In this document: positions 1-31,439 of the stretch, one piece after another
Layout of the letters: the number at the start of each line of letters is the position of its first letter
How positions within the stretch are numbered: position 1 is the first letter of the stretch
Origin: a virus
Reading direction: 5' to 3' (one strand)
IMG/VR virus record: IMGVR_UViG_3300042881_002526
Span: 1-31,439 of that record
Length of the DNA: 31,439 bases
Translations under genes and position numbers: made by a program
Notes under the pieces: model-generated
Told to the model about the DNA's origin: nothing
The model's database searches: none
What the model saw: the letters and a program-made list of their open reading frames with translations, nothing else

Positions 1-2
1 GC

Positions 3-326
3 GAGGTGTTCGACGAGCAGCAGGCGCTGCGCCTCATCGAGGACCCGTGGGAGTCGGTCATCGGTCTCTGGCTCGCGCAGCCTGAGATCACGATTCAGTC
101 GGACACCGACGGGATCACGACGCACCAGGTGCTGCAGGATGCGATCAAGGTCGACCCCGCGAAGATGGACGAGCGAGGCATGCAGATGCGCGTCGCGAAG
201 GTCCTGCGGTCGCTCGGCTTTGTCCGGCGCGAGTGGAAGGCGGGCCGTAAATCCGGCTCGAGGTACGTCTACGTTCGGCAAAACGCCGTCGAGGTAGGGA
301 CCGGTGGGGACCGCGATGCCTTTTAA
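3..326 (+). CDS. VapE-family replication helicase-like protein, C-terminal part
   Basis: This is the 3' end of the gene that begins at 30284. Bases 1-150 repeat 31290-31439 in the same frame, and joining the copies gives one uninterrupted protein of about 443 residues. The visible part has no start of its own; reading from base 3 gives EVFDEQQALRLIEDPW and onward to a TTT-TAA end at 326. It lies C-terminal to the P-loop ATPase core seen at the other end of the window. Residues such as TTHQVLQDAIK and MQMRVAKVLRSLGF look like the small winged-helix-like tail common at the end of VapE/D5-type phage helicases (family knowledge). The last codons overlap the first copies of the GGTAGGGACC repeat, so the coding end and a putative origin are physically joined. 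It probably unwinds DNA during phage replication. Confidence 0.85.
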   Translation, partial: EVFDEQQALRLIEDPWESVIGLWLAQPEITIQSDTDGITTHQVLQDAIKVDPAKMDERGMQMRVAKVLRSLGFVRREWKAGRKSGSRYVYVRQNAVEVGTGGDRDAF

Positions 327-566
327 ATCAACGGCTTGCCCTACCTCGAAAAAGGTAGGGACCAAGGTAGGGACCGCTTTTTCGGAGCAGGATCAAGCGT
401 TTGCCCTACCTCGGCCAAAACGCCCGCGCGCGCCCACGTATGCGCGCGACGCGCGCGCCCCTGTACACATATTTGTGTGTGTAGGTAGGGACCTTGGGGA
501 CCAAGCTTATAGATCAGCCACTTACGGGGTCCCTACCTGGGCCCCACCTGTTGGGAGGTAGGGACC
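293..566. repeat. Iteron-like array of GGTAGGGACC, putative replication origin
   Basis: Five exact direct copies of GGTAGGGACC start at 293, 354, 366, 484 and 557. An exact inverted copy (GGTCCCTACC) lies at 528-537. Shorter inverted copies (CCCTACCTC) are near 339 and 404, and degenerate direct copies (GGTGGGGACC at 303, TTGGGGACC at 494) sit beside exact ones. Copies at 354 and 366 are 12 bp apart, about one helical turn. The array starts in the end of the helicase gene and runs to the start of the next gene. Direct repeats beside a replication helicase suggest an origin bound by an initiator; a transcriptional operator cluster is the alternative. Confidence 0.65.
421..483. other. Alternating CG tract plus ACACA/TGTGT hairpin inside the iteron region
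   Basis: The longest gap between iterons (376-483) holds a run of alternating C and G at about 421-460, of a kind prone to Z-form DNA, followed by a short AT-richer segment. In that segment ACACA (465-469) and TGTGT (474-478) are inverted around TATT. The remaining DNA from 327 to 567 shows no convincing gene: the open frame at 304-561 consists largely of the repeats read through. A GC block beside an AT-richer hairpin could serve as an unwinding element, but that is inference. Confidence 0.35.
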
Positions 567-567
567 A

Positions 568-894
568 GTGAATCGACAGCAATGTCTGGAGACGGCCGCC
601 GAGTGCGTGCTGAAAAACCGCGCCGCGGTGTACTCGCCGCCCGAGGATTCGTTCGGGCTCATCGCGAAGTTCTGGACGACCTACCTGTCGGAGTGCGGGC
701 CGCTCCTGGCCGCGCACGACGTCGCGGCCCTGCTGGCCCTGATGAAACTCGCCCGCGTGGCCCAGAACAGCGGCCACGTCGATTCCTGGGTGGATCTCGC
801 GGGCTATGCGGCGTGCGGGGTCGAGTGTGCGACTGCGGGCACGGTGGCCGCTGTGGCCGAGCCTGCTGAACTTGAAGGGTGGGCTGCGAAATGA
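568..894 (+). CDS. DUF6378-like phage protein
   Basis: A 108-residue protein of the type seen in many tailed phages of Gram-negative bacteria. Features I associate with the DUF6378 family are the start RQQCLETAAECV, a central YSPPEDSFGLIAKFW segment, then MKLARVAQNSGHVDSWVDLA and GYAACG near the middle. The paired acidic and histidine residues (PEDSF, GHVDSW) resemble MazG-like nucleotide-hydrolase helices, but a catalytic role is not shown. The start is GTG at 568, two bases after the last iteron; GGGAGG at 553-558 is a plausible ribosome site. It is the first gene of a run with ATGA-type overlaps reaching to 2966. Recognition of the family is from memory; its function is unknown. Confidence 0.7.
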   Translation: MNRQQCLETAAECVLKNRAAVYSPPEDSFGLIAKFWTTYLSECGPLLAAHDVAALLALMKLARVAQNSGHVDSWVDLAGYAACGVECATAGTVAAVAEPAELEGWAAK

Positions 895-1313
895 TCCCAA
901 CACAACGCAAGGCGATGGAGGATGCGCGCAATGCTTTGCAGCGCGCGGCCTACACCACAATTCACCCGGAGATTCTGGGACTATGCGAACAGGCAGACGA
1001 CGCCCTCCGCGCTGCACTGAACCAGCCGGATGAATGCATCGCGGCACTGGAGGCCGAGGTCGAGCGGCTGCGGGCGCGCGATGCCGAGTGGGAACGCAAA
1101 GCCTCTGCATGGATGGCCTCGCCGCAAGCGGTCCAGTGGCTTGATGGATACCGGGAACTCGCACAGAAGCTGAACTCCGCCGAGGCCGAGGCCGATCGGC
1201 TGCGGACACTCGCCGTGCGCTGGCTGCGCAAGTGGCAGACGGACATGGATCCGACGCCGGAGATGTTGGATGACACGCACGCGCTGATCGACGCCGCAAG
1301 GAGCAATGCATGA
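891..1313 (+). CDS. Hypothetical coiled-coil phage protein
   Basis: A 140-residue protein I cannot assign to a family. I chose the ATG at 891 because it forms an ATGA overlap with the stop of the preceding gene; an upstream GTG-type start at 879 is open but less likely. The middle (ECIAALEAEVERLRARDAEW) and the later stretch LNSAEAEADRLRTLAV are charged heptad-like helices, so a coiled coil is likely. Similar small coiled-coil proteins are frequent in phage early and middle operons and have no known single role. It ends in an ATGA overlap with the next gene, so translation is probably coupled. Confidence 0.7.
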   Translation: MIPTQRKAMEDARNALQRAAYTTIHPEILGLCEQADDALRAALNQPDECIAALEAEVERLRARDAEWERKASAWMASPQAVQWLDGYRELAQKLNSAEAEADRLRTLAVRWLRKWQTDMDPTPEMLDDTHALIDAARSNA

Positions 1314-1495
1314 GCCGCCGCGAAGGCTATCGCTACCGCCGCGGTGAGTCGCACCCACGCGCCCGCCTGAGCGACGACGACGTGCGCCTGGTGCGCGAGC
1401 TGAAGGCCGAAGGTCTTGGCTACAAGCGCATCGCCGGCAAGTTCGATTCCTCACCGAGCACCATCCGTGACGTCTGCAAGCACCACACGCGCTGA
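1310..1495 (+). CDS. Small helix-turn-helix protein
   Basis: A 61-residue basic protein starting at an ATG that overlaps the previous stop as ATGA. After an arginine-rich N-terminus, residues about 21-60 read as a compact HTH: ARLSDDDVRLVRELKAEG, then YKRIAGKFDSSPSTIRDVC, with the second and third helices separated by the FDSSPS turn. This looks like a homeodomain-type or resolvase-like HTH and so likely binds DNA. It overlaps the next gene by about 28 bases if that gene uses the GTG at 1467. Which promoter it might control cannot be seen; it could be an auxiliary regulator or a DNA-binding cofactor of the neighbouring HNH or packaging genes. Confidence 0.65.
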   Translation: MSRREGYRYRRGESHPRARLSDDDVRLVRELKAEGLGYKRIAGKFDSSPSTIRDVCKHHTR

Positions 1496-1859
1496 AAGAG
1501 AATACGCCTGGCTCGAGCAACGGCTCGACCAGTGGGCGCGCTGGAAGCGCGGCGGCGTCCTGACCGGCCTCGGCTACGGCTCGCTGCTGGGGCGCTACAC
1601 GAAGCACGACACGCCGCGCGCGACGGCCATCGAGTACGACAACCCGGCCTTCGACCGGATGATGCTCGAGGTCGACCGCGCGCTGCAGACACTGCCGGCC
1701 GAGCTCGGCAAGGTCGTGCGTCTGTACCACGACCACGCGAACCCCGACGACGCACTGCCGACGAGCGAGATGGCGCGCGTGTGCAAATGCTCGATTGCGA
1801 CGCTTTACCGCTGGCGGCGCGAGGCGTACCGACTGATCGCGAAGGAGGTGAAGCTGTGA
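1467..1859 (+). CDS. Putative late regulator (antiterminator Q / sigma-like HTH protein)
   Basis: About 131 residues from the GTG at 1467; an earlier start at 1416 is open but would lie deep inside the upstream gene, and its extra residues are low-complexity. The N-terminal half (REYAWLEQRLDQWARW, GYGSLLGRY) resembles small phage proteins placed just before the packaging genes. The C-terminal half is sigma-70-region-4-like: LPAELGKVVRLYHDHA, then TSEMARVCKCSIATLYRWR as the recognition HTH. Phage antitermination or late-activation proteins have this size, fold and position. A promoter-plus-terminator leader lies 1.1 kb downstream in front of the late genes, which fits such a role. The function is inferred from context; the HTH itself is clear. 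Confidence 0.6.
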   Translation: MTSASTTRAEREYAWLEQRLDQWARWKRGGVLTGLGYGSLLGRYTKHDTPRATAIEYDNPAFDRMMLEVDRALQTLPAELGKVVRLYHDHANPDDALPTSEMARVCKCSIATLYRWRREAYRLIAKEVKL

Positions 1860-2752
1860 GAGATCCGGAGAAGCGGCGCGAAGCCTGCCGCAGCTACTAC
1901 GAGCGCCACCGCGAGGAGCGGCTCGCCTACGGGCGCGAATACTACGCCCGCAAGCGCGAGGCAATCCTGTCGTCGCAGAAGGCGAAGCGCGCGGCCGAGG
2001 CGCAGTCGACTGAAGACCAAGCCCGTGCGCAGCGCTTGGCTGAAATCCGGGCACGCAACGGCGCGAAGATGCGCGGCGATGGGGATCGCATGAGGCGGGC
2101 GTGGACCGAAGCTGAGTGCCAGCTGATGCGCGAGTTGTACCCCGAGCTGCGCGCGAAGGACGTTGCCGAGCGATTGGGCCGGGGCGTGTCGCAGGTGCAC
2201 GCGAAGGCGAAAGCGATGGGCCTGCGCAAGTCCGACGCGTTCAACGCGAGCGAATGGTCAGGCCGGGCCGGCAATGGCCGCACCATCGCGAACAGCGAAG
2301 CGCACCGCTGGAAGCCGGGCCTGCTGAGCTGGAACAAGGGCAAGCACTATCGACCTGGTGGTCGCGCGGTCGAGCACCAGTTCAAGCCGGGCGCCATGCC
2401 GCACAACTGGAAACCCGTGGGCACGGAGATCGTCCACGAGACCGGCTACCTGACACGCAAGGTGCGCGACGACGCGCCTCGAGGGCGTTCGTACAAGAAC
2501 TGGCGGTTCGTGCACATCCTGCTGTGGGAAGAAGCGAACGGACCGCTGCCTGCAGGCCATGCGGTGGGGTTCAGGAACGGCGACAAGACCGACCTGCGCC
2601 TGGACAACCTCGAGCTGGTGTCGCGCAAGGAATTGATGCGGAGAAATTCGATTCACACACTGTTGCCACCCGAGCTGGTCCAAGTGGTCCAGTTGAACGG
2701 GGCATTGAAGCGGAAAATCAACCGGAGGGCTGAACGTGAAGAACAAACTTGA
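1856..2752 (+). CDS. HNH endonuclease, homing-type, with DNA-binding repeats
   Basis: A 298-residue protein starting at GTG 1856, with a strong AAGGAGG at 1842-1848. The N-terminus is a charged helix (RREACRSYYERHREERLAYG). Residues about 80-125 form a SANT/Myb-like or HTH unit (RRAWTEAECQLMRELYPELR, VAERLGRGVSQVHAKAKAMG). Then come NUMOD-like segments with repeated WKPG/FKPG turns (HRWKPGLLSWNKGKHYRPGG, FKPGAMPHNWKPVG). The nuclease core is WRFVHILLWEEANGPLPAGH followed by NGDKTDLRLDNLELVSR, the pattern of HNH_3 enzymes. It most likely nicks or cuts DNA site-specifically; it may be a free-standing homing endonuclease that has settled between middle and late genes. Confidence 0.8.
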   Translation: MRDPEKRREACRSYYERHREERLAYGREYYARKREAILSSQKAKRAAEAQSTEDQARAQRLAEIRARNGAKMRGDGDRMRRAWTEAECQLMRELYPELRAKDVAERLGRGVSQVHAKAKAMGLRKSDAFNASEWSGRAGNGRTIANSEAHRWKPGLLSWNKGKHYRPGGRAVEHQFKPGAMPHNWKPVGTEIVHETGYLTRKVRDDAPRGRSYKNWRFVHILLWEEANGPLPAGHAVGFRNGDKTDLRLDNLELVSRKELMRRNSIHTLLPPELVQVVQLNGALKRKINRRAEREEQT

Positions 2753-2966
2753 AGACCTGAGAAATCACCTGTTCGCGACGCTCGAGGCGTTGCAGGATGA
2801 AGAAAACCCGATGGACCTCGAGCGTGCGAAGACCATCTCGGCCGTCGCACAAACGCTCATCAACTCAGCAAAAGTCGAGGTCGAGTTCATCAAGGAAGCC
2901 GGCGGCCGTGGGACGACTTTCCTGCAGCCGGTCGAGCCTGAACCGTTGCGCCTGGTGAAGGAGTAG
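2736..2966 (+). CDS. Conserved small phage protein of unknown function
   Basis: A 76-residue protein starting at GTG 2736 with CGGAGGG seven bases upstream, inside the end of the HNH gene. The body is a helical hairpin: EDLRNHLFATLEALQDEE, then PMDLERAKTISAVAQTLINS, then KVEVEFIKEAGG. I recognise this pattern as a protein often found just before the packaging genes of transposable and lambdoid phages, but no function is established as far as I know. It is the last gene before the candidate late promoter, so it probably ends the middle transcript. Confidence 0.65.
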   Translation: MKNKLEDLRNHLFATLEALQDEENPMDLERAKTISAVAQTLINSAKVEVEFIKEAGGRGTTFLQPVEPEPLRLVKE

Positions 2967-2979
2967 GGGTGCGGATGGT

Positions 2980-3006
2980 TTGAGAATAGGTGTGGTAAAG
3001 TATGTT
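2980..3006 (+). promoter_or_regulatory. Candidate late promoter
   Basis: TTGAGA (2980-2985) matches the -35 consensus at five of six positions, and TATGTT (3001-3006) matches the -10 at four of six, but the spacer is only 15 bp. It lies in one of the few real intergenic gaps, directly before a pair of hairpins and the first late gene. A short spacer may mean that it needs an activator. Confidence 0.35.
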
Positions 3007-3010
3007 CAGC

Positions 3011-3058
3011 TGCCGATTCGTCCGGCAAGGAAGCCCGCCTAGTGCGGGCTTTCGCGTT
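3011..3058 (+). terminator. Tandem hairpins, the second terminator-like, in the late leader
   Basis: The first hairpin is TGCCG (3011-3015) with CGGCA (3023-3027). The second is AGCCCGC (3032-3038) with GCGGGCT (3044-3050) around CTAGT, followed by TTTCGCGTTT. The second has the shape of an intrinsic terminator with an interrupted U-tract. It lies upstream of, not after, the next gene, so it would stop late transcription unless read through. Confidence 0.55.
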
Positions 3059-3062
3059 TCTG

Positions 3063-3368
3063 ATGCCAACACGCGCACCCACCTTTCGCCCAGGTAACCG
3101 CAGCCCAGCGGACAAGCACCGCGAGCATGATGCCCGCCGTGGTTCGTCAGCGGCCCGAGGCTACGGTGCGACGTGGCAACGCCTGCGCAAGCTGGTACTG
3201 CACGATGAGCCGGTGTGTCGCACGCACGGCTGCGGCCAGCTGGCCACCGATGTCGACCATATCGTGGCCCTGGCGAAGGGCGGCACGAACGAACGGACCA
3301 ACCTGCAGGCATTGTGTCATGCATGCCACAGCAGGAAGACGGCGCGAGTCGACCGTGGTCAGCGGTGA
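3063..3368 (+). CDS. HNH endonuclease of the packaging cluster
   Basis: A 101-residue protein. I chose the ATG at 3063 (MPTRAPTFRPG), because the region upstream is the terminator hairpin; the family usually starts in this way. The core has the HNH layout: GYGATWQRLRKLVLHDE, a CRTHGCG zinc-knuckle half, DVDHIVALAKGGTN with the catalytic histidine, and LQALCHACHSRKT with the second pair of cysteines. Enzymes of this type sit directly before the small terminase in HK97-like cos phages and assist terminase cutting at cos (established for HK97 gp74). Its position here is the same. It is distinct from the larger HNH protein at 1856. Confidence 0.88.
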   Translation: MPTRAPTFRPGNRSPADKHREHDARRGSSAARGYGATWQRLRKLVLHDEPVCRTHGCGQLATDVDHIVALAKGGTNERTNLQALCHACHSRKTARVDRGQR

Positions 3369-3475
3369 ACCGCTCGAACCGATGCGGGAGGGGCGGGTCG
3401 AATCGCTGCAGCCTGATGGCGTTTGACCGACCACACAGTCACGCGTGAGGCATCGCAAGTTTCGGAGGGGGGTAT
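3369..3475. other. Intergenic region with G-rich element, putative cos site
   Basis: This 107-bp gap lies between the packaging HNH gene and the small terminase. It has a G-rich stretch GGGAGGGGCGGGTCGAATC at 3386-3404 and ends in a strong ribosome site (GGAGGGGGG). From memory, HNH/P27-terminase phages often carry a similar G-rich element followed by TCGAATC here, where cos is expected. No termini can be read from the sequence. Confidence 0.35.
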
Positions 3476-4015
3476 ATGGGCAGTAGGGGACCGGCACCCA
3501 AACCGGCGGCCATCCACCTGCTGAACGGGAACCCCGGCCACCGACCCCAGGCTGCGCCCGGCAGCGTTCCTGCGCCGGCCACGGCGATTCCGGACGCACC
3601 CGAGTGGCTGCTGGGCGAAGCGCGGGCCGAGTGGGAACGAATCACGCCGGAGCTGGAAAAGCTCGGGCTCGTCTCGCACCTGGACGTGGCGCACCTGGCG
3701 GGCTACTGCCAGGCCTATGCGCTGATGGCCCGCACCGGTGCGGAAATCAAGCGGCTGCAGGGCGAGGGCGAAGTTGACCCGGTGATGCCGGATCGCATGC
3801 GCGGCCTCGTCGATCGCACGCCGTCCGGCTACAAACAGATCAGTGCGTTGATGCAGGTCTATAACCGGGCCTGCGAGTCGATGCGCCAGCACGCTGCGGA
3901 GTTCGGGCTGAGCCCGAGTGCACGCATGCGCGTGAAGCCCGACAGCAGTCAGGCCTCGCTGTTTCCGGACAGCGACCCGATGGACGCGTTCCTGAGGGCG
4001 ACCGGGGCCGCATGA
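3476..4015 (+). CDS. terS: Terminase small subunit, P27 family
   Basis: A 179-residue protein with the hallmark P27-type N-terminus SRGPAPKPAAIHLLNGNPGH, which is arginine/proline-rich and precedes the helical DNA-binding part. Then come PEWLLGEARAEWERITPELE and LGLVSHLDVAHLAGYCQAYA, both typical of Terminase_4 proteins. The C-terminus is a helical tail (SGYKQISALMQVYNRACESM) ending in LFPDSDPMDAFL. It recognises the packaging site and directs the large subunit to it. The ATG at 3476 has a very strong G-rich ribosome site. The end overlaps the large subunit gene by ATGA. About normal family length. Confidence 0.93.
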   Translation: MGSRGPAPKPAAIHLLNGNPGHRPQAAPGSVPAPATAIPDAPEWLLGEARAEWERITPELEKLGLVSHLDVAHLAGYCQAYALMARTGAEIKRLQGEGEVDPVMPDRMRGLVDRTPSGYKQISALMQVYNRACESMRQHAAEFGLSPSARMRVKPDSSQASLFPDSDPMDAFLRATGAA

Positions 4016-5679
4016 GCGACCGCACGACCGCCTACGCCCGCGACGTGGTCGAGGGCCGGGCGGTCGCGGGTCCGTGGGTGCGGCTGGCATGCCAGCGTCA
4101 CCTGCGCGACCTCGAGGAGGGCCCAGCACGCGGGCTGCGGTTCGACGTGCAGCTCGCCGCGCGGGCGATGGCGTTCATCGAATGCCTGACGCTGGCCGAC
4201 GGCCAGTTCGCGGGTGAGCCGTTCAAGCTCTCGCCGTTTCAGTCGTTCGTGGTGGGCAGCTTGTTCGGCTGGCTGGCGCCGGATGGTTTCCGCCGATTCC
4301 GCACGGCCTACGTCGAAATCGCGAAGGGCAACGGCAAGACACCGCTCGCTGCCGGCATTGCGCTGTACCTGATGCTCGCCGACGGCGAGGCGGGTGCGGA
4401 GGTCTACGCCGCGGCGGTCAGTCGCGACCAGGCGAAAATCTGCTTCCGCGACATCAAGCGTTTTGCCGAGGCCTCGCCCGCGCTGATGCGCCGGCTCGAG
4501 GTCAACGAACAGAACATCGCCTATCCGGCGACCGGCAGCTACATCCGGCCGGTGTCGTCGGAAGGGCGCGGCCTCGACGGCAAGCGCGTGCACGCGGCCG
4601 TCATCGACGAGCTGCACGAACACCCGACGAGTATCGTCGTCGACAAGATGCGCGCCGGCACGAAGCAGCGCCGCCAGGCGCTGATCTTCGAGATCACGAA
4701 CTCGGGCTACGACCGGCACTCGGTGTGCTGGGACCACCACGACTACAGCACGAAAGTGCTGCAAGGCGTGGTCGAAAACGACGCCTGGTTCGCCTATGTC
4801 GCGGCGCTCGACGAGGGCGACGACTGGCTGAACGACCCGACGTGCTGGGTGAAGTCGAACCCGAATCTCGGGGTTTCGATCACCGAGAAGTACCTGCAGG
4901 AGCAGGTCGCCGAGGCGCGCGACATGCCCAGCAAGCGCAACATCGTCGCCCGGCTGCTGTTCTGCGTGTGGACCGAGCAGTCAAGCGTGTGGATGCCGAT
5001 CGAGCACTGGGACAAGTGCGCCGTGCCGGTCGACCTCGAGGAGCTGCGCGGGCGGGAATGTTTCGGCGGCCTCGACCTCGCGTCGACGGCCGACATCGCG
5101 GCGTTCGTCCTGGTGTTCCCGCCGCTCGTCTACGGCGAGCGCTGGCACGTCGTGCCGCGGTTCTGGTGTCCGCGCGAGAACATCCGCCTGCGCGCCAAGC
5201 GCGACGGCGTGCCGTATGACCGCTGGGCCGACGAGGGCCTCATCACGGCGACCGAGGGCAACGTCATCGACTACGCCTTCATCCGCGACGCCATCCAGCG
5301 CGACGCCGAGCAGTTCCGGATCAAGGCCATCGCCTTCGATCGCTGGAACTCGACGCACCTGGTGCAGGAACTGCAGGCCGACGGCTTCACGATGATGGGA
5401 TTCGGCCAGGGCTTCGCCTCGATGGCGGCGCCCGTGCGTGAGCTGCAGAAATTGATCCTCGGCGAGCAGCTGGCCCACGGCGGGCACGCGGTGCTGCGCT
5501 GGATGATGAGCAACGTCGCCGCGCTGCAGGATCCGGCCGGCAACACGAAGTTCGACAAGTCGAAGTCGGGCGACAAGATCGACGGCCTCGTCGCGCTCGC
5601 GATGGGGCTCGGCATTGCAATCGCCGAAGAGGTCAAGGGACCGTCGGTGTACGAAACCCGAGGGGTGCTGACGCTGTGA
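4012..5679 (+). CDS. terL: Terminase large subunit (packaging ATPase/nuclease)
   Basis: A 555-residue HK97-type motor protein. The ATPase half has Walker A AKGNGKT at about 104-110 and Walker B AVIDELHE near 196-202. The nuclease half has GLDLAS at about 353-358, whose aspartate is the first metal ligand of the RNase H-like fold, a second conserved segment IAFDRWNSTHLV, and KIDGLVALAMGLG near the C-terminus carrying the last acidic ligand. It pumps DNA into proheads through the portal and cuts the concatemer. Full family length, no damage seen. Starts by ATGA overlap with the small subunit and ends with GTGA overlap to the portal gene. Confidence 0.95.
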   Translation: MSDRTTAYARDVVEGRAVAGPWVRLACQRHLRDLEEGPARGLRFDVQLAARAMAFIECLTLADGQFAGEPFKLSPFQSFVVGSLFGWLAPDGFRRFRTAYVEIAKGNGKTPLAAGIALYLMLADGEAGAEVYAAAVSRDQAKICFRDIKRFAEASPALMRRLEVNEQNIAYPATGSYIRPVSSEGRGLDGKRVHAAVIDELHEHPTSIVVDKMRAGTKQRRQALIFEITNSGYDRHSVCWDHHDYSTKVLQGVVENDAWFAYVAALDEGDDWLNDPTCWVKSNPNLGVSITEKYLQEQVAEARDMPSKRNIVARLLFCVWTEQSSVWMPIEHWDKCAVPVDLEELRGRECFGGLDLASTADIAAFVLVFPPLVYGERWHVVPRFWCPRENIRLRAKRDGVPYDRWADEGLITATEGNVIDYAFIRDAIQRDAEQFRIKAIAFDRWNSTHLVQELQADGFTMMGFGQGFASMAAPVRELQKLILGEQLAHGGHAVLRWMMSNVAALQDPAGNTKFDKSKSGDKIDGLVALAMGLGIAIAEEVKGPSVYETRGVLTL

Positions 5680-6968
5680 GCCTATGGGACCGGATCCGAA
5701 ACCTCGGCCGCGCGCGCCAGAACCCGGTGCGCGATTCGGCGGCCTGGGGCGGTCGGCAGGCGGGCGAGTGGGTCAATGCAGACAGCGCGATGGCGATCGC
5801 CGCCGTGTGGGCCTGCGTGCGCGTGATTTCGGAAACCGTCGCGGCCCTGCCGTGGCAGGTCATCGAGAAGGTGCAGACCCGCACCGGCACGCGCCGCGAG
5901 CGCCGGTCGGAATCAGATCAGGAGTGGATCCTCGCCACCCAGGCGAATCCCGAGCTCACCGCCTACGCCTTCCGTGAGACGCTCCTCGCGCACGCCCTGC
6001 TGTGGGGCAATGGCTACGCCGAGATCGAGCGCAGCGCCGACGGGCGTCCGCAGTGGCTGTGGCCGCTGACGCCGGATCGTGTGACGCCCAAGCGCTCGGC
6101 GACCGGCGGGCTCGAATACGAAGTGAACCAGGGCGGCGCCCAGGCGACGATTATTCCGGCGCGCGACATGTTCCACCTGCACGGGCTCGGCTTCGACGGC
6201 ACCGTCGGCTACTCGGTGATCGCCGTCGCCGCGCGCTCGCTGGGGCTGACGCTTGCGCTCGAGCGATTCGGCGCGAACTTCTTCGCGAACGGCGCGCATC
6301 CCGGCGCGGTGCTAGAACACCCCGGCAAGCTGTCGCCCGAGGCGCACGCGAACCTGTCGAAGTCGGTGCAGGAGCAGATCAGCGGCAAGAATGCATTGCG
6401 GCCGTTCATCCTCGAAGAGGGCATGAAGTGGCAGGCGATGACCATCCCGCCCGAAGAAGCGCAGTTCCTTGAGTCGCGGAAGTTTCAGGTGTCCGAAGTC
6501 TGCCGCTGGTTCCGGGTGCCGCCGCACATGGTGGCGGATCTGGACAAGGCGACGTTCAGCAACATCGAACACCAGGCGATCGAGTTCACGCAGACGACGC
6601 TGATGCCGTGGTGCCGGCGGCTCGAAACCGAGGCCGACATCAAGCTGTTCGGTGCGGTCAACCGCGGGCGGATCTACACGAAGCTGCAGCTCGCCGGGCT
6701 GCTGCGCGGTGACATCGCCTCGCGTTACTCGGCCTACGCGACCGGCCGGCAGTGGGGCTGGCTGAGCGCGAACGACGTGCGCGAGATGGAAGACATGAAC
6801 GGGGTCGCCGGCGGCGACGAGTACCTGGCGCCGATGAACATGGTCCCGCAGGACATGCTGCGCGAACTGGCCGAGGCGCCGGAACCGGCACCTGCGCCGC
6901 AGGACGAGCCGGAAGACGACAACGAAGACGAAGACCCGCCGTTGCGCGTGGTCGAGGGTGGGCGCTGA
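5676..6968 (+). CDS. Portal protein, HK97 family
   Basis: A 430-residue protein beginning at GTG 5676, overlapping the terminase stop. Family signatures are NADSAMAIAAVWACVRVISE near the N-terminus, ALLWGNGYAEIERSADG in the clip/stem part, and RKFQVSEVCRWFRVPPHM followed by KATFSNIEHQAIEFT in the stem and wing. The last 40 residues are very acidic and proline-rich (PAPAPQDEPEDDNEDED), a variable tail. Twelve copies form the vertex through which DNA passes and to which terminase and the connector bind. It overlaps the protease gene by TGATG. Confidence 0.94.
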   Translation: MSLWDRIRNLGRARQNPVRDSAAWGGRQAGEWVNADSAMAIAAVWACVRVISETVAALPWQVIEKVQTRTGTRRERRSESDQEWILATQANPELTAYAFRETLLAHALLWGNGYAEIERSADGRPQWLWPLTPDRVTPKRSATGGLEYEVNQGGAQATIIPARDMFHLHGLGFDGTVGYSVIAVAARSLGLTLALERFGANFFANGAHPGAVLEHPGKLSPEAHANLSKSVQEQISGKNALRPFILEEGMKWQAMTIPPEEAQFLESRKFQVSEVCRWFRVPPHMVADLDKATFSNIEHQAIEFTQTTLMPWCRRLETEADIKLFGAVNRGRIYTKLQLAGLLRGDIASRYSAYATGRQWGWLSANDVREMEDMNGVAGGDEYLAPMNMVPQDMLRELAEAPEPAPAPQDEPEDDNEDEDPPLRVVEGGR

Positions 6969-7663
6969 TGTACAAGCTGGTCGACAAGGGCAACAAGTCT
7001 GCCGAGCTGATGATCTACGACATGATCGGCGGCTGGGACGGCGTCACCGCGAAACGCGTGGCCGACGACCTGAAATCGCTCGGCCGGGTCGATGTCATCA
7101 ACGTGCGCCTGAACTCTTTCGGCGGCGAAGTCTTCGAGGGCTACGCCATCTACAACCAGTTGAAACGCCACCCGGCGCGCGTCGAGGTCGACATCGACGG
7201 CGCGGCCTGCTCGATCGCGTCGATCATCGCCTGCGCCGGCGACACCACGCGCATGGCGCGCAACGCGATGTACATGATCCACGATCCGGCCGGCTCGGCG
7301 TTCGGCTCGTCGAAGGACATGCGCAAGACCGCTGACCTGCTCGACCAGGTGCGCGAGCAGCTCGTCGAGACCTACGTGCAGCGCACAGGCCTGTCGGCCG
7401 CCGCGGTCAGCGACTACATGAGCGCCGAAACCTGGTTCAAGGCCGCCGAGGCCGCCGAGCTCGGCTTCGTCAATCAGGTCACCGATGAACTGAAGCTCGC
7501 CGCCTCGGCGGATCTCGAGCGGTTCCACAACGTGCCGGCCTGGGCGCGCCAGCGTGCGACGCCGAGCGCGACAGAACGGGCCGACCGCATCGGCGCCCGC
7601 TACGAGCGCCTGTCTGCATCCATCCTCGAGAAGACGGTGCGGATTGCGCAGCGCGCTCGGTAA
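6968..7663 (+). CDS. Prohead maturation protease, ClpP-like
   Basis: A 231-residue serine protease of the HK97 gp4 / ClpP (S14) type. I chose the ATG at 6968, which overlaps the portal stop; a longer frame upstream is only a shadow of the portal gene. The oxyanion-side motif is LNSFGGEVFEGYAIYNQL (48-65). The catalytic serine is in DGAACSIASIIACAGD (S82), and the histidine is H105 in MYMIHDPAG; the aspartate must lie further on. It cleaves the N-terminal delta domain of the capsid protein inside the prohead. The helical C-terminus after about residue 180 is variable. A terminator-like hairpin follows the gene. Confidence 0.93.
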   Translation: MYKLVDKGNKSAELMIYDMIGGWDGVTAKRVADDLKSLGRVDVINVRLNSFGGEVFEGYAIYNQLKRHPARVEVDIDGAACSIASIIACAGDTTRMARNAMYMIHDPAGSAFGSSKDMRKTADLLDQVREQLVETYVQRTGLSAAAVSDYMSAETWFKAAEAAELGFVNQVTDELKLAASADLERFHNVPAWARQRATPSATERADRIGARYERLSASILEKTVRIAQRAR

Positions 7664-7689
7664 CGAACCCCGCGACATCGCGGCAATTT

Positions 7690-7710
7690 GCCCGGCTCAG
7701 CCGGGCTTTT
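7690..7710 (+). terminator. Hairpin with T-run between protease and capsid genes
   Basis: GCCCGGC (7690-7696) and GCCGGGC (7700-7706) pair around TCA and are followed by TTTT, the shape of an intrinsic terminator. It sits 16 bases before the start of the major capsid gene, inside the late operon, so it may be a partial terminator or a 5' stabilising or processing structure for the abundant capsid message. Confidence 0.6.
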
Positions 7711-7726
7711 CATTTATGGAGGCTGT

Positions 7727-9085
7727 ATGAACGAACTACAGAAGCTACTCGCGCGCGCCTCGGACCTGCGCGCGCAGGTGGAGGAGATCCGTGCGACGGC
7801 CTCCGCTGCTGGCCGGGATCTCGACGAAACCGAGGAAGCGAACATCGACTCGATGCTCGACGACCTCGAGGCCGTGAACGCCAAGATCGCGCGCGTCGAG
7901 CGGATGGAAGCGCTGGCCGCGGCCAACGCGAACGGCGGCAACCGCCGCAGCGCGCCGGCCGCACCGGGTGCGGGCCTCGAGGCCTCTGGCCGTCCGGGGT
8001 CCATCCAGGCGCCGGTGTCTTCTGCGCAGGACCGCGCAAAGTGGGGCTGGCGCAACCTCGGCGAGTTCGCCTCGGCCGTGCGCAACGCCTCGGTCGGCGG
8101 CTCCATCGATCCGCGCCTCATCAACGCGCCGACCACGTGGGGCTCCGAGGCCGTGGGTGCCGATGGTGGCTTCGCGGTCCCGCCTGACTGGCGCAACACC
8201 ATCACCAGCCTGGTGATGGGCGAAGGCTCGATGCTTTCCATGTGCGACGCGATCCCGACGGCGAGCAACGCCGTGACGACGCCTGTCGACGAGGATTCGG
8301 CCTGGTCGAGCTCGGGCGGCATCCGCGTGTTCATGCGTGCGGAGGGCGGCACCAATGTCGCCAGCAAGCCGGCGCTGAAAGAAATCTCGGTGCGACTCAA
8401 CGAACTGTACGCGTTCGTGCCGGTCAGCGACGAGCTGCTCGAGGACGCACCGCTGCTGGAGAATTTCCTGACGGTCAAGGCCGCCGAGAAAATCAACTTC
8501 CGGATCAACGATCTGATCCTCAACGGCAACGGCGCTGGACAGCCGCTCGGCATCCTCAGCGCGCCGTCGGTCGTGACCGTGTCGAAAGAAAGCTCGCAGG
8601 CGGCCGCGACCGTGCTGGCAGCGAACATCGTCAAGATGTACTCGCGCATGCCGGCGTTCGCCCGCGCTCGCGCCGTGTGGCTCATCAATCAGGATGTGGA
8701 GCCGCAGATCCACCAGCTGGGCATGACCATCAGCAACCCGGCGGGCTCGCAGCTTTACGGCGGCGCGCCGATGTTCATCCCGCCCGGTGGCATGGTGTCG
8801 GCCCCGTCGGGCACGCTGCTCGGCCGGCCGATTGTCCCGACCGAGGCCTGCCAGACACTCGGCACGCGCGGCGACATCGTCCTCGCCGACCTGAAGGGCT
8901 ATTTCCTGCCCTACAAGGCCTCCGGCATCAAGTCCGACGTATCGATGCACCTGTACTTCGACAGCGGGCATACCGCGTTCCGCTGGACCTTCCGCTTCGG
9001 TGGCCAGCCGTGGCTCTCCAGCCCGATCGCCCGCCGCAACGGCACCAACACGTTGAGCCACTTCGTGGCCCTCGAAACCCGCTAA
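7727..9085 (+). CDS. Major capsid protein, HK97 fold
   Basis: A 452-residue capsid subunit. The ATG at 7727 has GGAGG at 7718-7722; a longer frame starts in the hairpin and is unlikely. Residues about 1-65 are a coiled-coil delta (scaffold) domain with heptads (LLARASDLRAQVEEI, LDDLEAVNAKIARVERME). A glycine/alanine-rich linker follows (about 66-105), where the protease should cut. The HK97 core starts near 135 with TTWGSEAVGADGGFAVPPDW, and SELYAFVPVS-like strands (VRLNELYAFVPVSDELLED) and ILNGNGAGQPLGIL are typical of the P and A domains. The end, YFDSGHTAFRWTFRFGGQPW, is also typical. It forms the icosahedral shell. Confidence 0.95.
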   Translation: MNELQKLLARASDLRAQVEEIRATASAAGRDLDETEEANIDSMLDDLEAVNAKIARVERMEALAAANANGGNRRSAPAAPGAGLEASGRPGSIQAPVSSAQDRAKWGWRNLGEFASAVRNASVGGSIDPRLINAPTTWGSEAVGADGGFAVPPDWRNTITSLVMGEGSMLSMCDAIPTASNAVTTPVDEDSAWSSSGGIRVFMRAEGGTNVASKPALKEISVRLNELYAFVPVSDELLEDAPLLENFLTVKAAEKINFRINDLILNGNGAGQPLGILSAPSVVTVSKESSQAAATVLAANIVKMYSRMPAFARARAVWLINQDVEPQIHQLGMTISNPAGSQLYGGAPMFIPPGGMVSAPSGTLLGRPIVPTEACQTLGTRGDIVLADLKGYFLPYKASGIKSDVSMHLYFDSGHTAFRWTFRFGGQPWLSSPIARRNGTNTLSHFVALETR

Positions 9086-9097
9086 GGAGGCTGACCC

Positions 9098-9595
9098 ATG
9101 AACCCGACCCACCTCCAGCTCGTCGACTTTGCGAAAGTCGTCGTTGGCTGCTCTGCGGCGGCCCTGACCGGCACGGCCGGTGACGGCGACTACGTCAGCC
9201 TCAAGGGCTACAGCCACGTGACCGTGCTGCTCCAGGTCAACAACGCGACCACCGTCACCGGTGGCGTTGTGACTCTGAAGCAGGCGACGGCTGTCGCCGG
9301 CACCGGCGAGAAGGAGCTCGCCTTCTCCCTGATGTACGCGAACACCGACGTCGCGACCAGCGACACGCTGGTGGCCACGGCAGTGACGTCCAACACTTTC
9401 ACGACCTTGACCACCAACGATCGCGATCTGCTGTATGTCATCGAAATCGATGCGGAGCAGCTGGACCGCGACGGGGGCTTCGACTGCGTCCGCGTCGACG
9501 TCGCGTCGATGGCCAACGCCGTCGGCACGGTGCTCTACGTCTTGCACGGCACCCGCTACGCGCCCCCGCTCGCGACTGCCGCGATCACGGACTAA
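9098..9595 (+). CDS. Putative head decoration / virion structural protein
   Basis: A 165-residue protein with a good ribosome site (AAGGAGG) twelve bases after the capsid gene. It is beta-rich and threonine-rich: SHVTVLLQVNNATTVTGGVV, then TLVATAVTSNTFTTLTTNDR and ELAFSLMYANTDVATSD. No cysteine-rich or enzymatic motif is seen. Proteins of this kind directly after the capsid gene usually decorate the shell or assist head completion. I recall similar proteins in phages of Gram-negative bacteria annotated only as structural. It ends at a second hairpin. Virion role is inferred from position and composition. Confidence 0.65.
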   Translation: MNPTHLQLVDFAKVVVGCSAAALTGTAGDGDYVSLKGYSHVTVLLQVNNATTVTGGVVTLKQATAVAGTGEKELAFSLMYANTDVATSDTLVATAVTSNTFTTLTTNDRDLLYVIEIDAEQLDRDGGFDCVRVDVASMANAVGTVLYVLHGTRYAPPLATAAITD

Positions 9596-9606
9596 GTGTC
9601 GACTCT

Positions 9607-9634
9607 GCGCCCGGGGTGACCTGGGCGCGCTTTT
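9607..9634 (+). terminator. Hairpin with T-run after the decoration-type gene
   Basis: GCGCCCGGG (9607-9615) pairs with CCTGGGCGC (9620-9628) with one G-T pair, around a GTGA loop, followed by GC and TTTT. It is terminator-like but lies inside the late operon. Together with the hairpin at 7690 it brackets the capsid and decoration genes, so those two may form an abundant, separately ended or stabilised message. Confidence 0.6.
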
Positions 9635-9646
9635 CCGGAGGTCAGC

Positions 9647-10075
9647 ATGCTGCTGGAAGATACAGTCGACGGCAGTCGGCAGGTCAAGGGCACGTCGGGG
9701 GCGATGCATACGCTCGAGCAGGGTCTTGGTGCCGGTGAAGAACTCGCGTCGTCCGCTGCGAATAGCGTTACGCGTGTCGTGCAGGCGTGCAACGTTTCAA
9801 TCATCAGCAAGACGACAACGGTCACCATCGGTGGCGGCGCGGCAAATGACACGCGACTGATGGGCGTTCTGATCAGCGCAGCGCTCACCGGAACTTGCGT
9901 GATCGCGGGTTTTGCTGATTCTGACGGGGTCGCGCAATCCTACACGCTACCGGCCGCCTCAGTCGGCTTTCGTGATTTTCTCGGCGCATTGAACAGGGCA
10001 GGCGCGCTGACCATTACCTGCAGCAACGCGGCCGACGATAACCTGGTCGCGGTGTTCTGGCGTCCGGCGGCGTAA
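9647..10075 (+). CDS. Hypothetical virion-region protein
   Basis: A 142-residue protein with a CCGGAGG ribosome site before the ATG at 9647. The sequence is beta-rich: VQACNVSIISKTTTVTIGGG, LMGVLISAALTGTCVIAGFA and ALTITCSNAADDNLVAVFW. This reads like a small jelly-roll or Ig-like domain and not an enzyme. It lies between the capsid block and the beta-helix protein, with two bases between it and the next gene. Its base composition is visibly lower in GC than the capsid gene, as is the beta-helix gene, so the pair may have entered together. Function unknown; a head-surface or fibre-associated protein is the best guess. Confidence 0.6.
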   Translation: MLLEDTVDGSRQVKGTSGAMHTLEQGLGAGEELASSAANSVTRVVQACNVSIISKTTTVTIGGGAANDTRLMGVLISAALTGTCVIAGFADSDGVAQSYTLPAASVGFRDFLGALNRAGALTITCSNAADDNLVAVFWRPAA

Positions 10076-10077
10076 CG

Positions 10078-11682
10078 ATGGCCACAAAGTACATCGACAA
10101 TCGCCTTACCGACGGCGCAAACGATGGCAGCAGTCCAGCGAATGCGTGGCGCTCGCTGCTGGCGGCGCAACTCGGCACCATTAGTGCGGGGGACGTGGTG
10201 GAGGTCGCTGCGGGTAGCGGGCCGTATTACGAGGCGACGAATGTAAACGCGAATTTGCGCGTCAATGCAACCGACATTTCATTCGATGCCGCGAGTCGTC
10301 AAATCAGGACGGCTGGCGCGGTTTCTTTCTCCGCGTACAACACAGCGGGGCAGATCATCCGAGTGTTTGGGTCGGCGCTCAACGACGGTCAATATACGGT
10401 CGCGAGCGCGTCGGCAACCCAGATCACGCTATCAGCTACCAACACGCTGCGCGACGAAGCCGCGGGTGCGCGCGTCCGCGTGACGGACATAACAGCTGCG
10501 AACGCCAGCGGCAATCGTCCGTTCGTGTTCGACCAGGGCCGCAACGGCAGCAACGGAAACCCGATAATCTGGAATTTTAACGGCTGCGAAATATCCGCCG
10601 GCTGGCCGCTGACCAACGGGACGCACAAATGGGTGCGCAGCGCGGCAAATCCGAATGAATGGTATGCGCTCCGCGCGGACGGGTCGAACCCAAGCCTGAA
10701 CAAGCCAGAATCCGCCGTGGTGAACGGACATTTTATGTGCGCCGCGGCGGGCGACGCTGACCGCAATCGCGGCACCGTCGGCGCGCTGACATTCGAGAAG
10801 CAGTACGGATACGGGGACAACGACGGTCTCGGCTTCTCGACGGTTTATGTGCGCGCGCCTGGGGATCCTATCGCGCTAGGCTGGTCGATTGTGGTCGGAC
10901 AGATCCATTGCGTGATGTATCAGAATTGGGGCGACCACACGTTCAGAGGCGCGCGGTTTTCATTCGGCTGTGGCAATGCAAACGGAACAGTCAACGGGGC
11001 TTGTGTTCTTGCACGGGGCCTTCGCTTCAGGTTTGAACGCTGCGTCTTCATGTATGCCGACGGACACGCATTTGAAGCAAACGCCAGCGGCCCGCACATC
11101 CTCGATCACTGTATCGGGTACTGGTGCGGCCATCGTTTCCTCGTGACGGGCGCCACGAACATGACGGTTTCGGCCATCAATTGCGTGGACTGGGGCGCTC
11201 ATCTGTTCTGTTTGATCAGCACCAATGCGGATGCAACAACTACAGTGAACATTCGCGGCTGCATCAGCGCCAACAACGAAGCAGGCGCTATTGATAAAAA
11301 AGATGCCGACGCGGTTTTGCAAGAATCGCATAACCTGTGGTATCCGCGCATGACCGCCGTGGGCGGTGCTCTGGGTTACATCAGCCCGGCCAACTGGGCC
11401 AAAACATCGCCTTTCGATTTGCCGTCGTACACGGCAACTACTGAGTCAGATCAGTCAGTTCTTGAAAACCCATTGTTCCAGGCTGTGAGCGACACGGATT
11501 TTGACGCCTGCAACTGGCGCTTGAAGCCAGGGTCTCGCGCAATTGGACGCGGCCAATTCAACGAGTCGACTGGCGCGGCGACGACCGACTACCAGGGCCA
11601 GACCATCACCAAGCGCTACAATATCGGAGTCGATCAGACCCAGTATGTCCGGCCGCTAATTCTTGGCGCGCGGCCGACCTGA
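10078..11682 (+). CDS. Beta-helix (pectate-lyase-like) protein within the head cluster
   Basis: A 534-residue protein that looks like a right-handed parallel beta-helix. The start is the signature of such proteins (TKYIDNRLTDGANDGSSPAN, AWRSLLAA), resembling DUF1565 and pectate-lyase-like repeats that begin with 'duration of display' strands. The middle has aligned short strands with turns rich in N, G and C (RFERCVFMYADGHAFEANAS, HILDHCIGYWCGHRFLVTG, TVNIRGCISANNEAGAIDKK). The end LKPGSRAIGRGQ is the usual last-rung motif. Such proteins bind or cut polysaccharide in tailspikes and in head fibres. Its place between capsid and connector genes is unusual, and its GC content is visibly lower than its neighbours. 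Likely surface decoration or glycan-binding; activity unproven. Confidence 0.75.
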   Translation: MATKYIDNRLTDGANDGSSPANAWRSLLAAQLGTISAGDVVEVAAGSGPYYEATNVNANLRVNATDISFDAASRQIRTAGAVSFSAYNTAGQIIRVFGSALNDGQYTVASASATQITLSATNTLRDEAAGARVRVTDITAANASGNRPFVFDQGRNGSNGNPIIWNFNGCEISAGWPLTNGTHKWVRSAANPNEWYALRADGSNPSLNKPESAVVNGHFMCAAAGDADRNRGTVGALTFEKQYGYGDNDGLGFSTVYVRAPGDPIALGWSIVVGQIHCVMYQNWGDHTFRGARFSFGCGNANGTVNGACVLARGLRFRFERCVFMYADGHAFEANASGPHILDHCIGYWCGHRFLVTGATNMTVSAINCVDWGAHLFCLISTNADATTTVNIRGCISANNEAGAIDKKDADAVLQESHNLWYPRMTAVGGALGYISPANWAKTSPFDLPSYTATTESDQSVLENPLFQAVSDTDFDACNWRLKPGSRAIGRGQFNESTGAATTDYQGQTITKRYNIGVDQTQYVRPLILGARPT

Positions 11683-12293
11683 TGCACCTGACCCTCACCA
11701 CGCCACCCGCGCAACCCGCGCTGGCGACGGCCGACGCGCGCGCGCACCTTCGCCTGGCGGCCAGCGAGGACTCGTACCTCGAGGGGCTGATCGCGGTCGC
11801 CACGGCCTGGGTGGAGTCTTGGCTGTGCAGGGCGCTGGTCAACCGGACCTATGCCTACAAGGTCGACTCCTTCCCGGGTCAGGCGTGGTTCCGGAATCCG
11901 CCGCGGGCCGACTGGGTCTACGAGCTGATGCTGCCGTACCCGCCGCTGGCGAGCGTGACGTCTATCCAGTACATGGACCCGGATCAGGCCACGCAAACTC
12001 TTTCCGCCTCGGTCTACGAAGTCGTCCAGGGCGACACGCCCGGCCGCGTGCGACTGAAAGTCGGCCAAGACTGGCCCGCCACGCTCGACCATCCGGACAG
12101 CGTCACCGTCACCTACGTGGCCGGGTTTGGCCCGAGCGACGCCAGCGTGCCGAGTTCCATCCGCCACGCCCTGGCGCTGCTCGCCGGGCATCTATACGAA
12201 CACCGCGAGGCGAGCTCGCCGCTCAGCTTGAGCACGGTGCCGTATGGCATCGAGGCGCTGCTGATGCCGTTCCGGGTGTTCACCCGGTGGTAA
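11682..12293 (+). CDS. Head-tail connector protein, HK97 gp6-like
   Basis: A 203-residue adaptor whose ATG overlaps the previous stop (TGATG). Family signs are the start LTLTTPPAQPALATADARAH followed by LRLAASEDSYLEGLIAVATA and WVESWLCRALV, the helical part that docks on the portal. Then come beta strands with YPPLASVTSIQYMDPDQATQ and VTVTYVAGFG, and the C-terminal helix IRHALALLAGHLYEHREASS. This is the typical layout of the phage connector gp6/gp15 family, and the ring sits below the portal. It overlaps the next gene by TAATG. Confidence 0.88.
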   Translation: MHLTLTTPPAQPALATADARAHLRLAASEDSYLEGLIAVATAWVESWLCRALVNRTYAYKVDSFPGQAWFRNPPRADWVYELMLPYPPLASVTSIQYMDPDQATQTLSASVYEVVQGDTPGRVRLKVGQDWPATLDHPDSVTVTYVAGFGPSDASVPSSIRHALALLAGHLYEHREASSPLSLSTVPYGIEALLMPFRVFTRW

Positions 12294-12619
12294 TGCGCGC
12301 CGGCGCGCTGTGCCACGACCTGGTGATCGAGCAGGCCACCGAAACGCGCGACGCCCACGGCCAGGCGGTGCAGACCTGGGCCGAGTTCGCCACCGTGCCC
12401 GGCTCGCTGCAGCCGATCACCGGCCGCGAGATATTTGCGAGCGCGCAGCCGCACGGCGAGATCACCGCTCGCGCGCGGATCCGTTATCGGGCGGGTGTGA
12501 CGGAAAAAATGCGGATCGCCTTCGAGGGCCGGATCTACGCGATCACGGCCGTCATCGACCGCGACATGAAACACAGCGAGCTCGAGCTGCTGCTCAGCGA
12601 AGGGCTCGTCGAGGGATAG
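12293..12619 (+). CDS. Head closure protein (SPP1 gp16 / HK97 gp7-like)
   Basis: A 108-residue protein. I chose the ATG at 12293, overlapping the connector stop; the much longer open frame upstream is only a shadow of the connector gene. The sequence MRAGALCHDLVIEQATETRD, AHGQAVQTWAEFATVPGSLQ, PITGREIFASAQ and the late RIAFEGRIYAITAVIDRD is the classic small beta-barrel head-tail joining family (Phage_H_T_join). It closes the DNA-filled head and forms the platform for the tail. Directly follows the connector gene, as expected. Confidence 0.9.
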   Translation: MRAGALCHDLVIEQATETRDAHGQAVQTWAEFATVPGSLQPITGREIFASAQPHGEITARARIRYRAGVTEKMRIAFEGRIYAITAVIDRDMKHSELELLLSEGLVEG

Positions 12620-12621
12620 GC

Positions 12622-12972
12622 ATGCCGTACAGCACGACCGCCAAGAACACCATGCTCAACGCGCTGGCCGCGAACCGGGTGCGCCTGCACTCCGGCGATC
12701 CGGGCGCAGCCGGCACCAGCAACCAGCTCGGCGCGGGACTGGAAACCGCGACCTTCGCCGCCGCAGCGAGCGCCGAGCGCGCGCTGTCGAGCGACGTCAC
12801 CGTGACCGGCCTCGCGGCCCTGCAGACCGTGACCTGGTTCAGCGTGTGGAATTCAACGGGCCCCACATTCGAGGGCTCGGGCCAGATCACCACCGGCGAC
12901 ACGTCGGCCTCGGCGTCCGGTTCGTTCACGCTCAAGGCCACGAACACCAAGCTGCGAATCACGGACTCCTGA
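12622..12972 (+). CDS. Phage virion protein of the 'tail-fibre-like' accessory family
   Basis: A 116-residue protein starting at ATG 12622 two bases after the previous stop. The beginning, STTAKNTMLNALAANRVRLH, followed by SGDPGAAGTSNQLGAGLE, is a pattern I know from many tailed phages, where it is labelled structural or tail-fibre-like without proof. The second half is all short beta strands (TVTWFSVWNSTGPTFEGSGQ, SGSFTLKATNTKLRITD). It opens a block of six accessory virion-type genes between the head closure gene and the gp10-like gene. The full-length frame is intact. Role is inferred only from family habit and position. Confidence 0.65.
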   Translation: MPYSTTAKNTMLNALAANRVRLHSGDPGAAGTSNQLGAGLETATFAAAASAERALSSDVTVTGLAALQTVTWFSVWNSTGPTFEGSGQITTGDTSASASGSFTLKATNTKLRITDS

Positions 12973-12973
12973 C

Positions 12974-13435
12974 ATGCCTGATAATGTTGCAATTACGCCA
13001 GGCGTCGGCGCGCTGGTCTCGACGCGCGAGGTCACCTATTCCGGCGACGTCACGAAAATGCAGGTCGTGGGCCTCGCCACGCTCAGCGGGGCCGATGACG
13101 CGAAAACGCCGGCGGACGTGTCGCCAGACAACCCGCTGCCGGTCGCAGCATACGGCGAACTCATCGAGGCCATCGAGGCGCAGCGGTTCGCGCTTCAGGC
13201 GTTGACGCGAACCATCGGGCAGTCGATGCCGGATGTCGCCGGCCGTCTCCGCGTGGCCATTGACGCGATCAGCGCAAGCTTGACTCTCGCGACCATCACG
13301 ACCGTGGGCACAGTGACGACGTGCTCGACGTTATCGAACCAAACCAATATCGGCGGCCTGGCCGCAACGGAACAGATCCCCTCCCTCATGCGCGTGGCGG
13401 CTGACAGCCTGCGACGAAATATTGCGGTGACTTGA
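12974..13435 (+). CDS. Putative virion structural protein
   Basis: A 153-residue protein that starts PDNVAITPGVGALVSTREVT and continues YSGDVTKMQVVGLATLSGAD, a pattern I have seen in phage structural proteins of unknown position. The centre is a helix (LIEAIEAQRFALQALTRTIG), followed by repeated TTVGTVTT-type strands and the end VAADSLRRNIAVT. The helix could trimerise and the strands could form a fibre or collar. No enzyme motif is seen. The start is one base after the stop of the previous gene, and the next start is one base after its own stop. Confidence 0.6.
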   Translation: MPDNVAITPGVGALVSTREVTYSGDVTKMQVVGLATLSGADDAKTPADVSPDNPLPVAAYGELIEAIEAQRFALQALTRTIGQSMPDVAGRLRVAIDAISASLTLATITTVGTVTTCSTLSNQTNIGGLAATEQIPSLMRVAADSLRRNIAVT

Positions 13436-13436
13436 T

Positions 13437-14876
13437 ATGCCTACTACGAACGGCAATCGGAAAATACTCGACCTCAAGCGGTGGGAGTTTTGCACGCCCG
13501 CGCCCGCAGCGACGGCAGCGGCGCAGTTCATCGTTTCGTCGCGTCACTTCCGACAGCAGCAAATGCTGGTGCAGTCCGCCACGGCTGCGCTGCTGTACAA
13601 CCCGCTGGAGGATGCATGGATAAACCTGCCGTCTCCCGCACTGGCCGGCACGTTCGCGGCAGGGGCTTGCGGTGTGGCAACGGCAGTGGGGCCATCGGGC
13701 ACGGCGACGGCGGGCACCACGTCGACCATCACGACGAACCTTACGCTGGCCCGCGACCTGCGCGGCTACAGAATCCATATCACGGGCGGCCCGAATGCGG
13801 GCGTGACCCTCGTTATTTCGTCGAACACTGTCGGCACGAATTCGGTGATCACAGTGCCGACGCAGGCCAGTGCTTTCACGGCTTCGACGACTTACCGCCT
13901 GCTCACGCCGCGCTGGTATGTGCTGAACGCGATTACAGCAGCGGGCACGACAACCGCCGCCGTTTTCCGCTTCTACGATTTCGCGACCAATGCCTGGACT
14001 TCGGCGGAAACTGGCGCAACGGACGGTATTGCTCCGGCGGCTGTCATCGGCACCGACTCCAAGCTCCTGTCGACCCCGTCGTGGATTGACAGCGACTATG
14101 TGGCGTTTGCTACCGGCACGGCGACGGCGGGTGGCGCGTCCACGCTGACCAACAGCGGCAAAAACTGGACCGTGAACAGTTGGACGAACTATCAGATCCG
14201 CATCGTGTCGGGCACGGGCGCCGGTCAGATCCGCACTATCGCCAGCAACACGGCGACCGTGATCACAACCTCTGCGGCGTGGACGACGCAGCCTGACGCC
14301 ACCTCGGTTTACAGCATCGAGGGCAACGACGATTTCATTTACTACATGGGCAGCGGCGCGGTCACGCTGTTCCGGTACAGCATTTCGGCGGGCACGTGGA
14401 CCACCCTAACGCCGGGTGTGGCGCGTGGTGGCGCGCCGGGCACCGGCATGAGCGGGCACTGGGTGCATAGCGCGACGGCCGCCGACTGGACAAACGAGAA
14501 CGCCATTCTCAACGGCCGATATTTTTACAGTTTCCGTGGCGCGGCGGGCGCGCTGCTCGACCGTTACGACATCGCCCTCAACACGTGGGCAGCGATTACC
14601 TACGCCCCGGCCGCCGAAACCTTCACCACCGGCAGCAAGTACGCCTACCTCAAAGATCGCATCTACCTGCAGAAAGACGCCACAGGCCGATGGTTTGCCT
14701 ACGACGTGGTGGAAAACGCGATGCAGCCGTGGTCGACGATGACCTACACGCAGGGCGCGGCGGTGCTTGGCGATACCGCGTTCGACATCGAGTACCGAGA
14801 CGGTGCGACCGAGGTGGACTACATCTACATGCTGCTCAACACGTCGACCGTGCTGCTGCGCGCGATGGTGATCTGA
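13437..14876 (+). CDS. Large repeated-domain virion protein, possibly a beta-propeller adhesin
   Basis: A 479-residue protein. Two related segments can be seen: residues about 85-155 (GTATAGTTSTITTNLTLARD, then YRIHITGGPNAGVTLVISSN) and about 225-300 (GTATAGGASTLTNSGKNWTV, then YQIRIVSGTGAGQIRTIASN). This duplicated unit is common in phage surface proteins. Around them are kelch-like blades with W and Y at strand ends: LLYNPLEDAWINLPSP, FRFYDFATNAWTSAE, FRYSISAGTWTTLTPG, LDRYDIALNTWAAITY, and FAYDVVENAMQPWSTM. A propeller carrying two inserted domains is likely. Probably a host- or surface-binding virion protein; whether on head or tail cannot be told. Confidence 0.65.
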   Translation: MPTTNGNRKILDLKRWEFCTPAPAATAAAQFIVSSRHFRQQQMLVQSATAALLYNPLEDAWINLPSPALAGTFAAGACGVATAVGPSGTATAGTTSTITTNLTLARDLRGYRIHITGGPNAGVTLVISSNTVGTNSVITVPTQASAFTASTTYRLLTPRWYVLNAITAAGTTTAAVFRFYDFATNAWTSAETGATDGIAPAAVIGTDSKLLSTPSWIDSDYVAFATGTATAGGASTLTNSGKNWTVNSWTNYQIRIVSGTGAGQIRTIASNTATVITTSAAWTTQPDATSVYSIEGNDDFIYYMGSGAVTLFRYSISAGTWTTLTPGVARGGAPGTGMSGHWVHSATAADWTNENAILNGRYFYSFRGAAGALLDRYDIALNTWAAITYAPAAETFTTGSKYAYLKDRIYLQKDATGRWFAYDVVENAMQPWSTMTYTQGAAVLGDTAFDIEYRDGATEVDYIYMLLNTSTVLLRAMVI

Positions 14877-14878
14877 CG

Positions 14879-15040
14879 ATGACCGTCGAACAACTGATGG
14901 CGCTGGTCCGGGCCCGCATCGTCTACCTCGGTTCTCTGCGCACGGCGGCGGAGCGCCTGGGTGACTCAAGTGAGCTGGCTCGCCTGGATGCGGAACTCGC
15001 GGAGTGCCAGTCAACGCTGAGTACCCTGCTGGCGGTCTGA
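14879..15040 (+). CDS. Small hypothetical protein
   Basis: A 53-residue protein, ATG at 14879 two bases after the preceding stop. It is helical: TVEQLMALVRARIVYLGSLR and LGDSSELARLDAELAECQST. It resembles short proteins adjacent to structural genes in other phages, but I cannot name a family. The spacing of a few bases on both sides and good codon use suggest it is translated. It might be a chaperone or small virion component. Confidence 0.55.
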   Translation: MTVEQLMALVRARIVYLGSLRTAAERLGDSSELARLDAELAECQSTLSTLLAV

Positions 15041-15041
15041 C

Positions 15042-15503
15042 GTGTCCCTACTGCTGCTCCTCCAGTCGGCCGCCGCCGGCGTCAAGGAAGGCAGCGGCCT
15101 CGTCTCTGGCGCCGGCAGCCTCGCCGGTGATGGGTTTGTCGTGCGCGATGGCGCCGGCATCGTCGGTGGCGTCGGCAGCCTGGACGGGCGCGGCGAGGCC
15201 CCGCAACAGGGCTCGGGCATTGTCGGTGGCGTCGGCAGCCTGGAGGGGCGCGGCGAGGCCCCGCAACAGGGCTCGGGCATTGTCGGCGGCGTCGGCATCC
15301 TGGAGGCGGAGGGTGCGCGCAATCGCGAAGGATTTGGCACCGTCTCGGCCGTGGGCAGCCTCGCCGGCGACGGCAGGGGCTCGCGCCCGGCGCGCATGGT
15401 GTTCGCGCTCTCCGAGCGCGCAATGGTGTTCCAACTGCGGCGGCGCTCGATGGTGTTCGAGCTCGCAAGCCGCTCGATAAACTTCGTCCTCGAGGCCGCC
15501 TGA
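15042..15503 (+). CDS. Glycine-rich tandem-repeat protein in the accessory virion block
   Basis: A 153-residue protein from GTG 15042, one base after the preceding stop. After a hydrophobic start (SLLLLLQSAAAG) come five units of 20 residues, each built on the pattern GxG(I/L)VxGxGSLxGxG; units 2-3 (GSGIVGGVGSLEGRGEAPQQ) are nearly identical. After residue about 117 there is a second, shorter repeat of nine residues: ARMVFALSE, RAMVFQLRR, RSMVFELAS, RSINFVLEA. The glycine repeats suggest a beta-solenoid or flexible spine, and the MVFxL repeats four edge strands. No function known. The gene ends at the TTG start of the next gene, so translation is likely coupled. Confidence 0.65.
   Translation: MSLLLLLQSAAAGVKEGSGLVSGAGSLAGDGFVVRDGAGIVGGVGSLDGRGEAPQQGSGIVGGVGSLEGRGEAPQQGSGIVGGVGILEAEGARNREGFGTVSAVGSLAGDGRGSRPARMVFALSERAMVFQLRRRSMVFELASRSINFVLEAA
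15061..15360 (+). repeat. Five tandem 60-bp repeats inside the glycine-rich gene
   Basis: The DNA repeats with a period of exactly 60 bases. Units 15181-15240 and 15241-15300 differ at only three positions; the flanking units at 15061, 15121 and 15301 are more diverged but keep the GTCGGCAGCC-type end. The two near-identical units point to a recent duplication, so copy number may vary between relatives. Confidence 0.85.
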
Positions 15504-15815
15504 TTGGACATCATCAACGAGGGCACGACCTGTTACCTCAACGTGTCGTTCCTGGACAAGACCGGCGCAGCTGCGATGCCGTCGACGGTCGCGTACCGCA
15601 TCGACTGCCTCTCGACCGGCACTTCGGTGCGCGCGACGACAAGCGTCACCCCGGGCACCACCGTCGAGATCGTGCTGTCGGCCGCTGACAACGCGATCCT
15701 GGCCAATCTCCCGTTCGAGCGCCGCCGCGTGACAGTCGAGGCGACTTACAGCGGATCACAGGCCGTCAAGAACCAGTACGACTACCAGGTGCGCAACCTG
15801 AGCGCGGTGTCGTGA
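15504..15815 (+). CDS. Putative Ig-like / baseplate-like virion protein, TTG start
   Basis: A 103-residue beta-sandwich-like protein: DIINEGTTCYLNVSFLDKTG, VAYRIDCLSTGTSVRATTSV, VEIVLSAADNAILANLPFER and VTVEATYSGSQAVKNQYDYQ. I recognise this pattern as a phage accessory virion protein. The start is TTG at 15504, directly after the TGA of the preceding gene, with no better start; the conserved INEGTTxYLNVSF begins three residues in, so a later start would truncate the domain. Ends with a GTGA overlap to the gp10-like gene. Role inferred. Confidence 0.65.
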   Translation: MDIINEGTTCYLNVSFLDKTGAAAMPSTVAYRIDCLSTGTSVRATTSVTPGTTVEIVLSAADNAILANLPFERRRVTVEATYSGSQAVKNQYDYQVRNLSAVS

Positions 15816-16363
15816 GCGCCATTCGTATCGAGGGCCTGGCCGAGCTGCAGGCGCGGCTGAAGACGCTGCCGACGAAGATCCAGCGCCGGGCACTGAACGC
15901 CGCGATGCGGGCCGGCGCGCGCGAGATCGTCATCGAGGTCAAGGCACGGGCCCCGGTCGACACCGGGGCGCTGAAGCGCAACGTCATCGCGAAGCGCGGG
16001 CGCCGGCAATTCGACCAGGGCCTCGCAGGCCGGCAAATCATCGGCGTGCGGCACGGCAAGGCGCGCACCGAAGCCACGACCTACACGGTCAAGGGCAAGA
16101 AATTCACGAACCGGCTGACCGCCTACGACCGCAAGGGGCAAGACCCGTTCTACTTCCGGTTCCAGGAGCTGGGCTACACCGCCGTCGGCCGACGCAAGGC
16201 CGCGAACCGCAGCGAGCGCGGCAACCGCAAGGCCGGCAACCCGAGTTACGGGCGCTTGATCCCGGGTAAAAAGTTCCTGGCCGGCGGCCTCGCCGCGGCC
16301 GGCCCGCGCGCGCTGAACACGATCAAAACGCGCCTCGCCGCCGAGCTCGAGCGCCTCGCATGA
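15812..16363 (+). CDS. HK97 gp10-like head-tail/tail completion protein
   Basis: A 183-residue basic protein with the family signature EVKARAPVDTGALKRNV (residues about 44-60), preceded by IEGLAELQARLKTLPTKIQR and a helix RRALNAAMRAGAREI. The C-terminal part contains FYFRFQELGYTAVGRRKAAN and IPGKKFLAGGLA, where short family members have H/P-containing variants. About 30 residues longer than many family members because of a lysine/arginine-rich insertion near 80-130. It helps join tail to head. GTG start overlaps the previous stop, and the end overlaps the next gene by ATGA. Confidence 0.9.
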   Translation: MSAIRIEGLAELQARLKTLPTKIQRRALNAAMRAGAREIVIEVKARAPVDTGALKRNVIAKRGRRQFDQGLAGRQIIGVRHGKARTEATTYTVKGKKFTNRLTAYDRKGQDPFYFRFQELGYTAVGRRKAANRSERGNRKAGNPSYGRLIPGKKFLAGGLAAAGPRALNTIKTRLAAELERLA

Positions 16364-16713
16364 GCGCCGAAACCGCGCTGAAGTCGACGCTCGATGGCGC
16401 CGCCAGCGTCACCGCGCTCGTGTCGACCCGGATCTACCCGGACGCGCGGCCGCAGGATGACGTCCTGCCGGCGATCGTCTACACGCGCGACACGACTGAA
16501 TACGTGCCGACCATCCACGGCACGATCGCGCTCACTCGCGCGCAGCTCTCTGTCCTGTCGTTCGGCGTCACCCGAGCCGCGGCTGAAGCCGTGGCCGACG
16601 CCGCGCAGACCGCCGTCATGGCGGCCGGGTTTCTGATGGTCAACCGCGCGGGCGATTTCGATGTCGATACGCGCACCTATGTGGTCACGCTCGCGATTGA
16701 GCACTTGAGTTAG
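16360..16713 (+). CDS. Tail terminator / completion protein, DUF3168-like
   Basis: A 117-residue protein beginning SAETALKSTLDGAASVTALV, followed by STRIYPDARPQDDVLPAIVY and TRDTTEYVPTIHG, a strong match to the DUF3168/gpU-like tail terminator pattern. The second half alternates strands and a helix (AAEAVADAAQTAVMAAGF). It caps the tail tube and stops its growth, so the tail can attach to the head. Lies between gp10-like and tail tube genes, in the standard order. Confidence 0.88.
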   Translation: MSAETALKSTLDGAASVTALVSTRIYPDARPQDDVLPAIVYTRDTTEYVPTIHGTIALTRAQLSVLSFGVTRAAAEAVADAAQTAVMAAGFLMVNRAGDFDVDTRTYVVTLAIEHLS

Positions 16714-16725
16714 ATAGGGGGATTC

Positions 16726-17373
16726 ATGGCGAAAGTATGGTCAGGCGTTCAGATCGCGGTTCAGTCGGCGCTCGCAACGGCACTGCCGATCAGCGCGATC
16801 ACGAAGGCAAATCCGGCGGTCGCAAGCTACACCGGCACCGATCCGGTCAACGGCGACTATCTGTATCTGTCGTCGATTCAGGGCATGTACCAGCTCGACG
16901 AGCGGGTCGTGCGCGCGGCGAATGTCAATGGCGCCGGCAACACGGTCGAGCTCGAAGGCGTCAACTCGACTGCCTTCGACACGTTCACCTCGGGCAACCT
17001 GCAGGTGATCACGTTCGGCACCACGCTGTCGCTCATCACCGACATCACCGTGTCGGGCGGGGAGTTCGAAGACATCGACACCACGACGATCCACGACCTG
17101 GTGCGGGTGGTGCAGCCCGGTGTCGCGAGCAATCTCAACTTCGCCATGACCGCGCAGTGGGATCCGGCCTCGACCGCCCTGCAGGCGCTGAAGACCGCCT
17201 CGGACGGCAAGTCACGCCGCGCGATCCGGTTCACGTTCGCGGACGGCACGAAGTGGGTCACCACCGGCTTCATCGGCTGCTCGCTGGCGCCGACCGGATC
17301 GGCGCAGCAGCTCGTGACGACGCCGATCACCATCAAGGCGAACGCCAACGCGTCGCAGGCGTACGCGACCTGA
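16726..17373 (+). CDS. Major tail tube protein
   Basis: A 215-residue tail tube protein with ATG at 16726 and a purine-rich leader (ATAGGGGG). It starts AKVWSGVQIAVQSALATALP, then YTGTDPVNGDYLYLSSIQGM; the middle has DITVSGGEFEDIDTTTIHDL, the usual 'gene V-like' tube motif, and the end is RAIRFTFADGTKWVTTGFIG followed by TITIKANA-like strands. Hexamer rings stack to form the tube. Position between the terminator and the G/GT chaperone genes supports the call. Overlaps the next gene by TGATG. Confidence 0.9.
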   Translation: MAKVWSGVQIAVQSALATALPISAITKANPAVASYTGTDPVNGDYLYLSSIQGMYQLDERVVRAANVNGAGNTVELEGVNSTAFDTFTSGNLQVITFGTTLSLITDITVSGGEFEDIDTTTIHDLVRVVQPGVASNLNFAMTAQWDPASTALQALKTASDGKSRRAIRFTFADGTKWVTTGFIGCSLAPTGSAQQLVTTPITIKANANASQAYAT

Positions 17374-17690
17374 TGGCACTCGACAAGTCGACCATCGTCC
17401 GGCCGGTTCTGCGCAAGGAGACCGTCCCGGTCGAGACCTTGGGCGGCGAGATCATCCTGCGTCAGCTTACGCTGTCGGAGATGCTCAAGCTCGGCAACGC
17501 GCGGCACAGTCAGGACGACGAAATCGCGCAGGTGCTTGCCTGGTGCGCCATCGACGAGCAGGGCCTGCCGCTGCTGAGTCTCGACGAGTGGCAGGCCTGG
17601 GGGGCGTCGTGCCTCGCTGAATCGCTGCAGCTTTACGAGGTCGTGATCAAGCTCACCGGCCTCGAAAAAAAAACGACACCGACGGGCTGA
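17373..17690 (+). CDS. Tail assembly chaperone G
   Basis: A 105-residue protein, ATG overlapping the tube gene stop. LRKETVPVETLGGEIILRQL, TLSEMLKLGN and DEIAQVLAWCAIDEQGLPLL are typical of gpG-type chaperones, which hold the tape measure protein before tube assembly. It ends LEKKTTPTG, where the two lysine codons lie in a nine-A run. This is the shorter, non-shifted product; the shifted product reads on as the GT fusion (see 17373-17977). Confidence 0.85.
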   Translation: MALDKSTIVRPVLRKETVPVETLGGEIILRQLTLSEMLKLGNARHSQDDEIAQVLAWCAIDEQGLPLLSLDEWQAWGASCLAESLQLYEVVIKLTGLEKKTTPTG

Positions 17691-17977
17691 CGTTCGCGCG
17701 CTTTCTGGCGCGTGACCTGGGGCGCACGGTGGACGAGCTGGGCGCCACGATGTCGGCGCAGGAGTATCTCGGGCACCTTGACGACTACCAGCGCGAGCCG
17801 TGGGGCTCGCGGGCCGTGGTCGCGATGCTGGCCCAAGTGTGCGCCATCCTGTGCAACGTCAACCGGGGCAAGGACACGCCCCCGTTCACGCCGTCTGATT
17901 TTCTGCCGGGCCGCCGAAACGCCGAGCCCGTCAAGCCGACCACGTTCTCGGATCTGATCGACACGCTCAAAGGGTAA
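17373..17977 (+). CDS. Tail assembly chaperone GT, -1 frameshift product
   Basis: Joining 17373-17672 to 17672-17977 after a -1 slip gives about 201 residues. The first 100 are those of the G protein; the T part is NDTDGLTFARFLARDLGRTV, DELGATMSAQEYLGHLDDYQ and REPWGSRAVVAMLAQVCAIL, ending FSDLIDTLKG. ARFLARDLG and the YxxEPWG pair are what I expect of a T domain that contacts tube subunits while G binds the tape measure. A separate start for the T part (GTG at 17729) would lose its first conserved helix, and no ribosome site precedes it. The tape measure gene follows three bases after the stop. Confidence 0.85.
17665..17673 (+). promoter_or_regulatory. Programmed -1 frameshift slippery site (A9)
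   Basis: Nine A residues at 17665-17673 contain A AAA AAA in the chaperone reading frame. A -1 slip here continues as NDTDGLTFARFLARDLGRT in an open frame until 17977. A short hairpin is possible downstream: CGCGC (17695-17699) with GCGCG (17708-17712). The layout matches lambda G/GT-type frameshifting. Confidence 0.85.
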
Positions 17978-17980
17978 CCC

Positions 17981-19879
17981 GTGGCAACACTCGGCTCGCT
18001 GGTCGTCGAACTCGGCGCCAACGTCGGCAAACTGCAGACCGACATGGCGCGCGCCGTGTCCGTGGTCGACCGGGCGTCGAGCGGCATCAAGCGCGCGGCC
18101 TCCTTTGCGACGGCCGCCCTCGCCGGCATCGGCGCGGGCCTGTCGCTCACGTCGATCGCGGGCGCTGCGCGCGAGGTCATCGACCTCGGCGACAAGCTGC
18201 GCGATCTGTCCTTCGCTACCGGCCAGTCGGTCGAGCAACTTTCGTTCCTCAATTTCGCGGCGGGCCAGTCGGGCACGTCGATCGATACCATCTCCTCGGC
18301 CGCGCAGCGGCTCTCGAAGAACCTCGTCGAGATCGCGAACGGGCAGGGCGCCAAAGCCGCGCAGGCGCTCGACCTGCTCAAGCTCTCCGCCGACGAGCTC
18401 GCGCGCGTCGACCTGGCGTCTCAGATCGGCCAGATCGGCGCCGCCCTCGCTGCCGTCGACAACCCGAGCCAGCGCGCGGCGGCCGGTGCTGCCCTGTTCG
18501 GGAAACAGTTCAAGGAACTCGCGCCGCTCATCCTCGAGGGCGAAGACGGCATCGGCCGGCTGGTCGATCGCTTCGTCGAACTAAACGGCACCATCACCCG
18601 CGACCAGGCCGACAAGTTCGACGCGCTGAATGATTCCATCGGCGAACTCAACCTTGCCTCGCAGGCCGCCGGCAAAGCCGTCGCGACCGCGCTCGCGCCC
18701 GCCCTGACGACGCTGTTCAACGCCATCGCGACCGGTGTGCCCCAAGTCGCGCCGGCGCTCAGCGGCCTCGGCAAAACCTTCGACACCTTCCTGACCGAGA
18801 CCGCGCTCAAGCTCGAGCGCTTCAATCTCAAATTCGAGACCTTCAAAGCGGGCCTGTTCAACTCGGATCGCTTCCGGCAGCAGGCCGACCAGGCCGCCGA
18901 CACCATCGACGGCCTCGAGGAAAAATTGCGGGTCCGCCGCAACGCCGCCCGCACCGGCCGCGAGGAAACCGACGTCTCGGCAGGGCGTGCCGCGATCCTC
19001 GGCACGATCACGAGCGCGGGCATCGACGCGCAGGGCGATCCGGAAGCCGCCGCCAAGGCCGCTGAGAAAGCCTCCCGCGAAGCTCAGCGCGTGGCCGATG
19101 CCCTGCAGCGCGAGACCGACTCGGTGCGCGACTACCTGCAGGACTACGCGCGCGATCGGGAGCGGGCCTTTCAGGGCGAGGTCGAGCAGTCGCGCGCGCG
19201 CCTCGACTCCCTGCGCGAGTCCATCGCGACACCGCGGGAGCGCGCGACGCGCGAGCTGCAGGAGTTCTCGCGCGTGTTCGGCGCCGACTCCGAGGAGTAC
19301 GGCCGGAAGGCGATCGAAGTGTTCAACGAACTCGACACCACCGTCAGCAAGCTCGACGAAAACGGCGAGCGCGCCCGGACCACCTTCGCCGATCTGGGCG
19401 CGACATTCTCCTCGGCATTCGAGGAGGCCATCTTCTCGGCCGGCTCCCTGTCCGACGTCCTCGCCGGCCTCGGGCAGGACATCGCGCGGCTGCTGTTGCG
19501 GCAGACCGTGACCGATCCGCTGGCGGAGTTCGCGAGCAACATTTTCAAGACCGGCACCGGCGGCGGCGGCATCGGCGGCTTTTTCTCGTCGATCTTCGGC
19601 GGTTTCCGCGCCAACGGCGGCCCGGTGTCGGCCGGCCGCGCCTACGTCGTCGGCGAGCGCGGGCCCGAGCTGCTCATCCCGGGCACCGCCGGGACCGTCA
19701 TCCCGAACGGTGGCGGGGCCATCGTCAACAACGTCTACAACTATGGCAGCGAGTCGGTGCGCACTGAAGCCAACGACAGCCGCGGCATTGACGTGTTTGT
19801 CGGTGGTTCAGTCACTCGTGCGGCCTCGCGCGGCATGCTGGCACCGCTCGGCGTACGCGCGCCGCTGGTGGCCCGCTGA
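17981..19879 (+). CDS. Tape measure protein
   Basis: A 632-residue protein from GTG 17981. N-terminal TLGSLVVELGANVGKLQTDM is the usual tape measure start. Hydrophobic segments follow (FATAALAGIGAGLSLTSIAG; later AVATALAPALTTLFNAIATG), then a long charged coiled-coil at about 345-470. Near the C-terminus RANGGPVSAGRAYVVGE and GPELLIPGTAGTVIPNG are the lambda-H/prophage tape measure ending. It sets tail length (by the usual relation about 0.15 nm per residue, roughly 90-95 nm, inference) and helps DNA entry. Follows the chaperone genes and overlaps the next by TGATG. Confidence 0.93.
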   Translation: MATLGSLVVELGANVGKLQTDMARAVSVVDRASSGIKRAASFATAALAGIGAGLSLTSIAGAAREVIDLGDKLRDLSFATGQSVEQLSFLNFAAGQSGTSIDTISSAAQRLSKNLVEIANGQGAKAAQALDLLKLSADELARVDLASQIGQIGAALAAVDNPSQRAAAGAALFGKQFKELAPLILEGEDGIGRLVDRFVELNGTITRDQADKFDALNDSIGELNLASQAAGKAVATALAPALTTLFNAIATGVPQVAPALSGLGKTFDTFLTETALKLERFNLKFETFKAGLFNSDRFRQQADQAADTIDGLEEKLRVRRNAARTGREETDVSAGRAAILGTITSAGIDAQGDPEAAAKAAEKASREAQRVADALQRETDSVRDYLQDYARDRERAFQGEVEQSRARLDSLRESIATPRERATRELQEFSRVFGADSEEYGRKAIEVFNELDTTVSKLDENGERARTTFADLGATFSSAFEEAIFSAGSLSDVLAGLGQDIARLLLRQTVTDPLAEFASNIFKTGTGGGGIGGFFSSIFGGFRANGGPVSAGRAYVVGERGPELLIPGTAGTVIPNGGGAIVNNVYNYGSESVRTEANDSRGIDVFVGGSVTRAASRGMLAPLGVRAPLVAR

Positions 19880-20226
19880 TGGCCGTCTGGCCCGCCACCC
19901 TGCCGCAGCGCGTGCTGCTCGGCGACTTCACGGAGTCGGCCGAGCCGAACGTCATCCGCACCGAGATGGAAACCGGCCCGGCCAAATTGCGCCGGCGCTA
20001 CACCGCCGAGGTGAAAGTCTTTCAAACAAGCCTCGTGCTGACGACCGCGCAGGTCGCGCTGCTCGACACCTTCTACGACGTGACGGTCGGCGCGGTCGAT
20101 CCGTTCGACTGGGTGCATCACCGCACGCTGGCCGCCGTTGAGTATCGTTTCCGGGGCCGGCCTGAATACCGGCCGCTCGGCGCCGGTTACTGGCGCACGA
20201 CCCTCATGCTGGAAATCCTCCCGTGA
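19879..20226 (+). CDS. Minor tail protein
   Basis: A 115-residue protein starting by TGATG overlap with the tape measure gene. MAVWPATLPQRVLLGDFTES, then RTEMETGPAKLRRRYTAEVK, and FDWVHHRTLAAVEYRFRGRP are a pattern found in tail tip genes directly after tape measures in phages of Gram-negative hosts, in the place of lambda gene M. The conserved pieces, a PxLPQ start, TGP.K.RRRYTA and the 'DPFDW' turn, suggest a small distal tail barrel. It probably forms a ring at the tip. Overlaps the next gene by GTGA. Confidence 0.75.
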   Translation: MAVWPATLPQRVLLGDFTESAEPNVIRTEMETGPAKLRRRYTAEVKVFQTSLVLTTAQVALLDTFYDVTVGAVDPFDWVHHRTLAAVEYRFRGRPEYRPLGAGYWRTTLMLEILP

Positions 20227-20702
20227 CCTCGGTCGACGGCCGCGCGTCCCTCTACGCCGCACAGACGGACGAGGTCTGGCTGCAGCTCCTGACCATCGAG
20301 CACGCCGATCTGCCGACGCCGATCCGGCTCGTCAACAATACCGAGGACATCGTCAGCGACGGCGAGACCTTCACCGCCTGGTCGTTCCCGCCGATCCTGC
20401 CCGCGCAAAATGAGGGCGAGCTGCCGACGCTCGAGCTGATGCTCGACAACGTCACGCGCGAGTTCACCGCGACTTTTCGCAGCCTGTCGACGCCGTTCAC
20501 GATCACGCAGGAGATCGTGCGCGCTGCCGATCCGGACACCATCGAGGCCGGGCCGTTCGTGTTCGAAAGTCGCACCGCGCGGATCTCCGGTCGGACGCTG
20601 CGGATCGAACTCGGGACGGAGGCCATCATGAACGAGCCGTTCCCGGAAGCCACCTATACGCCGACCAGCAACCCGGCACTGTTCGACGCGGTCGACCGAT
20701 GA
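20223..20702 (+). CDS. Minor tail protein, DUF1833-like (lambda L-like position)
   Basis: A 159-residue protein starting at GTG 20223. VWLQLLTIEHADLPTPIRLV, NNTEDIVSDGETFTAWSFPP and LPTLELMLDNVTREFTATFR match the DUF1833 tail family as I know it. The C-terminus (TPTSNPALFDAVDR) is short; lambda L-type proteins have an iron-sulphur binding tail with several cysteines, and none is present here. It is likely a component of the tail tip between the distal ring and the J hub. Overlaps the NlpC/P60 gene by ATGA. Confidence 0.82.
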   Translation: MTSVDGRASLYAAQTDEVWLQLLTIEHADLPTPIRLVNNTEDIVSDGETFTAWSFPPILPAQNEGELPTLELMLDNVTREFTATFRSLSTPFTITQEIVRAADPDTIEAGPFVFESRTARISGRTLRIELGTEAIMNEPFPEATYTPTSNPALFDAVDR

Positions 20703-21094
20703 TCGCGGACTATGTCGGGATCCCGTTCGAGCTGCACGGGACGGATCGCCGCGGGCTCGACTGCTGGGGCCTGGTGCGGCTGTATCACCTCGAGCAGCGC
20801 GGCCTCAAGCTGCCGTCGTTCGGCGATCGCTACGGGCGCGAGCTGGACCTCGAGGAGCGCCGGCAGATTGCGGCGATCGTGCGCGGGGCGTCCGACGAGT
20901 GGCAACCGGTCAAGGCCGGCACCGAGCGCCGCGGGGATGTCGTCCTGTTCAAAATGGCGGGTGCCGAGTCGCACCTCGGCATCGTGGTCGGGGAGGGGCG
21001 TTTTCTGCACGCACGGCCCGGCACCGATAGCTGCGTCGAGTCGTACAAGTCGCTGACCTGGTCGCGCCGCGTCGCGGGGTTCTGGCGACGATGA
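20699..21094 (+). CDS. NlpC/P60 tail-tip cysteine peptidase
   Basis: A 131-residue NlpC/P60 domain, lambda K-like in position. The catalytic cysteine is C22 in GLDCWGLVRLYH and the histidine is H92 in ESHLGIVVGEGRFLHA; the third polar residue should be the histidine of FLHARPG. An ERRGDVVLFKM segment is the usual strand before the histidine. It should cut peptidoglycan peptides during DNA entry, or assist tip assembly. Full domain length with no MPN (Mov34) domain fused, unlike lambda K. Starts by ATGA overlap and overlaps the J gene. Confidence 0.9.
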   Translation: MIADYVGIPFELHGTDRRGLDCWGLVRLYHLEQRGLKLPSFGDRYGRELDLEERRQIAAIVRGASDEWQPVKAGTERRGDVVLFKMAGAESHLGIVVGEGRFLHARPGTDSCVESYKSLTWSRRVAGFWRR

Positions 21095-24000
21095 TCACCG
21101 TCGTCGCCGTGCCGCATCCGCTGCGGCTGACGCGTCACGTCTACGAATTGCCCGGCCGGCCGACGGTCGAGGATGTCGTCGTATCGGCAGCGCAGCGGGG
21201 CGGGGTGACGCTGTCGACGATGGCGCACGCGGTCGTCGCGCTCGAGGATCGGCTGATCCCGAAATCGCAGTGGAAGCACGTCCGGGTGAAGCGCGGGACC
21301 GTGGTCGTGCGCGCGATGGCGGCCGATCCGATCAGCCTGGGGATCGCCATCACCGGCTTTGCCGCCTCGAGCTGGGCGGCGACCTTGGGGCTGACCGCGC
21401 TGCAGCTCGGGCTCGTGCAGGCCGGCATCGGCTTGACCACGGCGCTGCTGACCTCGGCGCTGGCACCAGCACCGAAGCAGCGCTCGGTCGGCCGGGACAA
21501 CGAACAGGTGACCGCGCGGTTCTCGATACAGGGTGTCAAGAACGAGGCCCGGCCCTATGGCGTCGTGCCGCGCATCTACGGCCGCCGGGTCAACTACTAC
21601 CCGCTGCTCGCCGCGCAGCCCTACACGGAGCTGTACTGGGGCGAGCAGCAATATATCCGGATGTTGTTCGATGTCGGCTACGGGCCGATGCAGATCACGA
21701 ACCTCAGAGTCGGCGATCAAGCCGTCGGCACGCTCAGGAACTTCGAGTCCCAAGTGCGCGAGGGCTACGGCACCGACACGCCGATCACGCTGTTCAGCAA
21801 TCAGGTGCGCGAGCAGTCGCTGAACATCGAGCTGAAGCAGGTCTCGGGGTTCTCGATTCGCACCACCGAGCCCGACACCGACGAAGTCACGCTCGATGTC
21901 ACCTTCCCGAACGGCCTGCAGCGGATCAGCGATCGCAACATCAAGTTCGGCGTCGCGGTGCAGTTCGAAGTTCAGATCCGGCCGACCGCTGGCGGGCCGT
22001 GGCAGAACCCGACGCTGTTGCAGGAATCGTTCGGCGTCACGATCACCGGCGGGGCGTTCGAAATCGCCGCCAACAGCAAGAGCGCGGTGCGTCGATCGGT
22101 CCGGTTCCGGGTGGCGCGCGGGCAATGGGACGTGCAAGTCAAGCGCCTGACCATCGACGATCAGTCCGACAACGTCGGCGACAACCAGTCGGTCACGAGC
22201 GAGCAGTCTTTTTGGACCGCGATGCGCTCGCACCAGAACGAGCCGCCGGTCACCCGCACCGGGATCGCCCGAATTGCCGTTCGCGCGCAGGCGACCGATC
22301 AGCTCTCCGGCGTCATCGAGCAACTGAACTGCACCGTGACCTCGGTGCTGCCGGTGTGGAACGGATCGACGTGGGTCGAGCAGGCCACGCGCAATCCCGC
22401 GTGGGCCTTTGCCGACGTGCTCCGCGGCTCGGCCAATGCGCGCCCGGTGCCGGACAGCCGGATCGATCTCGACGCGCTGCTCGCGTGGGCCGCCTGGTGC
22501 GATGCGAACGGCTTTACGTTCGACGGCGTGTTTGATCGCCGGCAATCGGTCTACGAATGCCTGCAGGAGATTGCCGCGACCGCCTGCGCCTCGCCGACCG
22601 TGACCGATGGGAAATTCTCGGTCGTCGTCGACAACACGCGCGACACCGTGATCCAGCATTTCACGCCGCGGAACCTCCGCAGCTTCAGCTCGACGAAAGT
22701 GTTCGCCGTCAGGCCGCACGCGCTGAAGGTCATCTTCTACCCGGAAAGCTCCGGCCATCAGGCCGAGGAACTGTTCGTGTATGACGACGGCTACACGGCC
22801 GCGAACAGCACGCTGTTCGAGACGCTCGAGCTGCCCTATACGACCAGCACCGCGGCCGCGTGGAAGCGTGGCCGGCGGGCGATGTTCGCCGCGCGCCTGC
22901 GCTCTGAAGTCTACGAAGGCGAGACCGACCTCGAGCACCTGGTGTGTAACCGGGGCGACCTGGTGCGGGTGCGCCATGATCTGATGCTCTGGGGCCTCGG
23001 CGAGGCGCGTGTCAAGTCGCTGGTGACCTCCGGGCTGAACACCACGGCGATCGTCGTCGACGCGCCGCTGACGATGGCCGGCGGCACGACTTACGGCATC
23101 CGTGTACGACAGGCCTCGACGTCGGCCGAGTACACGCTGACGACTGTCGTCGGCGATCAGACGCAGCTCGACCTTGCGACACCGGTCGCGACCGCGTCGG
23201 GCCCGGGGGTCGGGGATCTCATCCAGTTCGGCGAGCTGGGGGCCGAGTCCGTCGAGCTGCTCGTGCGCTCGATCGAGCCGGGCGCGGACTTAAGCGCGCG
23301 GATCTCGTTCGTCGACTACGCGCCGGCCATCCAGACCAGCGACAGCGGCGCGATCCCGGACTTCGATCCGCAGATCACGACGCCGCCGGCCATCAACCGG
23401 CCGCGCCCGCCGAAGCCCGTCATCTTGTCCATCAATTCCGACGAGGGCGCGCTGATCCGGGCCAGCGACGGCACGCTGACCTCGCGCATCCTCCTGTCGG
23501 TCACGGTCATCCAGTCGCAGGGGCTCGTGCCGGCAGAAGTCATCCAGGCGCGCTACCGACCGGCCGACAGCAATCAGGATTTTGCGTTCGTGCCGAGCCT
23601 CCCGGCGCAGGCCGGCGAGATTTCGATCATGCCGGTCGACGACGGGCAGACCTACGTCGTGCAGCTCCGCAGCGTGTCGCAGGCCGGGGCAGCGTCGGAC
23701 TGGACCGAGATCACGCACACGGTCGTAGGCAAGACCACGCCACCGCCAAGTGTGGAACGGTTCTATAGGCAAGGCTCTGCACTGACCTGGCCGTACCCGA
23801 CGCCCCCCGTCGACCTCGCCGGCTTCGTGCTCCGCGCTCACTACGGCACCGCGACCGACTGGGGCACGGCCCGCGCGCTGCACCCGGGCGTCGTCACCGC
23901 GCCGCCGTTCGATATGTCAGGGCTGCACGGCACGCAGACGATCCTGATCAAGGCCGTCGACACTTCGGGCATCGAGTCGGCGACGGCCGCGACCGTGACC

Positions 24001-24768
24001 ATCGATCTCGGGGATCTGGTCACCAGCAACGTCGTCGTGACGCAAAGCGAGGCGCCGGGCTGGGCCGGCGCGCTCACGGGCGGCACGGACACCGGCACCG
24101 ACATCGAGGCCAGCCTGCTGTCCTCGCCGCCGTTCTGGGGCGCTGACTCGGCTTTGTTCTGGGGTGCCGATGGCGATGTATTCTGGGCCGCCAACACCTA
24201 CGACAGCATGGTGTATGTCGCCATCTACACGCCGACCTCGGATGTGCTCGGCGATGGCGTGCTGAAGATCGACGCAACCGTCACGGGCGCGTACACGCTG
24301 GACTATCGGATCTCGACCTCGGGCACGTTCTGGGGCGCCGACGGTTCAGCGTTCTGGGGTGCGGATGGCGCGCTGTTCTGGGACGCCGACACGATCGGCC
24401 AGTGGCTGCCGTTCCCTGGCGCGCTCGGGCCGTTCGACTCGACGGCTGACAGCTATCAATTCCGCCTAACGACGCAGGCCGGGACCACGCAAGGCATTGC
24501 CTCGCAGCTCGACATCGTCATCGACGTGCCGGACATCGTCGAGGTGTTCGACGACGTCATCGTGTCGGCGACGTCGACCCGGCTGCCCATCACCAAGAGT
24601 TACCGCGCGATCAAGGTCGTGAACGTCACCGTGCAGACCGACGGGAATGGCGGGATCTCGGCGCGCATCATCGACAAAGACGAAACGCTCGGCCCTGACA
24701 TCGAAGTGCTGAACGCTGCCGGGACGGCAGTGACAGGCCTCGTCGATGCGGTCGTGCAGGGGTATTGA
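21091..24768 (+). CDS. Tail tip hub / host specificity protein J
   Basis: The largest gene, 1,225 residues, in the place of lambda J. Residues 1-70 look like the ubiquitin-like gpI N-domain (HPLRLTRHVYELPGRPTVED), and about 78-125 is a hydrophobic gpI-like segment (ISLGIAITGFAASSWAATLG), so I and J functions seem fused. After about 145 the J core begins (QGVKNEARPYGVVPRIYGRR, LFDVGYGPMQITNLRVGD). Around 440-640 are the hub domains (WAWCDANGFTFDGVF-like, RQSVYECLQEIAATACASPT, CNRGDLVRVRHDLMLWGLGE). Then fibronectin-like domains, and two clusters of FWGAD repeats at about 1015-1035 and 1080-1100. It forms the tip that selects the host receptor. Confidence 0.9.
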   Translation: MITVVAVPHPLRLTRHVYELPGRPTVEDVVVSAAQRGGVTLSTMAHAVVALEDRLIPKSQWKHVRVKRGTVVVRAMAADPISLGIAITGFAASSWAATLGLTALQLGLVQAGIGLTTALLTSALAPAPKQRSVGRDNEQVTARFSIQGVKNEARPYGVVPRIYGRRVNYYPLLAAQPYTELYWGEQQYIRMLFDVGYGPMQITNLRVGDQAVGTLRNFESQVREGYGTDTPITLFSNQVREQSLNIELKQVSGFSIRTTEPDTDEVTLDVTFPNGLQRISDRNIKFGVAVQFEVQIRPTAGGPWQNPTLLQESFGVTITGGAFEIAANSKSAVRRSVRFRVARGQWDVQVKRLTIDDQSDNVGDNQSVTSEQSFWTAMRSHQNEPPVTRTGIARIAVRAQATDQLSGVIEQLNCTVTSVLPVWNGSTWVEQATRNPAWAFADVLRGSANARPVPDSRIDLDALLAWAAWCDANGFTFDGVFDRRQSVYECLQEIAATACASPTVTDGKFSVVVDNTRDTVIQHFTPRNLRSFSSTKVFAVRPHALKVIFYPESSGHQAEELFVYDDGYTAANSTLFETLELPYTTSTAAAWKRGRRAMFAARLRSEVYEGETDLEHLVCNRGDLVRVRHDLMLWGLGEARVKSLVTSGLNTTAIVVDAPLTMAGGTTYGIRVRQASTSAEYTLTTVVGDQTQLDLATPVATASGPGVGDLIQFGELGAESVELLVRSIEPGADLSARISFVDYAPAIQTSDSGAIPDFDPQITTPPAINRPRPPKPVILSINSDEGALIRASDGTLTSRILLSVTVIQSQGLVPAEVIQARYRPADSNQDFAFVPSLPAQAGEISIMPVDDGQTYVVQLRSVSQAGAASDWTEITHTVVGKTTPPPSVERFYRQGSALTWPYPTPPVDLAGFVLRAHYGTATDWGTARALHPGVVTAPPFDMSGLHGTQTILIKAVDTSGIESATAATVTIDLGDLVTSNVVVTQSEAPGWAGALTGGTDTGTDIEASLLSSPPFWGADSALFWGADGDVFWAANTYDSMVYVAIYTPTSDVLGDGVLKIDATVTGAYTLDYRISTSGTFWGADGSAFWGADGALFWDADTIGQWLPFPGALGPFDSTADSYQFRLTTQAGTTQGIASQLDIVIDVPDIVEVFDDVIVSATSTRLPITKSYRAIKVVNVTVQTDGNGGISARIIDKDETLGPDIEVLNAAGTAVTGLVDAVVQGY

Positions 24769-24769
24769 A

Positions 24770-25825
24770 ATGAGCACACTACCGGCCGCCGGCTATCTCG
24801 AGAACGCAGCGCGCACCAACGCGGAGATGAAAGTCGCGCTCGAGGCCCTGCGCGACATCATGGCGGAAAGCGTCGGCGGCGAGGCCGGGGCCGAGCTCAC
24901 TATCGCGAGCGGCGCCGTCACGCCGGCCGAGGGGGTAGGGGGCGGCATTTTCCGCCTCGACACCGAGGGCAACGCGGCATCGGACACGCTCGACACCATC
25001 ACGCAGACCAACACGCGCGACGGGCAGGTCATCGCGCTGCGCGCCGAGAATGTGGCGCGGGTCGTCACCGTCAACCACGCGGCCGGCGGCACCGGTCAGA
25101 TCCTGCTCTACGACGCAACCGACTTCGTGTTCGCCAGCGCCTCGGCTGTCCTGTTCCTGCGCCGTTCGGGCACCGACTGGGTTGAGCTGCACCGCTTCGT
25201 GCCGACGGAAGACCTGACCGCGCTCACCACCATCGCGACCGACGATCTGCTCCAGGTGTGGGACGAGTCGGCCGGCACGGTCAAGAAAATCACGCCGCCG
25301 AACCTCATCACGGCAAGCCTCGGCGGGGCCTGCGCGCTGTTGGAAACCGAAACGGCGAGCGCGTCGGCCACGCTCGATTTCGCTCTCGATCTCACGAATT
25401 ACGCCCGCCACGTCATCCACATCGACAACCTGAAGCCTGTCACCGACGGCGTCGAGTTCTGGGGCCGGCTGTCGAGCGACGGCGTGACCTACGCCACGAC
25501 GGGCTATCGGTGGTCGCGGCACAACCTGACGGACGCGGCGAGCGAGGGCCTGGCCGGCTCAACCTCCGACGCCAAGCTGCTGATGGCCAACGCGGTCGGC
25601 AACCAGGACGGCGAGCAGATCAGCGGCACCATCGAAATCACGTCAGCGGGCGGCATGGGGGTGCGCGTGTCGTGGCGCCTGAGCGGCGAAAACGCGTCGG
25701 GCAGCTACTACATGATCAACGGCATGGGGGTCAGTGTCGCCGCGGCCTACACCTACTTCCGCCTGATGTTTTCGAGCGGCAACATTTCGAGCGGCACTGC
25801 TCGCATGTACGCGTTCAAGAAATGA
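24770..25825 (+). CDS. Putative tail fibre / receptor-binding protein
   Basis: A 351-residue protein from ATG 24770, one base after the J stop; a longer frame inside J is a shadow. The N-terminus is helical (YLENAARTNAEMKVALEALR), a likely attachment segment. Residues about 50-130 (GGIFRLDTEGNAASDTLDTI, VIALRAENVARVVTVNHAAG) are a fibre-shaft domain seen in many phage tail fibres. From about 190 on it is beta-rich with many aromatic residues (YARHVIHIDNLKPVTDGVEF, GRLSSDGVTYATTGYRWSRH) and looks like the receptor-binding head. Located where a fibre is expected. Low sequence signature, so function rests on order and composition. Confidence 0.72.
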   Translation: MSTLPAAGYLENAARTNAEMKVALEALRDIMAESVGGEAGAELTIASGAVTPAEGVGGGIFRLDTEGNAASDTLDTITQTNTRDGQVIALRAENVARVVTVNHAAGGTGQILLYDATDFVFASASAVLFLRRSGTDWVELHRFVPTEDLTALTTIATDDLLQVWDESAGTVKKITPPNLITASLGGACALLETETASASATLDFALDLTNYARHVIHIDNLKPVTDGVEFWGRLSSDGVTYATTGYRWSRHNLTDAASEGLAGSTSDAKLLMANAVGNQDGEQISGTIEITSAGGMGVRVSWRLSGENASGSYYMINGMGVSVAAAYTYFRLMFSSGNISSGTARMYAFKK

Positions 25826-26298
25826 GAGCCCTCGGCTTCCTCTTCGCGCTGCTGACCCTGCCCGCGGCGGCGACGGCGCCCCGGCTCTACCAGACCGAAT
25901 GGACACTCTACCGCTCGCCGGTCGTGCCGCTGACCGGCAGCGCGTCGGGCCAGTGGCACCGCGCCGGCACCGCGTGGTCGGCGTCGACCGTCCAGGTCTA
26001 CTCTCACCTCGATCTGGCGATCGACTCCTGCCGGGTCGCGTACAGCATGAACCCGCAGACCGGGGCCTCACCGACCGGGCTGCGGGTGCTGGCCCACACG
26101 GCGCTCGGCAACTACCCGATCGCCACCGTGCTGCGCGCCAATGCGCAAACGCCGGTCAGCGGCGGCGTTGACGTGACGACGCAGATGCGCTGGCTGCTGT
26201 CGACGCGCGCCGGCTCGACCTTGAGCCTGGAGACCGTCGGCAACGGGGCCAACGGGCCGGTCGTCTACCACGTCGTGATCGAGTGCATCTGGCAATGA
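25822..26298 (+). CDS. Hypothetical exported beta-rich protein
   Basis: A 158-residue protein starting with an ATGA overlap. MRALGFLFALLTLPAAATAP looks like a signal peptide, with a short n-region, a hydrophobic core and an AxA-type cleavage site near residue 19. The mature part is beta-rich (RLYQTEWTLYRSPVVPLTGS, VQVYSHLDLAIDSCRVAYSM, VLAHTALGNYPIATVL) with two cysteines (in DSCRVA and IECIW) that could form a disulphide. There is no lipobox. Export from a gene between fibre and endolysin is unusual for a virion part; it may act in the periplasm or on the cell surface, for instance in superinfection exclusion or in lysis. Confidence 0.6.
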   Translation: MRALGFLFALLTLPAAATAPRLYQTEWTLYRSPVVPLTGSASGQWHRAGTAWSASTVQVYSHLDLAIDSCRVAYSMNPQTGASPTGLRVLAHTALGNYPIATVLRANAQTPVSGGVDVTTQMRWLLSTRAGSTLSLETVGNGANGPVVYHVVIECIWQ

Positions 26299-26648
26299 GC
26301 GCGAACCCGCTGTCGCTCGGCCAAAAGCAGGAGCTCCTGATGCGCCTCCTGCCGCGGCTGCTCGATCACGCGCACGGGCTCGGCTACGCGGTGCGCGGCG
26401 GCGAGCTCGAGCGCCGGCCGGCGGTCGCCGCGGAGAACGCGGCGCAGGGCAGGGGGATCGCCAACAGCCTGCACCTGCAGCGCCTCGCGATCGATCTGCA
26501 CCTGTTCCGGGCCGGCCGCTACCTCGACGCGAGCGACGATCACCGGCCGCTCGGCGAATTCTGGGAAGGCCTGCACCCGCTGTGCCGGTGGGGCGGGCGC
26601 TTCGGTGACGGCAATCACTACAGCATCGCGCACGGGGGGCGACAATGA
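26295..26648 (+). CDS. Endolysin, M15 (VanY-like) peptidase
   Basis: A 117-residue single-domain peptidase of the M15 family. I took the ATG at 26295 that overlaps the preceding stop. Zinc ligands are in the motif NSLHLQRLAIDLHL (H60 and D67, SxHxxxxAxD form) and in FGDGNHYSIAHG (H108); D105 may be the catalytic acid partner. These enzymes cut the L-Ala-D-Glu or D-Ala links of peptidoglycan; here it is the likely lysis enzyme. It lacks a signal peptide, so it needs the holin. Starts the lysis genes in the order peptidase, coiled-coil TM protein, holin. Confidence 0.9.
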   Translation: MSANPLSLGQKQELLMRLLPRLLDHAHGLGYAVRGGELERRPAVAAENAAQGRGIANSLHLQRLAIDLHLFRAGRYLDASDDHRPLGEFWEGLHPLCRWGGRFGDGNHYSIAHGGRQ

Positions 26649-26863
26649 ACGACGAATTGCACCAGCGGGTCGGCCAGCACAGCGCGAGCATCGAGCACCT
26701 GCAGTACGAGCTGCGCGAGATGCGGCACGAGCTGGCCGAGATCCGCCAGACGCTGGCCGAGGCCCGGGGCGGGTGGAAGACGCTGATGCTGGTCGGCGGC
26801 GCGGCCGGCGCCGCCGGCGCGGCGATGGCGAAGCTGGCCGCGGTGCTCGGGATCGTCCGGTGA
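26645..26863 (+). CDS. Small coiled-coil membrane protein, holin accessory (XhlA-like)
   Basis: A 72-residue protein, ATG overlapping the endolysin stop. Residues about 12-42 form a charged coiled coil (HLQYELREMRHELAEIRQTL), then a single hydrophobic segment (TLMLVGGAAGAAGAAMAKLA) near the C-terminus. This is the pattern of haemolysin XhlA-type or holin-accessory proteins in phage lysis cassettes. It may anchor or time lysis together with the holin that follows in a GTGA overlap. Function by analogy only. Confidence 0.7.
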   Translation: MNDELHQRVGQHSASIEHLQYELREMRHELAEIRQTLAEARGGWKTLMLVGGAAGAAGAAMAKLAAVLGIVR

Positions 26864-27276
26864 TCGGCGACGCGATCGCGACCCTGCTCGGCAAGCTCAT
26901 TGACCGCGCCTGGCCGGATCCCGCGGCCCGCGCGCAGGCCGCGCAGGCGCTGGCCGAGCTGCAGCAGGCCGGCGAATTCAAGCGGCTCGACGCCGAGCTC
27001 GAAGCGTCGCGGCAGCAGACCGCCGTCAACCAGGTCGAGGCGGCGAGCGCGGATCCGTTCGTCTCGCGGTGGCGGCCCTTCATCGGCTGGATCTGCGGCG
27101 TTGCGCTTGGCTGGCACTACATCGGGCGTCCGCTCGCCTCCTGGGTGCTGCTGATGACGGGCGGCGAGACGCCCATTCCGGAAGTCGAACTCGGGGACCT
27201 GCTGGTGCTGCTCTGCGGCATGCTCGGGCTCGGCGGCATGCGCTCGCTGGAAAAACTGCGCGGCGCCACCCGGTAG
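26860..27276 (+). CDS. Holin, 3TM (GTA holin-like)
   Basis: A 138-residue protein from GTG 26860, overlapping the previous stop. The N-terminal part is soluble and charged (IDRAWPDPAARAQAAQALAE, QQAGEFKRLDAELEASRQQT), then DPFVSRWRPFIGWICGVAL starts the membrane part, with later hydrophobic stretches (SWVLLMTGG; LLVLLCGMLGLGGMRSLEK). WRPFIGW is a signature of the 3TM holin family (GTA_holin_3TM). It makes the inner-membrane lesion that releases the endolysin. It is the last rightward late gene; a hairpin and convergent genes follow. Confidence 0.85.
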   Translation: MIGDAIATLLGKLIDRAWPDPAARAQAAQALAELQQAGEFKRLDAELEASRQQTAVNQVEAASADPFVSRWRPFIGWICGVALGWHYIGRPLASWVLLMTGGETPIPEVELGDLLVLLCGMLGLGGMRSLEKLRGATR

Positions 27277-27291
27277 CGTCGCGCGGTGAGC

Positions 27292-27318
27292 GAACCTGCA
27301 AGTAATCCTTACAGGTTC
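27292..27318. terminator. Interrupted hairpin between convergent genes
   Basis: GAACCT (27292-27297) pairs with AGGTTC (27313-27318), and inside it GTAA (27302-27305) pairs with TTAC (27309-27312), leaving a GCAA bulge. It lies between the holin stop and the end of the leftward gene, so it could end transcripts from both sides; no long T-run is present. The terminal bases belong to the leftward gene's coding end. Confidence 0.4.
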
Positions 27319-27650
27319 AGCAGGTACTGTGCCGGCGCGCGCTGGTAGCGCGACAGTTCCACCCGCACCGCCTCGAGCTCCTTCAGGCGCCAGTGGTAGG
27401 CCGGGATTTCGGCCGCCGGCAGCCCGTCGAGCTGATCCCGGTAGTAAATGGCGCCGCGGTACGCCGTCATGTGCTCGAAGCCGTCCCACGGCATGCGGCC
27501 GGCCAGGATCTCGAGCAGCTGCACCATCGGCGCGGGCGCGAGGTTCAATTTGAGATACCGCTCAAGCGTCGGCACACTCACCCCGAGCGCGCCAGCGAGC
27601 TCGCGCCGGGGACGCCCGCTGCGCCAGGCGAGGGTCGGCAAGTCGATCAT
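27309..27650 (-). CDS. HTH phage regulator, DUF3653-like
   Basis: A 113-residue leftward protein with an AAGGAG ribosome site before its ATG at 27650. RPRRELAGALGVSVPTLERY (residues about 14-33) is a helix-turn-helix. The rest, MPWDGFEHMTAYRGAIYYRD and AEIPAYHWRLKELEAVRVEL, has the W-x-G-F, G-(L/I)-Y and PAYHW positions I associate with DUF3653 proteins of Xanthomonas/Stenotrophomonas filamentous phages and related prophages. It follows the second regulator by 20 bases in the same direction, so they form one small leftward operon. Likely a partner of the repressor; the family name is from memory. Confidence 0.6.
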   Translation of the reverse strand: MIDLPTLAWRSGRPRRELAGALGVSVPTLERYLKLNLAPAPMVQLLEILAGRMPWDGFEHMTAYRGAIYYRDQLDGLPAAEIPAYHWRLKELEAVRVELSRYQRAPAQYLLNL

Positions 27651-27670
27651 CGGGGACTCCTTTCCGGAAG

Positions 27671-28198
27671 TTATGCGACGTCCCGATGTAGCGACACCGT
27701 GTCAGACAAACTCCGTAGGAGGAATCGAGGTTTGATCTCGGGAATCCCGGCCAAGCCTCTGTATACCGTAGGCTTAATCCGTTTGGGGTAGGCCACGCCG
27801 CGGCGCTCGCGGCGGCGGATCCGGCGCGGCGGCAAGACTTTACATAATAAACAGGCTGCTGGTTGCTGGGCCGTCGCATTTCCTGATGGGGCAGGCCCAA
27901 CCTGCAAGCCAACCGCCAGCACAGCTGCCGGTAGCGCCGCTCGTGCCAACTTCAGCAGGCCTCGTCGCAGGCTTGCGTCTTCCTGTTTTTCCGCAATCGT
28001 GATCGCGATCAACGCTGCCGGATCAACGCCCAGTGCCAACCCCGCTTTTTTGCAGTCGTTCGCAGGCAAGCTGCGCTTGCCGGTTCTGATCATAGAGATC
28101 GTCGACTGAGGGATTTCTGTCCTCTTTGAAATCGTTAGGTCGTTGGCACCGCCCAGGTGTTTAGCCAAGGCGTCGAGAATGTCGTTCGACGTGTTCAT
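27671..28198 (-). CDS. HTH repressor-like protein with C-terminal hydrophobic segment (DUF3693-like)
   Basis: A 175-residue leftward protein. Residues about 22-42 are an HTH (TISKRTEIPQSTISMIRTG) and PANDCKKAGLALGVDPAALI continues the repressor-type domain. A hydrophobic segment follows at about 88-106 (RAALPAAVLAVGLQVGPAPS), then a basic tail. HTH plus one C-terminal TM is the layout of the DUF3693-type regulators of filamentous phages. Beyond residue about 112 the frame looks less protein-like, and a second leftward frame (QQPVYYVKSCRR) overlaps it, so the true C-terminus may lie in another frame or the tail may be a read-through. AAGGAC precedes the ATG. Probably represses the early rightward genes. 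Confidence 0.65.
   Translation of the reverse strand: MNTSNDILDALAKHLGGANDLTISKRTEIPQSTISMIRTGKRSLPANDCKKAGLALGVDPAALIAITIAEKQEDASLRRGLLKLARAALPAAVLAVGLQVGPAPSGNATAQQPAACLLCKVLPPRRIRRRERRGVAYPKRIKPTVYRGLAGIPEIKPRFLLRSLSDTVSLHRDVA
27837..27864. other. Partial dif-like sequence (XerD arm and spacer)
   Basis: ACTTTACATAA (27837-27847) matches the XerD arm of E. coli dif (reverse strand) at 9 of 11 positions, and the next six bases TAAACA match the dif spacer at five of six. The XerC arm (27854-27864) matches at only three of 11. It is an AT-rich island in GC-rich DNA, inside the repressor-like gene. Confidence 0.3.
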
Positions 28199-28228
28199 TT
28201 CGGCCGTCCTTTCCGCAGTGATGTGGCT

Positions 28229-28257
28229 TTAATACCGTTTTGCTGCGGAAAAATCAA
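28229..28257 (-). promoter_or_regulatory. Candidate leftward promoter of the regulator operon
   Basis: On the minus strand TTGATT (28257-28252) and TATTAA (28234-28229) match -35 and -10 at four of six positions each with a 17-bp spacer. The -10 is flanked by a perfect 9-bp inverted repeat, TTTCCGCAG (28210-28218) and CTGCGGAAA (28243-28251). The start would lie about 25 bases before the repressor ATG. Confidence 0.5.
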
Positions 28258-28259
28258 GG

Positions 28260-28319
28260 AATCACAAGGGAAATAATCACGACCGCAATATCACACTTGA
28301 AATAATCACAAATGTGATT
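28260..28319. promoter_or_regulatory. Operator-like repeats in the divergent control region
   Basis: The hexamer (A/T)ATCAC occurs in one direction at 28260, 28275, 28289 and 28304, with steps of 15, 14 and 15 bp. The last copy is part of a palindrome, AATCACA (28304-28310) and TGTGATT (28313-28319) around AA. Regular spacing on about 1.4 helical turns beside an HTH regulator indicates cooperative repressor binding. Confidence 0.7.
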
Positions 28320-28325
28320 TAGCGT
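28297..28325 (+). promoter_or_regulatory. Possible rightward early promoter
   Basis: TTGAAA (28297-28302) is a good -35. With a 17-bp spacer the -10 would be TAGCGT (28320-28325), matching only three of six positions. The spacer is exactly the palindromic operator. A rightward promoter is expected here because the early genes follow; the weak -10 leaves its position uncertain. Confidence 0.35.
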
Positions 28326-28353
28326 CCATTCATCTCGTCACTGCGAGGTGGAC

Positions 28354-28533
28354 ATGGACCAGATAAAAACTTCCAAGAATTCGCTCCCGGCGCCAGCGCG
28401 CGGGTGGGCTGGCGTCGGTGCGATGGTCCCTCCTCCGGGTCCGCTCGCAGTGAACCACCCGCGCACCTTTTCGTTCAGCTCCTCCCTGCCCAGCGTTGCT
28501 GTCCTGCCCCGGCTTATGCCGGGGCTCTTTTAA
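28354..28533 (+). other. Early leader with doubtful 59-codon frame
   Basis: Between the operators and the first clear early gene there is an open frame from ATG 28354 (MDQIKTSKNSLPAPARG) with GAGG six bases upstream. It is proline- and glycine-rich, has no recognisable fold, and its stop lies in the T-run of a terminator hairpin. The bases before it, CACTGCGAGGT (28339-28349), recur before the next gene at 28535-28545. It may be a leader peptide gene, but I would call it leader RNA until expression is shown. Confidence 0.35.
28507..28531 (+). terminator. Leader terminator before the early operon
   Basis: CCCCGGC (28507-28513) and GCCGGGG (28518-28524) pair around TTAT and are followed by CTCTTTT: a clear intrinsic terminator. 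It sits 19 bases before the next gene start, so transcripts from the control region would end here or be passed on by antitermination or attenuation. Confidence 0.75.
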
Positions 28534-28549
28534 CCACTGCGAGGTTCAC

Positions 28550-28732
28550 ATGACTCAGATCCTGAGCGACTACGTCTCCGCAGCGGCCCGCGTCGGCCGC
28601 GTTCCGCAGACCTTAGAAGAGAAGCGCGCCGCCGCCATTGCCTGGCTCGGCGAGCGCTGGGTGCTGCATCCGAAGAACGCGCCAAAGCGCGGCCGGTACT
28701 TCTACGGCGAGGCCAAACGGGCGCGCATGTGA
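28550..28732 (+). CDS. Hypothetical small early protein
   Basis: A 60-residue basic protein from ATG 28550 with GAGG in the repeated CACTGCGAGGT leader. TLEEKRAAAIAWLGERWVL and KNAPKRGRYFYGEAKRARM are its recognisable stretches; no motif known to me. It is the first gene after the leader terminator and starts a chain of eight genes that overlap stop and start. It could be a DNA-binding accessory because of its charge. Its function cannot be told. Confidence 0.6.
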   Translation: MTQILSDYVSAAARVGRVPQTLEEKRAAAIAWLGERWVLHPKNAPKRGRYFYGEAKRARM

Positions 28733-28842
28733 ATCCGTTGCTGCGCGTGGTTCTGATGCTGATCGCCGGCTTGCCGATGCTGATCATCATCGGCATCGCA
28801 GTCTTCGTCGTTGGCGCCATCAGCGCGCGCTGGCTGCCGTGA
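28729..28842 (+). CDS. 37-residue single-pass membrane protein
   Basis: A tiny protein from GTG 28729 (ATGTGA junction with the previous gene) to the TGA at 28842. Nearly all of it is one hydrophobic stretch: LLRVVLMLIAGLPMLIIIGI followed by AVFVVGAISARW and an end of LP. It should span the inner membrane once, with a short arginine near each end. GTGA overlaps on both sides and fully open codons between make translation likely although it is very short. Possible roles are superinfection exclusion or a small toxin-like or regulatory peptide; none is shown. Confidence 0.55.
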   Translation: MNPLLRVVLMLIAGLPMLIIIGIAVFVVGAISARWLP

Positions 28843-29078
28843 AATACGCCATCCGCGTCGCCGAGTACAACCTCGACCGGCCCTCTGAGCCGGTCAGGGT
28901 GACCTGGCTGCGCCGGACCTGGTACGACGCCGCAGGCCGCAGGCTGGACTCGCCGGTGGTCGGCTACGAGTGGGGGAAAGCTTTCCGTTTCGTGCAGTAC
29001 CTGCGCGAGACGCACGTCGCCCGAATGCGTGGGCAGCCGGTGTCTTTCGCCGCGCACGTCTCGCTGGTGCCGGTGTGA
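28839..29078 (+). CDS. Hypothetical early protein
   Basis: A 79-residue protein from GTG 28839, overlapping the membrane protein stop. IRVAEYNLDRPSEPVRVTWL and RRTWYDAAGRRLDSPVVGYE suggest a small beta-rich fold, with YLRETHVARMRGQPVSFAAH as a closing helix and strand. No family recognised. Ends by GTGA overlap with the next gene, so it is part of the coupled early operon. A longer frame starting at 28638 is only the shadow of the upstream genes. Confidence 0.55.
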   Translation: MKYAIRVAEYNLDRPSEPVRVTWLRRTWYDAAGRRLDSPVVGYEWGKAFRFVQYLRETHVARMRGQPVSFAAHVSLVPV

Positions 29079-29281
29079 CCGTCATCACCCGCGCAATGAT
29101 TATTCAGGCGCTCCGCCGCTCAAATCGCGCGCTGCTATTGCGCGAGGTTTCGCCGGACAAAACGCGCGAGGGGATCGCCGCGACGCGCGGCATCCTCCTC
29201 GAGCTTGAGGAGCGGCGCCTCGTTTCAATGAACCCACAGACCGACCGATGGACCTACATCGGGCCAAAGGTGGAACTATGA
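29075..29281 (+). CDS. Small winged-helix-like early protein
   Basis: A 68-residue protein from GTG 29075. ITRAMIIQALRRSNRALLLR, then SPDKTREGIAATRGILLELE, EERRLVSMNPQTDRWTYIG: helix, recognition-type helix, and a beta wing, the shape of a small winged helix like those in phage early operons. It may bind DNA. Overlaps the next gene by ATGA. The fold is my reading; no family name. Confidence 0.55.
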   Translation: MTVITRAMIIQALRRSNRALLLREVSPDKTREGIAATRGILLELEERRLVSMNPQTDRWTYIGPKVEL

Positions 29282-29466
29282 GCAGATCAACGCACCCCGC
29301 CGACGTGCGGCTGCAGCAGCGGCTCGACGAGCTGATGCTGCGCTTCCAGTTCGAGCCCAACCGCATTCGCCGGCACGTCCTCTGGAACCGGATCAAGGAA
29401 CTGCACCGCCAGCGCTCGAAGCGCGAGATCAAGGCGATGGAAAAGCCGATGAGGGCGGGCCCATGA
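29278..29466 (+). CDS. Hypothetical small basic protein
   Basis: A 62-residue protein, ATG 29278 in an ATGA overlap. It is strongly helical and basic (DVRLQQRLDELMLRFQFEPN, RHVLWNRIKELHRQRSKREI) with no known motif. Its size, charge and overlap on both sides are typical of early-operon proteins in siphoviruses. No function can be assigned. Confidence 0.55.
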   Translation: MSRSTHPADVRLQQRLDELMLRFQFEPNRIRRHVLWNRIKELHRQRSKREIKAMEKPMRAGP

Positions 29467-29690
29467 GTGAGATGGAGCTCCTGCGCCTGCACAAGGGCAT
29501 CGCCGATCTCATCATCGACGCCCACGAGGCGCGTCTCGAGGCGGTCGACCTGACCTTCGGCGCGATCCTGCGCCAGATCAAAACCGCACCACACGCCCAG
29601 CATTGCGCGGCCATCATCGACGGCGAGCACGAGGCGATGTGCGACTGTTACCGCGCGACTATCCGGGATCTGTGCCTTGCTGCCACCTAA
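29463..29690 (+). CDS. Hypothetical early protein
   Basis: A 75-residue protein from ATG 29463 (ATGA overlap). The first half is a helix (ELLRLHKGIADLIIDAHEAR), the second has three cysteines (HCAAIIDG, MCDCYRA, LCLAA) with a histidine pair, which could bind a metal, though spacing does not match a classical zinc finger. No recognised family. The stop lies after the TTG start of the next gene, a 14-base overlap. Confidence 0.55.
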   Translation: MSEMELLRLHKGIADLIIDAHEARLEAVDLTFGAILRQIKTAPHAQHCAAIIDGEHEAMCDCYRATIRDLCLAAT

Positions 29691-30123
29691 CGCAAGACGC
29701 ATCAAGGCGGCGCGCGATGCTGGGCATCACCCGAAGCGCGTGCACCTGGTGTACACGCACCGCTGGTGCGCCGGCCAGTATCCGGCGCATGCCGTGATGG
29801 TCATGGCCCGCGAGTACACCGCCCGCGAGTATTCGACCTGGGCGTGGCTTGCAGGATTGCCGGCCGTGCTGACCAACCACGACGCGAGCTGGGACGACTT
29901 CGCGGTGTTCGCCGCCGACGTCGCCGGCTACGCCGCGCCCGTGCTCATCGACGGCGTTGACGGTGGCGTCGTCGAGATCGACTACCTGATGTACGCAATG
30001 CGCTGGCCGCGACCCGGCCAGGCGTGGCCGACCTGCTGGTCGGATGAGCAGGCTCGCCGCTACGCGCAGCGCTGCGATCGGTGGAACTACATCCAGCAAC
30101 GTCGCGAGCGGCTGTCCGCGTGA
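29677..30123 (+). CDS. Hypothetical early protein, TTG start
   Basis: A 148-residue protein starting at TTG 29677. PPNARRIKAARDAGHHPKR, then VHLVYTHRWCAGQYPAHAVM, AREYTAREYSTWAWLAGLPA, and APVLIDGVDGGVVEIDYLMY are visible; the last part is rich in tryptophan (WPRPGQAWPTCWSDEQAR, RWNYIQQRRERL). There is no enzyme motif that I can name. Without the TTG the first usable starts lie inside VHLVY, which would remove the basic N-terminus, so TTG is the better choice. It ends in a GTGA overlap to a small gene before VapE. Confidence 0.55.
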   Translation: MLPPNARRIKAARDAGHHPKRVHLVYTHRWCAGQYPAHAVMVMAREYTAREYSTWAWLAGLPAVLTNHDASWDDFAVFAADVAGYAAPVLIDGVDGGVVEIDYLMYAMRWPRPGQAWPTCWSDEQARRYAQRCDRWNYIQQRRERLSA

Positions 30124-30287
30124 AGCGTGACCTGCGCAAGCCCAGCTACTGGACGCCCGAGCAGGCCGTCGGCTGGGGCCCGCGCATCGTCGAGCGCTTG
30201 CAGCGCGGCGAGGTCGTCGACTGTGCGGGCTTCCTGCTGAAGCTTGCGCCACAACAACAAGAACTCGAACTGAGGCCGACCCGGTGA
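30120..30287 (+). CDS. Small hypothetical protein upstream of VapE
   Basis: A 55-residue protein from GTG 30120 (GTGA overlap). RDLRKPSYWTPEQAVGWGPR, then IVERLQRGEVVDCAGFLLKL and PQQQELEL: a basic start, a W-x-P-E turn and a helix. No family known to me. It is placed directly before the helicase gene, with a GTGA overlap at its own end, so it may be a helicase or primase accessory; that is a positional guess. Confidence 0.5.
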   Translation: MKRDLRKPSYWTPEQAVGWGPRIVERLQRGEVVDCAGFLLKLAPQQQELELRPTR

Positions 30288-31439
30288 GCTACGAAGACGA
30301 AGAGTATCGCGCGGCAATGGCCGAGGACGGCACCGACTGGCAGTCGCTGCTACACCGGTCATCGCCGCCGAAGGACAGGCCCGACCTACCGGGCGCCATC
30401 AAGCCGACCATCCACAACGCGTGCCTGCTGTTGAGGTGGGGCCTCGAGGCGCACCGCTGGCTGAGCTATGACGAGTTTCTCGGCGAGCCCATTGTCAAAG
30501 ACGCGCCCTGGCCGCGCATGGGCGGCAAGGCCTGGACAGATCAGGACGCGCTCGACGCCAGGCATCGCATCAACTCGCAGTTCAACATCGACCTGCAGAC
30601 AGCACTCGTGCATGACGCGTGCGACATCGTCGCGCGCCAGAACCCGGTGCACCCAGTGCGCGAGTACCTGGCCGGACTCTCCTGGGACGGCAAGGTGCGG
30701 ATCAACACCTGGTTGATGGACTATCTAGGCGCCGACCAGCGCCACGGCGGCGACTGTCGGCGCTATCTCGGGCTGGTGGGCTCGTGGTGGCTGATGGGCG
30801 CCGTCGCGCGCGTGATGAAGCCGGGCTGCCGGTTCGACAACGTGCTGATCTTCGAGGGCAAGCAAGGCGCGTTCAAGTCGACGGCCCTGCGGATCCTCGG
30901 CGGCGAGTGGTTCCTCGATACGCCGATCATCCTCGGCGACAAAGACGCGTACCAGATGTTGCGCGGCAAGTGGCTCATCGAGCTCGCCGAGCTGGACTCT
31001 TTCAACAAGGCCGAAAGCACGAAAGCGAAGGCGTTCTTCTCGTCACCGGTGGACAGCTACCGACCGTCATACGGGCGGCGCTCGATCGACGTGCCACGGC
31101 AATGCGTGTTCGCCGGCACGACCAACGAGGAGGCCTACCTGCGCGACAGCACGGGCAACCGCAGGTACTGGCCGGTGTACGCGAAGTGCATCAAGCCCGA
31201 CGAGCTGAGACGCGACCGCGACCAGCTATGGGCCGAGGCCTACTACCGGGTGAAAGAGGGCGAGCCGTACTGGCCCGAGGACGAGCATCGCGACGCGTTC
31301 GACCAGCAGCAGACGCTGCGCCTCATCGAGGACCCGTGGGAGTCGGTCATCGGTCTCTGGCTCGCGCAGCCTGAGATCACGATTCAGTCGGACACCGACG
31401 GGATCACGACGCACCAGGTGCTGCAGGATGCGATCAAGG
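30284..31439 (+). CDS. VapE-family P-loop replication protein, N-terminal and core part (runs off the window)
   Basis: From GTG 30284 this frame stays open to the window end and continues in frame at base 151 (see 3-326); total about 443 residues. The N-terminal 110 residues are helical (LLLRWGLEAHRWLSYDEFLG). The middle has VHPVREYLAGLSWDGKVRIN, the classic VapE beginning. The Walker A loop is FEGKQGAFKST at about 190-200, the Walker B-like strand WLIELAEL follows at 230-237, and FAGTTNEEAYLRDSTGNRRY is the sensor/arginine-finger region. This is the virulence-associated protein E (PF05272) fold, used by phages as a replicative helicase-type ATPase. No primase domain is attached, and no other primase or polymerase is seen in the genome. 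Confidence 0.9.
   Translation, partial: MSYEDEEYRAAMAEDGTDWQSLLHRSSPPKDRPDLPGAIKPTIHNACLLLRWGLEAHRWLSYDEFLGEPIVKDAPWPRMGGKAWTDQDALDARHRINSQFNIDLQTALVHDACDIVARQNPVHPVREYLAGLSWDGKVRINTWLMDYLGADQRHGGDCRRYLGLVGSWWLMGAVARVMKPGCRFDNVLIFEGKQGAFKSTALRILGGEWFLDTPIILGDKDAYQMLRGKWLIELAELDSFNKAESTKAKAFFSSPVDSYRPSYGRRSIDVPRQCVFAGTTNEEAYLRDSTGNRRYWPVYAKCIKPDELRRDRDQLWAEAYYRVKEGEPYWPEDEHRDAFDQQQTLRLIEDPWESVIGLWLAQPEITIQSDTDGITTHQVLQDAIK
31290..31439. repeat. Terminal overlap with bases 1-150
   Basis: The last 150 bases repeat the first 150. Positions 25-150 are identical to 31314-31439. Within the first 24 bases four differ: 5 (G vs C), 7 (T vs C), 15 (G vs C) and 24 (G vs A). The overlap closes the helicase gene in frame, which supports a circular or circularly permuted genome of about 31,289 bp. 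Confidence 0.9.

Follow-up and report, generated by a model that had tools for sequence, protein, structure and literature searches.

Replication origins of PICI lie directly 3' of the rep gene and consist of two iteron sets around an AT-rich region, an arrangement described as 'shared by ... no other known bacterial replicon' (PMC6092414). In SaPI, the C-terminal domain of Rep acts on iterons directly downstream of its own gene (PMC7581432). The C-terminal domain of Cch2 has been shown to bind its repeats, and the putative SCCmec origin resembles the arrangement proposed here in that this helicase domain binds direct repeats just downstream of the operon (PMC7581432). Cch2 differs in belonging to another helicase family (Primase_Cterm/D5), in having only three iterons, and in that no second set is described (PMC7581432). 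Streptococcus phage Sfi21 carries its origin directly behind a helicase/primase gene, with repeats flanking a strongly AT-rich block; its record notes an origin of replication, a 302-bp non-coding region, and a phage inhibitory sequence. Origins of the lambda type combine iterons of the O protein with adjacent AT-rich DNA. There, the iterons are embedded in the O gene, and initiation is left to a protein other than a helicase.

The stretch of DNA analysed here, referred to as the window, comprises the 31,439 bases of IMG/VR record IMGVR_UViG_3300042881_002526. Behind its vapE gene lies an iteron array (292-566) that we consider, with a probability of roughly 85%, to be the replication origin of the phage, VapE-dependent and of the SaPI/PICI iteron type in a tailed phage. 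As in SaPI/PICI rep-ori units (SaPI origins; EcCICFT073), the putative origin is located immediately 3' of the initiator-helicase gene, which ends at 326. Two sets of short iterons again flank an easily melted region, here with a partly CG-rich central block, and the helicase shares family and fold with PriRep1 (7pds). The window differs from SaPI/PICI in its word, GGTAGGGACC, in the inverted copies present in both sets, in the position of the first iterons inside the helicase gene, and in representing a tailed phage rather than a satellite. A PICI as an element is a satellite using the capsid and tail of a helper, whereas the window encodes its own terminase genes (Pfam) and displays long ORFs where portal, capsid, and tail genes would sit; the comparison with PICI is confined to the origin module.

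Sfi21 matches the window in the placement of the origin behind the helicase and in the flanking repeats, but its helicase is of the D5/DUF5906 type and its word is GTAACTAA. Unlike lambda, the window has a helicase as its proposed initiator, and nearly all sites lie behind the gene encoding it. An iteron plasmid replicon (Rep_3/RepA type), in which a Rep_3-type winged-helix protein initiates and no helicase takes part, found no counterpart, with no Rep_3 match among the genes scanned and PF05272 VapE as the neighbour of the array. Likewise, the second distant repeat region (crr) of a P4-type origin (alpha, ori, and crr) is absent, with no exact iteron elsewhere in the genome. The preliminary description did not recognise the repeat as a described origin. 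This holds for the word, while the layout was already known from SaPI/PICI and from the annotated Sfi21 origin. The word is new, and the kind of origin is known. A search of the open-access literature found no paper joining VapE, phage, and iteron.

Six exact copies of GGTAGGGACC are packed in 274 bp, five direct (starting at 293, 354, 366, 484, and 557) and one inverted (528-537), as initially described, and none occurs in the rest of the 31,439 bases. The top 10-mer count per 274 bp is 6 in the window and 2-3 (maximum 3) in 100 shuffles. With two mismatches allowed, GGTAGGGACC is found 19 times genome-wide against 19.3 expected. Since this count is no higher than chance, the repeat signal resides in the clustering. 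The initial list of exact copies was correct, but the core is better defined as AGGTAGGG, with eight copies, five direct (292, 353, 365, 483, and 556) and three inverted (339, 404, and 531), and two inverted copies had been missed.

The left set (292-411) opens with an iteron AGGTAGGGACC at 292-302 (+), inside the coding end of vapE, followed by a degenerate iteron CGGTGGGGACC at 302-312 (+). Two further direct copies of AGGTAGGGACC occupy 353-363 and 365-375 (both +), the latter degenerate in the related IMG/VR genome L003. The two overlooked inverted iterons, both AGGTAGGGCAA, lie at 336-346 and 401-411 (-) and end in GCAA rather than GACC. The right set (483-566) contains AGGTAGGGACC at 483-493 (+), a degenerate TGGGGACC at about 495-502 (+), an inverted AGGTAGGGACC at 528-538 (-), a degenerate inverted AGGTGGGGCCC at 539-549 (-), and a last iteron at 556-566 (+), sharing bases with the Shine-Dalgarno-like GGAGG (554-558) that precedes the next gene. 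The three degenerate copies are of the form GGGGACC or GGGGCCC, and adjacent copies are spaced by 10-12 bp, approximately one helical turn.

Between the two sets, the central block (414-482) consists of a CG-rich alternating tract (about 419-462) followed by TGTACACATATTTGTGTGTGTA, in the same order as in relatives. Nearest-neighbour energies place the least stable stretch of the array, a putative unwinding element, at 464-513. These are the second-least-stable 50 bp of the genome, within the top 0.18% of positions. An AT-richer spacer at 503-527 separates plus- and minus-strand iterons and has diverged in L003 (ATATAGAACAACAGGTTAC). The alternating block and AT-richer stretch initially noted between the copies do both exist. 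By the standards of this genome, however, the alternation is unremarkable: its longest tract in the array measures 14 bp, against 17 bp elsewhere. Tracts of at least 16 bp occur in 18 of 158 relatives (versus 0). With such mild enrichment, the alternating purine-pyrimidine tract was rejected as a defining feature.

The least stable stretch of the whole genome (28271-28320) lies beside HTH regulator gene(s), carries a repeated AATAATCAC with an inverted copy, and is probably a repressor operator region. The GC skew, proposed earlier as a check, reaches its minimum at 30,683 in circle coordinates, which leaves about 0.9 kb between this point and the array. This position is consistent with an origin there, but the minimum is shallow, and skew was discarded as origin proof.

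The placement of the array relative to vapE depends on closing the window into a circle. Its last 150 bases match the first 150 (31290-31439 against 1-150) at 146 of 150 positions, with four mismatches, and the last 127 are exact. The 23 head bases containing the mismatches correspond to the version found in the IMG/VR relatives L001 and L003, and an exact overlap of 127 bases resembles the word length of an assembler. These two features make a circle of about 31,289 bp (about 31.3 kb), assembled from mixed strains, the likely structure. Closure nevertheless relies on an imperfect terminal overlap, which counts against the origin reading. The 5' part of vapE (30284-31439, +) runs off the contig end and continues at 3-326 once the circle is closed. 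This 3' part (+) encodes the C-terminal winged-helix domain and a disordered tail, VEVGTGGDRDAF, as judged from translation, terminal overlap, and a structure model. Because the window closes to a circle, the array begins within the last vapE codons. The preliminary description is upheld in placing the first copies in the coding end of the helicase gene, with the C-terminal residues VEVGTGGDRDAF encoded there. In L001 and L003, the junction of vapE, array, and DUF6378 gene is unbroken. The intact L003 homologue matches PF05272 (VapE) with an E-value of 4.5e-74, and the DUF6378 gene of the window (568-894, +) matches PF19905 (E 3e-26).

No primase or polymerase domain was detected among the window genes tested. 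In this the window is unlike its Pseudomonas relatives, whose proteins are longer. VapE had been called the only replication ATPase of the phage. Pfam searches on the genes tested, a partial check, agree in that the large terminase is the sole ATPase besides VapE. Directly upstream of vapE, L003 encodes a 290-aa ORF without a Pfam match (4132-5004), where the window has a 68-aa ORF instead.

Comparison with L003 indicates that the iterons have been retained while their surroundings changed. Leaving out the decayed iteron at 365, differences affect 1 of 85 columns across eight array sites, whereas the spacers differ in 31 of 149 (Fisher p 5e-6); with the decayed site included, 7 of 96 iteron columns differ (p 0.004). 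Eight of the nine sites downstream of vapE are nearly unchanged, and the spacers have diverged. An ORF running through the array (304-561, +) was rejected as a gene, since a 1-base deletion in L003 breaks its frame. At the vapE end, the DNA rather than the protein is probably the conserved element, since the encoded residues are predicted to be disordered.

VapE was modelled on the L003 protein, whose C-terminus is identical to that of the window, with 44 sequences in the alignment and a mean pLDDT of 85. A C-terminal winged helix is predicted, with helices at 351-360, 376-383, and 393-406 and wing strands at 409-414 and 423-428. The tail (431-443) has a pLDDT below 50 and is predicted to be disordered. 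In the PDB, PriRep1 (7pds) alone matches the A4 profile by sequence (HMM E 7e-86). By fold it is by far the top hit as well, with a Z of 30.6 and 392 residues aligned, spanning the VapE model from end to end and taking in the winged helix. The 7pds molecule name reads 'Similar to D. nodosus vapE'; from this name and the SaPI5 companion entry 7ola, we take 7pds to be SaPI1 Rep.

By analogy with the SaPI and Cch2 systems, which supply the steps beyond DNA layout and protein fold, VapE would act as initiator and helicase at once. Its C-terminal winged helix may bind the AGGTAGGGACC copies flanking the central block, and the VapE ring would then open the easily melted stretch around 464-513. Two hexamers would load at the array, replication would start there, and the forks would leave with the host polymerase. 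Host primase may also serve, given that the genes tested yielded no primase.

VapE loci were retrieved from IMG/VR and GTDB genomes by protein alignments, leaving out L088 as a query because of stops in its reading frame. This yielded 159 distinct loci, nearly all from Pseudomonas prophages or phages with 43-51% identity; being related, they are not independent. A repeat score of at least 8 within 1 kb of the vapE 3' end was reached in 96 of 159 loci and in none of 159 within-gene controls; a score of at least 6 was reached in 126 of 159 loci, and in 9 of 159 when a stretch within vapE served as control. The remaining 33 loci score below 6 and count against the origin reading. Absence of repeats from VapE relatives had been named as a refuting observation, and most relatives do carry an array there, though with a different word.

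The Pseudomonas words are GTGGGAC, GTAGGAC, or ATGGGAC, not GGTAGGGACC, with GGGGTGACC in Marinobacter phage PS3, TCAATGGGT in L090, and GGACATTG in L182. The elements keep their order, running from iterons through a CG/CA alternating block, an AT-rich block, iterons, and a spacer of about 25-40 bp to inverted iterons. Because words vary from genome to genome, these arrays would escape a search restricted to GGTAGGGACC. A search elsewhere for a GGTAGGGACC pair at a 12-bp step returned L001, a true relative, and L002, which matched by chance, and same-word searching was abandoned as a route to relatives.

The reverse search of IMG/VR with paired GTGGGAC identified 70 arrays among 80 stretches. 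Of these arrays, 57 lie 36-477 bp 3' of vapE, and the other 13 have no VapE on the fragment examined. In L281 (3731) and L283 (5286), arrays of GTGGGACAG occur with another type of primase-helicase (AAA_25 with Toprim or DUF3854) directly upstream. The habit of placing an array behind the helicase is thus not confined to VapE, and similar words appear to serve unrelated replication proteins.

A word-independent scan covered 13 whole genomes (the window, eleven phages, and one satellite), with each 400-bp stretch scored by the 8-mer most over-represented in it. In eight genomes, each with its own word, the densest repeat cluster overall lies no more than 0.5 kb from the vapE 3' end: the window, PS3, U5, QT1, Ted, IME1320, F4, and the satellite Javan608, a 7.9-kb streptococcal element without late genes. 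In Sfi21, the second-densest cluster coincides with the record-annotated origin (34487-34784), whose sequence has repeats on both sides of an AT-rich block. The Sfi21 protein is nonetheless D5/DUF5906 by Pfam, not PF05272 VapE, which counts against the comparison. Four of the 13 genomes scanned (P2559Y, M29, ep3, and LM0121) have no such cluster at vapE and also count against the origin reading. M29 and ep3 carry a second annotated helicase and may start replication differently.

Croceibacter phage P2559Y instead displays CCTAAGGC eleven times in a gene region and ATTGTTTA ten times in the intergenic record end (stretches 5051-5450 and 42751-43150), possibly an alternative origin or operator. 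Staphylococcus phage QT1 has annotated 40-bp repeats at the extreme vapE end (39941-39984), adjoining its iteron array. Overall, the same layout with a different word stands behind vapE in most VapE phages and satellites examined. The proposal that the array is the best origin candidate thus gains from clustering, layout, conservation in L003, and position behind vapE in many elements.

The best-surviving alternative, which we regard as unlikely, is an operator or late-promoter region whose repeats bind a phage transcription regulator, such as a nearby late-gene activator or antiterminator. In most Pseudomonas relatives, one late-regulator-like small gene separates vapE from the array, the array precedes downstream genes, and in the window the last iteron overlaps the ribosome-binding-like GGAGG. 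However, the array directly follows vapE in the window, PS3, L088, and L090, and it stays with vapE even in the streptococcal satellite without late genes. Moreover, no sigma-70-like promoter or terminator-like site was found in 200-700, and an operator leaves two sets around a low-stability block unexplained. Late-regulator-like small genes were seen in L017 (5145-5594), between vapE and the array as in other Pseudomonas elements, and in the window at 1416-1859, behind the array and without a Pfam or PHROG match.

Less probable still is that the small terminase, whose gene lies at 3476, about 3 kb downstream of the array, starts packaging here at a cos or pac site. In Sfi21, the annotated cos (40722) is 6 kb away from the annotated origin, the QT1 genome ends adjoin the terminase genes rather than the vapE array, and in F4 about 2.5 kb, counted through the record ends, separate the vapE array (about 2.4-2.7 kb) from the large terminase gene. 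A structured RNA or selfish palindromic repeat without a replication role is just as improbable: shuffled sequences fold less well than the single strand (z -4.5, DNA parameters), as is inevitable with inverted repeats, but there is no Rfam match to a known RNA family, the word is confined to the array within the genome, and position and layout stay while words differ between genomes. A BstA/aba element was also dismissed, having a different repeat in a different setting.

Among 159 loci with a typable word, mostly from Pseudomonas, residue 411 (L003 numbering, first wing strand) is Lys in all 63 GTAGGAC loci and Arg in all 96 GTGGGAC or ATGGGAC loci. It is the sole alignment column separating the word classes without exception, and the window itself combines Arg411 with the G-type base (AGGGAC). 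This pattern suggests a one-residue specificity code (K/R411), as a lead and not an established rule. The switch needs just one or two changes on the tree, too few independent changes for significance, so shared descent can explain the association. The C-terminal domain as a whole co-varied with the word no better than the ATPase domain did (partial correlation p 0.2), and this link was dropped as not significant.

A tentative extension, which we hold to be rather less probable than its opposite, is that VapE and origin form coupled word-reader pairs. Position and two-sided layout would be kept while the word changes, and single winged-helix residues would set the word (in Pseudomonas, Lys411 with GTAGGAC and Arg411 with [G/A]TGGGAC). 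If so, the replicons of related phages and satellites would exclude one another, and a copy of the origin could decoy a phage reading the same word. Such natural pairs would lend themselves to testing initiator specificity and origin-based phage interference. For unstudied phages and prophages, the findings offer a rule for locating origins, namely the densest repeat cluster just behind vapE, whatever its word. Tailed phages from several phyla would thereby share a layout described as unique to PICI, with a bearing on the ancestry of satellite replicons.

What the first reader, a model, noticed from the sequence alone, without database searches (positions are those of the whole stretch)
9647..11682. 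Lower-GC beta-helix cargo in the head gene cluster
A 534-residue pectate-lyase-like beta-helix protein and its small beta-rich neighbour sit between the decoration-type gene and the connector. Beta-helix proteins normally sit with tail spikes. Base composition is visibly lower in GC than the flanking genes, and a hairpin marks the left edge. This could be a recently acquired head fibre or glycan-binding module.
Basis: partly seen in the sequence, partly recalled or inferred. Interest (0 to 1): 0.6.

Follow-up and report, generated by a model that had tools for sequence, protein, structure and literature searches.

The report
Swappable sugar-spike genes on phage heads
A bacterial virus carries, between its head genes, a two-gene module (a small base protein and a large probable sugar-acting spike) that its relatives have replaced with different sugar-related modules, which suggests that these viruses can exchange tools mounted on the outside of their heads.

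Summary
p142 (9647-10075) and p534 (10078-11682) lie between a putative decoration gene and the gp6-like connector. Their fourfold-site GC is 0.71 and 0.72 against 0.925 in 16 core genes. The hairpin is real, but it stands at the same place in four relatives with other cargo. The sequence boundary on the left is codon 21 of p142: those 21 residues stay conserved while what follows is replaced. Relatives carry other beta-helices (L005, L006, L010) or a polysaccharide deacetylase (L008; its end also in L164, 92.7% identical to the window further on). L006 and L008 are 98% identical from the connector start yet share nothing in the slot. A p534 homologue (E 7e-61) sits directly behind a small gene in a phage with an unrelated capsid protein. 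Best reading: an exchangeable, head-mounted, two-gene base-plus-spike cassette acting on host glycans, working like the HFTV1 turret and the RcGTA head spike. Slot and exchange are shown; virion location and glycan activity are inferred. The beta-helix fold rests on sequence alone: two AlphaFold runs failed. Signal peptides on some relatives' cargo argue against the model.

The parts
9098..9595 (+). putative decoration gene (165 aa), fixed left flank of the slot
   Evidence: follows the capsid gene; 64-76% identical in close relatives; function recalled by position, phrog_28483 unknown
9606..9635 (+). hairpin followed by four T: terminator-like, part of the decoration gene's end
   Evidence: folds in window and four relatives with different stem sequences; not listed by the terminator scan
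9647..9709 (+). conserved 21-residue N-terminal tag of p142, proposed docking peptide
   Evidence: 14 invariant positions in 4 phages; silent changes dominate
9710..10075 (+). body of p142, proposed spike base; unrelated to the base bodies of relatives
   Evidence: (no detectable relation), GC4 0.707 (whole gene)
10078..11682 (+). p534, proposed beta-helix spike
   Evidence: homologue L231 E 6.9e-61; GC4 0.718; N-terminal resemblance to cyanophage tail fibres
11682..12293 (+). gp6-like head-tail connector, fixed right flank of the slot
   Evidence: PF05135, phrog_442; identity resumes at or near its start in L006, L008, L010
12974..14876 (+). second pair, p153 (12974-13435) and p479 (13437-14876), in a second variable slot after the head completion gene
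   Evidence: absent in L006 and L008, kept in L164; GC4 0.82 and 0.81

Best explanation
p142 and p534 are the two genes of an exchangeable head-spike cassette. p142 would be the base, held on the virion by its conserved 21-residue N-terminus; p534, whose start lies two bases after p142's stop, would be a beta-helix spike that binds or cuts the host's surface polysaccharide and so helps the phage reach the cell before the tail takes over. The cassette sits in a slot between decoration and connector genes; recombination in the flanking conserved genes replaces it as a unit or in parts with other glycan-type cargo. Shown: slot, exchange, foreign composition, conserved tag, and occurrence of the pair type in a phage with an unrelated capsid protein. 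Inferred: beta-helix fold of p534 (about 0.85), virion location (about 0.6), base/spike pairing, glycan activity.
For: Sharp breaks of identity at codon 21 of p142 and at the connector start against L005, L006, L008, L010; L006/L008 98.2% identical from the connector, nothing shared in the slot. Lower GC of the slot's large gene in the window and four of four relatives. Tag under purifying selection. Replacement genes: Beta_helix (L010), polysaccharide deacetylase (L008), PhoD phosphatase (L125), lectin (L120, L013); glycan-type families up to 7 of 64 slot proteins, 0 of 64 flank proteins apart from one marginal hit. p534 homologue directly behind a small gene in L231, whose capsid gene is unrelated. 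Parallels: HFTV1 base plus deacetylase head protein, RcGTA base attached by its N-termini.
Against: No virion data. Cargo of L005, L010, L229 and L263 and one small gene (L259) have signal-peptide-like starts, odd for proteins assembled in the cytoplasm. p142's body is not related to the relatives' base domain. Fold models failed, Pfam is silent on p534, and the C-cap model from L006/L010 does not find p534. In L229 the pair lies between terminase and portal, not beside the decoration gene.
Confidence: 0.58

Rival explanations
1. The cargo is not on the virion: it is a late-expressed enzyme, exported or released at lysis, that breaks down the dying host's exopolysaccharide or changes its surface (a moron-like passenger in the late operon).
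For: Signal-peptide-like starts in 4 of 21 large genes behind YETVAAS-type small genes, and in one of 54 small genes; 13 of 46 relatives have fewer than 150 nt in the slot, so cargo is dispensable.
Against: p534, L006 and L008 cargo lack such starts; conserved terminal peptides on changing bodies suit docking better; p534 and its homologue match a 'head protein' PHROG, weakly.
Confidence: 0.2
2. The spike is mounted on the neck or connector rather than on the capsid surface, as a collar or neck fibre.
For: The slot lies directly before the connector gene; the second pair p153/p479 lies between head completion and neck genes.
Against: In L231 the pair follows capsid genes and in L229 it lies between terminase and portal; the published parallels are on the capsid.
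Confidence: 0.12
3. The slot is only a recombination hot spot with neutral passengers; the conserved ends are scars of the joins.
For: 13 of 46 relatives have fewer than 150 nt in the slot; cargo genes have foreign composition.
Against: The tag keeps its amino acids while silent sites change (window-L005: 11 nucleotide differences, no amino-acid change); glycan-type families are commoner than in flanking genes; frames are intact.
Confidence: 0.06

Closest known systems
HFTV1 capsid turrets, TBP gp30 and THP gp31 (PMC12494034, passages read)
   Same: Two proteins, a small base on the capsid and a larger glycan-acting head protein; THP has a galactose-binding-like domain and then a polysaccharide deacetylase domain, the outline of L008's cargo (deacetylase match at residues 172-282 of 404).
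   Different: Archaeal virus; no sequence relation found here (the PDB search with L008's cargo lists only a bacterial deacetylase); the window's cargo is not a deacetylase; an exchange slot is not described in the passages read.
RcGTA head spikes, Rcc01079 base and Rcc01080 fibre (PMC7296036 and PMC10218006, passages read)
   Different: The RcGTA genes lie outside its main structural cluster (PMC8601537 passage); no sequence match of the base set in the PDB search; fibre not described as a beta-helix.
Carbohydrate-binding decoration proteins and head fibres: T4 Hoc, T5 pb10, SPP1 gp12, phi29 gp8.5 (review PMC7602432, passages read)
   Same: Head-surface proteins that contribute little to stability and enhance binding to cell surfaces through carbohydrates.
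   Different: Other folds; no exchangeable two-gene cassette described in the passages read.
Cyanophage beta-helix-like tail fibres (S-CAM9, S-PRM1, S-8S56)
   Same: Resemblance to p534 residues 5-67, 40-53% identity over 36-63 residues in two of them.
   Different: Long tail-fibre proteins of 820-920 aa in tail-fibre gene clusters.

Membership tests
right-handed beta-helix proteins (Pfam PF13229 and relatives) | match to the family profile | tested here: not met
   no Pfam beta-helix hit for p534 at E up to 5; L010's cargo does match, 3e-12
right-handed beta-helix proteins (Pfam PF13229 and relatives) | three-dimensional fold | tested here: inconclusive
   AlphaFold2 models with mean pLDDT 31.0 and 33.3
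HFTV1-type turret | head protein with a polysaccharide deacetylase domain | tested here: not met
   p534 has no such domain; L008's cargo in the same slot has it
HFTV1-type turret | base protein inserted in capsid hexamers, carrying the head protein | not testable with these tools
   needs virion structure
RcGTA-type head spike | small base protein that binds the capsid by its N-terminus | tested here: inconclusive
   conserved 21-residue N-terminus on changing bodies, binding not tested; no PDB sequence match
RcGTA-type head spike | fibre binds capsule polysaccharide | not testable with these tools
   needs a binding assay
tail spike | gene among tail-tip genes | tested here: not met
   p534 lies between decoration and connector genes; J is at 21091
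moron | own promoter and terminator (definition recalled) | tested here: inconclusive
   no sigma-70-like promoter in 7600-16000 (0 found, 1.3 expected by chance); hairpin only upstream; other promoter types not covered

The most novel reading that the evidence does not exclude
A portable head-spike system: phages with unrelated capsids exchange two-gene base-plus-spike cassettes, mounted through short conserved docking peptides, so that beta-helices, deacetylases, esterases, phosphatases, lectins and propellers are interchangeable tools on the outside of the head, in up to two slots per genome.
Probability: 0.4. Interest if true: 0.75.

Novelty: new variant of a known kind. Interest (0 to 1): 0.58.

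Why it matters
Host range of tailed phages is usually ascribed to tail fibres and spikes. If the head carries a plug-in slot for glycan-acting spikes, host range and biofilm penetration could evolve there too, and a 21-residue peptide would be a candidate handle for mounting other proteins on a capsid. It would also suggest a function for many unannotated genes between capsid and connector genes of environmental phages.

Tried and rejected
Fold prediction of p534 alone and with its one homologue: both models useless; no fold search was made. Searches for p534 relatives: phages (no hit at 1e-5; weak hits, mostly cyanophage fibres at E 0.8-4, one Klebsiella phage at 7), plasmids (none), PDB (none), viral contigs (only 2 contigs, both of the same phage), a motif scan of viral contigs (8 stretches, one of them the same phage, two with beta-helix-like proteins), the 5 genomes behind loci L175, L176, L178, L179 and L199 (none), 399 genomes of one order (2 weak partial hits), 369 genomes of one class with the two-row profile (2 partial hits, stretches next to propeller-like repeats by eye). 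The true homologue L231 came only from the search with the relatives' base domain.

C-terminal cap: I first saw a shared pattern in p534, L006 and L010 and counted it in 8055 ORFs, but I had fitted the pattern to these three. A model built from L006 and L010 does not find p534, so I dropped the claim for p534; the model does find L229 and L244. The profile comparison compared p534 with an alignment that holds p534 and shows nothing.

p142 body related to the relatives' base body: rejected (rank 258 of 2005 entries, nearly all shuffles; hhalign probability about 0.2%). The full-length E-values come mostly from the tag.

Hairpin as edge of a mobile element: rejected, it is present with other cargo. 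Repeats flanking the insert: only short imperfect pairs. Variation of the slot within the phage's own population: none, L002 is identical there.

Full report
What the window is. The window is a whole virus record of 31,439 bases. Gene order on the + strand: terminase 4012, portal 5676, protease about 7022 (by position and frame), HK97-type capsid protein 7688, 165-aa putative decoration gene 9098, p142 9647, p534 10078, connector 11682, head completion 12293, a gene at 12670, p153 12974, p479 13437, neck 15812, tail terminator 16360, tape measure 17981, central fibre J 21091. Of 34 capsid relatives in named bacterial genomes the best are from Burkholderiales, Ideonella, Pelomonas and Rhodocyclaceae.

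Composition. At fourfold sites p142 (0.707) and p534 (0.718) differ strongly from 16 core genes (0.925). p153 (0.82) and p479 (0.81) depart less; the gene at 12670 does not (0.90). The large cargo genes of four close relatives also fall below their own flanks: L005 0.67 against 0.915, L006 0.69 against 0.92, L008 0.84 against 0.94, L010 0.77 against 0.94. Their small genes vary: 0.93 (L005), 0.80 (L006), 0.85 (L010), 0.875 (L008). So in L005 the small gene is native-like and only the large gene looks foreign.

The slot and its exchange. 168 stretches of viral contigs encode capsid relatives, of which the best 80 were kept; 103 encode decoration relatives, of which 80 were kept. In 46 non-redundant loci in which my models found both the decoration gene and a following connector or head-completion gene (six entries dropped: the window group's duplicates, L006 and L010), the gap runs from 6 to 5038 nt; 13 of 46 have less than 150 nt, 23 of 46 more than 600 nt. 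A missed connector would lengthen a gap, so these are rough. Close relatives show sharp borders: window/L005 81% identical from 3439 to 9708, nothing after; window/L010 ends at 9703 and resumes at 11668; window/L006 and window/L008 end at 9593 and resume at 11679 and 11775; L006/L008 72% identical up to L006 position 2280, nothing in the slot, 98.2% identical over 1306 nt from three bases before the connector start. L164 is 92.7% identical to the window at 15494-18163 and 75.5% across the connector, but its slot ends with 70 residues of which 51 are 45% identical to L008's deacetylase-type cargo.

What replaces p534. L006 (557 aa) and L010 (492 aa) share a C-terminal cap; L010 matches Pfam Beta_helix at 3e-12. 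L005 has a gene cut by the contig end, with a signal-peptide-like start; I call it a beta-helix by eye. L008 has a 404-aa protein with Polysacc_deac_1 at 4e-10. Further out: PhoD phosphatase (L125), ConA-like lectin (L120, L013). A tally over 64 slot proteins (48 of the 63 listed, plus 8 from the window, L005, L006 and L010, and 8 from L012, L013, L019, L072 and L175) gives Laminin_G_3 in 3, and SASA esterase, polysaccharide deacetylase, Cthe_2159 and Beta_helix in one each, that is up to 7 of 64. A control of 64 proteins from outside the slot (the first 64 of 100 candidates) gives terminase, portal, protease, tail and other families, with one fibre family (Gp80) and one marginal Spherulin4 hit at 8.9e-4. 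The control used proteins of 130 aa or more, the slot set mostly 100 aa or more.

Conserved ends on changing bodies. The first 21 residues of p142 recur in L005, L006 and L010 with 14 positions invariant. A scan of viral contigs confirmed the tag in 5 contigs: that of L002 (same phage as the window), and those of L005, L006, L166 and L010; L166 is 99.97% identical to L006. Between window and L005 the tag differs at 11 nucleotides with no amino-acid change; over the six pairs pN is 0.05-0.20 against pS 0.46-0.73. L008, with another small gene, lacks it. In four distant phages (L012, L013, L146, L147) the last slot proteins have unrelated bodies but end in 34-45 residues that are 78-95% identical in five of six pairs; the sixth pair (L013/L146) shares 149 residues. 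Such ends fit docking peptides; retained joins are the alternative, which the tag's conservation makes less likely.

The small gene. The bodies of the L005, L006 and L010 small genes share a domain with the signature YETVAAS that 59 viral loci encode. In 54 of these (five dropped as duplicates) it mostly forms the C-terminal part of a short protein, behind very different N-termini. A next gene was found in 40 of 54. Some are beta-helix types (L229, L230 and L244 by Pfam or cap model, L231 by relation to p534) or lectin types (L276; L262 below the cut-off), others are portal or other structural genes. p142's own body is not detectably of this family.

The p534 homologue. L231 encodes, directly behind such a small gene, a protein about 38% identical to p534 over some 390 residues (E 6.9e-61), running off the contig. 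L231's capsid protein belongs to phrog_1357, the window's to phrog_10, and blastp finds no similarity between them. In L231 too, small gene (0.54) and p534 homologue (0.71) have lower fourfold GC than capsid gene (0.85) and the 212-aa neighbour (0.83). So the pair type occurs, and probably moves, between unrelated capsids. In L229 a similar pair (NosD-type match) lies between terminase and portal. L223, another phage, has a beta-helix-like gene (50% identical over the first 30 residues of p534) upstream of a gene that looks like a head completion gene by eye.

Fold of p534. No Pfam hit and no usable model. For a beta-helix: residues 5-67 resemble cyanophage tail fibres (pairwise E 6e-4 to 5e-7; database E 0.8 or worse). 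L244, whose C-terminus matches the L006/L010 cap (3e-27) and which has a sub-threshold Beta_helix hit, matches p534's C-terminus at E 0.005 among the next genes. Against: the cap model does not find p534 itself. Residues 88-132 match phrog_1236, annotated 'head protein', at 0.0014; L231's protein matches it at 5e-4.

Mechanism. Precedents in print, passages only: HFTV1's head carries turrets of a base hexamer and a trimeric head protein with a galactose-binding-like domain followed by a polysaccharide deacetylase domain; [quoted passage not shown] L008's slot, a 138-aa gene and a 404-aa gene with a C-terminal deacetylase match, has the outline of the HFTV1 pair. I therefore read p142 as base and p534 as spike. 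The signal-peptide-like starts of some relatives' cargo (4 of 21 large next genes, 1 of 54 small genes; a simple hydropathy rule) are the main evidence against, and keep a secreted role alive for those phages; p534 has none.

A second pair. p153 and p479 lie between head completion and neck genes. L006 and L008 have nothing there, L010 has other genes, and L164 keeps both (70% identity for p153). p153's N-terminus resembles that of YETVAAS-type small proteins in L253 and L276. The window may thus carry two base-plus-cargo pairs.

Literature. Seven searches (listings and starts of abstracts) showed no title or abstract describing such an exchange slot; I did not search for the tag, and papers outside that library were not searched. 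Of the papers, passages were read for PMC12494034, PMC7296036, PMC7602432, PMC10218006 and PMC8601537.

Noticed in passing
12974-14876: Second variable pair, p153 plus p479 (weak kelch match; relatives in cyanophages), absent in L006 and L008 and kept in L164.
   Followed up: partly
15156-15306: Tandem repeat of a 60-base unit, 2.5 copies, in a Gly-rich reading frame ending in Arg-rich repeats; L010 and L164 have Ala/Ser-rich proteins in this region.
   Followed up: no
19076-19645: Contig L002 is identical to the window over the head genes, then 150 of 152 mismatches fall in the 3' part of the tape measure gene: a second local variant with another tape measure end.
   Followed up: no
L012:11873-13249, L013:9823-11433, L146:8317-9585, L147:4663-5727: Unrelated bodies with nearly the same Arg-rich C-terminal 34-45 residues; looser Arg-rich ends in L118, L126, L161 and L178.
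   Followed up: partly
L006:2644-2811: Short ORF between small gene and cargo that contains a signal-peptide-like stretch, possibly the remnant of an earlier cargo gene.
   Followed up: no
L223:1152-9074: In another phage a beta-helix-like gene, a gene with Ser-Pro repeats and several genes that look like glycosyltransferases stand before a head-completion-like gene; assigned by eye.
   Followed up: no
28001-28500: Lowest GC of the window (0.546) outside the slot, in the region after the tail genes; not analysed.
   Followed up: no
L104:1426-5108 and L123:95-3920: Here the decoration-like gene is followed directly by a protein of over 1000 aa, in L104 with a Phage-tail_3 match, so the label 'decoration' may not hold everywhere.
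   Followed up: no
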